A stretch of 64,000 bases of DNA, from positions 4,588,001 to 4,652,000 of the forward strand of contig NC_079233.1 in NCBI RefSeq assembly GCF_028502605.1, given 5' to 3'. The notes beneath the pieces are model-generated. The model did no database searches and had not been told where the DNA came from. It saw only the letters and a list, made by a program, of their open reading frames with translations. A program made the position numbers and the translations under genes. The stretch comes from Trichoderma breve. Its lineage: Eukaryota > Ascomycota > Sordariomycetes > Hypocreales > Hypocreaceae. Positions 1-64,000 of this stretch are shown here, piece after piece; position 1 is the stretch's first letter; each line of letters begins with the position of its first letter.

Positions 1-184
1 GGGAGGGCATCTTGTGGTCGGTCGGGTTGAGTGCGACGGCGAGGACACGTACAAGGACGTCGTGAGGCGAAGTAAAGGCAGGGATCGGGACCGTATTGGA
101 GATGGTCAGGTTCTGGCCCCCCTGGCCCCCATCCCCGGACTGAATAATGGCTGTCTGAACCTTTGGTACCGCTTGGGCTGTCAT
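1..184 (-). CDS. Medium-chain reductase, trans-enoyl-reductase-like, 5' fragment
   Basis: The reading frame opens with ATG at 184 on the minus strand and stays open to the window edge, so only about 61 N-terminal residues are visible and the 3' part is missing. The fragment begins MTAQAVPKVQTAIIQ and contains VLVRVLAVALNPTDHKMPS, which is the GroES-like N-terminal pattern of zinc-type alcohol dehydrogenase/quinone reductase proteins. In fungi the ALNPTDHK motif is typical of stand-alone enoyl reductases that act in trans on polyketide synthases (LovC type). That family link is established knowledge; the specific role here is inference. It points away from the SDR at 1097-2223. It could equally be a general NADPH quinone-type reductase. 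Confidence 0.72.
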   Translation of the reverse strand, partial: MTAQAVPKVQTAIIQSGDGGQGGQNLTISNTVPIPAFTSPHDVLVRVLAVALNPTDHKMPS

Positions 185-1096
185 GGTGAAGGAGGAAAGA
201 GTGTGCGGATACTATGGGACATCAACACAATCGTCGTGCCGCGGACTAAATTTTTATATTACAGTCGGCCTGGGATGTAGCGATGTAAGACAGCTGCCCC
301 CCTGTGAGCATCGTCATGGCCTAACGATGAGTCCCACCTGTGTTTTATTTACAATGGCCCACTTTTGATAGGCAATTTCTTAGCAATTAATAGAAAAAAT
401 GAAACCTTAGACTTGCCTTAGTGTATCTAACTTGTATGGTCTGTAAGTTTATATTTTAGGTAATACGGAATGATGTAAAACAGACTCCCTGTTGACGTGG
501 CTGGGAGCAACCTTTGTCTTGGGTATTTTATCGTTATAACCAGGTTTTTTGCCGTATGTGTGACTCGTTATAACGACAGATTACTATCATTACTCGTAGA
601 CTGTTTTGGGGGCAAAAGGATACTTGATGAGGAAGGTGTGAACTACTTTTGTATACCTAGGTAGTTGTTATGCCGCCTGCTCCGTCCCTTGGGGGCTTAC
701 GTTTTAACATGGTTTACCATACGGAGTATTAAATATTAGTTACGGAGTAAATGAGAAAAAGGACGATTAACAGGGAAGGTGGTTTGGATTACGTTCTACT
801 TCGTATACTTAGTTATAACACAAGCGTACTTAATTCTACACGTATTTTAGCCTACGGATGATGTACTCTCATTCAAAGCCTTGAGGATCCAAAACGGCTG
901 CCTCACCTCCGTTCACGAGGTACTAAGAATACTGGTATCATTCATACTGTTGCCTAAAGAGGAAAAAATCACGAGATCTGGCATGAAAGGCATAAACTAT
1001 TCTGTAACTTGCTCAGCCGTGTCGTGGGCTGGCTGTATGCTCAGGACACGTCACCGTCGTCCAATGATGCTGGCTCCTACCATTGGCATCGCCCCG
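185..1096. other. Intergenic, no gene seen
   Basis: AT-rich DNA between the edge reductase and the SDR. Short open frames here have no family resemblance. Two TACGGAGTA words lie near 719-749. It presumably carries the promoter of the edge reductase and the terminator of the SDR. Confidence 0.5.
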
Positions 1097-2223
1097 TTAA
1101 ACATACTCCTTGATCTGTTCCTCGCACCAATCCCAAAACTTGGCTGTGCCCCCGTTTCCGCCATCTTTCTCCAACAACGTGGCGTTTGTCAAGTCGGGCC
1201 GGAGAGGAAACATGCGTCCAAACGGAGCAACTGCGGGTCGAACAAGGTTAGCTGAGTCTCGGCCCCGGATTCTTCTAGAAGCTCCACACTCACCCCACTC
1301 CTTGGTCCAGTCCGCCTGGTCGGAAACGACGTCCGGTGAAAAGCCGGCGTAGAGAGCCGTGTAAGCGCCGTACACGGTCGGGTAACACACGATCTTGGCG
1401 ACGATGCGCAGCTGCAGGGCTTGGTCTCGTGGTAGGCCGGAGATGACGTTGCCGGGGTCGATGGGCACGCTGGCGACGCCTTGGGCCTTGTAGTGGCGGT
1501 TGTGCTCGATGCCCAAAGCCCAGGCGCCTGTCTTGCTGAGGATGTAGCGCTGGGTTTCCTTTTCTGGCCTGTGGTAGTCGAGGTTATCGAGGGAGACACC
1601 CACGTCCTTGTGCGCGCCCATCTCCATGCCGAACGAGCTATACCAGACGATGCGCGTCAGGCCCTCGGTGGCGATGAGAGTCGGCGTGAGCATCTTGGTC
1701 AGCAGGTGAGTGGCGACGCAGTTGACGCCCAAGCAGAGCTCGAAGCCCTGCGCCGTTCTGGGAATGGGCTTGCCGGCCTCACTCGGGCCAACCATCTGCC
1801 GAGTGTTAGGGGTGAAGACGACAAAAGAGGGAAGAATTGGGTACGGAGGGGTAGTAGACATACGACACCGGCATTGTTGAAGAGCACGTCTAGGCGCTGC
1901 TCTTGGGCGAGAAAAGCCTCGGCGGCGGCCTTGGTATTTGGCAGGTCAGCGAGGTCACAGGCGATGAAGACCAAGGCGCCCTTTGAGCTTGGGTTGGCCT
2001 TCTCAATGTCCTGAATGGCCTCGCGCGCCTTGTCCTCAGAACGACATAGGATGTAGACCTTTGCGTTCTTAGCATGCAGAATGCGGGCAATGTCCTTTCC
2101 GATGCCACTGTTGGCACCTGTGACGACATACACCTTGCCCGAGAGGTCTGCGGGCAAGCTTGCCTCGGTGAAGGTGGGCTTGGGGGGGAAAAAGTGCCCC
2201 AAGAAGTGCGACAGCGACGGCAT
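1097..2223 (-). CDS. Short-chain dehydrogenase/reductase (retinol dehydrogenase-like)
   Basis: Two exons (2223-1864 and 1795-1097) give about 352 residues. The intron 1796-1863 starts GTATGT and ends CTAACACTCGGCAG; joining is in phase 0. The first ATG in frame is at 2223; the frame continues upstream only through a TTG. Visible SDR features are the Rossmann motif TGANSGIG near residue 30, NNAGV just before the splice site, and the catalytic YILSK motif in exon 2, with a downstream PGNV loop. This is an NAD(P)(H)-dependent oxidoreductase of the RDH11/12-like type that fungi use for lipid or secondary-metabolite carbonyls. The substrate cannot be read from sequence. It sits between the trans-enoyl-reductase-like fragment and a secreted FAD oxidase. 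Confidence 0.88.
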
Positions 2224-3293
2224 TGTTAATTGTGCAGTGAGGTTCAATTAGCAATTAGCAGGTCTCGCCCCGGGCTTTCAAGTGCCTGGCAGAGGAGGAA
2301 TACGGATGCTGAAGAGTACTCGTAAGTGAGTTGAATTAAATTGCTAGCGGCCGCTGTCAGAATTCTAGTGATAGAAGCTAGCTGTTTTAGCAAGAAGCCT
2401 GGATAGCTATTGCCGATTATCCAGCGGGCGGACTATTGTAAGCAGGCACGGACCGACTAGCCTCCTGCCTCTTTATCAATGGAGGACCTTGTAGCAGGCA
2501 CTAGTATCAGGTACTAGTACAACTAGTATAAGGGGCACTCGATCAACCCGCTGGGCAGATTAAGTTAGGCCAGCCAATCAAGGGGGTTGCTTTAAACGAG
2601 GAGGGCGCTAATACTAATTCGCGTATGCATCGGATCAATACTAGACGTCTAGGTACAACGTTGTAGAGAGACTTTTGCAGGACATGGGTGTGCATCACTG
2701 ATTTCCTTGCGTCGATCTTTTCCGGATTCCCCTGCTTTATGCAAGCCCCTCTTGCTCATATTCTCACCAGCGTGCATAAGATAAGTATTAGCATGAATAA
2801 ACACGGCGAATGTGCGCGCCACGTAAGCAATGAATGCATAACAGGGGTCTTCCGGGTTGAAAAACATCCGTCGTGCAAGTGGATCTGGCCTTGGATGATG
2901 ATGATTCTCGGCTCCTTCGTTTGAATTGATACGCCTGCATTGGATTCTATTAGCTCTAGAACAGGGCGTTAACTGCATACACGAGCAAAGGGACAACTCT
3001 CTTCGCCGGCCGTCTGATGTGAGCCGGCAACTTTGCGCCGTAGTTTGCACACGTTGCTGTACACCCATGATGCTGCTAATCTACATGTTTCTTGTAGATG
3101 GGGCAGAGCTGACATGGCCAGCTTAGAATCTCACTGCTCGCCAGCCTCTTTTTCAGCTCAGGCGATCATGCCATCTGATGGCAAGGGGAAAAAGGAGCTG
3201 GTGAAGAGATACATACGTATATTATTACCCGGGCTTGTGCCACGTTGCCGTGGACTCAAGTAAAGCAGGGGAAAATCAAACTCGATTGCAAAG
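2224..3293. other. Intergenic, no gene seen
   Basis: Shared promoter region of the divergent SDR (minus) and FAD oxidase (plus). ACTAGTA words are clustered around 2500-2530. Open frames around 2649-3263 lack codon structure or recognisable domains. Confidence 0.5.
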
Positions 3294-5072
3294 ATGGCTT
3301 CCTTAGCACGAGCTCTCGCCGCTGTATCTCTGGCCGTATCAATTGGATCGGCCGACGCTTACACGGCGAACAACTGCAAGAACCTGCCCGGTGACGCAGG
3401 CTGGCCCAGTCCTTCTGCCTGGTCCAAGCTAAATGCGACGCTCAAAGGCCAGCTAATCGCCACCGTGCCTCAAGCACATGTGTGCCACACACTACCCAGC
3501 AACAGCTTCAATGCAAATGCATGTGACGAGCTGCAGTCGACTTGGACCCAGGCAGAAACCTACGTTCCGAAGCCTGCCGAGATCCTCAACGCCTATTTCC
3601 AAAACCAGTCCTGCGACCCCTTCACTCCAATCAGCAGATCCTGCGAACTTGGAAACTATGCCTCCTACTCTATCAACGTGACGACTGCTCAGCACGTCGC
3701 TGCCGGCTTTGACTTTGCGCGCCAAAACAATGTCCGCCTGGTGGTCAAGACGACCGGCCATGACTTCATGGGCAAGTCCACCGGCAAGGGCGCCCTCTCT
3801 CTGTGGATGGCCAACCTCAAGGAGAAGACCATCATCCGCTCGTACTCCAACCCCAACTCGACCTACAAGGGACCTGCCATCAAACTCGGTTCAGGCGTGA
3901 TTGCCGGCGAGGCTGATGAGTTCGTCGGCGCAAATGGCTACCGTGTCGTCACGGGCGAGTGCGCCAGCACCGGCCCTGTTGGCGGATACACTCAGGGTGG
4001 CGGCCACTCGCTGCTCGGCGGTGCCTACGGCATGGCAGCCGACAATGTTCTCGAATGGGAGGTCGTTACACCTCAGGGTGACCATGTTATTGCCACTCCA
4101 TCGAGCAATTCCGACCTGTACTGGGCCATCAGCGGCGGTGGTGGCGGCACCTACGGTGTTGTCCTGAGCATGACAACCAAGATCTACCCTGACGGAAAGG
4201 TTGCGACCGGTTCTCTGTCGTTTACTTTGGCTGGATCTGGGTCGGCTGGCAATGATGAGACAGCTTTTTGGCAGGGTGTTAACCTCTGGTTCCAGTCTGT
4301 TCCCGGATTTTTGGGCCTCAAACAAGGCACCGTTGGCTCAGAGAACGCGACGATGCTTAGCCAAATCACCAACAGCTCGTTTGCCCTCCTGGGCATCACT
4401 TTCCCCGACCAGACCGTTACGCAGCTCCAGAATACCTTGGAACCGTATCTCAACGGCCTCAAGGCCCTCAACATCAACTACACGTTTTCTACGACACAAC
4501 AGCCGTCGTACGTCCAGTCCTTCAACCAAACCAGAGGTTTGGGCCCTCTTCCATGGGGCGTCATCCCTACGACCGAGGTGTGGGCTAGCCGCCTCGTCCC
4601 CGTGTCCTTCGTGGAGAACACCACGGCCGTCGCCAGCCTCGTGGACGTTTACCGTTCCGCCGTCCAAGACAACGCTTTCTCCGTCGGCTGCAACGTGCTG
4701 GGTGGTTTCAACGCGCCCGCTCACCCTGATAACTCCGTCTTCCCCGGCTGGCGTGACCTCGCCGTCATTTGCAACGTCTTGCACCAGTGGGATTTTACGG
4801 CGCCTCTCGACACGAACCTTAGCTTCAAGCGCCGGCTCGTTTCGGAAGTCCAGCCGGCCGTCGAGGCTGTCACTCCTGGCACTGGTGTCTACTTGAACGA
4901 GATGGATCCCTGGTACGAGGGCGACTTCAAGACCGAGATGTACGGTGTCAACTACGATAAGCTGCTCAGCATCAAGCACAAGTACGACCCCGATTCTTTG
5001 TTGTGGGGTCTCTTTGCCGTTGGCGGTGATGAGTCTACCTTGGACGCAAATGGAAGACTCTGCCGAGTCTGA
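3294..5072 (+). CDS. Secreted FAD-linked oxidase, berberine-bridge-enzyme family
   Basis: Single-exon gene, 592 residues, ATG at 3294. A hydrophobic signal peptide covers about residues 1-22 (ending near GSADA). The FAD-binding PCMH domain follows, with VVKTTGHD containing His156 and GECASTGPVGGYTQGGGHS containing Cys223. His and Cys at these positions are the usual pair for bicovalent attachment of FAD in the BBE/GOOX family. A C-terminal BBE module is visible as NEMDPWYEGDFKTEMYG followed by NYDKLLSIKHKYDPDSLLWG. Members oxidise sugars, alcohols or biosynthetic intermediates with O2. Several N-x-S/T sites fit a secreted glycoprotein. The intact His/Cys pair argues for an active enzyme; the substrate is unknown. 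Neighbours suggest either a metabolite pathway or carbohydrate oxidation. Confidence 0.93.
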   Translation: MASLARALAAVSLAVSIGSADAYTANNCKNLPGDAGWPSPSAWSKLNATLKGQLIATVPQAHVCHTLPSNSFNANACDELQSTWTQAETYVPKPAEILNAYFQNQSCDPFTPISRSCELGNYASYSINVTTAQHVAAGFDFARQNNVRLVVKTTGHDFMGKSTGKGALSLWMANLKEKTIIRSYSNPNSTYKGPAIKLGSGVIAGEADEFVGANGYRVVTGECASTGPVGGYTQGGGHSLLGGAYGMAADNVLEWEVVTPQGDHVIATPSSNSDLYWAISGGGGGTYGVVLSMTTKIYPDGKVATGSLSFTLAGSGSAGNDETAFWQGVNLWFQSVPGFLGLKQGTVGSENATMLSQITNSSFALLGITFPDQTVTQLQNTLEPYLNGLKALNINYTFSTTQQPSYVQSFNQTRGLGPLPWGVIPTTEVWASRLVPVSFVENTTAVASLVDVYRSAVQDNAFSVGCNVLGGFNAPAHPDNSVFPGWRDLAVICNVLHQWDFTAPLDTNLSFKRRLVSEVQPAVEAVTPGTGVYLNEMDPWYEGDFKTEMYGVNYDKLLSIKHKYDPDSLLWGLFAVGGDESTLDANGRLCRV

Positions 5073-6297
5073 GCAATACATGTAACCAAAGGGTAACATT
5101 TGCGCAAGCAACTGCGAATTGCGCATGGCATTTGCTTAGAGGAATTTTAAACAAAGAAATGTGTTCTTGGCTAGGCTGTGACTTTTCTCTCTGAATTGTC
5201 AAACTCTCCTGGGCTACTTGGTGAGTTGGCTAGTAAGCGATGTTATTAAGGGCTCTTCCTGTCTATATTAGACCGATAGAAACACAACCTGTATTTTGTA
5301 ATAATCCGTATTTTATTATAAAATTTTAATTATAATATCATACTATTCCAATCAATGTTAATAAAAAATATTAAACATCTATGAAGTCTTGCGCTTTCAA
5401 TCCAATGGAAAACTACGATATGTTTGTCGTGATAATCTTTTACTGCTGTTCTTTTGATATACAGAGGCGGGGGCCAGTGAGCTGCTTGATTAACCCGCCG
5501 GGTATATCGGATGAACAAATTCCATGTGATAATTGATCTCGGGACAGTACAACTGGGAGATCTCTACATGACATGCCATATCGCACAAGATGGCGGCTGG
5601 AAGGATCGTAACCCCTGATGCGCCTGCAACTTGAACAAAGAGCAGTCAGTCTCTCACGTAAGAACTTGAGACGATTTCTAATCTCCTCAATCATCCATTG
5701 TGTAATAGTATGAGTGACCGCTGATGTGGACAGCTGTAAAGATGCTTGTTCGATCGAGAGCTGCGGTCCTTCCGGTAGAGCTACTGTAAATACACCCCCC
5801 TCCCCCTTCTCAGCAGCTAGGAGAAATGACTCGTCAACCGGATTGTAGCAGATGGAAAGACTTAAAATATTACTGTTGCGGCCTTTTCCTATTCAGGGAG
5901 TTATATCATCTGCATGAGCGTATTGCGGCGTAACTGCATGGGATATCATTTTCAAGCATCTGACCACGGTGCTAGGGCTCCCCTGGATGAGATGCAGGGG
6001 TGGGGGCTATGTTGCATCGAGAAGTAGACCCTGATAAGAAAAAAATTGGAGGGGTCGAGATCTGAATTATCTGACACCGTGTTGGTGTTCTGGAGCGCTT
6101 AGTCGAGGTGTCTACTACCCGCATTAGTATATACATACTGTACTATATACGGGCGAAACGTTTTAAGCAATACGACTGGGTAGTCCATACCACTCCATCA
6201 AGCTTTTCTTTCATTATCCGTGTGGGATCTATCACTTTGAGTCTCGTCTATATCACAATTGAGATCTAATCTTGACTCATTGCTAGAAGCAAACAAC
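5073..6297. other. Intergenic, no gene seen
   Basis: AT-rich segment (notably 5280-5345) followed by more balanced DNA. No convincing coding frame or RNA gene. The last few hundred bases are presumably the promoter of the fusion gene that starts at 6298. Confidence 0.5.
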
Positions 6298-8544
6298 ATG
6301 GAGAAATCTTTCCTGGTGCCGTGCCCCCCATTTGAGCTTCAACTGTCTCACTTGGATCGGACTTTTCCACCAACTCACTCCAAAAGAATCTTATGCTTCT
6401 CGCTATCACCAGATGTAGACCGCCAGCGCGTAGTAGACTACCTCTACATCGCTTTCCATCACACCGTCCAGCGTGTTCCTTTTCTTGCTGGCTCAATAGT
6501 CCCATTCTCTGAGGAGGAAGGGGGACGTCCTTGGCTTCGCAATCTTATACCCCAAGGAAACGCGAGATTGGAAATCAAAGACCTGTCGAGCGAGCTCAGC
6601 TTTGCTGAACTCGAAAAGTCAAATTTCTCCCAGAATCTTCTAGACACTGAGAAGCTCTGCCCCTTACCAGATGTTGCCTATGTTTCGGAAGAGCCAGTAC
6701 CAGTCTGCGCGTTCCAGGCCAATTTTATCGAGGGCGGCTTGCTTCTTGTCGTATCAATCGTCCACATCGCTGCCGATGGTCGAGGAGTGACGCAAGTGAT
6801 CAATATCTTTGCCAATCAGCTCGTCAAGGCGCAGTCCGGCGAACTTGGCTTTCCTCTGAAACAAAGAGAGGACATCTACCAGTCTGATCGGACGGTCCTC
6901 GTTACAGGCAATGGAGCACAGGGTGCTATTGAGAATCACGCTGCTTGGACCTCAGAACCTATGAGCGCCCATCTCCAAATCAGAGATGTCGAGACCTCGT
7001 GCCGGACATTCCGCATCAGCGCCAAAGCTCTGGTGGAATTGAAACGTGTCGCTTCCGCACCCTCTCGTGGCCCTGATGCCTGGATATCAACAAATGATGC
7101 CATCACAGGGTTTATCTGGCGGAGCATCATGCTTGCTCGTCAACGTGCTGGTATTCTGGCCGATGGAGCAACTACACATCTCGCCCAGCCCATAGATTGC
7201 CGAACCCTTCTTCGGCTTCCTGACCCGTACTTCGGTAATGTCCTTTATGTGACCAAGACTTCGACGCCCCTGGCGGTGATAGCAGATGACCAACGCGGTA
7301 TCGCAGAGGCGTCCTTTATGGTGCGTGCCGAGCTCAATTCCATGACTGGGGAGAAATTTCGAGACCTTCTTGCATACGCGGAGCGGACCGAAAAGGAGTT
7401 TCACACGCGTGGCAATATTATCGAGGACTTGGCCACAGGAGGACTCATGATAACGAGTCATTTTAAGTTCGGCCTACATGAGATGGACTTTGGACCTATA
7501 TTTGGTGACGGACATATGAAAGCTCTCCGTCTGCCAGCTACAGGAACCGTATGCGGCGTGATCATCGTGATGCCCCGGCTGGATGATGGGAGCTGCGAAT
7601 TCCTGATTACGGAGGAGCCAAAAACTATTCAGTGTCTGTTAGAAGACGACGTCTTCACTCGGTTTACCAGAGAAGGGGATGCTACAATCCCAGCCGCCAT
7701 CGCTCAACCCAACAACACAAAAATACCCTCAACGTTGTGCGTAAGTAACGTTGATGCGTCTCATGTAGGAACCATCCGAATCATTCAATTATACCGTCCT
7801 GAAACTAAAAATGCCATCTCCAGGCAAATGTTGCAAGAGCTTAGCCAACAAATCGAAGAGATACACAGCGAGAAATCAGCGTCTGGAACCAGAGCCCTGA
7901 TACTCGCCAGCGCAGTGGACAACGTCTTTTGCGCCGGAGCAGATCTGAAAGAGCGAAAGAAGATGAGTGTTTCTGAGACCCAGCAGTTCTTGGTCGCCCT
8001 GCGAGACATGTTCTCCCGACTCGCAGCGCTTCCAATCCCGACCATCGCCTGCGTGTCTGGTCTGGCTCTCGGTGGTGGCTTGGAGTTGGCGCTTTGCTGC
8101 CATCTACGAGTCTTCTCGTCCAATGCACGCGTAGGCTTGCCCGAGACCCGGCTGGCCATTATTCCTGGAGCTGGTGGTACCTACCGATTGTCTAAGATTG
8201 TCGGTTCCTCCAATGCTTTGGACCTCGTCTTGACAGGGCGCCACTTGGAGGCTTCCGAAGCTGCTTCCATGGGCTTGTGCCACCGTCTCGTCACAGTAGA
8301 TGCGGAGGGAACCGGTCAAAGCCCTGACAAGCAGCGGGCTCTGTCTATCGAGACCGGCATCGCTTTGGCTCAGGAGATATGCATGGGCGGACCTGTCGCT
8401 GTGCGAGCTGCTGTCAGTGCGCTTGCAGTTCCCGGCGAGGCGACGGAAAATGCAGCCTATGACTCTGTTCTCGAAACAAAAGATCGCATCGAGGCTCTAC
8501 AGGCTTACAGCGAGAAGCGCAAGCCGATTTTCACTGGAGAGTAG
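6298..8544 (+). CDS. BAHD-type acyltransferase fused to enoyl-CoA hydratase
   Basis: One uninterrupted exon of 748 residues. ATG at 6298 has a good context (AACAACATGG); the frame extends upstream only via a non-ATG codon. Residues 1 to about 460 look like the fungal transferase family (trichothecene 3-O-acetyltransferase/BAHD): SIVHIAADG supplies the HxxxD motif (His156, Asp160) and MDFGPIFGDG near residue 397 resembles the DFGWG loop. Residues about 480-748 are a crotonase domain: FCAGADLKERKK near 544, GLALGGGLELALCC near 592, and LPETRLAIIPGAGGTYRL, the AUH-like pattern with both oxyanion-hole loops and a glutamate-rich active site. The acyl-CoA-consuming and acyl-CoA-modifying halves are joined without a stop or intron. 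A GTAAGT at 7741 falls at the linker but the nearest acceptor would give only 28 nt. Function is inferred: hydration of an enoyl-CoA coupled to acyl transfer, probably in specialised metabolism. Confidence 0.9.
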   Translation: MEKSFLVPCPPFELQLSHLDRTFPPTHSKRILCFSLSPDVDRQRVVDYLYIAFHHTVQRVPFLAGSIVPFSEEEGGRPWLRNLIPQGNARLEIKDLSSELSFAELEKSNFSQNLLDTEKLCPLPDVAYVSEEPVPVCAFQANFIEGGLLLVVSIVHIAADGRGVTQVINIFANQLVKAQSGELGFPLKQREDIYQSDRTVLVTGNGAQGAIENHAAWTSEPMSAHLQIRDVETSCRTFRISAKALVELKRVASAPSRGPDAWISTNDAITGFIWRSIMLARQRAGILADGATTHLAQPIDCRTLLRLPDPYFGNVLYVTKTSTPLAVIADDQRGIAEASFMVRAELNSMTGEKFRDLLAYAERTEKEFHTRGNIIEDLATGGLMITSHFKFGLHEMDFGPIFGDGHMKALRLPATGTVCGVIIVMPRLDDGSCEFLITEEPKTIQCLLEDDVFTRFTREGDATIPAAIAQPNNTKIPSTLCVSNVDASHVGTIRIIQLYRPETKNAISRQMLQELSQQIEEIHSEKSASGTRALILASAVDNVFCAGADLKERKKMSVSETQQFLVALRDMFSRLAALPIPTIACVSGLALGGGLELALCCHLRVFSSNARVGLPETRLAIIPGAGGTYRLSKIVGSSNALDLVLTGRHLEASEAASMGLCHRLVTVDAEGTGQSPDKQRALSIETGIALAQEICMGGPVAVRAAVSALAVPGEATENAAYDSVLETKDRIEALQAYSEKRKPIFTGE

Positions 8545-8903
8545 CTGCGGTTTATGCCAGCGTGATAGAAGTAGCTGTGTAATTTTTAGATTACTTAGAT
8601 GTCTCTTACAAATGAACTGATGCAAAGAAAGATGAAGCGATAATTTTATTGAAGCCAACTTAGATAGAGGAAGCAAAACTATACTTGCTGAGTAAACCCA
8701 GCATAAACATATATGCGCAATGTCAGAACCAAGAGAGCGGACGGCGATTCGCCTTGTATTGTAAATGAATGATGTTGCACCCAAAGCTGCATTCCCTTAT
8801 TCTCATCAAACTGATCGTTGAAACAAATCCACCACCGTCCACCTTACCACTCCATAGGTACCTATATATGTAGGTACTATAAAATGAAGCCAATCATTGA
8901 TGT
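8545..8903. other. Convergent intergenic, no gene seen
   Basis: Space between the 3' ends of the fusion gene and the LysM gene. AT-rich with possible polyadenylation signals; no gene. Confidence 0.5.
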
Positions 8904-9816
8904 TTATACGCGTACGCAAACGTCGTAGTCCAGAAACAACTTCTCGCAATCGGCCCCCACCGAATTTAAGTTCATAATCTCTCCAGGTGTCGTTCCTTTT
9001 CTCACAGCAATGCTAACACATGTGTCGCTAGGTTGGACGTGTTCGTGTTCCTTGCAGTTAGTCGGATATCCTGGATGGGTGCGCAGTGAGGTCGCCGCCG
9101 TGCTCGTCCCGGTCATCTTGTTCTCCGAGCTTGTCGTGGCCGCCTTGGTCACAGTGGTCATTGTGGTCATTGGGGGCATCGCAGTCGCTGTGGCGAGAGT
9201 AGTTTTCGCCGATGTGTCGATGGAAGAGCTGCTGGAGGAGTCGAGCTTTTTCGTACAGTAGGCCAAACCAGCAATAAGGTTTGTACAATCTGCAACATTG
9301 GTCAGTCGCTTTGTATTTCAATTTACTCCCATCTTAACACATATTATGGTACATACCCTGGTTGATCACTGGATTCAAATCTAAAAACACATCCCGGGCG
9401 ATGCCGAATTTACTGCAGTCATCGTGCTGTTGAGCTAGCTGGAACCCGATACAATTGGCGGCAAAACGCGGCGATTCTTGTGGCTCGTTTGAAGCCAATG
9501 ATGATGTAGCCGGTGCGCGTGGGATGAGGGTTGGGACCGTGGTTGGGGCCGGAGTTGGCGCACGTAAATCCCAGCCGACCACGCAATAGTAGTAACCAGC
9601 CACAAGATTCGAGCAGTTGATATCGGGATTGAGAGACGTAAAAAGCGTCTCATTTAGGTTCCATTTGGAGGCGAAGGATGCACAGGTATCTCCGGCAACT
9701 GCTGGGTTTCCGCCAGTACAACTGATCAGCGGATGGCGAGGCAGTATCATGGCCCAAGTCAGGTGTAGCTGAGAGAGGAGGAGGAGCCCAACCTTGAATA
9801 ATGTTGGGGTCATCAT
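8904..9816 (-). CDS. Secreted protein with three LysM modules
   Basis: Two exons (9816-9357 and 9289-8904) encode about 281 residues; intron 9290-9356 begins GTATGT and ends TTGCAG, and splicing restores NQDCTNLIAG across the junction. A signal peptide covers about residues 1-22. LysM module 1 runs from ISCTGGNPAVAGDTCASF to INCSNLVAGYYYCV, module 2 from ANCIGFQLAQQHDDCSKF to DCTNLIAGLAYC, and module 3 from CKEHEHVQPSDTCVSIA to CEKLFLDYDVCV. Proline-rich and Ser/Thr-rich linkers separate them. Secreted LysM-only fungal proteins bind chitin oligomers and often shield the fungus or hide chitin from host immunity. Cysteine spacing fits the fungal LysM class. No catalytic domain is present. Confidence 0.9.
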
Positions 9817-9950
9817 GATTGCCGATGCTTATTCTAAGATAGATGGGTGATTCAGAGTAGGTAGGACGTGGTAAAGGTGATATTGAAGGTGATTCTTGAG
9901 AAGAAGATGTAATGACTTGTCTCTTCGAATGAAAAGGGTATGATGGCCAA

Positions 9951-9960
9951 CCCTTTTATA
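9951..9960 (-). promoter_or_regulatory. TATA-like box of the LysM gene
   Basis: TATAAAAGGG on the minus strand, about 135 bp upstream of the LysM start codon at 9816. Position and sequence fit a core promoter element; not tested. Confidence 0.5.
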
Positions 9961-10072
9961 TCCAGAGCGCTGCTGAACAGTCGTGGCACGGTTGGCATGC
10001 CGCATGCCTGGCAGCCAAGACGGCTACAAAGACTTTTGAAAGAGAGCGTCTGAGTTCAAGTTAGCATACATC

Positions 10073-10717
10073 GTTTACAAAGGAATATGAAACAAATAAC
10101 AGAACACGCGAGCACGCGAGCACGGGAACAAGTCTCGTGTTCTCGTGTTCTCGTGTTCTCGTGTTCTGTTCCGTTTCATATTCTTTTATTACACTTCTAG
10201 TTGCAAAGGGGCAGCTATATTGTCGTTCAACTGCCTCTTTGTCCCCGTCACTCTTCTCTTTTGGCCCAGACTTCTGGCATGGCATTAGAAGCTGGATCCA
10301 CACCAATCTACGGCGAACGATACCCATGCAGTGATTCCTACAGTATGGAATATATGTCATAGGTATTAAAGACAGAGAAAGAAACCGGAGATGCGGTCGT
10401 TCAAGGCAATGTGCTGAGGTCTTGGTGAGCCAGGAGCATGCAATGTGAAATTCGCTACCAGCAACGCCCCTCTCTTCATATGGGCCACAAAATCCACTAA
10501 GAATAGCAAACCTACGTCGTATGTTGTATACTAATGAGAAAAAAGCCATAAGGTATCCAGCTGTCCAAGGTCTAAAACAAAGAGAAAAGCGATGAACAAC
10601 TGTCGAAAGTCGAGATCAAAGAAAGGGGCGATGAACAACTATCTGAGATCCAGTTCAAGGAGGAATGAAAAAGACAAAGGACGAGGATATTATATTCTTT
10701 CATATTCCTTTGTAAAC
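10073..10717. mobile_element. Non-autonomous inverted-repeat element (MITE-like)
   Basis: A perfect 20-bp inverted repeat, GTTTACAAAGGAATATGAAA, lies at 10073-10092 and its complement at 10698-10717, bounding about 645 bp without a credible protein. Inside, next to the left end, is a second long hairpin (10086-10182), and near 10589-10640 the word GCGATGAACAACT occurs twice. This structure resembles a miniature inverted-repeat transposable element, but I see no clear target-site duplication (left flank ACATC, right flank ATTTG), so the call is tentative. Confidence 0.45.
10086..10182. repeat. Imperfect hairpin with TCTCGTGT tandem units
   Basis: Four tandem copies of TCTCGTGT (10133-10164) are preceded by an inverted, diverged array (ACACGCGAGCACGCGAGCAC region, 10102-10128). 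Outer flanks ATATGAAAC and GTTTCATAT also pair, giving arms of about 45 nt with some mismatches. Confidence 0.7.
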
Positions 10718-11649
10718 ATTTGAAACATGGAAGCACGCGGTATTTTGGCCAAGGCAAGAAATAATTGATTGCTCTATTCGAAGAGACTACACCAAAACGG
10801 ATCGAATCGTGCTATTTCTATACGCCCAGCTTAAAAAGTACAGGTCTTTAAGGGGAAATTAGTATTCAGTGATTATGGAAACGGAATTTTAATGGATAAG
10901 AATGGACGGCCCATAGGAGTGTCTGCGGACGGTGAAGGCGTAGAAACCCCCACGACGAAAGTTTCCCTCGCCGCAGGCGTCTCATTCTTCAAAGCCCACA
11001 ACGGCTTATTTTGTACAATAATTTGGGCAGATATGAGTATGCCGAAGCTGGGCTAATGAACACATCTAACTTCAATTGGCATTGGTCAAGAGTCATAATC
11101 AGGACAAACGGCTAGGCAATGTCAAAGGCGTGATTAATGTGTGGTTTCAAAAACAATGCATCAGACATTGGTGCACAGATGGTGGAGCTTGTGGAAGAGC
11201 GCACATTGTCATTGTTGAAAGGCCTAGAGCAAGACAAGCGGAAAAAAAAAAAAAAAAAAAAAATCTTCTATGGATTCTATCCACTTCTTGCTTGTTAACA
11301 TATCGCTCATATGAGGTCCCCTTGTTTGAGGTAGACGAACTGAACTATAATGCCCGGTCACCTGCCTCGCCACTTTACCAATAGAGATTGTAGTTGATGC
11401 CTCACAGTCCATCGCAGAGGCTTCTAGTGTAGGGAGCGGCTTATAGTCCTTTTCGCCTCTTTGCGTTATAGATATGTGATATTCCTAGCATCTCCCAGCA
11501 AGTACTGGCGTTAGTACCAACTCTCTTTCGCCTTTGTTGCTATAATAAGGAGTCTTCTTCCCGACAACGAAATTACAGTTGCCATTGCGGCGCCATTGAG
11601 ATATCTATTGCCTTTGAAGGCAAGAAGAACAAAAAAAAAAGAGGCAAAA
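10718..11649. other. Intergenic with poly(A) tract
   Basis: No gene seen. A run of about 23 A residues lies at 11241-11263 and a 10-A run near 11631-11640. The latter, read from the minus strand, is a T run downstream of the 5S gene. Confidence 0.5.
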
Positions 11650-11768
11650 ACATACAACAGCCGGTGTTCGCTGATGGTCACCCACTCAACTACTAATCTG
11701 CCGGTTAGAGGCTTGTCTATGGGGGAGCAGACGGGACCCCGAATTTTCCTCTACCTATGGTCGTATGT
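11650..11768 (-). rRNA. 5S ribosomal RNA, dispersed copy 1
   Basis: On the minus strand the 119-nt unit starts ACATACGACCATAGG and ends GGCTGTTGTATGT, the two ends of fungal 5S rRNA that pair as helix I. The internal control region is present: an A-box-like AAGCCTCTAACCGG and a C-box-like GTGGGTGACCATC. Helix II can pair TAGAGG with CCTCTA. Downstream on the minus strand are T runs suitable for RNA polymerase III termination. Single 5S genes scattered among protein genes are normal in filamentous ascomycetes. The central part differs from the well-known Neurospora major type, so this may be a minor isotype. An open frame across it is spurious. Confidence 0.88.
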
Positions 11769-13350
11769 GATGGAATCTTGGTGTAGAATTGCTGATAGGA
11801 GCTCAGAGTATGCAGCAATTCTGAAGGTAGAAATCGCTGCAGAATCATAATTTTGCGTTGGAGAAGTGAGTTGTCAGCTGTCCAACAACGCTAGTACTCT
11901 CTTGGCAATACCATGCCGCGTCTCTCTCTTCAGACGTGCCGCGGGGTATTTCAGCAACCTTGAAGAATCCCCGTAAGGCCAGTTGTTTTCTCTTGACGGC
12001 ACCGTTTATTCTACCAAGGGCAGGGTGTATCCGAGGGTCTGGCCCACGTTGGATGATTCAAGACCCGAAGAAAATAGTATGTTGAAACTATGGAATTTAC
12101 CAGTAACTATGTAATGGATCTAGTCGAGAAAACATGGCCGAAGGATAAATGTTGCAGCAATTGCCCAATGACAGTATCATAGGCGGCCTCAAACCAAAAA
12201 GGCCGTAGACCAAAAAACGGGACGAATATCCTTTTTAGACAGTAAATGAAGTATCCTCATCCGTATTGTCGTGGTGGGGGCCTTGGGGGCAAGCGGAGGT
12301 CAGAAAAAGCGTGACTGCGAAATAAATAAGTGCATACGGAGCACATTCAGCAATATAAGCTCCGTGTCAGTTTATCAATCAGGCGTAGTATAAAAATACT
12401 ACTGATAGGTAAGTAGTAGGTAAGTGTAAATATAATAACAGCTATTAGAAAAATATAGATATAGTAGCAGTTACTAGAGAATAATGGATATAGTAGCAGT
12501 TACTAGAGACGTATAGGTATAGCAGTATTTACTAGAGAAATATAGATATAGTAGTAGGTACTAGATAAACATCTATAGTAGAAGATACTTAACGAGTTAG
12601 GATTCGTAGGCGTATTAAATGAGGCATGTGTGTTCGTAATCTTCAATTCAGTCTCGATTTTTCTGTCCCCCGCTGGGGGGATCTTTTTTACTGCCCCAAG
12701 ATATGCACATCTGTCTTCCACTCCCTGTCTGAGATTGAGTCGTCTGATAGGCCCTACCCAGCCGCACATTGCTCCTGGATGGGGACCTTTGCTCTGAGTA
12801 TTCGATCAATGTGCTCTATAATCCTTACCACCGATACCCTGCCCCCTAATGTACCGAACTTTACACAGGTCTTCCCTGATTTTCTTATCCCCAGTCAGGT
12901 TAATCCCGGCATCACCAGTCTATTGGGTGTCCAAGCATCGCCCAACAGTACATAGTAAACAACGCATCAAGCTTTTGCGTTAGGTCAGAAAACTCAGAAT
13001 ATCCTTAATAAAGTTTTGTCTAAGGATTGCGTCCCTTTACGGCTGCAATCTGCGGCTGTCAACTTCAAGGCAGCACATATTTGGCTCACAAAAAGATCTT
13101 TTGATACACATCCATTCTGCTTTCAAACTGACATCGGGCCTGCCTAATCCCATCGATATTATACTCCCAAGATAGCAAGCAATCTAGACCGAGCCAAAAG
13201 CACTATATGCTAAGGATTCAGAGGAAGGCACAACGTGCATAAATGCATCTACAAGAGGCCGCCTCCCTTTACTGCCAGGAATCATTGGACAAACTCAACC
13301 TTTGTATTCAGCAAGCTATCACAGGTCATTCACACTCTACCTACGTCAAG
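11769..13350. other. Intergenic, repeat-bearing, no gene seen
   Basis: No coding frame with recognisable content. It contains the 29-bp minisatellite at 12428-12590 and several AT-rich stretches. Confidence 0.5.
12428..12590. repeat. 29-bp minisatellite
   Basis: Four consecutive 29-bp units at 12451-12479, 12480-12508, 12509-12537 and 12538-12566 share TATAGTAGCAGTTACTAGAG with substitutions. Degenerate partial units flank both sides (12428-12450 and 12567-12590). No spacers, so not a CRISPR array. Confidence 0.85.
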
Positions 13351-14827
13351 ATGATTTGGTCTCAGCACCCTTCCGAAGTCAAGTGCATGATTCTTGAAGC
13401 CTTGACAGATGACAAGAACTGCAGATTATCCAACGCTGCTGTCGTGTCACGGGAGTGGCAGGCTGTTATCGAGCCACACATCTTTACATATATACGAGTC
13501 ACGTCCCAACGCATCGCCCAACTCAACGCCATGACGCAGCGCAATCGGGATCATGTGCGTTATATATGGTTCTGTATAGAGCTTGAGCGATACGACTGCC
13601 GCAAGTGCGATTCTTTTGATCGTGGAGGCTTTCAGACAAACAAAAGCGAGAATAAGCTCATCTTGGAATCATTCCAGTTGATGTTCACAGCTTTGGCCAC
13701 GTAGGAGCCAAATGAGAGCCTGACCCTCGACATTAGCTTGTACTCGAAGAGCGATAATGAGCACGCATTCAAGTACCTAACCTTCATACCCGACGCTACG
13801 GGATACCAGGTCGAGCCGATGTCGATCGCTAGAAGCCAGGAGCCCGACAAGCACCGATGGGAAACGACTGCATTGGGGTCTATCCCACCAAAAGGAAGTC
13901 TCGATCGTCTCTTTGGACATGTCGCTCCCCATCAAGGATGAACGAAAGTGTTGGGCGCAGACACCAAAGGTTCCGGCCGTGACATGCCTTGAAATGAGGC
14001 TACAGACTTATCGCCGATGGGAGACGTTTACGGTCTCCCAGATTCTTTCCCACCTTCCTTCCTAACCTCCGTGAGTTCCACTATGAGATATGGATGCAGT
14101 GGTTTCCCGAGGTGCACGAAACCTGGAATGCATGTGAGTAATTCATCACTGAAATTTTCCAGGTGCTAACATTTTCACTGCGTTGTTTGAACTTCTTTCG
14201 GCTACCGAAGGGCTGAGCAAGTTAACAATCTTTGAAAACTCCAACCAACAATACCCGCTCTATTTTCTAAAACAAACCTCGCTAGCCCATGATCCCACTA
14301 TTCATCTTAGCCAGAGGCTTGCCCGAGTGAATCTCGGGGTAGAAGTTCTCTCAGCGTCATTCATAATAGATGCTGCAGAGTTTTTCTCTGAATGCTCAAC
14401 ATGGCCAAACCTAAGCCATCTTACCCTTACTTCACAGCTTCTAGCACCCACAACATGTCCTGCAAAGATTATGGACCTCTTTCAAGCAGCAACATCTGCA
14501 GCTTGTCACATGCCTAAGCTCAAGATGATAGAGATATGGTATGGACGAGAGGGGCTGGCAGCTTTATTCAAGTATGAGTTTACCCCTGGTCATTTGCGGC
14601 AGTCTGTTGTTACTTGACGAGCAACATGGGATATGAGTATACAGCCTCGAGTGATTGAGGCGTGGGAGGGAGTTGTACGCAGCCGTGGTGGATATCCTAG
14701 CGGCGTCGATGTGGTATATGAGGCGGTCAACGAGCGCATCATATCACATGCTGATGCGATTATTAGCCTGGGGCTATCAGAGACAGTGCTCCGGCCAATC
14801 TCCTTGCAGCAGATTAAGAGAGAGTAG
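13351..14827 (+). pseudogene. Broken F-box-like gene (DUF6546-like family)
   Basis: The 5' part begins MIWSQHPSEVKCMILEAL and continues SNAAVVSREWQAVIEPHIFTYIRV, an F-box-like N-terminus seen in a large fungal family. An in-frame TAG at 13702-13704 interrupts it, after which the same frame continues ESLTLDISLYSKSDNEHAF. Further on, homologous text jumps between frames: VPAVTCLEMRLQTYRRWETF near 13970-14030, then PNLREFHYEIWMQWFPE near 14060-14115, then FELLSATEGLSKLTIFENS from 14183, ending in SLGLSETVLRPISLQQIKRE. At least one stop and two frameshifts are needed to read it, so it is a relic. The family assignment is from memory of the pattern. Confidence 0.75.
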
Positions 14828-15580
14828 AGCTTTGTTGAATCTTTGACAGCCTAGACTGAAGTCATTATACACGAGAACAATCGATGAGAGCACAGCAAGC
14901 ACTTGAAAGATCCGTTTAAAGAGAAATGATGCATTGAGAATATCCTCCGGCCTGAGACAATACTAATCATCAGCAAAGGAAGCCACAAATGCTATAATAT
15001 GAATGGATCTGAACTACTAAAATCTCCTCATTGAGTGAAAGACAGGTTTCTGCGACTCGCAAGAGGCGTCTCAAGGCTGAGGATGGGCACCAAGTTGAAC
15101 AAAGCTGTGAAGAAATGCCTGAGGTTCTTGGACCCAAACAACGAGGAATTCAGAGATGAGAAAGACTGTCGGGACGTAGATGGCACTGCGGTAGGGGCTA
15201 GATATATTGAGAAAGTCGTACAGAAGCTTGGTGAGTATCCCTCTAAGACCTTGTAGCTTATCAGAGTTCTTGTGCTTTGGTGGCCGCAATCTGAGTTTGC
15301 CAAAGGACTAAAATTGGCTTTCCATCATGTTTCAAAGCTTCCTCGGGATGAAATACTTGCAAATACTTAAATCGTTACTTGAGCTTAGACCAACGGGTAC
15401 GGAATATGTGGCTACTCCGATACAAAGCTTGAAACCACGTATCGATTGTTACGGTGTTCAACAGAAGCTTTGTGCATTTGGCCATAGCTTCTTGGACAAT
15501 TGCCCTTCCATAACATATTTTGGCTGCAATGTCCGCAATCCCACTCCATTCTTTCACACTTAGCGCAACGATGACTCGCT
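14828..15580. other. Intergenic, no gene recognised
   Basis: Short open frames at 15035-15256 and 15327-15563 have no recognised domain; I cannot support either as a gene. Confidence 0.45.
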
Positions 15581-16312
15581 ATGGAACTAACACGAATGAA
15601 AGTTGTCTTTTTTGATCTGGACGGCACGCTGTTTGACCACTACCATTCGCTGCGCCTTGCGATAGCCGCCATACAGAGGAATTATAATGAACTCAAAGAG
15701 AAGAATATTGATGAATTGATCGACAAGTATAACCTTGCTCTTCAACAAGCCTATGATGCTTACCTAGACAAGGTGATCGCATACGAACAGGCCGACGTCC
15801 AGAAGATTCACCTATTTTTTTCATCGCTTGGCTTGCCAGAACCCAGCCTTGACGAGGTCCAGAAGTTTCGTGGCACGTACAAAGCAGTTTATAGAAAGAA
15901 TCGGAGGGCAACACCAGGAAGTATCGAGGCTCTAGCCCGGCTGCGTGAGCATGGATACCGCATTGCCATCATCACCAATGGGCAGGTCGAAGATCAGACA
16001 GCCAAAGCCAAAGCCATCGGCATACACCATCTGATCGACCGCATTATCACTTCTGAGGAAGCTGGATATAGAAAGCCTGATCGCCGTATCTTCCAATACG
16101 CCATCGAACAGCTCGGCGCTTCTCCCGACACAGGATGTTTGATTGGCGACTCTGCCGACTCGGACATCAAAGGTGCCTTGGATGCACAGATGGTCGCTAT
16201 AATGTACTCCCCTACAGCCCAGAACTCCCAAAAGCTCCTGTTTGGGCAACAAATACCAATCATACGACACATGACCCAACTCCTAGGCTATTTGGGCATC
16301 GGCGACCATTGA
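15581..16312 (+). CDS. HAD-superfamily hydrolase (YjjG-like phosphatase)
   Basis: Single exon, 243 residues from ATG 15581 (a second in-frame ATG at 15596 is also possible). The four HAD motifs are present: FFDLDGTLFD with nucleophile Asp12 and Asp14, IITNG for motif II, the lysine in GYRKPDRRIF for motif III, and GDSADSDIKGA for motif IV. The helical cap between motifs I and II fits subfamily IA enzymes. Such proteins hydrolyse phosphate monoesters, often nucleoside monophosphates or sugar phosphates. It stands alone between relic regions. The family occurs in both fungi and bacteria; I see no firm evidence for recent transfer. Confidence 0.88.
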   Translation: MELTRMKVVFFDLDGTLFDHYHSLRLAIAAIQRNYNELKEKNIDELIDKYNLALQQAYDAYLDKVIAYEQADVQKIHLFFSSLGLPEPSLDEVQKFRGTYKAVYRKNRRATPGSIEALARLREHGYRIAIITNGQVEDQTAKAKAIGIHHLIDRIITSEEAGYRKPDRRIFQYAIEQLGASPDTGCLIGDSADSDIKGALDAQMVAIMYSPTAQNSQKLLFGQQIPIIRHMTQLLGYLGIGDH

Positions 16313-18052
16313 GTTCAGCCGCATTTTGTCTCCACTCCGGGCCGGCTGACGATCGAGAGCATTGACATTCGCTTGGTTAATGAACCACGACACTGCCTGC
16401 AGGTATCTAAAGATGGAGTGCAGTTCCTGGCCGAAAGAATGAGCATAGTTTTTAATTGCGCTGCTAAGAAGCGCCCACATATCAGCCATGTCTCACATAG
16501 AGAGTTTGGTCAGATTGATTACAAAATTGGTAGGCTCTATTGACGAGGAAGTGATGCTGATTTCACTCCCGGGCCGAGACTTGGGTGAAGGATCACCGGC
16601 AAGCCCGACCGCCACGTCACCAATAAAGATCAAAGCGTGCGCGCAGAGTACGTGTGGCTCACTCTGGATACTTTCAGAGAACGATGCAGCATTCCGCGAA
16701 ATTGGAGTCTCATCTACAGGGACAGTCCAACTATCTCACGAGAGATTATCCAAGAGCAGCACTCCGGCATCTTCGTTCCGCAGTGGTGATCTTGGCTGAG
16801 CAAGGCGGTATCAGACAGAATACCGCTGTTACTGGCGAATAGATTGACCAATAACTCGAGACCGAGGGCCAAGAACAGGCAGTAAATTAGGTAGCCAGCT
16901 AAGCTCAAAATACCAAATTCTGAAAGTATCCTGCTGCGCATCGCATTGTAGGTGGAGAGCGACAGGCTAACGAGATGCCCTCCTTCGTAGTCAATTGATC
17001 GACTCTCGGCCCGCTGTCTAGACAACCCCTGCTGGCAATGTTTATCTTACAGCTCTTCAATGTTGCATTGGTGGTGCGATGGAAACAACGCTGGGCAGGA
17101 CAACTGCGGCATGTGCCTTCGCCATAACTAATTGAGAAAACTCGAATCAATGTTCTGGGAGAGGTTCATTATGTTATAGGTATAGAGATTTGCTGAGAAG
17201 GGCTCTTCATAAGCCGGGTAATCTAGTGTGTTCTGGGCAAGACCGCCACCATTATCCATCTTCAGCAGTAACACAAGCGCATTTACTATCATGAAAGCGT
17301 CGCACTCACCACGATTCAGCCCGACCCAATTATATATGAACCTGTATATCAGCAGATGCAAGAGCAGATAAGCCTTATTATGCCAGAGAACAACTTATAC
17401 TCTTAATCGCCCACAAGCCCAGACGCTATGCTCCCCTCGCGCAAATTAAACCTAATCAGCCTCTCTTTCTATTTGGGTGTGGTAAGACGTACTGGAAAGG
17501 GACATTTATGTGCCAAAATTCTTCTAATTTCTCAACACAGGAGCCGGGGCTCACTATTCCTGCCTCACCTAGAGAAAAGTATCTCTTGCCGCTTTCCTGC
17601 TACTACTATAATGCATGAAGGATGTCAGATTGGTCCACAGCGGAGTCCGCTCTCCGCGTGTGTTTAGCTGCTGTATTCCCTCCCGCATCCGCCAAAGTGC
17701 GAGGGGCCGCTTCTCTCGGAGTCTGCCTATCCAAGTCGCGCCATTCATTAACAACTATTAAGAAATATGACCACCATTCTAATCCTACGAGTATACGATG
17801 CGGCCCAATTAATCTTAGTGTATCTCATTGACATTGAAAGCAAATTATTTACCCTTGAGGCAGGATAGAAGCGTTCGCTAAAAGCGATCGCTTCAGCTCG
17901 TATTCCTCTTATCAAATGCACGTATAAAGAGCATTCGTTTAGCTTGCTTTCAAATATAATGTGTCATGAAAACAGCTCTCTCACAGCCTGTGACATACAG
18001 TAATACTCATCGGAGATCGTAATATATCGGTGCATACCTCGCTCACATCACA
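16313..18052. other. Long intergenic stretch, no gene recognised
   Basis: Several open frames of 60-103 codons occur on both strands (for example 16714-17025 minus, with a hydrophobic stretch) but none shows a domain or paired splice sites. It may hold decayed genes; nothing can be supported. Confidence 0.4.
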
Positions 18053-19164
18053 ATGCTTACCAAATTCCTTCATGGCCCTTCTTTTGTTAGCGGTGCTGCA
18101 CGCGGTAAATACTGATGCTATGGCGATGGCGATACCCCATGTTAATAGCCTGGCTAATAATATTTTAGGTATCGGAAAGGCCACTGCCTTTGCGTTTGCG
18201 AAATATGGAAGCCCCCAAGTCGCCATCGCTGATGTTGATGCGGCCACGTTAAAACAGACGGCCAAAGAGTTGAAGGATCAGTACCCGAACGTTGAGATTT
18301 TGCCAATTGAATTTGATGCAGCGAACGCAGACTCGACCATCAAGGCTATTGAAACAGCCTATTCGAAATTTGGGCGAATCGACCATGCGGTGAACAACGT
18401 CGGCACTCCAGGCCCCTTGGCCCCCAGCATATCCGTCTCAACGAGCGATTTCAAGAACCTCATTGATATCAACTTGACAAGCATGTGGATTGCACAAAGA
18501 GAACAGATCAAAATTATGCTTAAGCAAGAACCTGTTCAGCAAGAGTGCGTGGCGTCTCTGGGCACATTAACGAGACAGTAATTTAACCAGAGTTTAGGTT
18601 CGGTAAAGTTCGAGGTACAATTGTAAACATGTCGTCTGTTTGGGGCGGATTCGGTACAAGAGATTTTCCAGCAGGGACAGCATATTCTACAAGTATGGCA
18701 TCATCTAAAGTATTATGCGCCAAAGGCTGTCATGAAAGCTAACCTAGATTTCTAGCTAAACATGGCATTAGAGGCCTAACAAAAAGCGCAAGTTTTCTTA
18801 TTCGAACGCTTTGATTGGATACATATGGAGCACTTCTAATATCTCATGATAGGATGCGAACCAATATGCCTCGGAAGGCATACGAATCAATGCGATTTGC
18901 CCAGGTTACACATTCACAACCATTGACATAGGAAATGAGGGTCCAGAATTGCAATACATTCTGGACCAGGCAATGCACAGAACAGCAATGAAAAGATTTG
19001 CCCAGCCTGAGGAAATCGCCAATGGCATTACGTATCTGAGTTCTTGGATGAGCTCGTACATGAGTGGCGAGGCTATGTTGGTCGATGGGTGAGTATACTC
19101 CAACTTTTCAGGCTGGTGAGGACTGCTTGTGCTAACAGACACGATTAGTGGATTTTCTTCTTAA
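18053..19164 (+). CDS. Classical short-chain dehydrogenase, multi-intron, one uncertain junction
   Basis: Exons can be assembled as 18053-18104, 18169-18544, 18598-18692, 18756 to about 18790, then about 18850-19088 and 19149-19164. The first splice creates SGAARGIGKATAFAFAKYG, the SDR nucleotide-binding motif. Later come VNNVGTPGPL (NNAG-like), VNMSSVWGGFGT, the catalytic YSTTK motif formed exactly across the third intron (GTATGG...TTTCTAG), then EGIRINAICPGYT and a C-terminus ending SGEAMLVDGGFSS. Between ASF (about 18790) and the DANQYASEGIR segment I cannot find splice sites that preserve frame: the visible acceptor CATGATAG gives a one-base mismatch. Either a non-canonical intron or a frameshift exists there. 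Cyclohexanol/3-oxoacyl reductase-like enzymes are the nearest general type. Confidence 0.68.
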
Positions 19165-19413
19165 ATGGCCTCTCTATCAGATGGATTTGCAGAAAATGCT
19201 CAATTACCGCTCACCTAGTGATGCTGCTTTTAGAATTAGGAAGGAATTCTCAAGGGTGAGCGAGTGACTGCGGCGCGCCACCCGAGCCGACAAACGGGAT
19301 GAAGAAGAGGACGCCAGTGGTGAATGATAGGATCGATCATTTTTTGGCGTTTAGCCTTCTTGGTCTCTTATACTTATTAATACCTATAGTAGAAACTTCA
19401 AATACAAACTTTT

Positions 19414-20130
19414 TCAATTCAGCTCATGCATTTGTGCCAAAGTCATATGCCAAAAATCGTCGAGGGCATAATCAATCTCATCCGAGAGCCTATCCGGGTC
19501 GAGCGGGTTTCCCTCGCTGTCAAACGAGAACACTGTCCGCCAGTCGCCCACCATCTTTAGCTGAGGGCCAGTGAGCACGAGGCCGGACCCCTCGTCGAGG
19601 AACGTGATGTTGTCTTCAGGACAGCATCCAAAGCCATAATCCGCGAACACGTCTCCCCACATCAAGTCGCCAGGCTCCAACACAACCTGAATTTCCCTAA
19701 GGCTCTCCATTTTGGAAAGAGTGGACAGCCCATTATATCGGGTGGCCGACTCGTACCAGTCAGGGTGATCGTCAGTCCGAATCTGAAGCCGCTGGACCTC
19801 GGATCGGTGGGAGACAATGTCCGAAAGGGCATAGAGATTCGAGACGCAGAAAATGTCGAGCTCAAAGTTGACCCACGTCCAGCGCGGCTCGGTGCCCGCG
19901 GTGAATGCGCGCTGGTAGGGCGCTTGCTGACGAGACTCGTGGCACACATGCATGAGTGCCGGGGGCGGTGTTGACGTGGTCTCGTAGAGGATGTCCTTGC
20001 CTTTCTGGCGCTGCTTCTTGCTGAAGCTGCCATCACTCTTCTTCACGCGCACTTTTGTGATGTGGCGAGGCACCACGGCCAAGCTCCAGATGCGGGAGCG
20101 GAGCTCGAAGGGAAGGCTGGCAAAGGACAT
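19414..20130 (-). CDS. 2EXR-domain protein of unknown function
   Basis: Single exon, 238 residues from ATG 20130; the frame extends upstream to 20244 only through GTG. The N-terminus FASLPFELRSRIWSLAVVPR matches the fungal 2EXR pattern (F-x-L-P-x-E-L/I-R-x-x-I-W), which resembles an F-box-like motif. Further on, ALMHVCHESRQQA and the tryptophan-rich segment WTWVNFELDIFCVSN are typical of this family. Biochemical function is unknown. No signal peptide or membrane segment is visible. Confidence 0.8.
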   Translation of the reverse strand: MSFASLPFELRSRIWSLAVVPRHITKVRVKKSDGSFSKKQRQKGKDILYETTSTPPPALMHVCHESRQQAPYQRAFTAGTEPRWTWVNFELDIFCVSNLYALSDIVSHRSEVQRLQIRTDDHPDWYESATRYNGLSTLSKMESLREIQVVLEPGDLMWGDVFADYGFGCCPEDNITFLDEGSGLVLTGPQLKMVGDWRTVFSFDSEGNPLDPDRLSDEIDYALDDFWHMTLAQMHELN

Positions 20131-20675
20131 GTGGGGAGATTGCAGGAAGCAAAGAGAACACCTAGTCTGTTGGAAGGGGGAGCTGAGGATGCTCTTTGAG
20201 TATCTTTTGTGCCAGACAGAGGAGATGCGGCGTAGACAGGACACGAAAACGCTGGCAATGAATGGGAGGATGGAAAATGGAGGAGCCGTGTGAGTGAGTC
20301 AGGGATGTAAGTCTGATCGGCTGGCTGCGGTTGTTCAGCTCCGCTGCCAAGCTCACCAATGAAATCCTGCATCCCTTGCCAATCTGGTCAAGATTAGCTG
20401 GAGAATTTATGGTTAAAATAAGGCCGCCAACCCGAGCACTAATAGCCGCTACTGAGTACCTCTACTTTTCCACGACACAATTACATATACCGGACTCCTC
20501 CGAGATGCGCTCCGGTCTCTTCCACCACCACCAGCAGTACGGACTCACATGTGCCCTCTCCCTCCTGTTAGACCAGGTCTCTTTTTGTCGATGTTACTGA
20601 TCAAATGCACAATCAGGAATAAGAAGAGGAATCCGTCACATGATAAATAAACTTTCTATGTAGACGTATAATTCA

Positions 20676-22670
20676 CTAGAGGGCCATACCTATGACGCTC
20701 CCTACAAGTCTCCTCGTAGCAGTTGTCAAAGAAGCCAAATCCTTATTCAAGAGCTCTAATTTCTTCCTCTTCAATACCCATTTCTCATTACTAGACCAAT
20801 TATCCACGCGAACCGATCTGTCGTGAGAAAACGTCGTAATCTCATCGGGACTCGTGCGCTGGTCGGTCTCTTGGCAATCTTCGACAACAAATTGGATTAG
20901 CTTATCCTGCAATTCATAAGCTAAGTCAATATTGGAATGGCGATACTTTCCATTATCAGTGTTTGATAGTGGTTGAGGTACAGTAGTTTCCGCAAGCTTT
21001 TGATGGGGTTCAATATAACCCCCCAGAATCCCCCGGTCAGTCTTCTCCAGCGCGTCATGGAAATTGTCAAAGGCATAGATCAACTCAACGCCATGGTGCG
21101 CAATTCCTTTCATGGGACCTGGGAAGGGATTGCCGAACTCGAAATGGTAAGATTGTACACCCACACGCTTGGGGTCCTTTCCTTGAAGGAGAGCTTGTTC
21201 CCCACGGTAAGCCTTGAAGAATTCGCCGGCACGATGTACTTTATGTATTATTGTGACATCAGATATAAATTCAGAGAATGCTTCAAATAGCTCTTCATCT
21301 GATGATGCAGGCCTGATACCGTATGCTTGAAGAATATCCTCAGCTGCTGCCTCTGAGGGATAGCTAGACGTGAAAAGAGAGCGAAATGTAGCATAATTCC
21401 AGTTAGCCATCTGGACAAAACCTCTGAACTCATCGTCCGTTGTGCTCAACATGACTTGAATGCTTTCATCGGCCGACTTGATTTGAACGTCCAATCCACC
21501 TTGCCCAAGGTGGACCGAAACGCCGCAGCCCAAGTTGCTTTCCCTGACGGTCAATTGGTCAATGACCAACGCAAAAAGCCTCCAGTGAATCTCCGAGATG
21601 CTACTTAGAAGATCTTTGGCAGGTATTCTTCTCAACATGTTGAGTCGATCCGCTGGATTGTCAGCTTGGACTGACCACAATCGGTACAGGTCTGCCCAAC
21701 GCTCGTCTGCTTTGTCCAACGATGTCAAATCAAGATCTCCACATGACCCTGACATCAGACCAGCCTTACGGAATAGCGGTTTCTTCGTGCCCAATTCCGC
21801 CTCGAGAAGATGAAGATGGCAGCAAATTCCGCCGGCGGAATGGCCCATGATTGTGACCTTTGTGCTATCTCCTCTGAACGCTGCAATGTTGCATTTTATC
21901 CAGATCAAGGCAACTTTTTGATCGTACAGACCAAAATTCACGCCCTTAAGAGAGCCATGTCTGTCTTGGACTGCAAGCATGTCGGATGAACCGCCGAAGC
22001 CAAATATGTTGAGACGATAGTTAATAGACACTGCAATAAGAGGAGTCTTCTCAGCGAGAGCACGAAGGACAAGCCGGGTGGGATCTGTATATAGTCTTGC
22101 GGTTAGCGAATATTCTCTACATATGATTTGTACGGGTATATTTTATACCCCATACTGGATCTGTGGCCGCGCCATCTGCGAAGCCACCACCATGAATCCA
22201 AACAAGCACAGGTAGTTGGGTCGCCTCGGTGTCGATGTTGTGCTTCGCGAGCGCTTCCTTGCTCGGGCGCACGACAAGAAGATTCAGGCACTCAAACTCA
22301 TCTTCGCGGTCGTCTGGGAACGGCAAATATGATTGAAACGCACGCGAGTCGCCTTTCTTTTGCGTAGGGCATCGTGGCCTACGGGGTTATTAGAACGATT
22401 GGTATTTTATCCGTTGTGTAATGATGTATGCAAGCGCAAGACCTGGACTTACCCGTTCTGTGTAGCGTCGAATACATCACGCGGCAAACGATCTCTTAGT
22501 TGCGAGTGCTCCCATCTCCCTGGCACATGAGCGTACGGAATACCACGAAACTCCTCGATGTCTTCGGAGATGGGCGATTGCTTGCCGACAATGGTTTGCA
22601 TGTAGCTGGGGACGGAAGTTGTAGGCAATTGCACAATGGCAGCCGCTTCTGGCTTCCACCGGGGAGGCAT
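20676..22670 (-). CDS. Type-B carboxylesterase/lipase
   Basis: Three exons: 22670-22453, 22378-22149 and 22084-20676, giving 618 residues. Introns 22379-22452 (GTAAGT...CCGTAG) and 22085-22148 (GTATAA...TATACAG) join in phases 2 and 1. EEFRGIPYA near the start and LPVLVWIHGGGFADGA supply the usual oxyanion-hole region; IMGHSAGG carries the nucleophile Ser232, and GIAHHGVELIYAF carries the likely catalytic histidine. No clear signal peptide, so probably intracellular, unlike many secreted members. It hydrolyses carboxylic esters; the natural substrate is unknown. It is divergent from the epoxide hydrolase relic at 23357, with TGACTCA boxes between them. Confidence 0.9.
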
Positions 22671-23356
22671 AGTAATGGCGTCAAGACAGTACAAAGTACG
22701 GAACGGGGAAGAGTATCGCCAAGTAAGACCCCAACTTAGTATGCAGCCGCTAGGCTTTGGATGTCCGGGGACCACGTATAACCCATTCCGAATCTTAACT
22801 TATTTGTGTTCCTCCTGTAGATCAGTCTCCTTTTGCGTGACCTTGATGATGAAATTCTTTTTCCCTGGGGACGCAATCAACCGCAGAAGCCGATATACAG
22901 ACCTTCACAAAGAACAGATATGTTACAAATGTTGACTCGTCCCGGGATCTTGTTAGAGCCCGGCTGAAAAGATGTCATGTTTTGATTAAATCAATATCCA
23001 GTGAGATGACTCATGTGACTCATGTGTGACTCATGTGTGACCCATGTCCTGAGTGTAGCGTTTGGAGATCAATCTCTCGCGCCTCCAACCACCACATACC
23101 TATGCTTGACTGATCAGAAATACTGTAAAGGAAAAACTTGCTCTAATGTTGCCTTCCCCCCGTACGGTTGGAGAGATGGCAAGACACGGGAGACCGATGA
23201 TCTCTGGTCATAACCGTGTAAGTTCAGGGTGAAACCATCAATACATAAAAATTAGTTGGGTCTGCTAATACCTATCCCAACCACTTGTTCTATAGATTTT
23301 TATAGCTTAACCCGGTGTAAATTCTCTGCCAGCATCTTTTCTTTCTTATAGGCACG
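22671..23356. promoter_or_regulatory. Divergent promoter region with TGACTCA boxes
   Basis: Intergenic DNA between the esterase (minus) and the epoxide hydrolase relic (plus). Apart from the bZIP-type boxes described separately nothing else is recognised. Confidence 0.5.
23007..23044. promoter_or_regulatory. Cluster of three AP-1/Gcn4-type TGACTCA sites
   Basis: TGACTCA occurs at 23007-23013, 23016-23022 and 23027-23033, followed by a near match TGACCCA at 23038-23044. TGACTCA is the classic palindromic binding site of AP-1/Gcn4-class bZIP proteins. The cluster lies about 340 bp upstream of the esterase start and about 310 bp upstream of the epoxide hydrolase start. Confidence 0.6.
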
Positions 23357-24696
23357 ATGCCATACAAAATTCCTGAAATTGCCAGACCCTTCACTCTCCA
23401 CATTTCTGATGAGGACTGTTCCCAGCTCCATGAGCTTCTCAGACTCTCCCGCGTAGGGCCTACGACCTGGGAGAATCAGCATCAAGATGGACGCTACGGT
23501 ATCTCACACCAGTGACTTGTCTCAACTAAAGGCCACTGGTTGAATGAGTCTGATTGGCGTGCCCAAGAAGCCCGCATTAACGCATTTCCCAATTATAAGA
23601 TAACTGTCCAAGATGATACCAGCAATACAGACATCGACCTTCATTTTGTTGGCCTATTCTCGCAGAAGCACGATGCTGTCCCATCGTATTGCTTCATGGT
23701 TGGCCAGGTAGCTTTCTTGAGTTTATACCTACGTTGGAACTTCTCCTAAAGAAGTACGACCCTCCACGTTGCCATACCACGTTATTGTTCCCTCGCTCCC
23801 AGGGTATATGCTTAGCTCGGGGCCAAGCCAAACCGAAGCATGGACTCATGGAGACGCAGCACGCGTGATCAACAAAGCAGTCAAGGCTCTCGGTTTTAGC
23901 CGTTATGCTGTACAAGGAGGAGATGTTGGATCTCTAATCGCTTCGACCCTGGCCGCAAACTATTATGACTCGGTCGCAGCCATCCATCGTAAGTAGCCAT
24001 TGATCAAATCCAAGTAGCTTTCTTGTTCTTAAATAGCTTATAGTCAATCTGTTGCCAAGTCTGGACAGGGTCAGCGCCGATGACTCCTCGTTATCCAACA
24101 CGGAAAAAACCGCCATCGTTCGTGCAGAACAGAGGTTCTTAACCCCAACAATAGGGGCCGCTATGCTGCAGAGCACAAGGCCTGCCACAATTGGGGCCAT
24201 GGTTTCGTCCAGTCCCCTCGCTCTATTGGCGTGGTAAGCTTCGACTTCACAGCTCCTACGGGGAATGGTTTTAATGCTTGTGTAGGATTGGCGAGAAATT
24301 TCTTGAATGGCCCGACGACCCAATTAATATTGATGAGCTTTTAACTAACGTTTTGCTCTATTGGTTCACTGAGACGATGCCGCGATGTATCTATACATAT
24401 CGCGGGACGTTCATCAATGGGCATCAATATTCATTTGCACCATTCAAGCAGCCATTTGGCTATTCCTGGTTCCTGCGGGAGCTTGTCCCCGGTCCAAGGA
24501 GGATAGTTGAGAAAAAAGGAAATCTAGTCTTCTATCGGCAGCACGAGAAGGTAAGAGCTCATGCAGACCTTTTGGCACACGCGAATTAAACTGACTCTCG
24601 CTGCAGGGAGGGCACTTTGCAGCTCTTGAGAGACCTGTTGAATTTCTTCAAGATGTTGAAGATTTCATTGCCGTCGCTTGGCCTCGTAATGATTGA
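23357..24696 (+). pseudogene. Epoxide hydrolase, inactivated
   Basis: Homology runs from MPYKIPEIARPFTLHISDED to GGHFAALERPVEFLQDVEDF, covering the epoxide-hydrolase N-terminal domain and the alpha/beta-hydrolase fold. Expected catalytic parts are recognisable: LLHGWPGSF, VQGGDVGS with the nucleophile Asp, YTYRG, and the GGHFAALE histidine. Three lesions break it: an in-frame TGA at 23513-23515 where ISHQ-stop-LVSTKGHW implies a lost Trp, a one-base loss near 23683 (HDAVP then VLLHGW in another frame), and another near 23760 (KKYDP then STLPYHVIVPSLPGY). Later introns still look normal (GTAAGT after AAIH near 23991). It is therefore a recent pseudogene rather than an old fossil. Confidence 0.85.
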
Positions 24697-25226
24697 GCTT
24701 TTTAGCTCGTAAGTCATATCAACTACACGTGAGGCTTGTAAGCGTTTCAATACTTAACCACTTGACCGCCAGTAGTTTAGCATAAACTGCCAGTCTAGTG
24801 GGGTGCTTGGCCTATACCATATACCCATTATTTCCTTTTTAGTAACTACATGTAATCATAGGTCTTTGCCTTATGTACATAGAAGAAAGTGAAAAGACAT
24901 TGGTTTATGAACTCAAGCTCCGTTGATAAGCGGATAATCCAACCCAACTTGTAAAGATTACTCTAACTTGGTGCCTTTTCAGAGGAGTGTAGTTTCCTTC
25001 CCAATTTACCATTCCTGACACCACGACTCATAACATGCAACATACGTACTAGGTATCTTTAACAATTATGCCAGAATGCAGCATGGTTCACAGTATAAAG
25101 GAAGTGGTGAAAATATGTATACAGCTGACCAAGCAAATACAACAGAATGAAGACTTCTAACGGCAATTACATTTTCCTGTACTCACGTTCCTTCTATATC
25201 TTGTTCAAAAATTTATAAGACAATGC
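24697..25226. other. Convergent intergenic, no gene seen
   Basis: AT-rich 3' flanks of the epoxide hydrolase relic and the SDR; nothing recognised. Confidence 0.5.
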
Positions 25227-26476
25227 CTATGCATCAGACTCTACTTTTAGCGAGAAGCTTTGCCCAACGATAGATTCACTGAGCTTCCAGAGTTTAGCTG
25301 CCAAGTCAGGGTCGCTGGCGTAAGCTTCAGCAATACCATTATGACAGTCTTCCAAGTATATAGATGATTCAGCTAGAAATATTGGTAAGTACCCTGCTAA
25401 ATGAAGAATGCAACGGCATAGGGAGATTGCTTGAGACACACCATTTAGCGATGGATCGAAGGCCGCAAAAATTGAAGTTGCGGCACCCTGATCAAGAGAT
25501 TTGAGGGCAGGGGCGTTTCCTCCCGCTGGCGCATTTTTAGTGGAGGCTTGCAGTTTAGCCAAGTCCATGTGTCGGATGAGATTTGTCATGATAGCTAGAA
25601 AAGAAGTTGTCAGCCTACATGACTATATCAAGAGGCACTGGCCATCAGGTGCAGAGTCGTAGCATACTTCCTGGATGCACACTGAATGACAATATCCCAC
25701 TTTCGACCAAGTTATTCCGCAAATATAGAGAGAACAGTATACTGGCTGTCTTGGACTGGCCATATGCTACAAGTTTCTCATATCCGTTGCTCCATTCCAA
25801 AGTCTGGCCTCGGCTTTTGTACGCCTCTTCATCTGCTTGTTCTTCCGGAGGCACGGTCTTGTTCTCAAAGTTCCAATCACTGAATCGAACCGGCGAAATG
25901 CGATGACCGTTGCTGCTGAGGTTAATAATGCGTGTGTCTCCTTCGTTCTTGGCATCTTTTGCTGCAGCTTGAAGTTTCTTGAGAATCAAGTTGGTGAATA
26001 GGAAGTGGCCAAGATGATTGGTCGCAAACTGGATTTCAATGCCATCTTCAGACAGTGTGCGATCTGGCACAGCCATAATTCCAGCATTGTTGATGAGAAC
26101 ATCTAGCTTCGAAATGCGAGAGTTAATGTCTGCTGCTGCAGCACGAACAGACCTCTGGGATGATAGATCCATCAATATTGGCTCCACAACAGTGGATGGA
26201 TATACAGAATGAATATTATCAATCACAGAATGGATGTTTTTCATTGTGCGTGAGCCAAGGAGCAGGCGCTGCGGCTGTTGTGAGGCAATGGCCATCGCCG
26301 TAGCGGATCCAAGACTTCCGGGGCTTACGCCAGTGATCAATACTAATTCATAATAGTAAGATATTTGTCTCAAAGCCTGGCAGCCATATTTTAGAAGTAG
26401 TCTCACCCGTCTTGCCACGAATTTGTGTTGCCAAAGCCTTTGCAACTTCTGTTGCTGTAGATTTAGGGCTGAACAT
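25227..26476 (-). CDS. Short-chain dehydrogenase/reductase
   Basis: Three exons (26476-26407, 26342-25668, 25594-25227) give about 370 residues; introns 26343-26406 and 25595-25667 have GTGAGA...ATTAG and GTATGC...TTCTAG ends and join in phase 1 at both sites. The start MFSPKSTATEVAKALATQI lies in the short first exon. The nucleotide-binding motif is VLITGVSPGSLGSATA, with one extra residue relative to TGxxxGIG, a variant I associate with fungal members. NNAGIMAVP, NLSSNGH and the catalytic YGQSKTA are intact. The C-terminal region after HPGT is somewhat longer than in typical RDH-like SDRs. The substrate is unknown. Confidence 0.88.
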
Positions 26477-26970
26477 TGCTGCGGTATACAGGTAGTCAAG
26501 GAGAAGAACTGGGCGAGATGCACATCATTATGAGCGAGGAAGCCAGACGGATGAATCGATGTATTTATATTGTTGTCAACTATATAAATCACCTCTAGCA
26601 TCGGTTTGCAGTTGCTTCTCATCCCCTGTAGAGGTATCATTGTCTTCCCAATCCGGATTGCGATACAGTTAGTATAGACACATCGAGGGTTCCACTGGCA
26701 AGATTCATCTGGCTACTATCTTAATTAGACCGACTATAATTGTGACATCATTCTCCACTGCCGCGTCTATATCGAATCAAAATTCGGTCAGCACAGTGAA
26801 CAAGTTGGTTCTAAGCCACTGTAGTGCCAGTTTGTCCCTGTTGTGGCATTAGCCCTGCAGAAAATCCGTCAGCATCCCGATGCGACGTTCGGACATAACC
26901 CTTTGTCCGTCTGAATGACGACGCGTTTTAGCAGCGATGAAGTGCCATTCACAACAACGCCAGAGACACA
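26477..26970. other. Divergent promoter region, SDR / bZIP
   Basis: Intergenic DNA between divergent genes; no distinctive repeated site was found. Confidence 0.4.
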
Positions 26971-27930
26971 ATGAGCCATTCTGGTATGGGTACACAATCA
27001 GGAAATACCTCAGAAGGTGGGAGGAAAGATGAGGCCGAAGTGGCGAATCCTAGAGTTCGACGAAAGCTGCAGAATCGTTTGAATCAGAGAGTTTCTAGTA
27101 CGTGATTACCACTTTACTTTTTCGCTATGCAGTTTGTTCGCGTTCCTCACCACCGAGCAGGAGAGCGCAAGCTACGGCGAGAGGAACTGGCAGGGATCCA
27201 GCGGAGATCCCGAGGTCGCCCTAGGACGGATGTTCAACCTGTCAATCGTCGCGTCTCCTCGGTGCCGACGTCACAAAGCACCAGCAGGTGTGCTGATGGC
27301 GAAACAAGTATTGAGCTCATTGGACTCCCGCCTGGAACCTCTTCTCTATCTCAGCCTGCCCTGGTGTGTTTCCTTGACAGTGCTCAGACCAGGGCGGTTA
27401 TGGATCGGCTGGCCTACGCTGTGAATTGTAGTCTCTTACAAGGCAATCCAACGTCTGACCTACTCCTATCTGTGACACAGCTCAATAGCTTCCGGGCTAT
27501 CAAGTACAACATGGATGTACTTAATCTCAATTTGGAGATAATAAAAGATCAAAATGCAATCTCGTACTTCAATGCACCAGCTGCAACATTCAACACATAT
27601 TCCGTACCACCGAGCCTTCACCCAACAAGTCTTCAAAAATCTCAGGTTCATCATCCTTACATCGATCCTCTACCCATTCCATCGCTCCGAGATGCTCTCT
27701 TACGCTATGAGGGGCTTTACAATGACTACGATTTCTGTAGAGACATGATTGGGGATGTCGGGAAAGCTGGTATTATGGTTTGGGGAGATCCTTGGGATCC
27801 GTATGGTTTGGAAGTGTCAGAGAGCTTTGCTAACAAGTGGTTGTGGCTTTTGAAGAGTTGCCACGAGGTGCTTGTCTCGACCAATTACTGGCGAGCGCAG
27901 CGTGGAGAAGCTGACTTGTTTTTTCTCTGA
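26971..27930 (+). CDS. bZIP-type transcription factor with DUF3425-like C-terminus
   Basis: Two exons (26971-27097 and 27161-27930) give 298 residues; the intron 27098-27160 ends CACCGAGCAG. Splicing joins a basic region RRKLQNRLNQRVS to REKLRREELAG-like text (RERKLRREEL), typical of fungal short-zipper bZIP proteins. The C-terminus HHPYIDPLPIPSLRDALL, then MVWGDPWDPYGLEVSESF and KWLWLLKSCHEVLVSTNYWR is the hallmark of the DUF3425 region found in AP-1-like fungal regulators. It presumably acts in the nucleus. It is divergent from an SDR and lies 4 kb from a TGACTCA cluster. The leucine zipper itself is weak, so dimerisation is uncertain. Confidence 0.87.
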
Positions 27931-28208
27931 CACTGTCCAACAACACAACTGGATATGATACCTGTATATAAGAGCTCTCAATTTCGCCATCAAATCGACA
28001 TTACAAAACTGGGACAAATTCCTTTACAAAAACTTAATGTAGTCTTAAAATACACTATAAGGGAAATTATACTTCCATGGTTCATTGTAATTACGGGATG
28101 CATTACCATTGCTTTCTAAGCCGGACGCGCCAGGTAGACAGCAGGGAGATTGACCGTTGCCTCATTGCTACGCCCAGGAGAAGAAGCAATCTTGCGAGAG
28201 AACCAAGC

Positions 28209-28327
28209 ACATACGACCATAGGTAGAGAAGAGTTCGGGGTCTCGTCTGCTCCCCCATAGACAAGCCTCTAACCGGCAGATTAGTAGTTGAGTGGGTGAC
28301 CATCAGCGAACACCGGCTGTTGTATGT
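28209..28327 (+). rRNA. 5S ribosomal RNA, dispersed copy 2
   Basis: 119 nt from ACATACGACCATAGG to GGCTGTTGTATGT, followed at once by TTTTTAATTTTTT, a Pol III terminator. The internal AAGCCTCTAACCGG and GTGGGTGACCATC boxes match copy 1. It differs from the others in the loop around GAAGAGTTCGGGGTCTCG. It lies between the bZIP gene and the Rhodopsin-domain gene. Confidence 0.9.
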
Positions 28328-28652
28328 TTTTAATTTTTTGTTAGCTCTTTGAATGCAATGCAGACGATTTATCTTTGAGAAACAATTGCGAATTCTAGGT
28401 ACGACAAACGCAGTGTTAGTTGCCTTATATCTGGCTGCCTCAATGGCCTGTGGGTTCTTTTTCGATCTTTCACATTTGCACTTCCAACATTTTCTAGTTC
28501 TATACTATTCGATCCAATCACCAATCCATATGTTTGAACGCCGTATACCATTCCTTTGAGAAAGTCGATTGCTCGAAAAATCTAAGTTGAGGCCCAGTAA
28601 GATCCCACCTCTACATTGACAAATAAAATATCCATCTCTTCTCAGCTACGTA
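28328..28652. other. Intergenic, no gene seen
   Basis: 3' flank of the 5S gene and of the Rhodopsin-domain gene; nothing recognised. Confidence 0.5.
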
Positions 28653-30001
28653 TTAACCCAATATTTTATCAGTGCTCTCATTATCCGAGTCTCTGCTTCT
28701 CGGGCCGGGTCTGTATAAGTCGCTGATTCCGCTGTCGAACCCTGGCTCATTTCTTTCCTTACGGACGTTGTGAAGCTGGTACGATCGTTGGGCGTTGTCC
28801 CCATCTTTGTGGAGGCCTTTGCGCCTCGAATTGTGGGTTTCGCTCTCATGTTTGTTCGAAGAGAAGAATCCAAGCTGGGGCAAGTATCTCACGGCTAGCG
28901 ATTTTAATCTCATTGCACAGCCGCAAGTGATGCCAAGGTTGATCTCGACGATTGACCACACACCCAGAATGGCCTCGGTATAGGTGACATCGGTAGTTTT
29001 GTCGAGGATGAGAACGTACGGTAGACGAGCTATGGAGCAAATAACGACACTAAAGAACAGTTAGCAAATATGAAAGTGAACCAAAGTGGAAAGTGTAGCG
29101 AGAGAGACGGACCCGGACCCTATAGCTAAGATGCATCCAACCGAGAGTTTCTGTTTCAATGAAAAATTAAGCCTGTGGATAGTTGGGATGGGTATAGCTA
29201 TGACAGCAAAATCGGAGACAATGTTCATCACAGCTTGTGCTAAAGCCACGTTCTCCAAACAGGTGGTCGTTCCAGATTTTAGAGGATTACACGGGCCGCC
29301 GGTGATGCTGGTCAAGGTCAAGGTGTAGGCGAGGATTGCGACGGCAGCGCTGACAACAACGCAGCGGTAAATTAACGAAGGATTGATGCGGAACAGAACG
29401 ACCAACATGGCCATCTTAGTGATGGAGGGAGTGATCAAATAGGTCAGGGTGTTGGGGAGCAATTCCTAAGCTGATGTCAATACGATACAAGACTAGTGCT
29501 GCTGCGTAATGTTCTATGATGTTATGGCTCACTTTATTGAACTCCGTGATTTGTGCTATCGATACATCCCACAGATGTTTCCCCCAGCCGTGGCTCATTA
29601 CTATGTGCCATTTAGTTAGGTTAGAGGACATGTTAGTGAGCGCCAAGTAAACATACGGTTGACCAATGTTATGAAGTAGTACAAGGAGAGGCCGTAAGCA
29701 AGAGTGAGGATAACTGCAAGTAAACGAAAGTTAGCAAAAAGATCTGGGATCCAGTCTTGACGCCTTGGCCGTCGCTTATTGAACGTTGTTGAACGACAAA
29801 GTGAATCTTACTTAGATCTATCTCAACCTGTTTAACCAGCTTGGCAGCCTGAAAATAACGTAGAGCGAGGAAAAATGAAGCGAAGAAATACGTGACTCCG
29901 AAAGCGACTACCGTTCGAATCTGTAAAGAATTGTAGGGTGCATCAAACTGTGGTGTTTGGCCATCCGGCGGCGGCATTGCCGGTGTCGTAGAAAGATCCA
30001 T
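28653..30001 (-). CDS. Rhodopsin-domain integral membrane protein (fungal SAT4/PTH11-like class)
   Basis: Five exons (30001-29812, 29713-29657, 29600-29533, 29465-29113, 29049-28653) join in frame to about 354 residues. Start at ATG 30001; the upstream frame has only GTG. Around seven hydrophobic segments are seen, for example IRTVVAFGVTYFFASFFLALRYF, LTLAYGLSLYYFITLVN, TKMAMLVVLFRI, VVVSAAVAILAYTLTLTS and FAVIAIPIPTIHRL. GHGWGKHLWDV-like text (MSHGWGKHLW) and CLENVALAQAVMNIVSDF are characteristic of the fungal Rhodopsin_dom family. The C-terminal cytoplasmic tail is hydrophilic. Members are plasma-membrane or vacuolar proteins, some of them receptor-like; ligand unknown. No retinal-binding lysine can be claimed. 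Confidence 0.88.
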
Positions 30002-31092
30002 GGTCTGCGATACCAGCACCGTTTAATCGGGTGCAATTCAATTGCATGATTCAAAAAACCTGGTTAGCAAATCCGAGGGCGTGGAGGCATTTTGAACAGT
30101 TCATACCAGTTTGTTGTCATATTGCCGATCTGAACCGTTTATATGTATGATAATACTCCGACCCCAGACCAAACAGTTGCCGAAGGGGTTGTACAGACAA
30201 GGGCCCTCATCATTATTCGACACTTTTGATTCCCAGCGTCAGAAATACGGGCCTGTCAAAGGCCTTCGCTTGTGAAGAAACACATGGCAGGGGTTCATTG
30301 TAGCATGCATCTACGGAGCACATCTCCGTGAACCCATTGTAACGTGATCCCCATCTGTTATGTGCTGATTATGATTTGCTGGGTTACAATCCACCCCGCA
30401 CGCCCCAATTCACCAAGAGTTGTTGGTAAGCAGTTTTTGCATCCCACAAGCATTGAATTGTCCTGTGTTTAGCCAGTCTGGCGCAATGTCAATGTGTGCG
30501 TATAAAATATCTTTTAGATGGCATTGATAATGCCACCGTTAAGTGTTAAAGGCATTATCCGTGTCATGAACGACGGAAGTGGTTGTTGACTGGCAGACCG
30601 CGCCTTAACTTTCTCACATTTACTCGTAACGTCTTACCAAACATCTTCAGCAATGCCTGGGTATTTAGCCGTTCAAAAGGTCCAGGTTAAAGAAAAAGGG
30701 GGCCGGCATGGAGATCCGTCGTGCCTGTGGCATGGCAGCTGCATGGCTGCGGCCGCAAGACCCTTCAGCATATAGTGGGACTGGCCAGGGCTTAAAGAGA
30801 GACACCTGCAGCTTCACGGTTCGTATCATCCGTAGCTAATTTCATTGTCCGTGGGTAAAGCCAACAGTAATAAGATACCCAAATCCATAAAGGGTAACAA
30901 TCAGCTCTGCGCGCTGTTTGAAAATTTGTCTGCAGCAGTACTCCGGATCTGGCTTACGAACCGCTTTACCCGCGAGGGAGTCTCTGTAATAGGCCGCGCA
31001 TACAGATTACCGATAGTACTCCTATATTCTCTCAATGCAAAAGAGAAAGAGAAATTCTTCTTGGTGTGAATCTAGTTACCTGGCAAATCGAA
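30002..31092. other. Divergent intergenic, no gene seen
   Basis: About 1.1 kb between the Rhodopsin-domain gene (minus) and the acyltransferase (plus). A short GC-rich patch lies near 30700-30770. No coding frame is supported. Confidence 0.5.
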
Positions 31093-32745
31093 ATGGACTT
31101 CTTGTTCGGACGAAAGCCTGGTCCGGTGCACATACCGGGCGATCGAATCGTGCCACTACATTTTTTTGAGAAGAGCCCGCTTGTGCAAGGCAACAACTTC
31201 GCGGTCTCTCTCGTTTTCGATGACGTGCTTGATCCAGAGAAACTTCGCGATTCTCTTGAAGGACTCGTCAAACGGGATGGGTGGCAACGTCTTGGAGGTC
31301 GGCTTAGGAAGAATGTGAGGACAGCTGCATCGGATCATTTTCCTGCAGTTCATCTTGAGGCTGATCTAAACTCATCAGCACACCGATACTGACACTCGTG
31401 TCATTGATTAGGCCGCTGGCGAGATTGAATGGCATATTCCCGCAGAGTTCACAGCTGAGCGCCCAGCAATTGCGTTTGCCCACATTGATCATGGCATGTC
31501 TGCCGCTTCCCATCCGGCAGCCTCCAAGATACCGCAACCCAGTACTCGGCCTGCCGTCTTAGGTGATCCAGATACTCTAGCGGACTTGGCTTGGGAGGCC
31601 GGATACCAACCTGGAGGAATCAGCGACTACCTCACTTCTGATCGTCCTGTCTTGGGCCTGCGCGTCAACTCCTTTACTGACAAGACAATCGTGGTACTGC
31701 AGTGGCAACATGTTGCATTTGATGCCCTAGGGATGCAGTACGTCGTGGCAGGCTGGAGTTCCATGCTTTGGGGCAAGACGGATCAGATCCCGACGCCATG
31801 CGGATTTGATACGGATCCATTTGACCCAATGGCAAAAGGTTCCCGTCCAATCACGGAACAACATGTCTTGTCTGACAAACGGGTTGGTTTCGGCGGCTTG
31901 CTCCAATGGGGTCTCGGATATGGTGTTGATATGCTTGTTCGAGCTAAAGAGAACCGCATGGTTTGCATCCCCGAAACGTACTGGCGAGTGCAATTAGGTA
32001 AGGCCTTGGAAGAGCTCCGTGCCGAAGCAACCGCGAAAGGCGAGGATGTTTCGAAAGTGTTTTTGACTGAGAACGACATCTTGACGGCTTGGACCATTCG
32101 CTGCATTGTTAATTCCATGGAGATGAACTCTGATAGGACAGTCAGTTCCAGCAATTACGCCTTTCCCTTCCACCTTATGATGGCAACAGTTCTGACTCCA
32201 TATTCTTGCAGGTTGCTACTTCAATAGCCATGTCCCTGCGTAAAGCTTTTGAAGGCGATCTAATTCCATCCTCAGATGAACATCCTTATGTAGGCAATGC
32301 CTACGGATGGGCCAATGTGCTAGTCAAGGCAGGCGATGTCTCCTCCAAACCTTTAAGTTGGCTCGCTCGCCAGGTCCGTCGAGCCATTAACGAGCAGGGA
32401 ACGCGCGCACAGCATGAAGCCTATCACGACATGGTACGGACGTCTTACTCTGGCCTTCCTGTTATCGTCTTTGGTGACGGTACTATGGCTCAGATTGGCT
32501 TCTCCAACTGGTCCAAGGCCGGTCTATTTGACCTCGACTTTGCCCCCGCCCGTAAAACACCCAAAGGCGATGTACCATGCAGACCGTCCTATGTTCAGGA
32601 GAATCACGGCCCTATCAAGCCTGCTGATGGCTGGTTCATCTTTGGAAAAGATGAAAATGGAAATTACTGGAGTTCTGCTTGCAGGGTGAAAGGGCAATGG
32701 GCCAAGTTCCAGGCGCAGATTGACGAGGATTTTAAGGACGCTTGA
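31093..32745 (+). CDS. BAHD/trichothecene-acetyltransferase-like acyltransferase
   Basis: Three exons (31093-31314, 31412-32140, 32212-32745), all joined in phase 0, give 494 residues. Introns are GTGAGG...TGATTAG and GTCAGT...TTGCAG. The start is MDFLFGRKPGPVHIP; upstream the frame has only GTG. The acyl-CoA-dependent transferase motif is QHVAFDALG (HxxxD), and a degenerate C-terminal loop FSNWSKAGLFDLDFAPA replaces DFGWG. It therefore belongs to the fungal transferase family that acylates hydroxyls or amines, frequently in secondary metabolism. No signal peptide. Sequence is only distantly like the acyltransferase half of the fusion at 6298. Confidence 0.88.
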
Positions 32746-32943
32746 ACGTATTGAGGAACGGACCTCAGGTTACATGTTAATGTTGGCCTTAGATAGCTAT
32801 TATTTGTACATTAGTTCGGCTCGTATTGTCGTCGCAATTTGGTGGTCATGGGCGTGCTTTACAAGTAGCAAGTTCTGTAGAAGTGTGCTTTGGCCTCACA
32901 TCTCCAGATCGCCGATGTACAAGCTATAATAATGTAATTTTCT

Positions 32944-33260
32944 TCAAGATTTGCTCACAGGTTGAATACGATTAGCCGCGTCGTACAATGCAAAGAATTG
33001 TGTGAAGAGTACATATACAGACGTCATAAGTGATACTTGATGGTCTCTATCCTGTATACCACTTTGGTCGATACATACAGCATCAGCCCACAGACCTCTG
33101 TTTCTTCTTCTGTCCAGGTGAATTTGCTCATTCAAGGCTTTGAGTAGGTTGAACAGATTTCTTGATATCTCGATAGTTTGCCATTTATTTGGACGGGCGT
33201 TTTCTTCTGAAGGGTCGCCCATCTACCCATCGAGCGGTTGCACTTGGAAATGATGAGGGT
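32944..33260 (-). pseudogene. HET-domain gene relic
   Basis: The minus strand reads MGDPSEENARPNKWQTIEISRNLFNLLKAL then RGLWADAVCIDQSGIQDRDHQVSLMTSVY, the central signature of the heterokaryon-incompatibility domain. Just upstream the expected SYVWGD start has decayed to a stop followed by MGDPSEE. No credible N-terminal or C-terminal remainder is found, and the frame ends soon after. It is a fragment of a once larger NLR/HET-type gene. Confidence 0.75.
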
Positions 33261-35994
33261 GAATTGTTGGATGGAATGCCGCTTCAACGTGGCAAAACGA
33301 AAGACAGGCATCAATATTGGGAGAAATCTTATCAGATGCAAATGATTGGCAAACATGACCAATGGCGGCGACAATAGGCAGCAATGCAATATGGCCCTCA
33401 ATGCACAGTATGTACGCTCGCACTGCCAGAGCGAGAAAGGCTGTGCTGAGCATGAACTACAGATCTAGTTGCATGCACTAACTGGGCGACCACATGCGAA
33501 CCCATGTTCTCGGTTTAGTTCAGTATGCGAGATGCGGCTGGGTGTCGTGAGGCTCTGACTTCAACATGCCGGTCTTTAGGGTTACTCAGCTCCTCCTAAT
33601 TGAGACGCGGTAACCTCATGGTTTCTCTTACAACCTCTTCACCGCACCCCACATGTCTGTGCACAAGAATAGAGAATGCTATGGCATCGTAACATAGTAC
33701 GTCGATTGAATTGTAATCTTCTCACGCTGACCTAGCTCTCCTGCTAGAAACCGCAGCTTTATAGTACGGATGTGTTAAATTTGGACTGATCCTTCATATC
33801 GCAAACCTAACCACACAAGAAATGGGTATTGGGTAACGCCGGCGACCCTTTTTAGAACAGATGAGTTCTGTACAACACTACTAAAGGTTGGACGTCATAT
33901 CTTGCCTGGCTTTGAACCGCTGTCGGGGCCGTTGCAACAGGAGCGACGATAGTGACTACTCCTCTTTTGTTTGAATCAGCGTCAATTGGTGTGGACAAGC
34001 TACATGTATCTGTTATAAATACATTGGATTCAGCGGTTAGGGGATGCTTTCAGAGGTTGAATACGGCCAGGCAGAGAAAAGACGAGTATCTTGAGCATGC
34101 GATAAACTTGTGAAGCTGTGAGGCTTGTCTGCTTTCATTCGACAATTTGGCCATCGCGTTGGCCAGAATTAAAATCTTCTTCTAGGGTGGGACGTCGAGC
34201 GTAAAAGCGACGCCCGTACTATTGAGAAACCCTCGCCTCCAGCCAGCCGAATATGGCTTACATACATGTAGTTTTAGTTGTCAAATCACTTGGTACAATA
34301 GCTCTTTTAGGCCTATTGTCTCGAAAATAGATGTCGAAGAGTACCTAGAAAAATGATCCGGAGAGATCGTGCATGAAGGAATGACGTGGACCGTGTAACG
34401 CGCCAGCTGCCGCAAACGTCCTATACTCTTTGTCTCACATCTGGTACTTATGTATGGTAACCCACGCAGTGGGAGCCAATAGACACAATTCACGATGTTA
34501 CTCGAACTTTTTGTATCACCTCATATACGAGTACGCGCTCGCCGCCACTTATCAGAAAGATGACGCTGATGTTGTAATGAGTTGAGTGGCCTAGGATTTC
34601 TCTGCTGGCGCGGGGCATAGCGCGGTCTGCATTACCTACAATGCAGCACGTTCAGCGATAGAGTGATTGCGGGCAATAGTTTGGCACAAGAAAACGGATA
34701 TTTGAACAGTTCCCAGATTGAAACCTCGGTTCTATCGCTGGCCCCTCTCACCACATGCATGCAGTGGCTTCTTGTCTCGAAAGTTCTCCTTCCTAAACAG
34801 GCCATGTGCCCAAACCAGTCGGAGACCAAGCTACAGTTTCTTGCGAGATAAACTTATAGTTTTAAACTTATAATCATAAATAAGTTAAGCTAAAAACGGA
34901 GCTGCCACTTGTTTGCTGGCCCGAACAACTAGCACCAGTTAGGCAAAACAGAAATGACGACAGCAGAAGCGCCCGGCAACGCGAGTCGGTTTGACAACAG
35001 CATCACACATTGGTCAGTAAGTATCGTTTGCCTTGGCCTTTTTAGGAGAGTGAATCGGAGCTTCCTACCCAACTAGAAGAGAGAGCGCGCGTGCCACAGC
35101 AACAATGTCGTGACTGCGTAGCATCTATTCACACATCGGAGGGCGCCGATTTGCCAGGCAATCTCAAGCTCTACGGTGATCGAGAACCCGCAGTCTTGAG
35201 CGCTTGGTTCCGTGACCTTCCTATCCTGGTGTTCATTGCCCGGTATCTATATCTATGTCAATGCACAAAAATTCCTTGCAGAGTGTTCATTTACAAAGAT
35301 TCCTTGCAGTTGATTCACCCAATTGTGAGTTAATTACTTGATGTATACTACAGTTGTCGGTATGTGCTAGTCGAAACAATGTAGGCCATGCACCTCCATT
35401 GGCAACGACAGAGAGGTCTGAGCTGAGACCTCTTACTCGTATACCGCGATCTACTATTCTGACATTTGCCAAGGGAACTAGTTCAAAATGCATAGAGGTA
35501 GGGGGAGAGACTGATCGGACAGCGCACAGCCGTTTCGATCGCCAGCCCCGTCATTACCAGCCCCCTTCCCTCCCACGCCACTTATACACAGCCCCCACGA
35601 TCCGAGTGCCAAGTGCGTTCTGTAACGAGATGCAGATCCCTTTGGGAGCGGGGCAATCGGCACTTTTGTTTCTACGGAGTATAATACGAGCCGGTGGCCG
35701 GCAGTCAACGCAAGGGAAGTCCCAAGTATTATTTTTGTTTTCACATTTGGGTCAGTGGACTATCTCCATTTGGCAGTTGCGGGCCTCGCTATTTCCAGCT
35801 TCCAGATGAAGGCGGATTGCCGTTTCCTCTCGATGTGACACCACTATCAAGACTTGACATAACGTACATCAGTCTGAAATCATAACATGTCCTCGATCGT
35901 TATATAAATAGGATCTAGCAGCTCAAGAGGACAACCAAGTAGCTCACTCACTTCTACCTTCATACGCATCCATCAAAGGCAGTGATACCCTAAG
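33261..35994. other. Gene-empty stretch of about 2.7 kb
   Basis: No coding frame or RNA gene could be supported on either strand. A small direct repeat TTCCTTGCAG occurs near 35271-35310, and TACGGAGTA occurs near 35676. The right end contains the carboxypeptidase promoter. Confidence 0.5.
35901..35910 (+). promoter_or_regulatory. TATA box of the M14 carboxypeptidase
   Basis: TATATAAATA (context GTTATATAAATAGG) lies about 85-95 bp upstream of ATG 35995, a usual spacing for a strongly expressed secreted-enzyme gene. Confidence 0.6.
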
Positions 35995-37311
35995 ATGAAG
36001 ACATTTATTCCCTTCGCGCTTCTTGCGCTCTCCAACGTGTCCTCGGGATGTCTCCTGCCCCACGAGCGAGATGATGCCGCTGGATTGAAGCCTCTTGTCC
36101 GTCGCCAGGGTAGCAACGGAGCTCCAATTGGCTCAGGCGATAGATTCAGTGGCGGTGCAACTGCGCCGCGAGGACTTGGAACTCAATCCTCATCTGCTTC
36201 AATCGGCACGATCCTCAACACCAAGGAGGTTATCAGTGGCATACAGGGCCTCGCGAACACGTACGGAATCGAGACATTCAACACTCCGTACAAGACTCAG
36301 AATGGCGCAACTGTCGTCGGAGCGAGAGTCGGGGGTACTGGAGGCAATTGTACCGACGCCTATCGTGTCTACTTCAACGGCAACATCCACGCTCGAGAGC
36401 GTGGTTCCGCCGATAGCGTCCTATATTTCATCTCCGATCTGTTGTACGCCAACAAGAACAACGTCGGACTCACGTACGGATCCAGGTCGTACACCAACGC
36501 CCAGGTAAAGACGGCTCTGGCCGCGGGAATTGTCTTCGTCCCTCTGAGCAACCCCGATGGAGTGGCCTATGACCAGTCATCAAACAGCTGCTGGCGAAAG
36601 AACCGCAACCCCAACGGTGGAGTTGACCTGAACCGCAACTTCGACTTCCTCTGGGACTTCCGCAACCTGTTCGCCTCCTCGGCGCAGTCAAGCGTTGCCT
36701 CAACCTCTCCTAGCTCCGAGACATACCACGGAACCAGCGCTTTCTCTGAGCCTGAGACCAAGAACATCAAGTGGGTGATGGACACACACTCCAAGATCCG
36801 TTGGTACATCGACCTTCACTCATATGCAGGCGACGTCCTGTGGAGCTGGGGCAGCGATGAGAACCAGTCCTCGTATCCCACCATGAACTTCCTCAATGGG
36901 ACTTATAGCAAAGTCCGCGGTATTCTCACCGACACTCCCTCTCCCGGCAGGGGCTATGGCGAGTATATCCCCCAGGCGGACTCTGATACTCAGATCGCCG
37001 TGGCCAAGCGTGTGGCCTCAGCCTTGACTGCAGGTGGCGGCAGGTCTTACACGGCTTTCCAGTCGGCCGACCTGTATCCCACATCGGGAGCCAGCGACGA
37101 TTATGCCTACTCACGACACTTCGCTGATCCCACCAAGAACCTCATCCACGCATACACTGTCGAGTTCGGTTTCGAGAACAGCGCTGCATCATGCCCCTTC
37201 TACCCCACTGTCTCCACGTTCAACTCCAACCTCCGAGCAACCAGTGCTGGTTTCATGGAGTTTTTGTTGGCAGCTACCGACAATGGGCTTGGAGATGCAA
37301 CAACTTGTTAA
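35995..37311 (+). CDS. Secreted zinc carboxypeptidase, M14 family
   Basis: Single exon, 438 residues. A signal peptide covers about residues 1-18, then a short propeptide ending at a dibasic KPLVRRQ, a likely Kex2-type site. The M14 peptidase domain shows NGNIHARERGS (zinc ligands His132 and Glu135), YIDLHSYAG (third zinc ligand His275), VDLNRNFDFLW for substrate binding, and YTVEFGF with catalytic Glu390. The protein releases C-terminal amino acids from peptides outside the cell. The propeptide is much shorter than that of classical procarboxypeptidases. All catalytic residues are in place. No functional tie to its neighbours is evident. Confidence 0.94.
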   Translation: MKTFIPFALLALSNVSSGCLLPHERDDAAGLKPLVRRQGSNGAPIGSGDRFSGGATAPRGLGTQSSSASIGTILNTKEVISGIQGLANTYGIETFNTPYKTQNGATVVGARVGGTGGNCTDAYRVYFNGNIHARERGSADSVLYFISDLLYANKNNVGLTYGSRSYTNAQVKTALAAGIVFVPLSNPDGVAYDQSSNSCWRKNRNPNGGVDLNRNFDFLWDFRNLFASSAQSSVASTSPSSETYHGTSAFSEPETKNIKWVMDTHSKIRWYIDLHSYAGDVLWSWGSDENQSSYPTMNFLNGTYSKVRGILTDTPSPGRGYGEYIPQADSDTQIAVAKRVASALTAGGGRSYTAFQSADLYPTSGASDDYAYSRHFADPTKNLIHAYTVEFGFENSAASCPFYPTVSTFNSNLRATSAGFMEFLLAATDNGLGDATTC

Positions 37312-37826
37312 ATGAGAGGCAAATATGCGGCGTTAGCTGGGTCGGCGGAGAAAAGGGACAAAGACTAGTCGGGTGATTATGATGGACATGGAACACCTGA
37401 GAATGCAGGGCAACACACTTAAGAGGGCTACTACTATATATTGAATAGAGCTCAAGTTAGTAAAATTTTACATTTACTTTAAAGTGACCGCCTCCAATGC
37501 AAACACCGTAAACGTGATGGATATCGGCCGACTCATACGACAAAGTACATGTACTATATAGTACTGCTTCGATTAAGGTCAAGTCTGCGGCTCTATCCAA
37601 ATTATTCTGATACCGCCTATGTACCCTACAACACTCTTTTGAGAAACTAGATCTTTAATACCCTAAAGTAAACGCAAAATTGAAGCTATTATACCTAGGC
37701 TAGCGTGTCTATGATTATGTATGGCTGAAGGTCTATAGGGTAGAAAGTCGATTAATCACAATATGGGGAAACTACATCTTCTACATGTATCTTCATGTCC
37801 AATATCTCCGAGACATCCTCTGCAAA
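37312..37826. other. Convergent intergenic, no gene seen
   Basis: AT-rich 3' flanks of the carboxypeptidase and the reductase; nothing recognised. Confidence 0.5.
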
Positions 37827-39256
37827 TTACCAGCCCTCTGCTCTAATCGAAATTTCCACGCCTGATCCTGGGCGCTGCAAATTTTCGGCATATTTATCCC
37901 CAAGCATCGCGGGCGTCATAACACCGCCGCCTAGCCGGTGCGCCTCTGTCCCGCCCTGAAGAAGGGTCACAGCAGCCTCTACCATTGCGATGCCAGTAAA
38001 CTTATACTGATCACCTTGAAACTTGAAGTCCACCATAGCTCTCTTCGTCGTCGACTCGTCTCCAGTATCAGCCACCGCCAGTGTTCGATGGCTGAACCTG
38101 TGGTCCTTGAGCCGTTTGGGGTCTGGACTGTAACCCTCTGGGTAGATAAATCGAGTGAGGATAAATCTTGTAAAAGAGAAGCTCAGTAAAAACCCGACAC
38201 TGATAAGAGGCAGAACACGGATGAAATCGCGCACAGTGCTGGGTATTCGAGGTCGCGCAGAAAAGTGAAAATTAGGCCCATATCCGCCGGTGGTGGTGTT
38301 AGAATCGTCTGGTGCATATAAATCCCAGCTTCGTCCCACAATAGCCGTGTCGTTCCCTTGTCCCTCTTTTGCTACTACACGGCCGAGGCTATCCAAAGTC
38401 TGTGTTCCAAAGAAACCAGAGCCTGGGAAAAGGCTAGTCTTTGCCTTCTCGCTTGTAGGTTTACGAGGAGAGATTGCAAACGGCGCGGTCGCCTCTGCGT
38501 AGCGGCCCGGTTCATATAACGTGTAAACAGAGGCCATTGAGTTGATAGTGCCGCTGCTGATGGTGCCTCTCATCTCTTGTAATGAAACAATGACTTCGCG
38601 TGTCGGCGTGTTGAAGGATTTGCGAATGTGGGATACGGCGAGATATGTTGTTAGATCAGGCGGCACAGCGTCCAAGCCACAAGTGACAATCATCTGGCGT
38701 TGTAAGTGATACTGACTACTGAAAAAATATCTAAGCGAACATAAGACATACTTTTGCACCCGAAACTTGAGCTGATTTGTGGTGTCCTCTAATCATATCC
38801 TGTACCCAGGGCATATCCGCGCTGCTGAGTTGATGTTAAGATACATCGATCATTGGCAATTTTGAATCTCGTACCAGTCGACATAGTCAGTGCCATTTTC
38901 AGCACATGCTTTGAACACTACAGGTCCACAAGTTGTTGGATATGGACCAATAACGTTGATGATGACTCGTGTTGACTTCACAAGATTCTGGATCTCTGCT
39001 TCAGAGTTCACATCCAGGACGATAATGGATCCTAAATGCAATTAGCTATGATCAAATAGCTATAATGTTTAAGAACACACTCACCTCCTGTAGCTTCTAC
39101 TTTGAATTCCCTGGCCAGTGCTTCGAGCTTTGCTTTATTCCGGGCCGCAATCGCCCATCGCAAGGATGCTGGAAATGTGGCGGCCATGTATTCTACTATA
39201 AGGCCTCCCGTGAAGCCTGTTGCTCCAAGGAGCACGATGTCGTACTTCCGCTGCAT
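37827..39256 (-). CDS. Saccharopine-dehydrogenase-like oxidoreductase
   Basis: Four exons (39256-39085, 39031-38875, 38824-38752, 38693-37827) give about 422 residues with phases 1, 2 and 0. The N-terminus YDIVLLGATGFTGGLIVEYM is the Rossmann motif of the Sacchrp_dh_NADP family; AARNKAKLEAL, VINVIGPYPTTCGPVVFKAC, GTDYVDCSAD and CGLDAVPPDL follow in the usual order. A hydrophobic segment VLPLISVGFLLSFSFTRFIL near residue 300 suggests membrane association. Family members include human SCCPDH on lipid droplets and bacterial trans-acting enoyl reductases. It is not the lysine-biosynthesis enzyme, judging by the GATGFTG start. Substrate unknown. Confidence 0.9.
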
Positions 39257-40276
39257 GGCCTAGATTAAGTTCAAGAGACGTTTCTCTGCAAATTAGATAG
39301 AGAGATAGTATATAATAAGAGGGAAAGAATATCATTACATTGTAGCTCTATATATATTTACTTTTCTTATCTGCCCCTATAATTAATTCTCCGCCTATCA
39401 ATGGCCTCATAAACCTACCACTACCTCTGATATTCAGATATTAGGTTTCATTTTCTTCTATATCTGTACCTAAGTAGCCCCAGAACCATGCGCCTGAAGT
39501 TGTGTACTGGCGGATCTGCAATCCTCATAGTCCGCACTCGGCCTAATATCTATCCGCAGATTATATAGAAGAAATTATGCAGTTTAATAAGCATCTTATT
39601 GGATATGTACTTTGAAGCTATTCATTTCTGTTCATGCTGGAAAAGGAACTTGTCAATTCTTGAGATGGCCCCAAAGTGTTATTATGTGTACAATGTTTTT
39701 GCTCTGTGTCGGTTTAGTCGCCTTCACAATGTCGCTGTTATCAACGCAAGCCCCAGGGAACATATAAACTCGGCGAGGAGCTTCACATAAGTTTATAATG
39801 AAATTTGAATAACTTTCACAGACTTGTCTACAGAACATCAAAACATTTGCGGAATTTGAATTGTTTGCGGAGCGGAGAGAGGGTGGACAAACTTTACGCC
39901 GTCCGCTGGACTCGAGTCAGAAATTCTTCCACCCGGCATTTGCCACAAAACTCGTCTTTTCTTGAGCGCTAAGATGATAGTTTGTAGATGTTGCCAGTCA
40001 GGGGATAGTTTTGTCAGCCAACTGCATACTTCAATTCCACCACAACAGCTCCCGTTAACTATCTTATAAATCAAGTTCCCTAACAAATCTTGCTTCTAAC
40101 ATTTAATAATATCAATTAACTCTATACTGCATACTATTTAACGCTTATGCGTTACACCAGGGCGTTTGATTTGATCAGTCGCCTGTCCAGTTAGACAACT
40201 CTGCGTATCTCATCCTTCATATTTGTTTTACACCACGGACAAACTCTCTTGGAGCCGTACTTGATATAAGAGAATC
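39257..40276. other. Divergent intergenic, no gene seen
   Basis: About 1 kb of AT-rich DNA between the reductase (minus) and the SDR (plus). Open frames near 39599-40086 lack domains. Confidence 0.5.
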
Positions 40277-41221
40277 ATGGGCGGTTTCAATCCAGAAAGA
40301 GACATTCCATCGCTGAGCGGAAAAGTCTGCCTCGTCACTGGAGCAAACTCTGGGTTGGGTGAGGCAGCCGTAACAGCGTTCGCCCAGCACGGCCCCAAGA
40401 AGATCTATCTTGCAGCTCGCTCTCAGATTAAAGCTGAAGAAGCTATTGAACGTATCAAAGCAAGCTCTGCCGCAGCTCGATCTGTCAACATTGAATTTCT
40501 GGAATTAGACCTCGCCTCTCTGGAATCGGTCAAGACAGCGGCAGCTCGAATCAATGCTGAGGCGGATCGCCTTGATATCCTCCACTTAAATGCCGGCGTA
40601 GCGTCAGTACCGGCCTCGCTCACAAAAGAAGGATACGAAGTGCATTTCGGAACCAACTACCTGGGTCATGCGTTGCTGACGCAGCAGCTGCTGCCCAAAC
40701 TGCTGGAGACAGCGGCACTACCCAATGCCGACGTTAGAATTATCTCTGTATCATCCTCATATCACCGTCTGGAAGGAACTAGCGACGGAATCTCTTTTGA
40801 TAAACTAAAGACAACCATGGAGGGTACTGGTGGCGTTGTCTTGTATGCGCAAGCCACGCTGGCCAAGGTACTTTTCGCTCGAGAACTTGCCAGGCGGTAC
40901 CCAAGCATAACTACGTTGTCAATGCACCCGGGCATAGTTAGAACGGAAATCTGGAAAGGGAAGAAGGATGCAAGCTTGCTGATGCGGACTTTCCTCCGTC
41001 CTCTGGTGAGCTTGATTGGAGTTGCCCCTGAGGAAGGCGTAAAGACACAGCTTTGGTGCACGGTTAGCAAGGACGTGAAGAACGGCGCATATTATGAGCC
41101 GATAGGGAAGGCAAATATGCGTGGAAAGTTTACGGAGGATGACGAATTAGCGGGCGAGTTGTGGAGTTGGACGGATAAGGAGTTGCTCGCTCATGACGCA
41201 CCTGGATGGGTTGAGGCATAG
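40277..41221 (+). CDS. Short-chain dehydrogenase-like protein lacking the catalytic Lys
   Basis: Single exon, 314 residues. The cofactor motif LVTGANSGLGEAA and dinucleotide-pocket text AARSQIKAEEAI are normal. NNAG is altered to LNAGVAS. The usual YxxSK is replaced by YAQATLAK, so the position of the catalytic lysine holds threonine and the neighbouring serine is alanine. The rest (MHPGIVRTEIW, GAYYEPIGKANMRGKF) looks like a fungal RDH/WWOX-type SDR. The change is read directly from TAT GCG CAA GCC ACG CTG. It may bind NAD(P) without the standard chemistry, or use another residue. A short GCATAAGCATAAGCAT repeat follows the stop. Confidence 0.88.
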   Translation: MGGFNPERDIPSLSGKVCLVTGANSGLGEAAVTAFAQHGPKKIYLAARSQIKAEEAIERIKASSAAARSVNIEFLELDLASLESVKTAAARINAEADRLDILHLNAGVASVPASLTKEGYEVHFGTNYLGHALLTQQLLPKLLETAALPNADVRIISVSSSYHRLEGTSDGISFDKLKTTMEGTGGVVLYAQATLAKVLFARELARRYPSITTLSMHPGIVRTEIWKGKKDASLLMRTFLRPLVSLIGVAPEEGVKTQLWCTVSKDVKNGAYYEPIGKANMRGKFTEDDELAGELWSWTDKELLAHDAPGWVEA

Positions 41222-41412
41222 GCATAAGCATAAGCATGAGGGTATTTAATAGCTTGGTTGCGAGAAGTATTTAGGAGTAGTTTAAAATTGCTAGAATATT
41301 ATTTGATTATACATCTAGAATATATTCGTTATGTTTTGGTCGCTATTCTACAAGCGCCTCTTCTATGCTAGTTACGGGTACAATTTCAGGAAGTTCGTTC
41401 TGTTTTCCAAGC

Positions 41413-41451
41413 ACATATAACCATAGGTAGTGGAGACTTCGGGGTCCTGTC
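41413..41451 (+). pseudogene. Truncated 5S rRNA fragment
   Basis: ACATATAACCATAGGTAGTGG followed by a GACTTCGGGGTCCTGTC-like segment matches the first 38-40 nt of the 5S genes, preceded by the same CCAAGC leader seen at copies 2 and 3. The match then stops; the remaining 80 nt, including the promoter boxes, are absent. It most resembles copy 3. Confidence 0.75.
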
Positions 41452-41519
41452 AGTATTCAAATTGATCATATATACTGGTAAAATCTTCGCATATCCTGTG
41501 ATGAGCCTATAAATTGCCA

Positions 41520-42386
41520 TTAAGCTGTGATTGCCTTGAGCTCATTGGCGATCCAATCCCATGTCCCCAAGCCAATTGAGTTGTAAGACTGAGTCAAAGG
41601 AGGAGCCCAGTGTAAATTATATGAATCATATTGGCTAGTGATGTCCCCAATCGTAATTTTGAACGCGTCGAGGGAGGAGCCCTTTTGTTGATTCTCCTCG
41701 TTTGTGAGAATTGTCTGCGGACCTGGGCTCTCATAATTGATCAAAATTGGAATATGTGGGATTAGAGCCCGAACTTGATCAATTGGTCCAATGTCAACGT
41801 GCCAGTTGAGTGGACTAGGGTCCAACACATACTGTGAACTCCTCTTGACAATTACCGAATTGAATGCAGAATCGCACTCTGCACAGTTAAATGATACAAG
41901 ACTTCCATTGCTTGTGGTAGGCCAGGGATTCATCATGATGTGCTTAAAACCCTGCGTCCGGCAGTAGTTTATGAAATTTTGAGTGCCAGTTTTGCCGTAC
42001 ATGTCGTAGAAGCCTTGCATATTTTCGATGCGCACATAGTCGGTGTACGGCTTGACAGCGGCAGCCATGTCGAGGTAAACCTGGCTGTCCATATCACCCG
42101 CACTAGGTGCCCTCCCGATTCCAGGAATTATGGTGATGTTTCTGGCTTGCACACTGCGAATCATACTCTCGTAGGCTGACGGATTGGCAACATTGAGAAA
42201 GAAGGGAACGAGAGCCGTCACATCAGCCTCATCAAAGGCATCTAAGTATTGCTGATCTGAAATCGAGGGAATGCCCAAGCCGCCATTCAAGGCATAGACC
42301 ATATGGACGGACCTTTGATAAACAGAACCCGCAGCAGCGATGGAAACAAAGCCCGTCGTCACACAGAGAGCTTTGAGCGCCATCAT
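41520..42386 (-). CDS. Secreted protein of unknown family
   Basis: Single exon, 288 residues from ATG 42386 (a second ATG follows directly). The frame continues upstream only through TTG. A signal peptide covers about residues 1-19 (ALCVTTGFVSIAAAGS). The mature part alternates strand-like and helix-like stretches: ITIIPGIGRAPSAGD, YTDYVRIENMQGFYDMYG, FKHIMMNPWP, IPILINYESPGPQ. This pattern suggests a TIM-barrel, glycoside-hydrolase-like fold, but I do not recognise a family and see no assigned catalytic pair. The promoter contains a degenerate copy of the cluster motif about 360 bp upstream and a perfect copy about 525 bp upstream, linking it to the sulfatase/mannosidase cluster. Confidence 0.85.
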   Translation of the reverse strand: MMALKALCVTTGFVSIAAAGSVYQRSVHMVYALNGGLGIPSISDQQYLDAFDEADVTALVPFFLNVANPSAYESMIRSVQARNITIIPGIGRAPSAGDMDSQVYLDMAAAVKPYTDYVRIENMQGFYDMYGKTGTQNFINYCRTQGFKHIMMNPWPTTSNGSLVSFNCAECDSAFNSVIVKRSSQYVLDPSPLNWHVDIGPIDQVRALIPHIPILINYESPGPQTILTNEENQQKGSSLDAFKITIGDITSQYDSYNLHWAPPLTQSYNSIGLGTWDWIANELKAITA

Positions 42387-42742
42387 CTTGGCAACAGGTA
42401 TTTCAGCTGACGGTAGGGAAGAGATTTGTATTGCTGGGTGTGAGGTGTGCGGATGAAGATGAGGAATATTTATTTCTTTTGTAATAAAAAAAGTCTCTAG
42501 CGCGATCAATGCCGTTTCGCCAATTCCAAAGACTATACGATAGCCATGGGAATAGAAAGGATTTGATTAGGAGCGGAACAAACTTGAGCGCACAATTATG
42601 TAGTCCACTGGGCATATCACTAGCAGTAATACTAAAATTTGCAAGCTGCATGCCTAATTAGGCCACACCGACGAAATCGCTTGGGTTTTGTTTCTTACAT
42701 GAAACAGAAGATGAATCACGCAATCGCTTCTACGAATCGGCA

Positions 42743-42757
42743 CGGGGAAATCGCGGA
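42743..42757 (+). promoter_or_regulatory. Degenerate cluster motif, site F
   Basis: CGGGGAAATCGCGGA: both halves are recognisable with the 3-bp spacer changed to AAT and one mismatch in the second half. It lies about 360 bp upstream of the start at 42386. Confidence 0.45.
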
Positions 42758-42909
42758 CACTGTTGTTGACATCGCCATTTTTGGCCGTGGTTTATAAAAG
42801 AATTCATCAGGATTTATCCTTGGTCATTACGTTAGTAACTGTAGAGTTGTCAGGAAGTTGAACGATGTATTAGTGCCTGTAATCTGGAGATTGCCCCGCA
42901 GCAGGGAAC

Positions 42910-42924
42910 CGGGGAGGTCGGGGA
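42910..42924 (+). promoter_or_regulatory. Cluster motif CGGGGAGNYCGGGGA, site A
   Basis: CGGGGAGGTCGGGGA, followed by AGCTGG. It lies between the divergent unknown secreted gene (start 42386) and the SGNH esterase (start 43582). Confidence 0.75.
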
Positions 42925-43302
42925 AGCTGGTTTACAGGGCTTCATTTACGATCTATCGCCCGAAAGAATACGAAAGAGGTCAAAATTGGTTGTCGCTCAA
43001 TGTTGGTTGTCCTAAACAAGAAATAGATGGATTGCATGATTATCTAGGATTCTTCCAAATGTTTTTGAACCCATGATATGAATCAACGATACTGAACAAA
43101 GGTTCACTGAAGGAATTTCCCCCAAAAGTTAGAACATTATCATCAAAGAGTGCAATGCTCTGCCACCATTGTTTCAAACTATACAAGGGCTGTCTAATAT
43201 GCCTTTGTTTGGAAGTGATTACACCAAATACTGTCATAATCTTCAGTCGCGACAATTATCTGTCAATGATTTACTTTGTGGGAGACGGATTAAGGAAGAA
43301 AT

Positions 43303-43317
43303 CGGGGAGACCGGGGA
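43303..43317 (+). promoter_or_regulatory. Cluster motif CGGGGAGNYCGGGGA, site B
   Basis: CGGGGAGACCGGGGA, 265 bp upstream of the SGNH esterase ATG at 43582. Two CGG triplets in direct repeat, 6 bp apart, as for some Zn2Cys6 dimers. Confidence 0.78.
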
Positions 43318-43581
43318 CGTTATCGTTTCCATTTTCATATACAATGGTTTACACCATTTCCAGGATATGTGAGGCCATATCAACCAGGATTTCTCATCCC
43401 GTTTTGAGCCAATAAATGTGTCAAATATGCCAACCTACTCAGGCGTAAAATAATGATAAGGTTGATAATACTCAACCTTGTCTCATATATTCACATCAGA
43501 GAGTGGTTACAAGGAATGTTGCTATCAGCTCTTGTCATTTATTCCTAACCATTCTGAGAAAGCACGCTTGACCACTCTACA

Positions 43582-44898
43582 ATGAAGTTATCATATCTAT
43601 CAGTCGTTTACACCCTCATAACGGCTGCGTGGTGTTTGGACAATCCACACTGGGTTGATATTTGGAATGGGTCACCTTTGCTCGCGAGATTTACTCCTCC
43701 AGACTCTTTTATAACCCCCCAAGGCTACTTCCGCAATGCAACCATCAGACAGACATTACACCTGACCTTGGCAACCGGTGTATTCCGGGTAAAGCTTTCC
43801 AATGAATTCGGTTCATCCCCTCTAGAGGTAACCGCGAGTACAGCTGCATTGACCGCAAACAATACAGCTGGAAGCGACAGTATTGATGCCAGCAGCCTAC
43901 AGCGGCTCACCTATAGTGGCGCCTCTTCCATTGTCATTCCTGCTGGTGGTACTGTTCTTTCGGATCCAATCAATCTATCCACCAGCACCCAACAACATCT
44001 CAGCGTTTCGCTCTACCTTGCCAAGGGCCAGATTGGTACAAATACCACGTCGCATGATGTTTCGCATACAACCACCTGGCTGGGATTTGGAGATCAAACG
44101 GCGAATCAACATATCAACGGCGGATCCTCTGTTACCCACTGGTACTATGTCACAGAAGTGCAGGGCCAGCTTCCTGCAACATCAAGTGCATTGATCTGTA
44201 TCGGAGATAGCATAACAGATGGCACAGGCTCCACCACAAACGGGAATGACCGCTGGGTAGACGATCTTTTCCGTCGAACTCAGGCAGCCCCAGCAACTAA
44301 AAACATCGCTGTTCTGAATGCAGGGATCGGTGGAAATCACCTTGTGACATCTCCTGGGCAGGGTCCATCTGCATTAGAACGGATCAAGTCCATCATCGCT
44401 CAGCCCGGTGTACGATACATAGCCATTCTAGATGGTGTCAACGACATTGGCCACGTTGCCAAAACTGCAGCAGCACAAGATGCTCTCTACGATCAGATGG
44501 TTCAAGCGTTGGAGGAAATAATTGACGAGGTTCATCAAGCCGGCTTACCTATTTTTGGTGGCACTCTTACACCTTCGTTCTATGATCCACCTTCAAATCC
44601 GGACACCTCCAATTATGCCGATCCGCAACGAGCGGCCACCCGGAATCGCCTCAATCTTTGGATCAAGAATGAAGCTAAATTTGACTACGTGATTGACTAT
44701 GCAGCTGTCCTTGCGGACCCAGGCAACCCCGATTCATATAAGGCCCAATATGCCTTCACCAACTACATCCACCCTAATGTAGCTGGTCATCAAGCTATGG
44801 CGGACGCATGGGATCTTCGCGTATTTCAACAATTCAGTGGTACATCGGCTAGTTTCTTTCTCGAGGAGGAAAACGACATTCATGGTCCTTCTCAATGA
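43582..44898 (+). CDS. Secreted SGNH/GDSL esterase
   Basis: Single exon, 438 residues. A signal peptide covers about residues 1-18 (LSYLSVVYTLITAAWC). An N-terminal beta-rich region (about 20-200) precedes the SGNH hydrolase domain: block I GDSITDGTG with Ser210, block II NAGIGGNHL, block III LDGVNDIG, block V YIHPNVAGH. In block V the usual D-x-x-H is N-x-x-H, so the assisting Asp is replaced by Asn while Ser, Gly, Asn and His are kept. Members deacetylate or de-esterify polysaccharides and lipids. Two cluster motifs lie in its promoter. It was probably an extracellular de-esterifying partner for the glycan enzymes beside it. Confidence 0.92.
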   Translation: MKLSYLSVVYTLITAAWCLDNPHWVDIWNGSPLLARFTPPDSFITPQGYFRNATIRQTLHLTLATGVFRVKLSNEFGSSPLEVTASTAALTANNTAGSDSIDASSLQRLTYSGASSIVIPAGGTVLSDPINLSTSTQQHLSVSLYLAKGQIGTNTTSHDVSHTTTWLGFGDQTANQHINGGSSVTHWYYVTEVQGQLPATSSALICIGDSITDGTGSTTNGNDRWVDDLFRRTQAAPATKNIAVLNAGIGGNHLVTSPGQGPSALERIKSIIAQPGVRYIAILDGVNDIGHVAKTAAAQDALYDQMVQALEEIIDEVHQAGLPIFGGTLTPSFYDPPSNPDTSNYADPQRAATRNRLNLWIKNEAKFDYVIDYAAVLADPGNPDSYKAQYAFTNYIHPNVAGHQAMADAWDLRVFQQFSGTSASFFLEEENDIHGPSQ

Positions 44899-45856
44899 GG
44901 AACAAAAGTTTGGTGGGTTGTAGTGAAGCGCATTTCTCATATGATCCAGGACAAGCTCAGGCGGATGTATCTTTTAGTAGCACAAGGACGAAATTAAAGA
45001 AGCCCATGACCCATCTCAAATCCTCAAGGCCACTTATGCATATTATGCTTCTTTTTCCATGATGATTTGAAACTTTTGTGGCTACTTGGCGCCATGATGC
45101 GAATTGAAACGACAAGTCTGCATCGTGCAGGGCAATTGGAGTTCGGTGCGCAAAGTCTGCCAATCTACTTTCGTGAACTTCAGACCATCATTTTATTTTA
45201 GGTTACGTTGAAGTAAGAATTAGATGTGGTTCAAATCAAAGTACCCAGCGCGAATGCTTGGATCTGGGTAGGAAAACGTACCTGGATGTGTCTAGGGCAC
45301 TTCCTACCGGAGACCCTGGGCAAGGTATTGGGGAAAGACAGCTGAAGTGATGCCAAGATACAGGTACATGACCAAGACCATCACCATCGTGAACCCACGT
45401 GCATCGGCGATCGGGGCTTTGGCCTAAATGGCAATAACCATAAATCAAGAATATAGCGCCATCCTTACAGCGGTTTCCCCTGTTTGTTAGATACGAGGGT
45501 CGGCAACTTTGTGCCGATGGCTGTCTGGCGGCGAACTTTGGAAGAATCATACACAAAGAGGGTTAGGCAGGGCCCTCACCAGCTCCCCGAGCTCCCCGGC
45601 ATCGACCTGAATTTCTCAGCCACAGGGCCATCGAGGATAATTGCTTCAACCAATAAGATAGACGACTTATGTCAACGGAATTGAACAGGAATATGTTGCC
45701 ATTTGTGATATTGTTAATGATTGTTCGTGTATCCTGGGTATAAGGGCTTCGTGAGATTCCACAAAGAAGATTTTCGAATGCCAACAATTGATATGTTTGT
45801 CGACTGCCCCTGTCAGCTTCCTTAACACAGTAACGCTGCCGATTAGATTGCTGACT
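44899..45856. promoter_or_regulatory. Intergenic, promoter of the MFS gene
   Basis: No gene seen; carries motif site C at 45584-45598. Open frames across this segment lack domains. Confidence 0.55.
45584..45598 (-). promoter_or_regulatory. Cluster motif CGGGGAGNYCGGGGA, site C
   Basis: On the minus strand CGGGGAGCTCGGGGA, followed by GCTGG as at site A. It lies 259 bp upstream of the MFS start at 45857. Confidence 0.78.
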
Positions 45857-47601
45857 ATGGCCTCTTCATCTGCAGACCTACCGCACCAGGTTGAGCAGTC
45901 AATTCATTCCGCAAACAGTAAAGAGCCCGGTAAATCAGATGTGTCTCAAATCGACAATGATGGATATGGATCTTTTGCCAAAGATGTCTTTCATGATGCC
46001 AAGGCAGCAACTGAGGCGGAGCATATGACAACTCCGCTCCAAGCCTTCAAGAAATATCCCAAGGCTGTTGCTTGGTCCATCTTGGTCACAATGGCCGTTG
46101 TCATGGATGGCTACGATGAATCGTTGATCAAGAGTCTTTTTGCCCAAAAAGCCTTCCGAAAGCGATTTGGCCAGCCGACACCCGCTGGTGGCTACCAATT
46201 GACCGCTGCATGGCAAGCTGGCATGGCCAATGCAAGTGTCATTGGTATCATGATCGGCATGTGTTTCAATGGCTACGTTCGGGAGAGATTTGGAATGAGA
46301 AAGACCATGTTGGCTGCTTGCGTTGTTCTCACTGGTCTCATATTCATATTGGTATTCGCGCAGTCGGTGGCAATGCTTCTTGTCGGTGAACTGCTGTGCG
46401 GTATCTGCTGGGGAATTTTCCATGCAACGGCCCCGATTTATGCCTCTGAAGTTTGTCCAACCGTGCTGCGAGGATATCTCACAACCTTTATCAACTTTGG
46501 CGCTGTGTAAGATCTCCTAAGTCTTCCGATGCAGTCAAGAGGGATCACCCACTAATGAGATATGTGTTTAGATTTGGCCACCTTATCGCAGCTATCGTAT
46601 TGAACGCGACGCAGTCAATGACAGGTAGATGGGCGTATAATCTGCCATTCTCTTTGCAGTGGATTTGGCCTGTCATACTTGTTGTCGGCCTCATATTTTG
46701 TCCTGAGTCACCATGGTGGCTGGTTAGGACAGGTCGTCTCGAAGAAGCAGAGAAAGCCTTGAAACGTCTAACAAGTGGCGAAGGAACTCATGAGGCCGTC
46801 GCTCTGATGGTTCGAACGACCGAAGAGGAAAAGGCACTCGGTGGTTCCTCTTATCGGGACTGTTTCAAAGGGTCAAATCTTCGACGTACTGAAATCGCAT
46901 TCGCTGTCTGGAGCATTCAAGCATTTTCGGGCTTGCCTATGTCGGCTTACAACACCTACTTCTTCGAACAAGCAGGTCTGTCGGATTCCAGTGCCTTCAG
47001 TATGAGCATTGGCAACTCCTGCATGGGAATAGCAGGAACAATACTGTCCTGGTTCCTCCTAACTTGGTTCGGTCGCCGTACCATCTTTATTGGTGGTCTC
47101 GTAACCATGTGTTTCATCCTTTTCATCATCGGCTTTGTGTCACTGGCGCCCTCGTCCAACGATAGTGCGTCATGGGCGCAAGCTGTGATGTTGCTGATTT
47201 GGGTCTTCACCTACGACTTATCTGTCGGCCCGGTTGCTTGGTGCGTTGCTAGTGAGGTCTCAGCAACACAAACACGTGCAAAGACAATTGCCGTTGGTCG
47301 TACGGGCTCTTATATCATCAACATCATCTTCAACGTTGCCACACCCTACATGCTGAACCCCACGGCAGCTAATTGGAAGGGTAAGACAGGCTTCTTCTTC
47401 GGCGGGACATGCGCCCTTTCTCTTGTTTGGACTTTCTTCCGTCTCCCAGAGTTCAAAGGCAGAACATATGAGGAGCTTAACATTCTCTTCTGGAAGGAAG
47501 TGCCGGCTAGAAAGTTCAAGAGTACAAGCGTCGACGCTTATAGCGAGGAGTCCAGCAATGCTCCGGCTATTGAAGAGGTGACAGCAGCCAAGCAGACTTG
47601 A
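45857..47601 (+). CDS. MFS sugar porter (maltose/alpha-glucoside permease-like)
   Basis: Two exons (45857-46506 and 46572-47601) give 559 residues; intron 46507-46571 is GTAAGA...GTTTAG, phase 2. ATG 45857 is the first in frame. A long hydrophilic N-terminus precedes about twelve membrane segments, starting AWSILVTMAVVMDGYDESLI, which has the sugar-porter DGYD motif. Other family marks are GYVRERFGMRKTM, PESPWWLVRTGRLEEAEKAL, and GRTYEELNILF at the end. Fungal porters of this type carry disaccharides and other glycosides by proton symport in the plasma membrane. Context suggests uptake of a glycan or sulfated product destined for the cytosolic sulfatases next to it; the real substrate is unknown. 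Confidence 0.93.
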
Positions 47602-47924
47602 CCCTCGCTATCATGGACAATAAGTTCAGCTAGATAGTGAACTTAACTCCCCAGACAATATTTGAATTGGACATTCATAATTTCATTTTAATTAATGATT
47701 ACACTGCATTTTGCTTGACGTTTGGCTGTTGCTAGTAGCATGTTACTTGTATTCGAACCATCATATTGTTTGATGTTCTTGGTGTTGCATGTTTACTGTC
47801 TACATGTATCATTGCCTTCTTCGCCTTCTTCTGTGTCTCCCCGTACGTGTCTGACAGTAATGGCAAAGTTTCATGTCCTGTGAAATTATCTCAGTATCGA
47901 AAATAACCAAGGTATATATCTATA
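47602..47924. other. Convergent intergenic, no gene seen
   Basis: 3' flanks of the MFS and sulfatase genes; nothing recognised. Confidence 0.5.
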
Positions 47925-49971
47925 TCAACCACCCCTAGTAACCTGACCCCTCCTCGTCTCTTCACCAGCTTTAATGTGCATCCAACCCTTCATCTGTTCC
48001 AAGTGATTACCCCCAATGAGATCGTTCCGATCAAAGCCATAGTCTTGGCCAATTTTCAGAATCTCTTCATGCGGGATCCATACGACACCAGTCTTCTGAA
48101 CATAGTCGTCCCAGAGACGCAGCATTTCTTCTTTCTTTTCTGGCTCCTTTTCTGATAAATCTTCCATCTCACCAGGATCACGGTAAATGTTGTATAACTG
48201 CCAGCCGTTGCCGCCTTTGGCTGACTCAATGTTGACCATTTTCCACTCTCCCTTTCGGATCGCACCACGACCGAAGAGTTCCCAGCCCATGTATGTGTCA
48301 GTTCCTGAATGAATGCCGTCTGTAGACTCTGATGTGGAATTGCTGGAAGTCATAAAATCCAACCAGGACTTGCCACGCATAGCGGCCACCTTCCTGCCCC
48401 TAAACATTCCATCTTTCTCAGCAGGATGTTCTATGCCTGCCATTTGCAAGAAAGTCGGACAAAGGTCCATTACAGTCGAGAAGGACCTGATGATGGTACC
48501 ATTTTGAAGGTGTTTTGCAAACTTTGGGTAGTGTATCACTAAAATGTGGTTAGATGGAACGCCTGAAAGTTGCAAATGGTGGAAGGACGGTTGCTTACCG
48601 AAAGGAACACGAATACCTCCCTCGGTAGAGAAGGCTTTGTATAGGCGGCTGGGTGCTGTACTTGCTTGAGCCCATCTCGAACCGTACCATACGTAACTGT
48701 TGGCATGTCCGACGTTCTCGAAGGAGTTATCATAGTACTTGCGAATCGTTGCAACGACATCTGGCCCCATTGTTGGCTGAGCCTCGATATCGGCACCTTC
48801 TGCCCCATTGTCACTCTGAAAGATAATGACTGTATTATCAAACTCGCCGCTCTGCTTCAGATATTGAATCATTCTTCCGACATTTTGATCAATGTTATCC
48901 ACCATGCCGGCGAAGCACTGCATCGCCCGAGCACTGAGCTTGCGTTCCATTGGAGTCATCTCATCCCATTCGCGATTGGTGGGTCCTGCAACGACATCAT
49001 GTGGTGTGATATTTTCACTGATAATGCCAAGTTTCTTCATTTTTCTCAATCGCTTTTCGCGAAGGACTTCGGGGCCGTCATCGTATACGCCCTCGTATTT
49101 GTCGCGATCAGCATCACTACATTGTAGTGGCCAGTGCGGTGCGAGGAATGGAAGATATGCAAAGAATGGCTTTTCGCTATTATCAGGGGATCGGTCCTTT
49201 AGCCAATCAATAAGGTTATCAGTGTAGGAGTCAGAAGAGTAAAACCCTCTCGGGTCGTTAGTGAGGTTCGGCTCCACGTTGTATTTCCTGCCGTCCATCG
49301 TATATAGTTGCGGGCTGACGCGAGTGAAGAATGGGGTCTGATGTTTCTCCTCTAGTAGCGGCTCCCAGCCATAGTGATTGCTCTGCCCTCCAAGGAGGGT
49401 GAATGCTCTGTCAAAACCTCGTGCCGCAGCATTACTCTCGGGCGTATATCCAAGATGCCACTTGCCAGAAATAAGCGTATGGTAGCCGTTGTCTTGGAGG
49501 ATCTCGGACAACGCAGCCACGTCATGATTGAGAAATCCTTCGTACCCCTTGACATTAAATTTTGACGAGACTTTGCCCTTATTCTCGCTCATCATTCCCA
49601 CTCCAGCGATGTGATTGTCCGTTCCGCTCAGAAGCATCGATCGCGTAGGGCTACAGGCCGCCGCGGCATAGTCTTTGGAAGTGTTAGTCAGAGCTTCAAC
49701 TTACCCCCAGCTATAACTGAACTTACAATCTGTAAACTGGGCTCCATCACGCGCGAGTGTGTCTAAATTAGGGGTATGAATCTCGCTCCCAAAACATCCT
49801 ATATCGCTATATCCCAGGTCTTTATATGGGTCAGCCGAATTCGTGGAAGAAGATTTTATTGTCGAAGGTAGGGGGGAGTTGAGGGCCTTGGGAAGGGAGA
49901 TCTCGCCACATACCATCGGCCAAGATGACCAGGAAATTCGGCCGACTGTCTTTCTTATTTGCGATTGGCAT
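47925..49971 (-). CDS. Sulfatase, arylsulfatase (AtsA-like) type
   Basis: Four exons (49971-49914, 49819-49727, 49672-48599, 48538-47925) give about 612 residues. The last intron (48539-48598, 60 nt) is in frame, so it must be removed to restore VPFVIHYPKF. The start [23 protein letters not shown] has the metal-binding DD and no signal peptide. The modification motif is [12 protein letters not shown] with Cys57, the residue converted to formylglycine in CxPxR sulfatases. [23 protein letters not shown] and FQSDNGAEG (metal-binding DN) complete the active site. It hydrolyses sulfate esters, likely in the cytosol. It is transcribed divergently from a second sulfatase with one motif site between them. 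Confidence 0.92.
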
Positions 49972-50647
49972 TTTGAACTTAGAGGCAACTTCTATATGGC
50001 GCCTTCAAGATACTTGTCATATCAAGCCCCCACAAGATCGTGACGGATCTTTCTAATTATATGTTCATTCGAACGCTCGCCGCCAATTTTACAGTTCTCT
50101 TCTCATGCATTCTCTCTTCTAATTACCCCCCACGTAACTGCACCATGGTGTAGACGATGATCTGATGCAGGTGTTGTCCTGCCTAGCTGAATTCCCCGGT
50201 CTCCCCGAGGACCCGCCATCCTTCGTGCGAGACTTTACCATGTATTGATCTCAATCATGCTTAGCTTCAGATCGATCACAACATTTTTACCGGGCAATAA
50301 ATGCACCGAAAGCGGAGATACATGCGTATTTTTCTCACCTCACTCTCCCTTTCTATGACTACATGTATGCGGGGAAATAGCTTATCTTCGCTGGAGGCAT
50401 TGAAATTTGCCCCTCTATGCGATTGCGCTATTGTATATCTATATTTTGCCAGAGCAAGAGGTAGTGGTAGATCCTATTGAATTAGCAAATGCTGCCACCT
50501 CAAGGGTCGTGTAGTTTGCTCCAGAGGCAAATGCTGATACTTAGAATGAATGTTGAATACACTTCAGGTTACAATCTTAAAGACACCCAGTTTGTTTAGG
50601 CTTTATCCTCCCAATCATCTCAGCTGGCAACACAGCCGACCAGCAAG
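49972..50647. promoter_or_regulatory. Divergent promoter of the two sulfatases
   Basis: 676 bp shared by sulfatase 1 (minus) and sulfatase 2 (plus), with motif site D at 50193-50207 and a lone half site CGGGGA near 50370. Confidence 0.65.
50193..50207 (-). promoter_or_regulatory. Cluster motif CGGGGAGNYCGGGGA, site D
   Basis: On the minus strand CGGGGAGACCGGGGA, 222 bp upstream of sulfatase 1 (49971) and 441 bp upstream of sulfatase 2 (50648). A single site could serve both. Confidence 0.8.
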
Positions 50648-52233
50648 ATGGCAGCAACACAACCAAACATTATCTTTATTATGGCGGATGATCATGCAGC
50701 AAAGGCTATCAGCTGTTACGGGGCCGGAATAAACGAAACACCAAATCTTGATCGAATCGCCAATGAAGGCATGAGGTTTGACCATTGTTACGTTACGAAT
50801 TCTATCTGTGCACCAAGTCGGGCGGCCATCATCACCGGAACTCACAATCATGTCAATGGGGTGTTAACCCTTAACTACAAGATCAACAATGTTCTCCCAA
50901 TGGTGCAAAAACATCTGAAGCACGCTGGCTATCAAACCGCAATGATTGGCAAATGGCATCTGGGTGAAGGACCCGCACATGAACCTCGCGGGTTTGACTT
51001 CTGGGATGTCCTCCCTGGCCAAGGCCTCTACTTCGACCCGATCTTCATAGGACCTAATGGCCGACACATGGAGAGAGGATACGTCACCGATATCATCACG
51101 GATAAGACACTCGATTTCATTCGTAACCGAGATACAACAAAGCCATTCTTTGTCATGTGCCACCACAAAGCCCCTCATCGATCTTGGGAGAATCATCCTA
51201 AACATAACTCGCTCTACCAGGAGGACATCAAGGTGCCAGAGAGTTTCAACGACGATTATAAGAATCGAGCCAAAGCTGCAGCTGCGGCAAAGATGCGAGT
51301 CACCGAAGATTTGAGGTATAATGACCTCGGGCTTTGTCAACCCGAAGGCGGATCAGAAGTCGGCGAGTTGGATGAGCCAAACTTTCCGCAAAGGCCGGAT
51401 CGCAAGATTCCATTCCCCGAAGATGTGTCGTCAATGGTCTTGATTGACAAACTGACGGGCGAGAATTTTCGATTCAAAAATCAGGATGAATTGCGCCACT
51501 TCAAGTATCAGCGATACATGAAGCGATATTGTCGCACCGTTCACTCTGTGGACGAGAATGTCGGTCGAATCCTAGATTACGTTGATAGTCTTGGTAAGGA
51601 GGTGGCAGATAATACGATGATTATCTATACATCCGATCAGGGTTTCTTCCTCGGAGATCACGGATGGTTTGATAAGCGCTTTATCTACGAAGAGTCGTTC
51701 CAGATGCCGCTGCTGATCAAATATCCCAAGGAAGTCAAGCCTGGCTCTATTTGCAACGACATCGTGTCAAATATCGATTTCGCGCCTCTTTGGTTGGACT
51801 TGGCAAATTATCCAATACCTTCATACATGCAAGGCTTCTCGTTTAGGAAGCTCCTCCAGGGAGAAACACCAGAGAACTGGCAAAAGGTAGCATACCATCG
51901 GTATTGGATGCACAACGACTCGCCACATGAATGCCGGGCTCATTATGGTGTCCGAAATCAGCGCTACAAGGTCATATACTGGTAAGGGTATTCAGAAATA
52001 TCGGTCGTAATTTTCTATCTGACTCAAATGATCGCAGGTATAACAAGGACTTCAAGTTGGCGGGCACAAGGCCTGGTGGAGAGCCACCCGAGTGGGAGCT
52101 GTTTGACTGTGAGAAAGATCCACTAGAGCTTCTCAACCAGTATCACAATCCTGAATTTGCAGATGTTGTGAAAGAGATGACTAGGCTACTGGAAGAAAAG
52201 ATGGGAGAGATTGGTGATGTGTGGGATCACTGA
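50648..52233 (+). CDS. Sulfatase, N-acetylglucosamine-6-sulfatase/choline-sulfatase-like
   Basis: Two exons (50648-51981 and 52038-52233) give 509 residues; intron 51982-52037 is GTAAGG...TCGCAG, phase 2. Start MAATQPNIIFIMADDHAAKAIS carries the metal-binding MADDH, with no signal peptide. The formylglycine motif is SICAPSRAAIITG with Cys54. KWHLGEGPAHEPRGFD, HHKAPHRSW, and YTSDQGFFLGDHGWFDKR supply the other active-site residues. The C-terminus WELFDCEKDPLELLNQY is typical of the mucin-desulfating/GlcNAc-6-sulfatase branch. Probably cytosolic. Together with sulfatase 1 it provides two differing sulfatase specificities in one unit. Confidence 0.93.
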
Positions 52234-52984
52234 ATCTCTGCATGCGGACAAGATCAATAGTTCTGCTTCCCATGATAAGACCCCAACTCATCACCCATAA
52301 GTACAACGAGACATTAATTTTAAAGAGCAATGCAATATGTCTATCAATCCTGTGAAAATCGCATATGTAATTCCTTGCGTCGACTGCTACGGTTTGGTTA
52401 AGGCGTCATGCCCCGCGGCGGGGAGGAAGTGGCATAAGCAATAAGCTACAACGTTCTCCAACGCTGATCCATCGCGAAGCCGCTATTAAACTCACTGATA
52501 ATTTTCCAACCCCTCAGGAGATGCACCAGTGCCAGGAAGTCGGCACCGAGGCCCGAAGAGGGGAAGAGGGGGAATTAACGACAAGTCGAAGGAATTTGCC
52601 TAAGCATTTCCTTACTACATGGCCCAATGACAAGCTCATAGGTAGTGCGCGTATTTGTTGAACAGAGATAAACCCCCCTAACCAAAGCCGACCCTGCAAA
52701 TTGGTCATTGGAGGTCAATGTGGATTCTGGTAGAGGACTCGGGTCGCGCTCTGTTTCCTACATTGGTCTCCCCGGACTCCCCGACCACTCTAGCGTTTCC
52801 ACATTCTTAGCTTTCACACCAGCATTCGGAAAGAAGGCCCGTTTAATACGATGGTTACATTGCAAGATTGCTGAAACATGAGAAAGAACTGATATGGCAT
52901 GATTAAAACAAGGCACCTGGGTTGCACACACGATACACTCATTCACCCGTAAACTCAACTTGCCAAGTTTAGATCGGAAACGCC
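52234..52984. promoter_or_regulatory. Intergenic, promoter of the mannosidase relic
   Basis: No gene seen. Site E lies at 52769-52783, and a half site CGGGGA lies near 52420. Confidence 0.55.
52769..52783 (-). promoter_or_regulatory. Cluster motif CGGGGAGNYCGGGGA, site E
   Basis: On the minus strand CGGGGAGTCCGGGGA, about 200 bp upstream of the first plausible ATG (52985) of the GH38 gene. Confidence 0.75.
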
Positions 52985-55900
52985 ATGGATTCTCGAATAC
53001 ACAGTCGCCAAGGGTGTTGTTCGCAGCCTACTATGAAACCTGTCGGCAAGAAGGTCGGTCACTTATAGTTCTCGCGAAATACATCTTACTACCTATTATA
53101 AGCTCGTAAGCTCATTATAGTAGTAGATTCGGTCAATCCATCAAAAGTGACTTACACACTTCACGGATACGAGACAGTACAAGGAACAAAGCATATTTCC
53201 GTAATCCTCATATCGATTGGCGTCTCTGGGGCTTAGCAAATGCTGATGATACTCACAGAAAACTTGCTCATGCAACAGCCTCTGGTGGTGACAATGTTCG
53301 ACTCTGGGTAAGTTACCCTGAAGCTTGCTCTGGAGGCATCTTGTTGACCTTTTCAGGTGTACTCTCCAACTGCACCGTCACGCCCTACGTTCGTGGAAGT
53401 CAAATCTCAGGAGTTCAAACCCACGGAAGTAGGCGCTTCTTTCGGACCAAGTTGGTCTACCCATTGGTTTCGGGTGGAAATCGTTGTGCCACAATATATG
53501 ACGAAATATTATCATCTAGAGTTCCATTGGAACTCTAATAGCGAGGCTATGGTTTGGACGGAAGATGGCGAGCCTGTGCAAGGCCTAACAGGGGGGAGTG
53601 AACGTGGAGGTGAGAGACAGGAATGGGTCTTCCCTCAACAGTGGAAGGATGGGAAAAGACATACCTTTTTCATCGAAATGGCATGCAACACCATGTTTGT
53701 AAATGCTGAAATGCACGACATTATCCAGCCTCCTCCCACGGATAAGTACTTCAAACTTGAAAAGGCAGATATTGTGGCCGTCAATGTTGATGCACGGCAG
53801 CTACTATTTGACTTTTACGTCATAAGGGGTATGCGGTCCCCTTGCTATGAAAATTCGTACTACGGTGAGCTACTAATATTTGACGATAACAGATGCGGCA
53901 CTGTATCTACCTCAAGACTCGTGGCAATCGCATCGTGCTCAGCAGGCATGCGATGAAATCCTAGACACTTTCTGCTGGCGACGGTAGCTCGGGTGCTATC
54001 TCAAAGTGCAGAGAAATTGCTCGAAGCTATCTTGGTGACAGAATTGACACAGAAGAGGTTTTCAAGACAGATCAGACAGCAATAGTCTCGGCTATTGGCC
54101 ACTGCCATATCGACACATGTTGGCTTTGGCCTTGGGATGAAACAAAGAGAAAAGTCGCTCGTTCCTGGGTTAGTCAATGCAACCTTATGGACCTATATCC
54201 TGAGTACCGGTTCTGCTGCTCCCAAGCACAGCAGTACAAATGGCTGGAGACTTTGTATCCAACAATCTATGAGCGGGTCAAGGAAAAGATCGCCAAGGGA
54301 ACCTTCCAGCCCATTGGTGGAAGTTGGGTTGAGCACGATACAAACCTCCCCAGTGGTGAATCTCTGGTCCGTCAATTTCTATACGGACAGCGATACTTTC
54401 AGAATCGATTTGGTCACAGACATACTACATTCTGGCTACCTGACACTTTTGGTTATTCGGGTCAACTCCCCCAGATTTGTCGCTTAGCGGGAATGACGAG
54501 GTTACGCAGAAGCTAAGTTGGAACAACATCAATAACTTTCCACATACGACCTTCAACTGGGTGGCATTGGATGGTCGGAGCAAAGTGCTTTGTCATATGA
54601 CACCTGCAGAGAAATACAATGCGGAGGCGACATTGCAAGACCTCGTACGCTGCGAAACGAGACACAAGTCACTGGATCAGGATAACACCTCGCTATTAGT
54701 CTATGGAAAGGGTGACGGAGGAGGCGGTCCAACAATCGCGCATTTGGAAAGCTTGAGACGATGCCGTGGCATGAGCGATCAAGTAGGTCGCCTGCCTCGC
54801 GTTCAACAGGGTAATTCTGTGGACGACTTCTTCTCTCAGTTAGAGCATAGAGAAAAGGATACCAATAATCCTTTTGCTACTTGGTTCGGTGAACTGTACT
54901 TCGAATATCATCGAGGCACTTATACTACCCAAGCTAAGACTAAGTTGAACAACCGACGGGCCGAGATCTTCCTACATGATCTGGAGTATTTGGCCACGCT
55001 TGCCAGTATACAAAAGGATTCAACTTACAGGTACCCAAAGAAGGAGATTGACGAGATGTGGGAGAAGGTTCTGCTTTGTCAATTTCATGACTGCCTTCCA
55101 GGGAGCTCGATTGAGATGTGCTACGATGATACGGATAAAGTGAGTTATTACACTCCCACTGTTTCATATTGCTAGTTGAACTGAAGACTAACGATACTAG
55201 CTCTACGACGAAGTATTCTCCGTAGGAAATACAGCACTTACGAATGTTGCGACTGCGCTTGAGCTAAACTTGCAACCAACAGATTCTGCCAACCTTGTGG
55301 TAGTAAACACGCTCGATTGGGACAGGGTTGGTCTAGTACCATTGCCAGCCATAGCTCATTCCGAGGATAACCAGAAGTATGGTTTCTACCTATGTGAACC
55401 CGGGATATCACCACTTCAGCCCCTGTCAGACGTTTCTTTCGAGGCAGCGACCATATCCGAAATCAGCAAGGGTGTCTGGATCTTGTCAAACAGCCAGTAC
55501 CGTGTCACGGTGACTCAGGGCACCATCATCTCGCTCTATGACCTCCGACGAGACCGTGAAATAATCCCTGAGGGTGGAAGAGCCAATCAGCTCGTTGTGT
55601 TTGGTGATATGACCCTTTATCATCAGGCCTGGGATGTGGAAACATATCATCTCTCCCACGGCCGCGAACTGGAAGGAGGGGTCTCGTATGGCTGAAAGTG
55701 GTCCTGAGAGAGTTTCAGTGACAACAATCACAAAGATATCTGGAAACAGCTCGATCAAGACTACTATATCGCTCAATGCTGTCATTGATCCCCAAGAGGA
55801 AAGTCATATTGAATGCTCTGCAGACGAGGACTGGCACGAGAACATGAAGTTCCTCAAGGTCCAGTTCCCAGTGGATATTTACAACACAAAGGCATCATAT

Positions 55901-56566
55901 GAGACTCAGTTCGGTATTGTGGAACGGCCAACACATTACAACACCTCCTGGGATATGGCCAAGCTCGAGGTGTGCTGTCACAAATGGGCCGACTTATCGG
56001 AAGCAGGATACGGTGTGAGCATTCTTAACGACTCCAAATATGGCTTCGCTACGAGCGGAAACATGATGCGATTGAGCCTGCTCCGTTCACCAAAGGCTCC
56101 CGATGCCAACGCTGATATAGGTCGTCATCATATTAAATGGGGCATTTTCCCTCACGAAGGACCTGTAGGTTGGCAAACAGTGAAGAAGGGCTTTGAGTTC
56201 AACATTCAAGTCCGTATTGCCTCGTGCCCTAATGGGATCCGCTCGCCGGAGTTGTCAGCGAGCCCCGTCAAATTGAGAGACGGTCTAGGACTAGTGCTGG
56301 ACACCATCAAGAGAGCAGAAGATGATACGGATGTGAGTTGCGGCAATTTGCCTACAAGGGATGGCAAAAGCATCGTATGCCGAGTATATGATGCCATTGG
56401 TGGGAAGAACAGGGCTTTCTTAGAGACCGGGCACGCTAAGATTCAGAAGGCGTGGAAATGCAATCTCTTGGAAGATGACCTAGAGGAGCTGCCCATTGTG
56501 AATGGTGGTGTAGAGATAGAGCTGCAAAGATTCGAACTGGCTACCTATAGACTACTTTTAGAGTAG
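52985..56566 (+). pseudogene. GH38 alpha-mannosidase, frameshifted
   Basis: Nearly full-length homology to class II (Ams1-type cytosolic/vacuolar) alpha-mannosidases. Recognisable in order: RNPHIDWRLW, intron near 53309-53357, [44 protein letters not shown] with the zinc ligands, [16 protein letters not shown] with the nucleophile Asp, CQFHDCLPGSSIEM, and a C-terminal beta domain ending FELATYRLLLE. Three places need a frame change: near 53972 (EILDTF then [20 protein letters not shown]), near 54500 (LAGMTR then [12 protein letters not shown]) and near 55682 (GRELEGG then RMAESGPERVSV). I could not confirm the first exon; ATG 52985 (MDSRIHSRQGCC...MKPVGKK) is plausible but its donor is non-canonical. 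Either a recent pseudogene or sequence error. Confidence 0.82.
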
Positions 56567-56712
56567 CTGCTAGATGTTGGAATCACTGGACGTGGTGCCT
56601 CTATGCTGAAGTCTGTCGCAAAGCAAGGGTAGAATTTAGAGGTGAATCAATTATGCGCACGAATAACATCTATAATCCATGAGCCATCATAGACTAGCCT
56701 CTCCAGATAAGT

Positions 56713-58818
56713 CTACTCATGGTCTTTCGTGACGTGTTTCAGGAGTGTTTCTAGCACTGGCCGTGCCTGATCAATGTATGCTGCGCGCGCTGTGCGAGCA
56801 GCAAGCACCCGGAGCGACAACGAAACCAAGGCTTGCCAGTTGTGTACATACAAAGGAGGTCCACGCAGTTGCGCAGCCAGAATCAATAGCGTTGCCGTGG
56901 AGATGGCACGATAGCTGAACCAGGTCGCCTCGTAATAATGTGGTCTTGTGAGTCGCTTGATCGTGAGAGCACAGTACTGGAGGCATTTCTGTGCTAAGGG
57001 TAATACACGATCAAAGTATGGATCTGTGTCGGGCTTGTGGAGAGCGTAATAAAGTAATGGTCTGTAAGAAATCTGGCGCCATTGGAGTTGCCTGCATTCC
57101 AAGATAAATGCTAGGTCTTCGGGAGCACCATCGTCAGCATCAAATTCCAATGTTTTGGGTAATATTGTTCGCCATTGGTCAAGCTCGTGCTCCTGGAGAA
57201 TGGCCTGAGCCATTACATGCTCTACATTCGCCAGCCAAACATGTTCTCCTGGCTCGTAGAGTAGATCATTAATAGAATCAGCCTTTTTCCTCAGCGCTAT
57301 ACACGCTAGATAATAGTACCAGCTATGTTCTTCTTGTTGTTGTATGACGCTTGATGGCAATATCTGCCAATTTGAGTTTGTGTTGGATGAATCATCATTC
57401 ACACTGCTGTGGAATGAGGTCCAGGAAGGGAGACTTGGAAACTCTCGAGGAAAGTGTAAGCTGGTAATACCCGCTGGTGGAAGGTCGAGCTCTTCTCGAA
57501 GGTCTCTGTGATACTTTTAGCATATGACATGACCTATGTCTTGGACAAGGCAGACGTACCGCTCAGTTCTACAACATGAAAAGTACAGTCGCTCTAAAAC
57601 ATGGAACTCTGTGTCGAGACTGTCATCTCTCACGTTCCTATGGGATAGTATAAACTGCAAACGACTGCAAGCCTGACTATAATGAACCCAGGCATTGGTA
57701 GGTCTCAACCGACACACTTCATATAGTCCAGCTAGAAAAAAGCACTGAACCGATGTGAGCGTGACGTCTAAGAGACCAAGGCGCTTCTTGGCCGCAAGGT
57801 AGAACGCATCGCCAGGTATGCAGTTCATTCCCAGGGAGTCATAGAATGTCTGATTGTAGGAACCTGGGGAAGGGTTTGAGTATTCAAACGACTCCCCGAC
57901 CTGCTTCACGGTATTGGCAAGGGCACATGCCAGCATCTATTGGAATTTAGCAATTGGAATACAGTCCAAGTTGATTTCCGACGAGAAGTCAGGTTCATCT
58001 CACTACAACGCAGGAGTCTTCACCCCAATCGAACCCACCGTCTATTATCGTCTTGACCTGTAAGTTGAATCTTGAGACGTCGAATATCGGATTCTTCACG
58101 TGCGCTACTGTTAGATACCTCTGGCAGAGGTTTTGAATATGAGCCTTGTCTGTTGGTGATAATGGTGTTGTTATTTCCTCCACCAGGCCTTCAGCATTCC
58201 CCGTTCTAAACCCAGCCGGGGGCTCATCCCTCTGACTATGTGGGCTATGGTTTGACGTCGATGGACTAGATGGCAGTCTAGGTGAGATAATGCCTTGAGA
58301 AATGATGTTATGAATTATTGGCCACTTGGTTGTAGCTTCAAATGAGATCCCGGTTGCTTTGACAGCATGTGCGGGCCGTCCTAGATTAGACGCTCCTGGG
58401 AAAGTGGTGTTTTGCGCTGTGTCTAAAGAAGGCGAAGATGAATGAAGCGATTTACAGTTAGAATCAGTCGAATCTGCATAGGCTGGTCGTTGAGAAAGCT
58501 CCAAAAGTTGAGCAACATGATTGATGCGATTCATGACATCTGTCAACGTTGGCTCCCTGCTCACAAGGTAGGTTACACCAGAGTCCAGTGACTTACAGGC
58601 AAGGTACAGGTACCTTAGTCAATCACTTACTGTGGAATTTGCTGTCCATCCAGCTCCCCATATACACATTGAACGTGGTTCTCCACGCAAACACCACATG
58701 AAGGCCGGCGGTTGTCGCATTTTGTTTTCTTCGAGCGACACCGACGACAAGCCGTATGGCCTCGCTTGAAGCGCTTAGCGCGACGTACCTGAGTCACCTC
58801 TTCCTCCCAGAAGTTCAT
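56713..58818 (-). CDS. Zn2Cys6 fungal transcription factor
   Basis: Four exons (58818-58631, 58559-58004, 57936-57560, 57505-56713) give about 637 residues with phases 2, 0 and 2. ATG 58818 is the first in frame; upstream only TTG. The DNA-binding cluster HTACRRCRSKKTKCDNRRPSCGVC lies near residues 21-50 with six cysteines and a preceding basic stretch KRFKRG. A Ser-rich linker follows. The middle region (WGEDSCVVMLACALANTVKQ, LLDVTLTSVQCFFLAGLYE, YSQACSRLQFIL) matches the fungal-specific TF domain. It is transcribed towards the mannosidase and is the only regulator in the 42-59 kb cluster, so it is the best candidate to bind the CGG-N6-CGG motif. A lone CGGGGA half site occurs near 59050 in its own promoter. 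Confidence 0.92.
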
Positions 58819-60029
58819 TAGGGTTATTTGGAGCAGGGCAAGGCACAATAGTTGAGGCGAGAAACAGTGCAATAACCGTGTGGCGACAGCAATCGTTTGA
58901 GGGCGTTTGTGAAAAACGGACTGTTCTTCCTTCAATTTTCTCTCAACCTGAGAACCTACTAAGTCGTGATATAACTAATTACCTACATAAGTACCTATGC
59001 ATGATTGTGTAATTGAGAGTGCCGATGGTGAAATTGGCTTACCACAGTGAGTTAAGGGTGCGGGGAACTTTCGCCTGATAGGGAATCCATTTAGATATAG
59101 GGGACTCATTGATGGCTTGCAGCCATCCTCATGGTTGGCTTCTCGAGTGAAAAAAAACAAACGGCTGCAGGTGCCGGGCGTGGGATACAGGTAACTATGA
59201 ATATCCTGAAGATGATGCCATTGAGAAGGGGCAGGAACTATAAAGTACTGGTAGAAGGATAATATATGGGGACAATATGTGATATTATGGATGAGAAAAA
59301 GCTCTCTCTCCGACCTGTCTAGTAAGGACATGGATATAGCGCTATAATATAGGGTTCGATGTCTTCCATTTTTTGCCTCCTGAGACTCGGCTCCAGATTA
59401 GGATCACATGGTTCCGTTTTTGGAGGACAATGAACCCCGCGCTGAGAAATTTATCACCATTAAGTCACCTTAGCAACATTGAACTTAGAAGACGGTGATT
59501 ACGCCGACTGTTTTACACACGGCGGCGACATCGGTGGTATTCGTGCCTGCTGACATTTACGGGCATGGCAAGCTAAGAGTATAATGATTAGCTGCTAGGA
59601 GGAGCACAGAGTGTTGAGTAAGCCTATAAACATAGAACTAAACGCACTCTACTGAGTCCTATTGTGCTGGGCAAAGCCCCTATCATCATGAGATTAAAAC
59701 TTGCATAATATGTAGATTATTTAGACATTCATTTTTATACTTCTATCTTTATTAATATTAACATTGAAGATGGGGCCAGGCGTATAACGCGTGACATGTG
59801 CTCAAAAGCACTTATCTGAAAAGACCTATGTCCCCTGTACACCAGCGGAAGTATTCGAGGAACCCGTTCCAAAATAACTGCCTTTTAACCTTAGTCTTTT
59901 CCTGCATAACAAAGTAAGGCTGCGCATTAGATCACAGTAGGTTTTCTATTTTCGGATGTCTTCATTTACATCTGCATAAAGTCAGAGATAAATCTTGGCA
60001 TAAACCCAAGGAAAACATTCAACTTCGCT
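58819..60029. other. Intergenic, no gene seen
   Basis: 5' flank of the Zn2Cys6 gene and 3' flank of the lipoxygenase. The open frame at 58975-59331 has no domain. AT-rich around 59690-59770. Confidence 0.5.
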
Positions 60030-61859
60030 CTAGACGGCGCAGAAGAAGGGAATGTAAGCAGGATCCAGAGTCCTGTAAATGAAAGGCATATTCTGACTCA
60101 AACCCTGGCTGTCGAACGCACGGCTGCGGATCTGCTGGCTGAGCTTTTGCATACTGTCCAGTAAAACCTTGGAAGCACTTTTTGTGTCCTGATTTAAGCT
60201 CTGCACAGTAGTGGCATCAAAAGCATCCTTAAGTGTCCGTCCGTCGCTGCCGTAAAATGGTCGATTAAAAGAAGCCATAAATCCTAGGTAATGAACAGCG
60301 GTGGCAGGGTCTGGCAGATACGGCATGAGGTCTTTGACGCCCTTCTCCTTCGGGATAGCAGTGTAAATGGCGGGAATATGGAATGGCAGGGTGCCGGAGG
60401 CAATTGGAGCGCCCCCGTTGACGCTGTGGTGCGAGACTGAGGTAGCATAGGCGAAGTGGGTGAGGACATCGATGAGAACTTTCTTGCTTAGGTTCTTCTC
60501 TTGGGGAAAGTCCTGGGCCTTGGCCATTGTGCTGGCCTCGTTGAACCAGTTGTGGACCTCAAAGTCGCCAGAGAGGTCATACTCGCTTTTATAGTACGAG
60601 TTGACAAAAGATGTGAAGAAGATGTGGTAGTTGTCACGGATGCGCTTGGCATCGTCGTAGAAGGGGAAAGAGTTAAAGACAGACTTTCCATTATCATCAA
60701 TCAAACCACGGGCTTTCAAGTTGTTTTCCAGATATCCGCTCTGGTATCGACCGTCAACGGGCCAGCTGTCAGTAACAAATTGACGGCAGCCAAACTGATT
60801 GAAGACCATGAGCTGATCCCAGTGGCCGCCAGGGTTGAAGCAAAGCTCCTCTCCAACGATACGAGAAGAATAGGCTTGCACCATGAGGCGCTCGAGAAGA
60901 ATCATTATGGGGTGCTTCTCGCTAAGAGTGTGAAGAGCAGCTTGGTGAACAGATTCGGTGACGTCGTGCGACACAACAAGGTGCAGCATTTGTGCGTGGA
61001 ACATATCATTGGCGTTGAACATCATCTTTGCCAGCAACCAGTCATTCGCGGAGTCAAGAGGAGTGTAAGTCAGATCGGCGTCAACATTAGTGCGGATGGC
61101 CAAAGGCAAAAAGTTGCCAGACTCTGGGTCGATGTAGAAGTAGGCGCTGCAAGCGACGGGGAAACGCTGGACGACAGTAGCAACGTCGTACTTGGCCTGA
61201 TAGGAGTGGTCGACAATGAAAAGGCGGTTGCTAGCCTGAAGAGACTCAAGCGTATTTCCAGAACCGACAATCTTACTCGTTATGACATCGTCTAGTGGAA
61301 AAGGAAGAGGCTCGTCGGCCATAACGCGTCGGACGGCATGGGGGTGCTCGCTCAGGCGTTCCATGGAGAAAAGGAGATCTTGGGTCGCATTGGAAATGAT
61401 ACCAGGAGCAATACCTCGAGGATTTGTATTATTGAGCTGGCCATCGTAGAGGATTCTTTCGTAGTCTTGCCAACTGTTGAGGCCGCCATTCTGCAATGTG
61501 AAATTAGTACTTAAATCCATCTTCCAGTATGATGAAAGTGTGGCCGTTACAGTTTGAATAGCTCCTTGGAGGGACTGGACGTCGAGAGCAATCAGCTCAT
61601 CAATGATGGCACGGTCCTGGCTCCATGCATCGTAGTCGGCCTTGCTACGAGCATTGCCAAGTGTGCCATTGGGGAAGGGGGCGGCCTCGCCGGTGAGGGA
61701 CGGGCCGTAGATGAAACCATCACGACGAGCAGAGACAGCAGCGGCACGAGCTTCGGGGTTGGGATCAAGCTGAGGGATGCAAGCTGGGTAGGTTGTGGGA
61801 GCAGCCAAAGCAGAGCCGAAAAGGACCGCAGCAGCAGCGACGTAATCGGTAGATCGCAT
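60030..61859 (-). CDS. Secreted manganese-type lipoxygenase
   Basis: Single exon, 609 residues from ATG 61859; a longer frame upstream starts only with TTG. A signal peptide covers about residues 1-20 (YVAAAAVLFGSALAAP). The catalytic lipoxygenase domain has WLLAKMMFNANDMFHAQMLH with metal ligands His288 and His293, SHHSVNGG with His477 and Asn481, and ends FFCAV, the C-terminal Val being the fifth ligand. Fungal enzymes of this type use manganese and oxygenate linoleic or linolenic acid to hydroperoxides outside the cell. They lack the plant PLAT domain, as here. All ligands are intact. Manganese versus iron cannot be settled from sequence alone. N-x-S/T sites fit glycosylation. Confidence 0.92.
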   Translation of the reverse strand: MRSTDYVAAAAVLFGSALAAPTTYPACIPQLDPNPEARAAAVSARRDGFIYGPSLTGEAAPFPNGTLGNARSKADYDAWSQDRAIIDELIALDVQSLQGAIQTVTATLSSYWKMDLSTNFTLQNGGLNSWQDYERILYDGQLNNTNPRGIAPGIISNATQDLLFSMERLSEHPHAVRRVMADEPLPFPLDDVITSKIVGSGNTLESLQASNRLFIVDHSYQAKYDVATVVQRFPVACSAYFYIDPESGNFLPLAIRTNVDADLTYTPLDSANDWLLAKMMFNANDMFHAQMLHLVVSHDVTESVHQAALHTLSEKHPIMILLERLMVQAYSSRIVGEELCFNPGGHWDQLMVFNQFGCRQFVTDSWPVDGRYQSGYLENNLKARGLIDDNGKSVFNSFPFYDDAKRIRDNYHIFFTSFVNSYYKSEYDLSGDFEVHNWFNEASTMAKAQDFPQEKNLSKKVLIDVLTHFAYATSVSHHSVNGGAPIASGTLPFHIPAIYTAIPKEKGVKDLMPYLPDPATAVHYLGFMASFNRPFYGSDGRTLKDAFDATTVQSLNQDTKSASKVLLDSMQKLSQQIRSRAFDSQGLSQNMPFIYRTLDPAYIPFFCAV

Positions 61860-62756
61860 GTTGAAAGTGAAACCGAAGATAATAATTGACAAGCCTTATG
61901 ACCGTGGTACTTTTCATAGTCAAATTTGGTAGCAACGAGACTCTTTTATAGAGAAATGATACCATTACCATAGATCTGCAGGAGTTGGCACTCCACTCCC
62001 TTGTATAAATTTGACGCCCCTGCATTTGGCAGTATGCTTAAAATGCTACAGTACAAATATGCCTGCTAACCAAGATTCGTGTCAGCAACCTTCCAAAAAG
62101 GGAGTTGAAGTCGGAAATTTATTCCAAGCTGGGTTTTCTTTATATCGGCTTGCCCAGCTAGCCTCGGCACTTTTATAACTGTTGGCATTTCTTAGAGTTT
62201 AAGAAGCGCACTCCTAGCGAGCATCTAAAATTTCAATTCTCACGTCAGCTGCGGCCCCTATTACCCTGCTCCGTGGCCAACTGCCATATTGAGCCGGCCC
62301 ACCACATTGGATTTGTCTTCATCTTAACTCATTACCTAACGCCGTGATGCAACTCGCCTGAAAAGGTAGAAACGGATCAAGGTTAGAGCAGCGCTCGAGG
62401 ACTTGATTCCAGTCCAGTTTGCGGGTCTGGCCGAGGTTCCGAGCCTCGTTCTTTGCTCCGAGTGCAGTCTCATTATACCCGAGGACAACAAAGTCATTTA
62501 CGATCACAGACCACTACGCTAACAGCTGCTGAGGACAGGAAGCCGGAGACTGGACTGGAGACAGTCGCCGCCAGTCCAGTTGAGACTCATTCGGTTATAG
62601 ACTGGTTCAGTTTCTTAACGAAACTTTCAATACGAACGGAACATTTATTCATGGCAGTCCGTATTCGGCCTAGATGCCGTTTCATGTCTTCAAAGGTGGC
62701 ACAGGAACCACGTCTATCGACTTTAGATATAATCCACATTGCTCACCAGTCCAAGC
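61860..62756. other. Intergenic, lipoxygenase promoter
   Basis: No gene seen. The TATA-like box of the lipoxygenase is listed separately; short CAGTC-rich repeats occur near 62545-62615. Confidence 0.5.
61941..61950 (-). promoter_or_regulatory. TATA-like box of the lipoxygenase gene
   Basis: TATAAAAGAG on the minus strand, about 82-91 bp upstream of ATG 61859. Confidence 0.55.
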
Positions 62757-62875
62757 ACATACGACCATAGGTAGTGGAGAATTCGGGGTCCCGTCTGCTC
62801 CCCCATAGACAAGCCACTAACCGGCAGATTAGTAGTTGAGTGGGTGACCATCAGCGAACACCGGCTGTTGTATGT
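62757..62875 (+). rRNA. 5S ribosomal RNA, dispersed copy 3
   Basis: 119 nt from ACATACGACCATAGG to GGCTGTTGTATGT, followed by TTTTTCTTTTT. Helix II uses TAGTGG and CCACTA in place of TAGAGG and CCTCTA of copy 1, so pairing is kept. The AAGCCACTAACCGG and GTGGGTGACCATC control boxes are present. The CCAAGC leader immediately upstream is shared with copy 2. Confidence 0.9.
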
Positions 62876-63425
62876 TTTTCTTTTTGGGGGTTTCTCTCTT
62901 TTTATATTATTTTGTTGCTGCGATCTGATCTTGCGGTCTCTCTGGTAGTGTGTTGGGTGTCTTGCATTTAATGCGGGTGAGAAGAGCCTAGTCTCTTTTC
63001 GGCCAAGCACATACATAGTAATTCGGGCTGTCAGCCTTCAAGACTCTTTGACTGGGAACACTCAGTAATCCCTCCCCCAAAAGAAAAATTAGAGAAAGAA
63101 AGAAAAGAAAGAAAGGAACTTATTCATCTCCCATTTGGAATACTTCTTTGTACTGCCCCTTTGTTATGTCACAAGCATCCAAGTTGTTTACCATAAGTGC
63201 TAGCTGGCGTTGTCCTATTTTTGAGTTTAACACTGGGGACCCGTATTACCTAGATTATCACTCTCGATCAATGAGGTTAAGATTTATTTATTTCTTTACA
63301 AAAGCCCACTGTATGAACCTCCTCCTCAGTATATATTTCTAACATGAACACCACGAAACTCTTAGAAGGCTCTTCTGTCCAGTCAATAGAGAATAAATTA
63401 CACGTTCATTCATAGTGAATCCTAT
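62876..63425. other. Intergenic with possible second 5S scrap and GA-rich microsatellite
   Basis: CCAAGCACATAC then ATAGTAATTCGGG at 63003-63028 looks like an internally deleted start of a 5S copy. A GAAA-rich microsatellite lies at 63086-63116. No gene seen. Confidence 0.45.
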
Positions 63426-64000
63426 CTATTGGGAAAGCAGGTCAGCTGTTGTATAATACCCCTGATCAAAAGCGAGGTATTCTGCTGTACAGCCGTCAAG
63501 AGTAGTACTCTTTGGATCGGCGCCATTTTCCACAAGAAATTTAACTATTTTGTAGTGTCCATAATATGATGCTATATGCAACGGTGTCTCACGATTAACG
63601 GTTGTAACCGATATATTAGCACCAGATCCAATAAGCAATCTCGCAATCCTAAGATGCCCAAAACGTGAAGCGCAGTGAATTGGTGTCCAACCACTTATAT
63701 CTTGACAGTTGATGTTAACATCCCTTTGGGTAAGTAGTAGCTGAACAATTTGGAAATGCCCATTTTCTGACGCATAGTGTATTGCCGTCGTACCCCCCTT
63801 ATCCGTGGCTTGGGCATTAATAGTGCTGTGGCCCAGCAACAGTTGGACAATTTGATGGTATCCATGCATTGCAGCCAGATGGATTGGGGCCACAAGGTCG
63901 TTATCTTTGGAATTGATGTCGATGCCGTTCTGTTTAAGAAGATGTTGAACGATTTGGAAGTGCCCATACTTTATAGCCGAATGCAGCGCTGTACGATTTT
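63426..64000 (-). CDS. Ankyrin-repeat protein, 3' end only
   Basis: The frame runs from the window edge to a stop at 63426; the start is outside. At least five ankyrin repeats of about 33-35 residues are visible: TALHSAIKYGHFQIVQHLL, APIHLAAMHGYHQIVQLLL, TAIHYASENGHFQIVQLLL, TPIHCASRFGHLRIARLLI and TPLHIASYYGHYKIVKFLV. The protein ends in a short tail after a last degenerate repeat. Fungal genes of this kind often join ankyrin repeats to NACHT, HET or PNP-UDP domains, but the N-terminal domain is not in the window. Partner-binding role only. Confidence 0.92.
   Translation of the reverse strand, partial: NRTALHSAIKYGHFQIVQHLLKQNGIDINSKDNDLVAPIHLAAMHGYHQIVQLLLGHSTINAQATDKGGTTAIHYASENGHFQIVQLLLTQRDVNINCQDISGWTPIHCASRFGHLRIARLLIGSGANISVTTVNRETPLHIASYYGHYKIVKFLVENGADPKSTTLDGCTAEYLAFDQGYYTTADLLSQ

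Follow-up and report, generated by a model that had tools for sequence, protein, structure and literature searches.

A paired CGGGGA motif, in its strict form exclusive to one sulfatase gene cluster of Trichoderma breve, is a candidate site for the adjacent Zn2Cys6 regulator

The DNA analysed here, called the window throughout, is a 64-kb stretch (C2:4588001-4652000) of the 38.5-Mb, nine-contig genome of Trichoderma breve. It holds a cluster of genes for processing sugars and sulfate next to a gene for a Zn2Cys6 regulator. An earlier sequence-only reading had noticed five perfect copies of a 15-bp motif between these genes, two CGGGGA halves separated by a 3-bp spacer, and had taken them for a cluster-specific operator of that regulator. 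The genes and motif copies are listed below, with distances measured from the motif centre to the ATG.

41520..42386, minus strand, gene for a 288-aa protein of no known family (0 Pfam families)
42743..42757, plus strand, degenerate motif copy with one mismatch, in its second half; spacer AAT
42910..42924, plus strand, motif copy 1, CGGGGAGGTCGGGGA; 665 bp before the SGNH esterase ATG and 531 bp before the gene start at 42386
43303..43317, plus strand, motif copy 2, CGGGGAGACCGGGGA; 272 bp before the SGNH esterase ATG
43582..44898, plus strand, SGNH/GDSL esterase gene (Lipase_GDSL_2, E 7.7e-24)
45584..45598, minus strand, motif copy 3, CGGGGAGCTCGGGGA; 266 bp before the porter ATG
45857..47601, plus strand, sugar porter gene (Sugar_tr, E 5.2e-63) with one intron at 46507-46571
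47925..49971, minus strand, sulfatase 1 gene (Sulfatase domain; four exons; CSPTR)
50193..50207, minus strand, motif copy 4, CGGGGAGACCGGGGA, between the divergent sulfatase genes; 229 bp from the sulfatase 1 ATG and 448 bp from the sulfatase 2 ATG
50648..52233, plus strand, sulfatase 2 gene (Sulfatase and SGSH_C domains; one intron; CAPSR)
52769..52783, minus strand, motif copy 5, CGGGGAGTCCGGGGA; 209 bp before the provisional mannosidase ATG
52985..56566, plus strand, GH38 alpha-mannosidase gene of the Ams1 type, with GH38 domains in different frames and a provisional start
56713..58818, minus strand, gene for the Zn2Cys6 regulator, 636 aa (exons 58818-58631, 58556-58004, 57936-57560 and 57505-56713)

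The gene at 41520-42386, missed by the sequence-only reading, adjoins the same first promoter region as the esterase gene, with motif copies 531 and 924 bp away. Its product has a signal-peptide-like start, as judged by eye, is 97% identical to a T. harzianum protein, and has 33 relatives; organism names are given for three of these, all of them fungi. Its predicted fold has a pLDDT of 92.8, and among the 50 PDB matches listed for the model no query TM-score exceeds 0.52. Among solved chains, sulfatase 1 is nearest to the arylsulfatase 1hdh (E 3e-182); sulfatase 2, which is 98% identical to a T. chlorosporum protein, is nearest to the N-acetylglucosamine-6-sulfatase 5g2v (E 1.2e-127) and then to the mucin-desulfating sulfatase 7p24. 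Their CSPTR and CAPSR follow CxPxR, the motif converted to formylglycine, and the converting-enzyme family PF03781 has one match in the genome, scoring 51.9 bits over profile positions 155-255 of 255. As inspection by eye revealed no obvious signal peptide in either sulfatase, we infer that desulfation would take place inside the cell following uptake.

The reading frame of the mannosidase is broken, which had also escaped the earlier reading. Profile positions 2-140 and 141-269 of PF01074 fall in two frames that overlap by 4 bases near window position 54500, and the order of blocks relative to a paralogue places a second frame change between about 55680 and 55694. There is no room for an intron at either. 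A third change near 53970 is likely from the sequence. The broken mannosidase is either a pseudogene or the result of an assembly error; a relative whose N-terminal domain is intact lies at C3:5319640-5320431.

The regulator gene is intact. A splice check bore out the span of 56713-58818 that had been proposed for it, with canonical introns and an unbroken 636-aa frame encoding Zn_clus (3.9e-10) and Fungal_trans (1.6e-7) domains. An alignment to GAL4 covers residues 22-82 and extends through the dimerisation (coiled-coil) helix, and against solved chains the DNA-binding domain matches PPR1 (1.4e-7) and GAL4 (4e-7), both of which bind inverted repeats, better than HAP1 (0.0014). The protein is 97% identical to one from Trichoderma sp. 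SZMC 28012. It has 39 homologues, the first standing for 29 member sequences, the next at 60% identity over 61% of the length and then one at 32%; those with names are mostly hypothetical proteins. Within the T. breve genome there are 39 matches to the regulator, mostly to the domain alone, and the best besides its own exons is 27% identical. A signature scan, which requires the Zn2Cys6 signature to lie in one frame, found one within the 64 kb, that of the regulator, and no other Zn2Cys6 gene in the window. FUR1 of T. reesei was considered as kin and set aside: the excerpt of its description compares it with XYR1 and gives no sign of kinship with the regulator.

All five motif copies were recovered on the strands and at the positions first reported, with the spacers GGT, GAC, GCT, GAC and GTC, and the case for them proved stronger than had been claimed. 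Each is intergenic and lies 209-665 bp upstream of the named genes, in line with the earlier estimate of about 200-670 bp. The degenerate copy reported at 42743 is likewise present; at 13.6 bits (~42742) it is the next-best place in the window for a weight matrix made from the five copies, which themselves score 25-27 bits each, a match by construction. The cluster has four promoter-bearing intergenic regions, 42387-43581 (divergent), 44899-45856, 49972-50647 (divergent) and 52234-52982, and an exact copy occurs in every one of them, two in 42387-43581. None of the three convergent regions (41222-41519, 47602-47924 and 56567-56712) has a copy. The motif can face either way with respect to the genes, as upstream activating sites do. 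It is absent upstream of the regulator gene, where the best matrix score is 5.1 bits. When the cluster's intergenic regions and the regulator's upstream region were compared by BLAST, matches were 11-26 nt long, the longest lying away from the motif. Since the flanks are unrelated, it is the motif itself that has been kept, rather than some larger repeat; the absence of long similarity between the promoter regions rules out such a repeat around it.

The copies share a strict geometry. In all five, the two CGG triplets are repeated in the same direction, six bases apart (GGAGGT, GGAGAC, GGAGCT, GGAGAC and GGAGTC). Neither the GGA that completes each half nor the G directly behind the first half varies, which suggests, from the sequence, contacts beyond the CGG. 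In each of the five, one half is preceded by T and the other by C; this may reflect asymmetry, overlap with a CRE1 site or chance (about 1 in 16). AGGGG is a stress element, and it was ruled out here, as 10 of 10 halves read CGGGG. If the 3-bp spacing is favoured across the genome, as a general factor would make it, the preference is weak at most. Direct pairs number 160 in the genome against 210 in the reversed control, and among the first 100 of the 160 spacing 3 accounts for 10, five of them the cluster's own, and spacing 2 for seven. Inverted pairs number 33 against 32 in the control, with none in the window. Among the same 100 direct pairs, an identical 23-mer, CGGGGAGAATTGTTCTCCGGGGA, with CGGGGA at both ends, occurs at least three times (C2:4738292-4738314, C2:5093294-5093316 and C2:5714724-5714746) and is possibly part of a dispersed repeat.

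To quantify the clustering, we counted a loose form of the motif, CGGGGANNNCGGGGA, and a strict form, CGGGGAGNYCGGGGA. The loose form has exactly five exact matches in the 64-kb window, in agreement with the earlier statement that there is no further full copy, and every one of 100 shuffles had none. If two mismatches at most are permitted, the window has nine matches against 3.0 expected. Across the 38,549,885 bases of the genome it has 14 matches, five of them inside one 9.9-kb interval, and its reversed control has 15, so the genome total is ordinary and the clustering alone is not. At the rate outside (nine matches), 0.0023 copies would be expected per 9,874 bp, giving a Poisson P(>=5) of 5e-16. 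Were 14 sites scattered at random, the probability of finding any five of them in one 9,874-bp stretch would be about 4e-11. The strict form has five exact matches in the genome, all inside the cluster interval. With one mismatch it has 20 further places, all outside that interval, and its reversed control has 44 matches at up to one mismatch. The suggested enrichment in this interval is thus found for both forms. The prospect, raised with the original proposal, that the motif might be equally common in unrelated promoters genome-wide falls away for the strict form; the loose form's total, 14 against 15, remains that of its control.

Because the motif had originally been picked by eye, we also ran a word-count control with low-complexity words excluded. 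When all pairs of 6-mers with gaps of 0-12 were counted over the 10 kb of the cluster, the commonest word had five copies, whereas the best such word in 30 first-order Markov shuffles had two (29 of 30) or three (1 of 30). For repeats of the same 6-mer with gaps of 0-20, the best count was two in 14 control stretches (five from the window and nine from other loci).

Outside the cluster, five of the nine loose-motif sites lie within an open frame of at least 150 codons. A scan of 10 frames from eight of the nine loci (L012 being left out) matched an amidohydrolase, a 6-phosphogluconate dehydrogenase-type protein, PP2C, an OPT transporter, squalene epoxidase, RRN3 and a chloride channel, the remaining three frames having no family match. 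There was no sulfatase, mannosidase, esterase or sugar porter in the 10 frames, which sets aside hidden regulon members at these sites. The outside loose matches lie partly in unrelated frames, as expected by chance.

Five paired CGGGGA copies together in the promoters of one gene group are probably that group's own on-switch. We regard it as almost certain that the motif is a functional cis element and as very probable that some Zn2Cys6 protein reads it. Our preferred reading, in which the protein encoded at 56713-58818 reads it as a cluster-specific upstream activating site, is somewhat less secure and still probable; here the regulator is assigned to the motif by proximity. Of the operator originally proposed, the cluster-specific element has stood up well (5/5 strict matches, 4/4 promoter regions, unrelated flanks), and the adjacent protein as its reader is plausible. 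A dimer of the regulator would bind CGGGGA-N3-CGGGGA through both of its CGG triplets in a head-to-tail arrangement (CGG-N6-CGG), this binding would switch on, as one unit, the genes between 41520 and about 56566, and the trigger would be an inducer, probably a sulfated or mannose-containing sugar. Zn2Cys6 dimers usually bind CGG pairs, whose orientation and gap set the specificity (PMC5559640 and PMC5415576). Head-to-tail binding by a dimer fits the direct CGG-N6-CGG. Several findings count against the preferred reading: there is no site before the regulator gene, its domain is nearer to PPR1 and GAL4, one presumed target is a frameshifted mannosidase, a CRE1-type CCGGGG occurs once per copy, and the loose motif's genome total does not exceed that of its control.

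Another protein might read the same cluster-specific element, either a Zn2Cys6 protein from elsewhere or a zinc finger of another class, leaving the adjacent regulator with some other role. The motif-free promoter of the regulator would suit this, as would the many further Zn2Cys6-like domains in the genome and the presence of a DUF3425 protein in the window. Against it, the lack of any exact strict match outside the cluster suits a local, dedicated factor better than one acting in trans, and the window's single Zn2Cys6 signature adjoins the cluster; we consider such a reader unlikely. Lower still do we place the idea that the copies are sites of CRE1, the carbon catabolite repressor, mediating glucose repression via CCGGGG with the pairing incidental. 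The CRE1 consensus of T. reesei, SYGGRG (PMC4062390), occurs once in each of the five copies, and the region between the two sulfatase genes has seven SYGGRG in 676 bp, or six once copy 4 is masked, where the window has 2.8 per kb. It is the short, frequent site of a global regulator. Yet it is one half per copy that matches, not both (5/5), three of the four promoter regions stand at 2.1-4.0 per kb, and SYGGRG does not predict the 15-mer, neither its constant second CGGGGA at a 9-bp period nor its exclusivity to a single locus.

The least credible account, to which we give hardly any weight, is that the copies have no function and arose by local duplication, conversion or chance. Copies 1 and 3 do agree over about 23 nt if one gap is allowed, and 16 bases are identical between copies 2 and 4. 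However, the longest BLAST match between promoter regions, 26 nt, lies away from the motif, chance is excluded by the shuffles, word counts and clustering statistics, and all promoter regions are served and no convergent one.

The sequence-only reading had likened the spacing to that of Hap1-type factors. The Hap1 site is CGG-N3-TA-N-CGG, with a gap of six, and the direct repeat and six-base gap do agree in all five copies; TA at gap positions 4-5 is found in none of them, and the regulator's domain is not closest to HAP1, its weak match (0.0014) being surpassed by those to PPR1 and GAL4. To our knowledge, Hap1 is not a cluster regulator. That yeast Hap1 binds a direct repeat is given by a title cited in PMC5415576. 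In Aspergillus, AmyR and InuR regulate the use of sugar polymers; they resemble the present case in being Zn2Cys6 proteins and in recognising CGG pairs, and differ in their gap of eight (PMC5468973). A title cited there gives a CGG direct repeat for AmyR. A parallel in arrangement is TerR of the Aspergillus terreus terrein cluster, a cluster-specific regulator whose own cluster carries the directly repeated CGG site TCGGHHWYHCGGH in its promoters (PMC4360782). The pair proposed here shares this arrangement, but the TerR gap is five rather than six (5/5 here), its halves are shorter, and its cluster is biosynthetic rather than sugar-processing. Regulator-operator pairs within one cluster are thus already known, and by analogy the present one would be another example, an unusually clean one, given that the strict form is confined to a single locus in the whole genome. 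Among the matches listed in a literature search, no work tied the motif to a fungal regulator, and none described such a cluster in Trichoderma or how a soil fungus regulates its sulfatase genes.

The result is a sharply testable candidate regulator-operator pair derived from sequence alone. It would open up the question of how a soil fungus controls its sulfatase genes, and the motif could serve as an orthogonal promoter module. We put forward, more tentatively and at rather less than even confidence, a one-locus regulon: a long direct-repeat operator of two six-base halves and nine-base period, its strict form nowhere else in the genome, might be read by this regulator and so control a fungal equivalent of the sulfated-glycan utilisation loci of bacteria, with trimming outside the cell, uptake by the porter and desulfation inside by the two sulfatases. 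The motif also draws the limits of the cluster, in that genes with the site belong to it. The SDR gene at 40277 has no motif copy before its start and falls outside, as does the lipoxygenase gene at 60030. The latter (60030-61895, minus strand) adjoins the regulator gene and likewise has no copy before its start.

Other features of the window were noted in passing. Three complete dispersed 5S rRNA genes lie at 11649-11768 (minus strand), 28209-28328 (plus) and 62757-62876 (plus), and a 46-nt 5S-like fragment lies at 41406-41451, where the cluster ends on its left side, with the SDR gene to one side and the gene at 41520-42386 to the other. A DUF3425 protein, of a kind that often proves to be a bZIP regulator, is encoded at 27106-27927 (plus strand), far from the motif copies. 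A degenerate repeat with 29-bp spacing occupies A+T-rich DNA at 12414-12577. At 6241-8541 (plus strand), a 767-aa frame combines Transferase (residues 32-418) and ECH_1 (511-766) domains and encodes an apparent acyltransferase/enoyl-CoA hydratase fusion enzyme.
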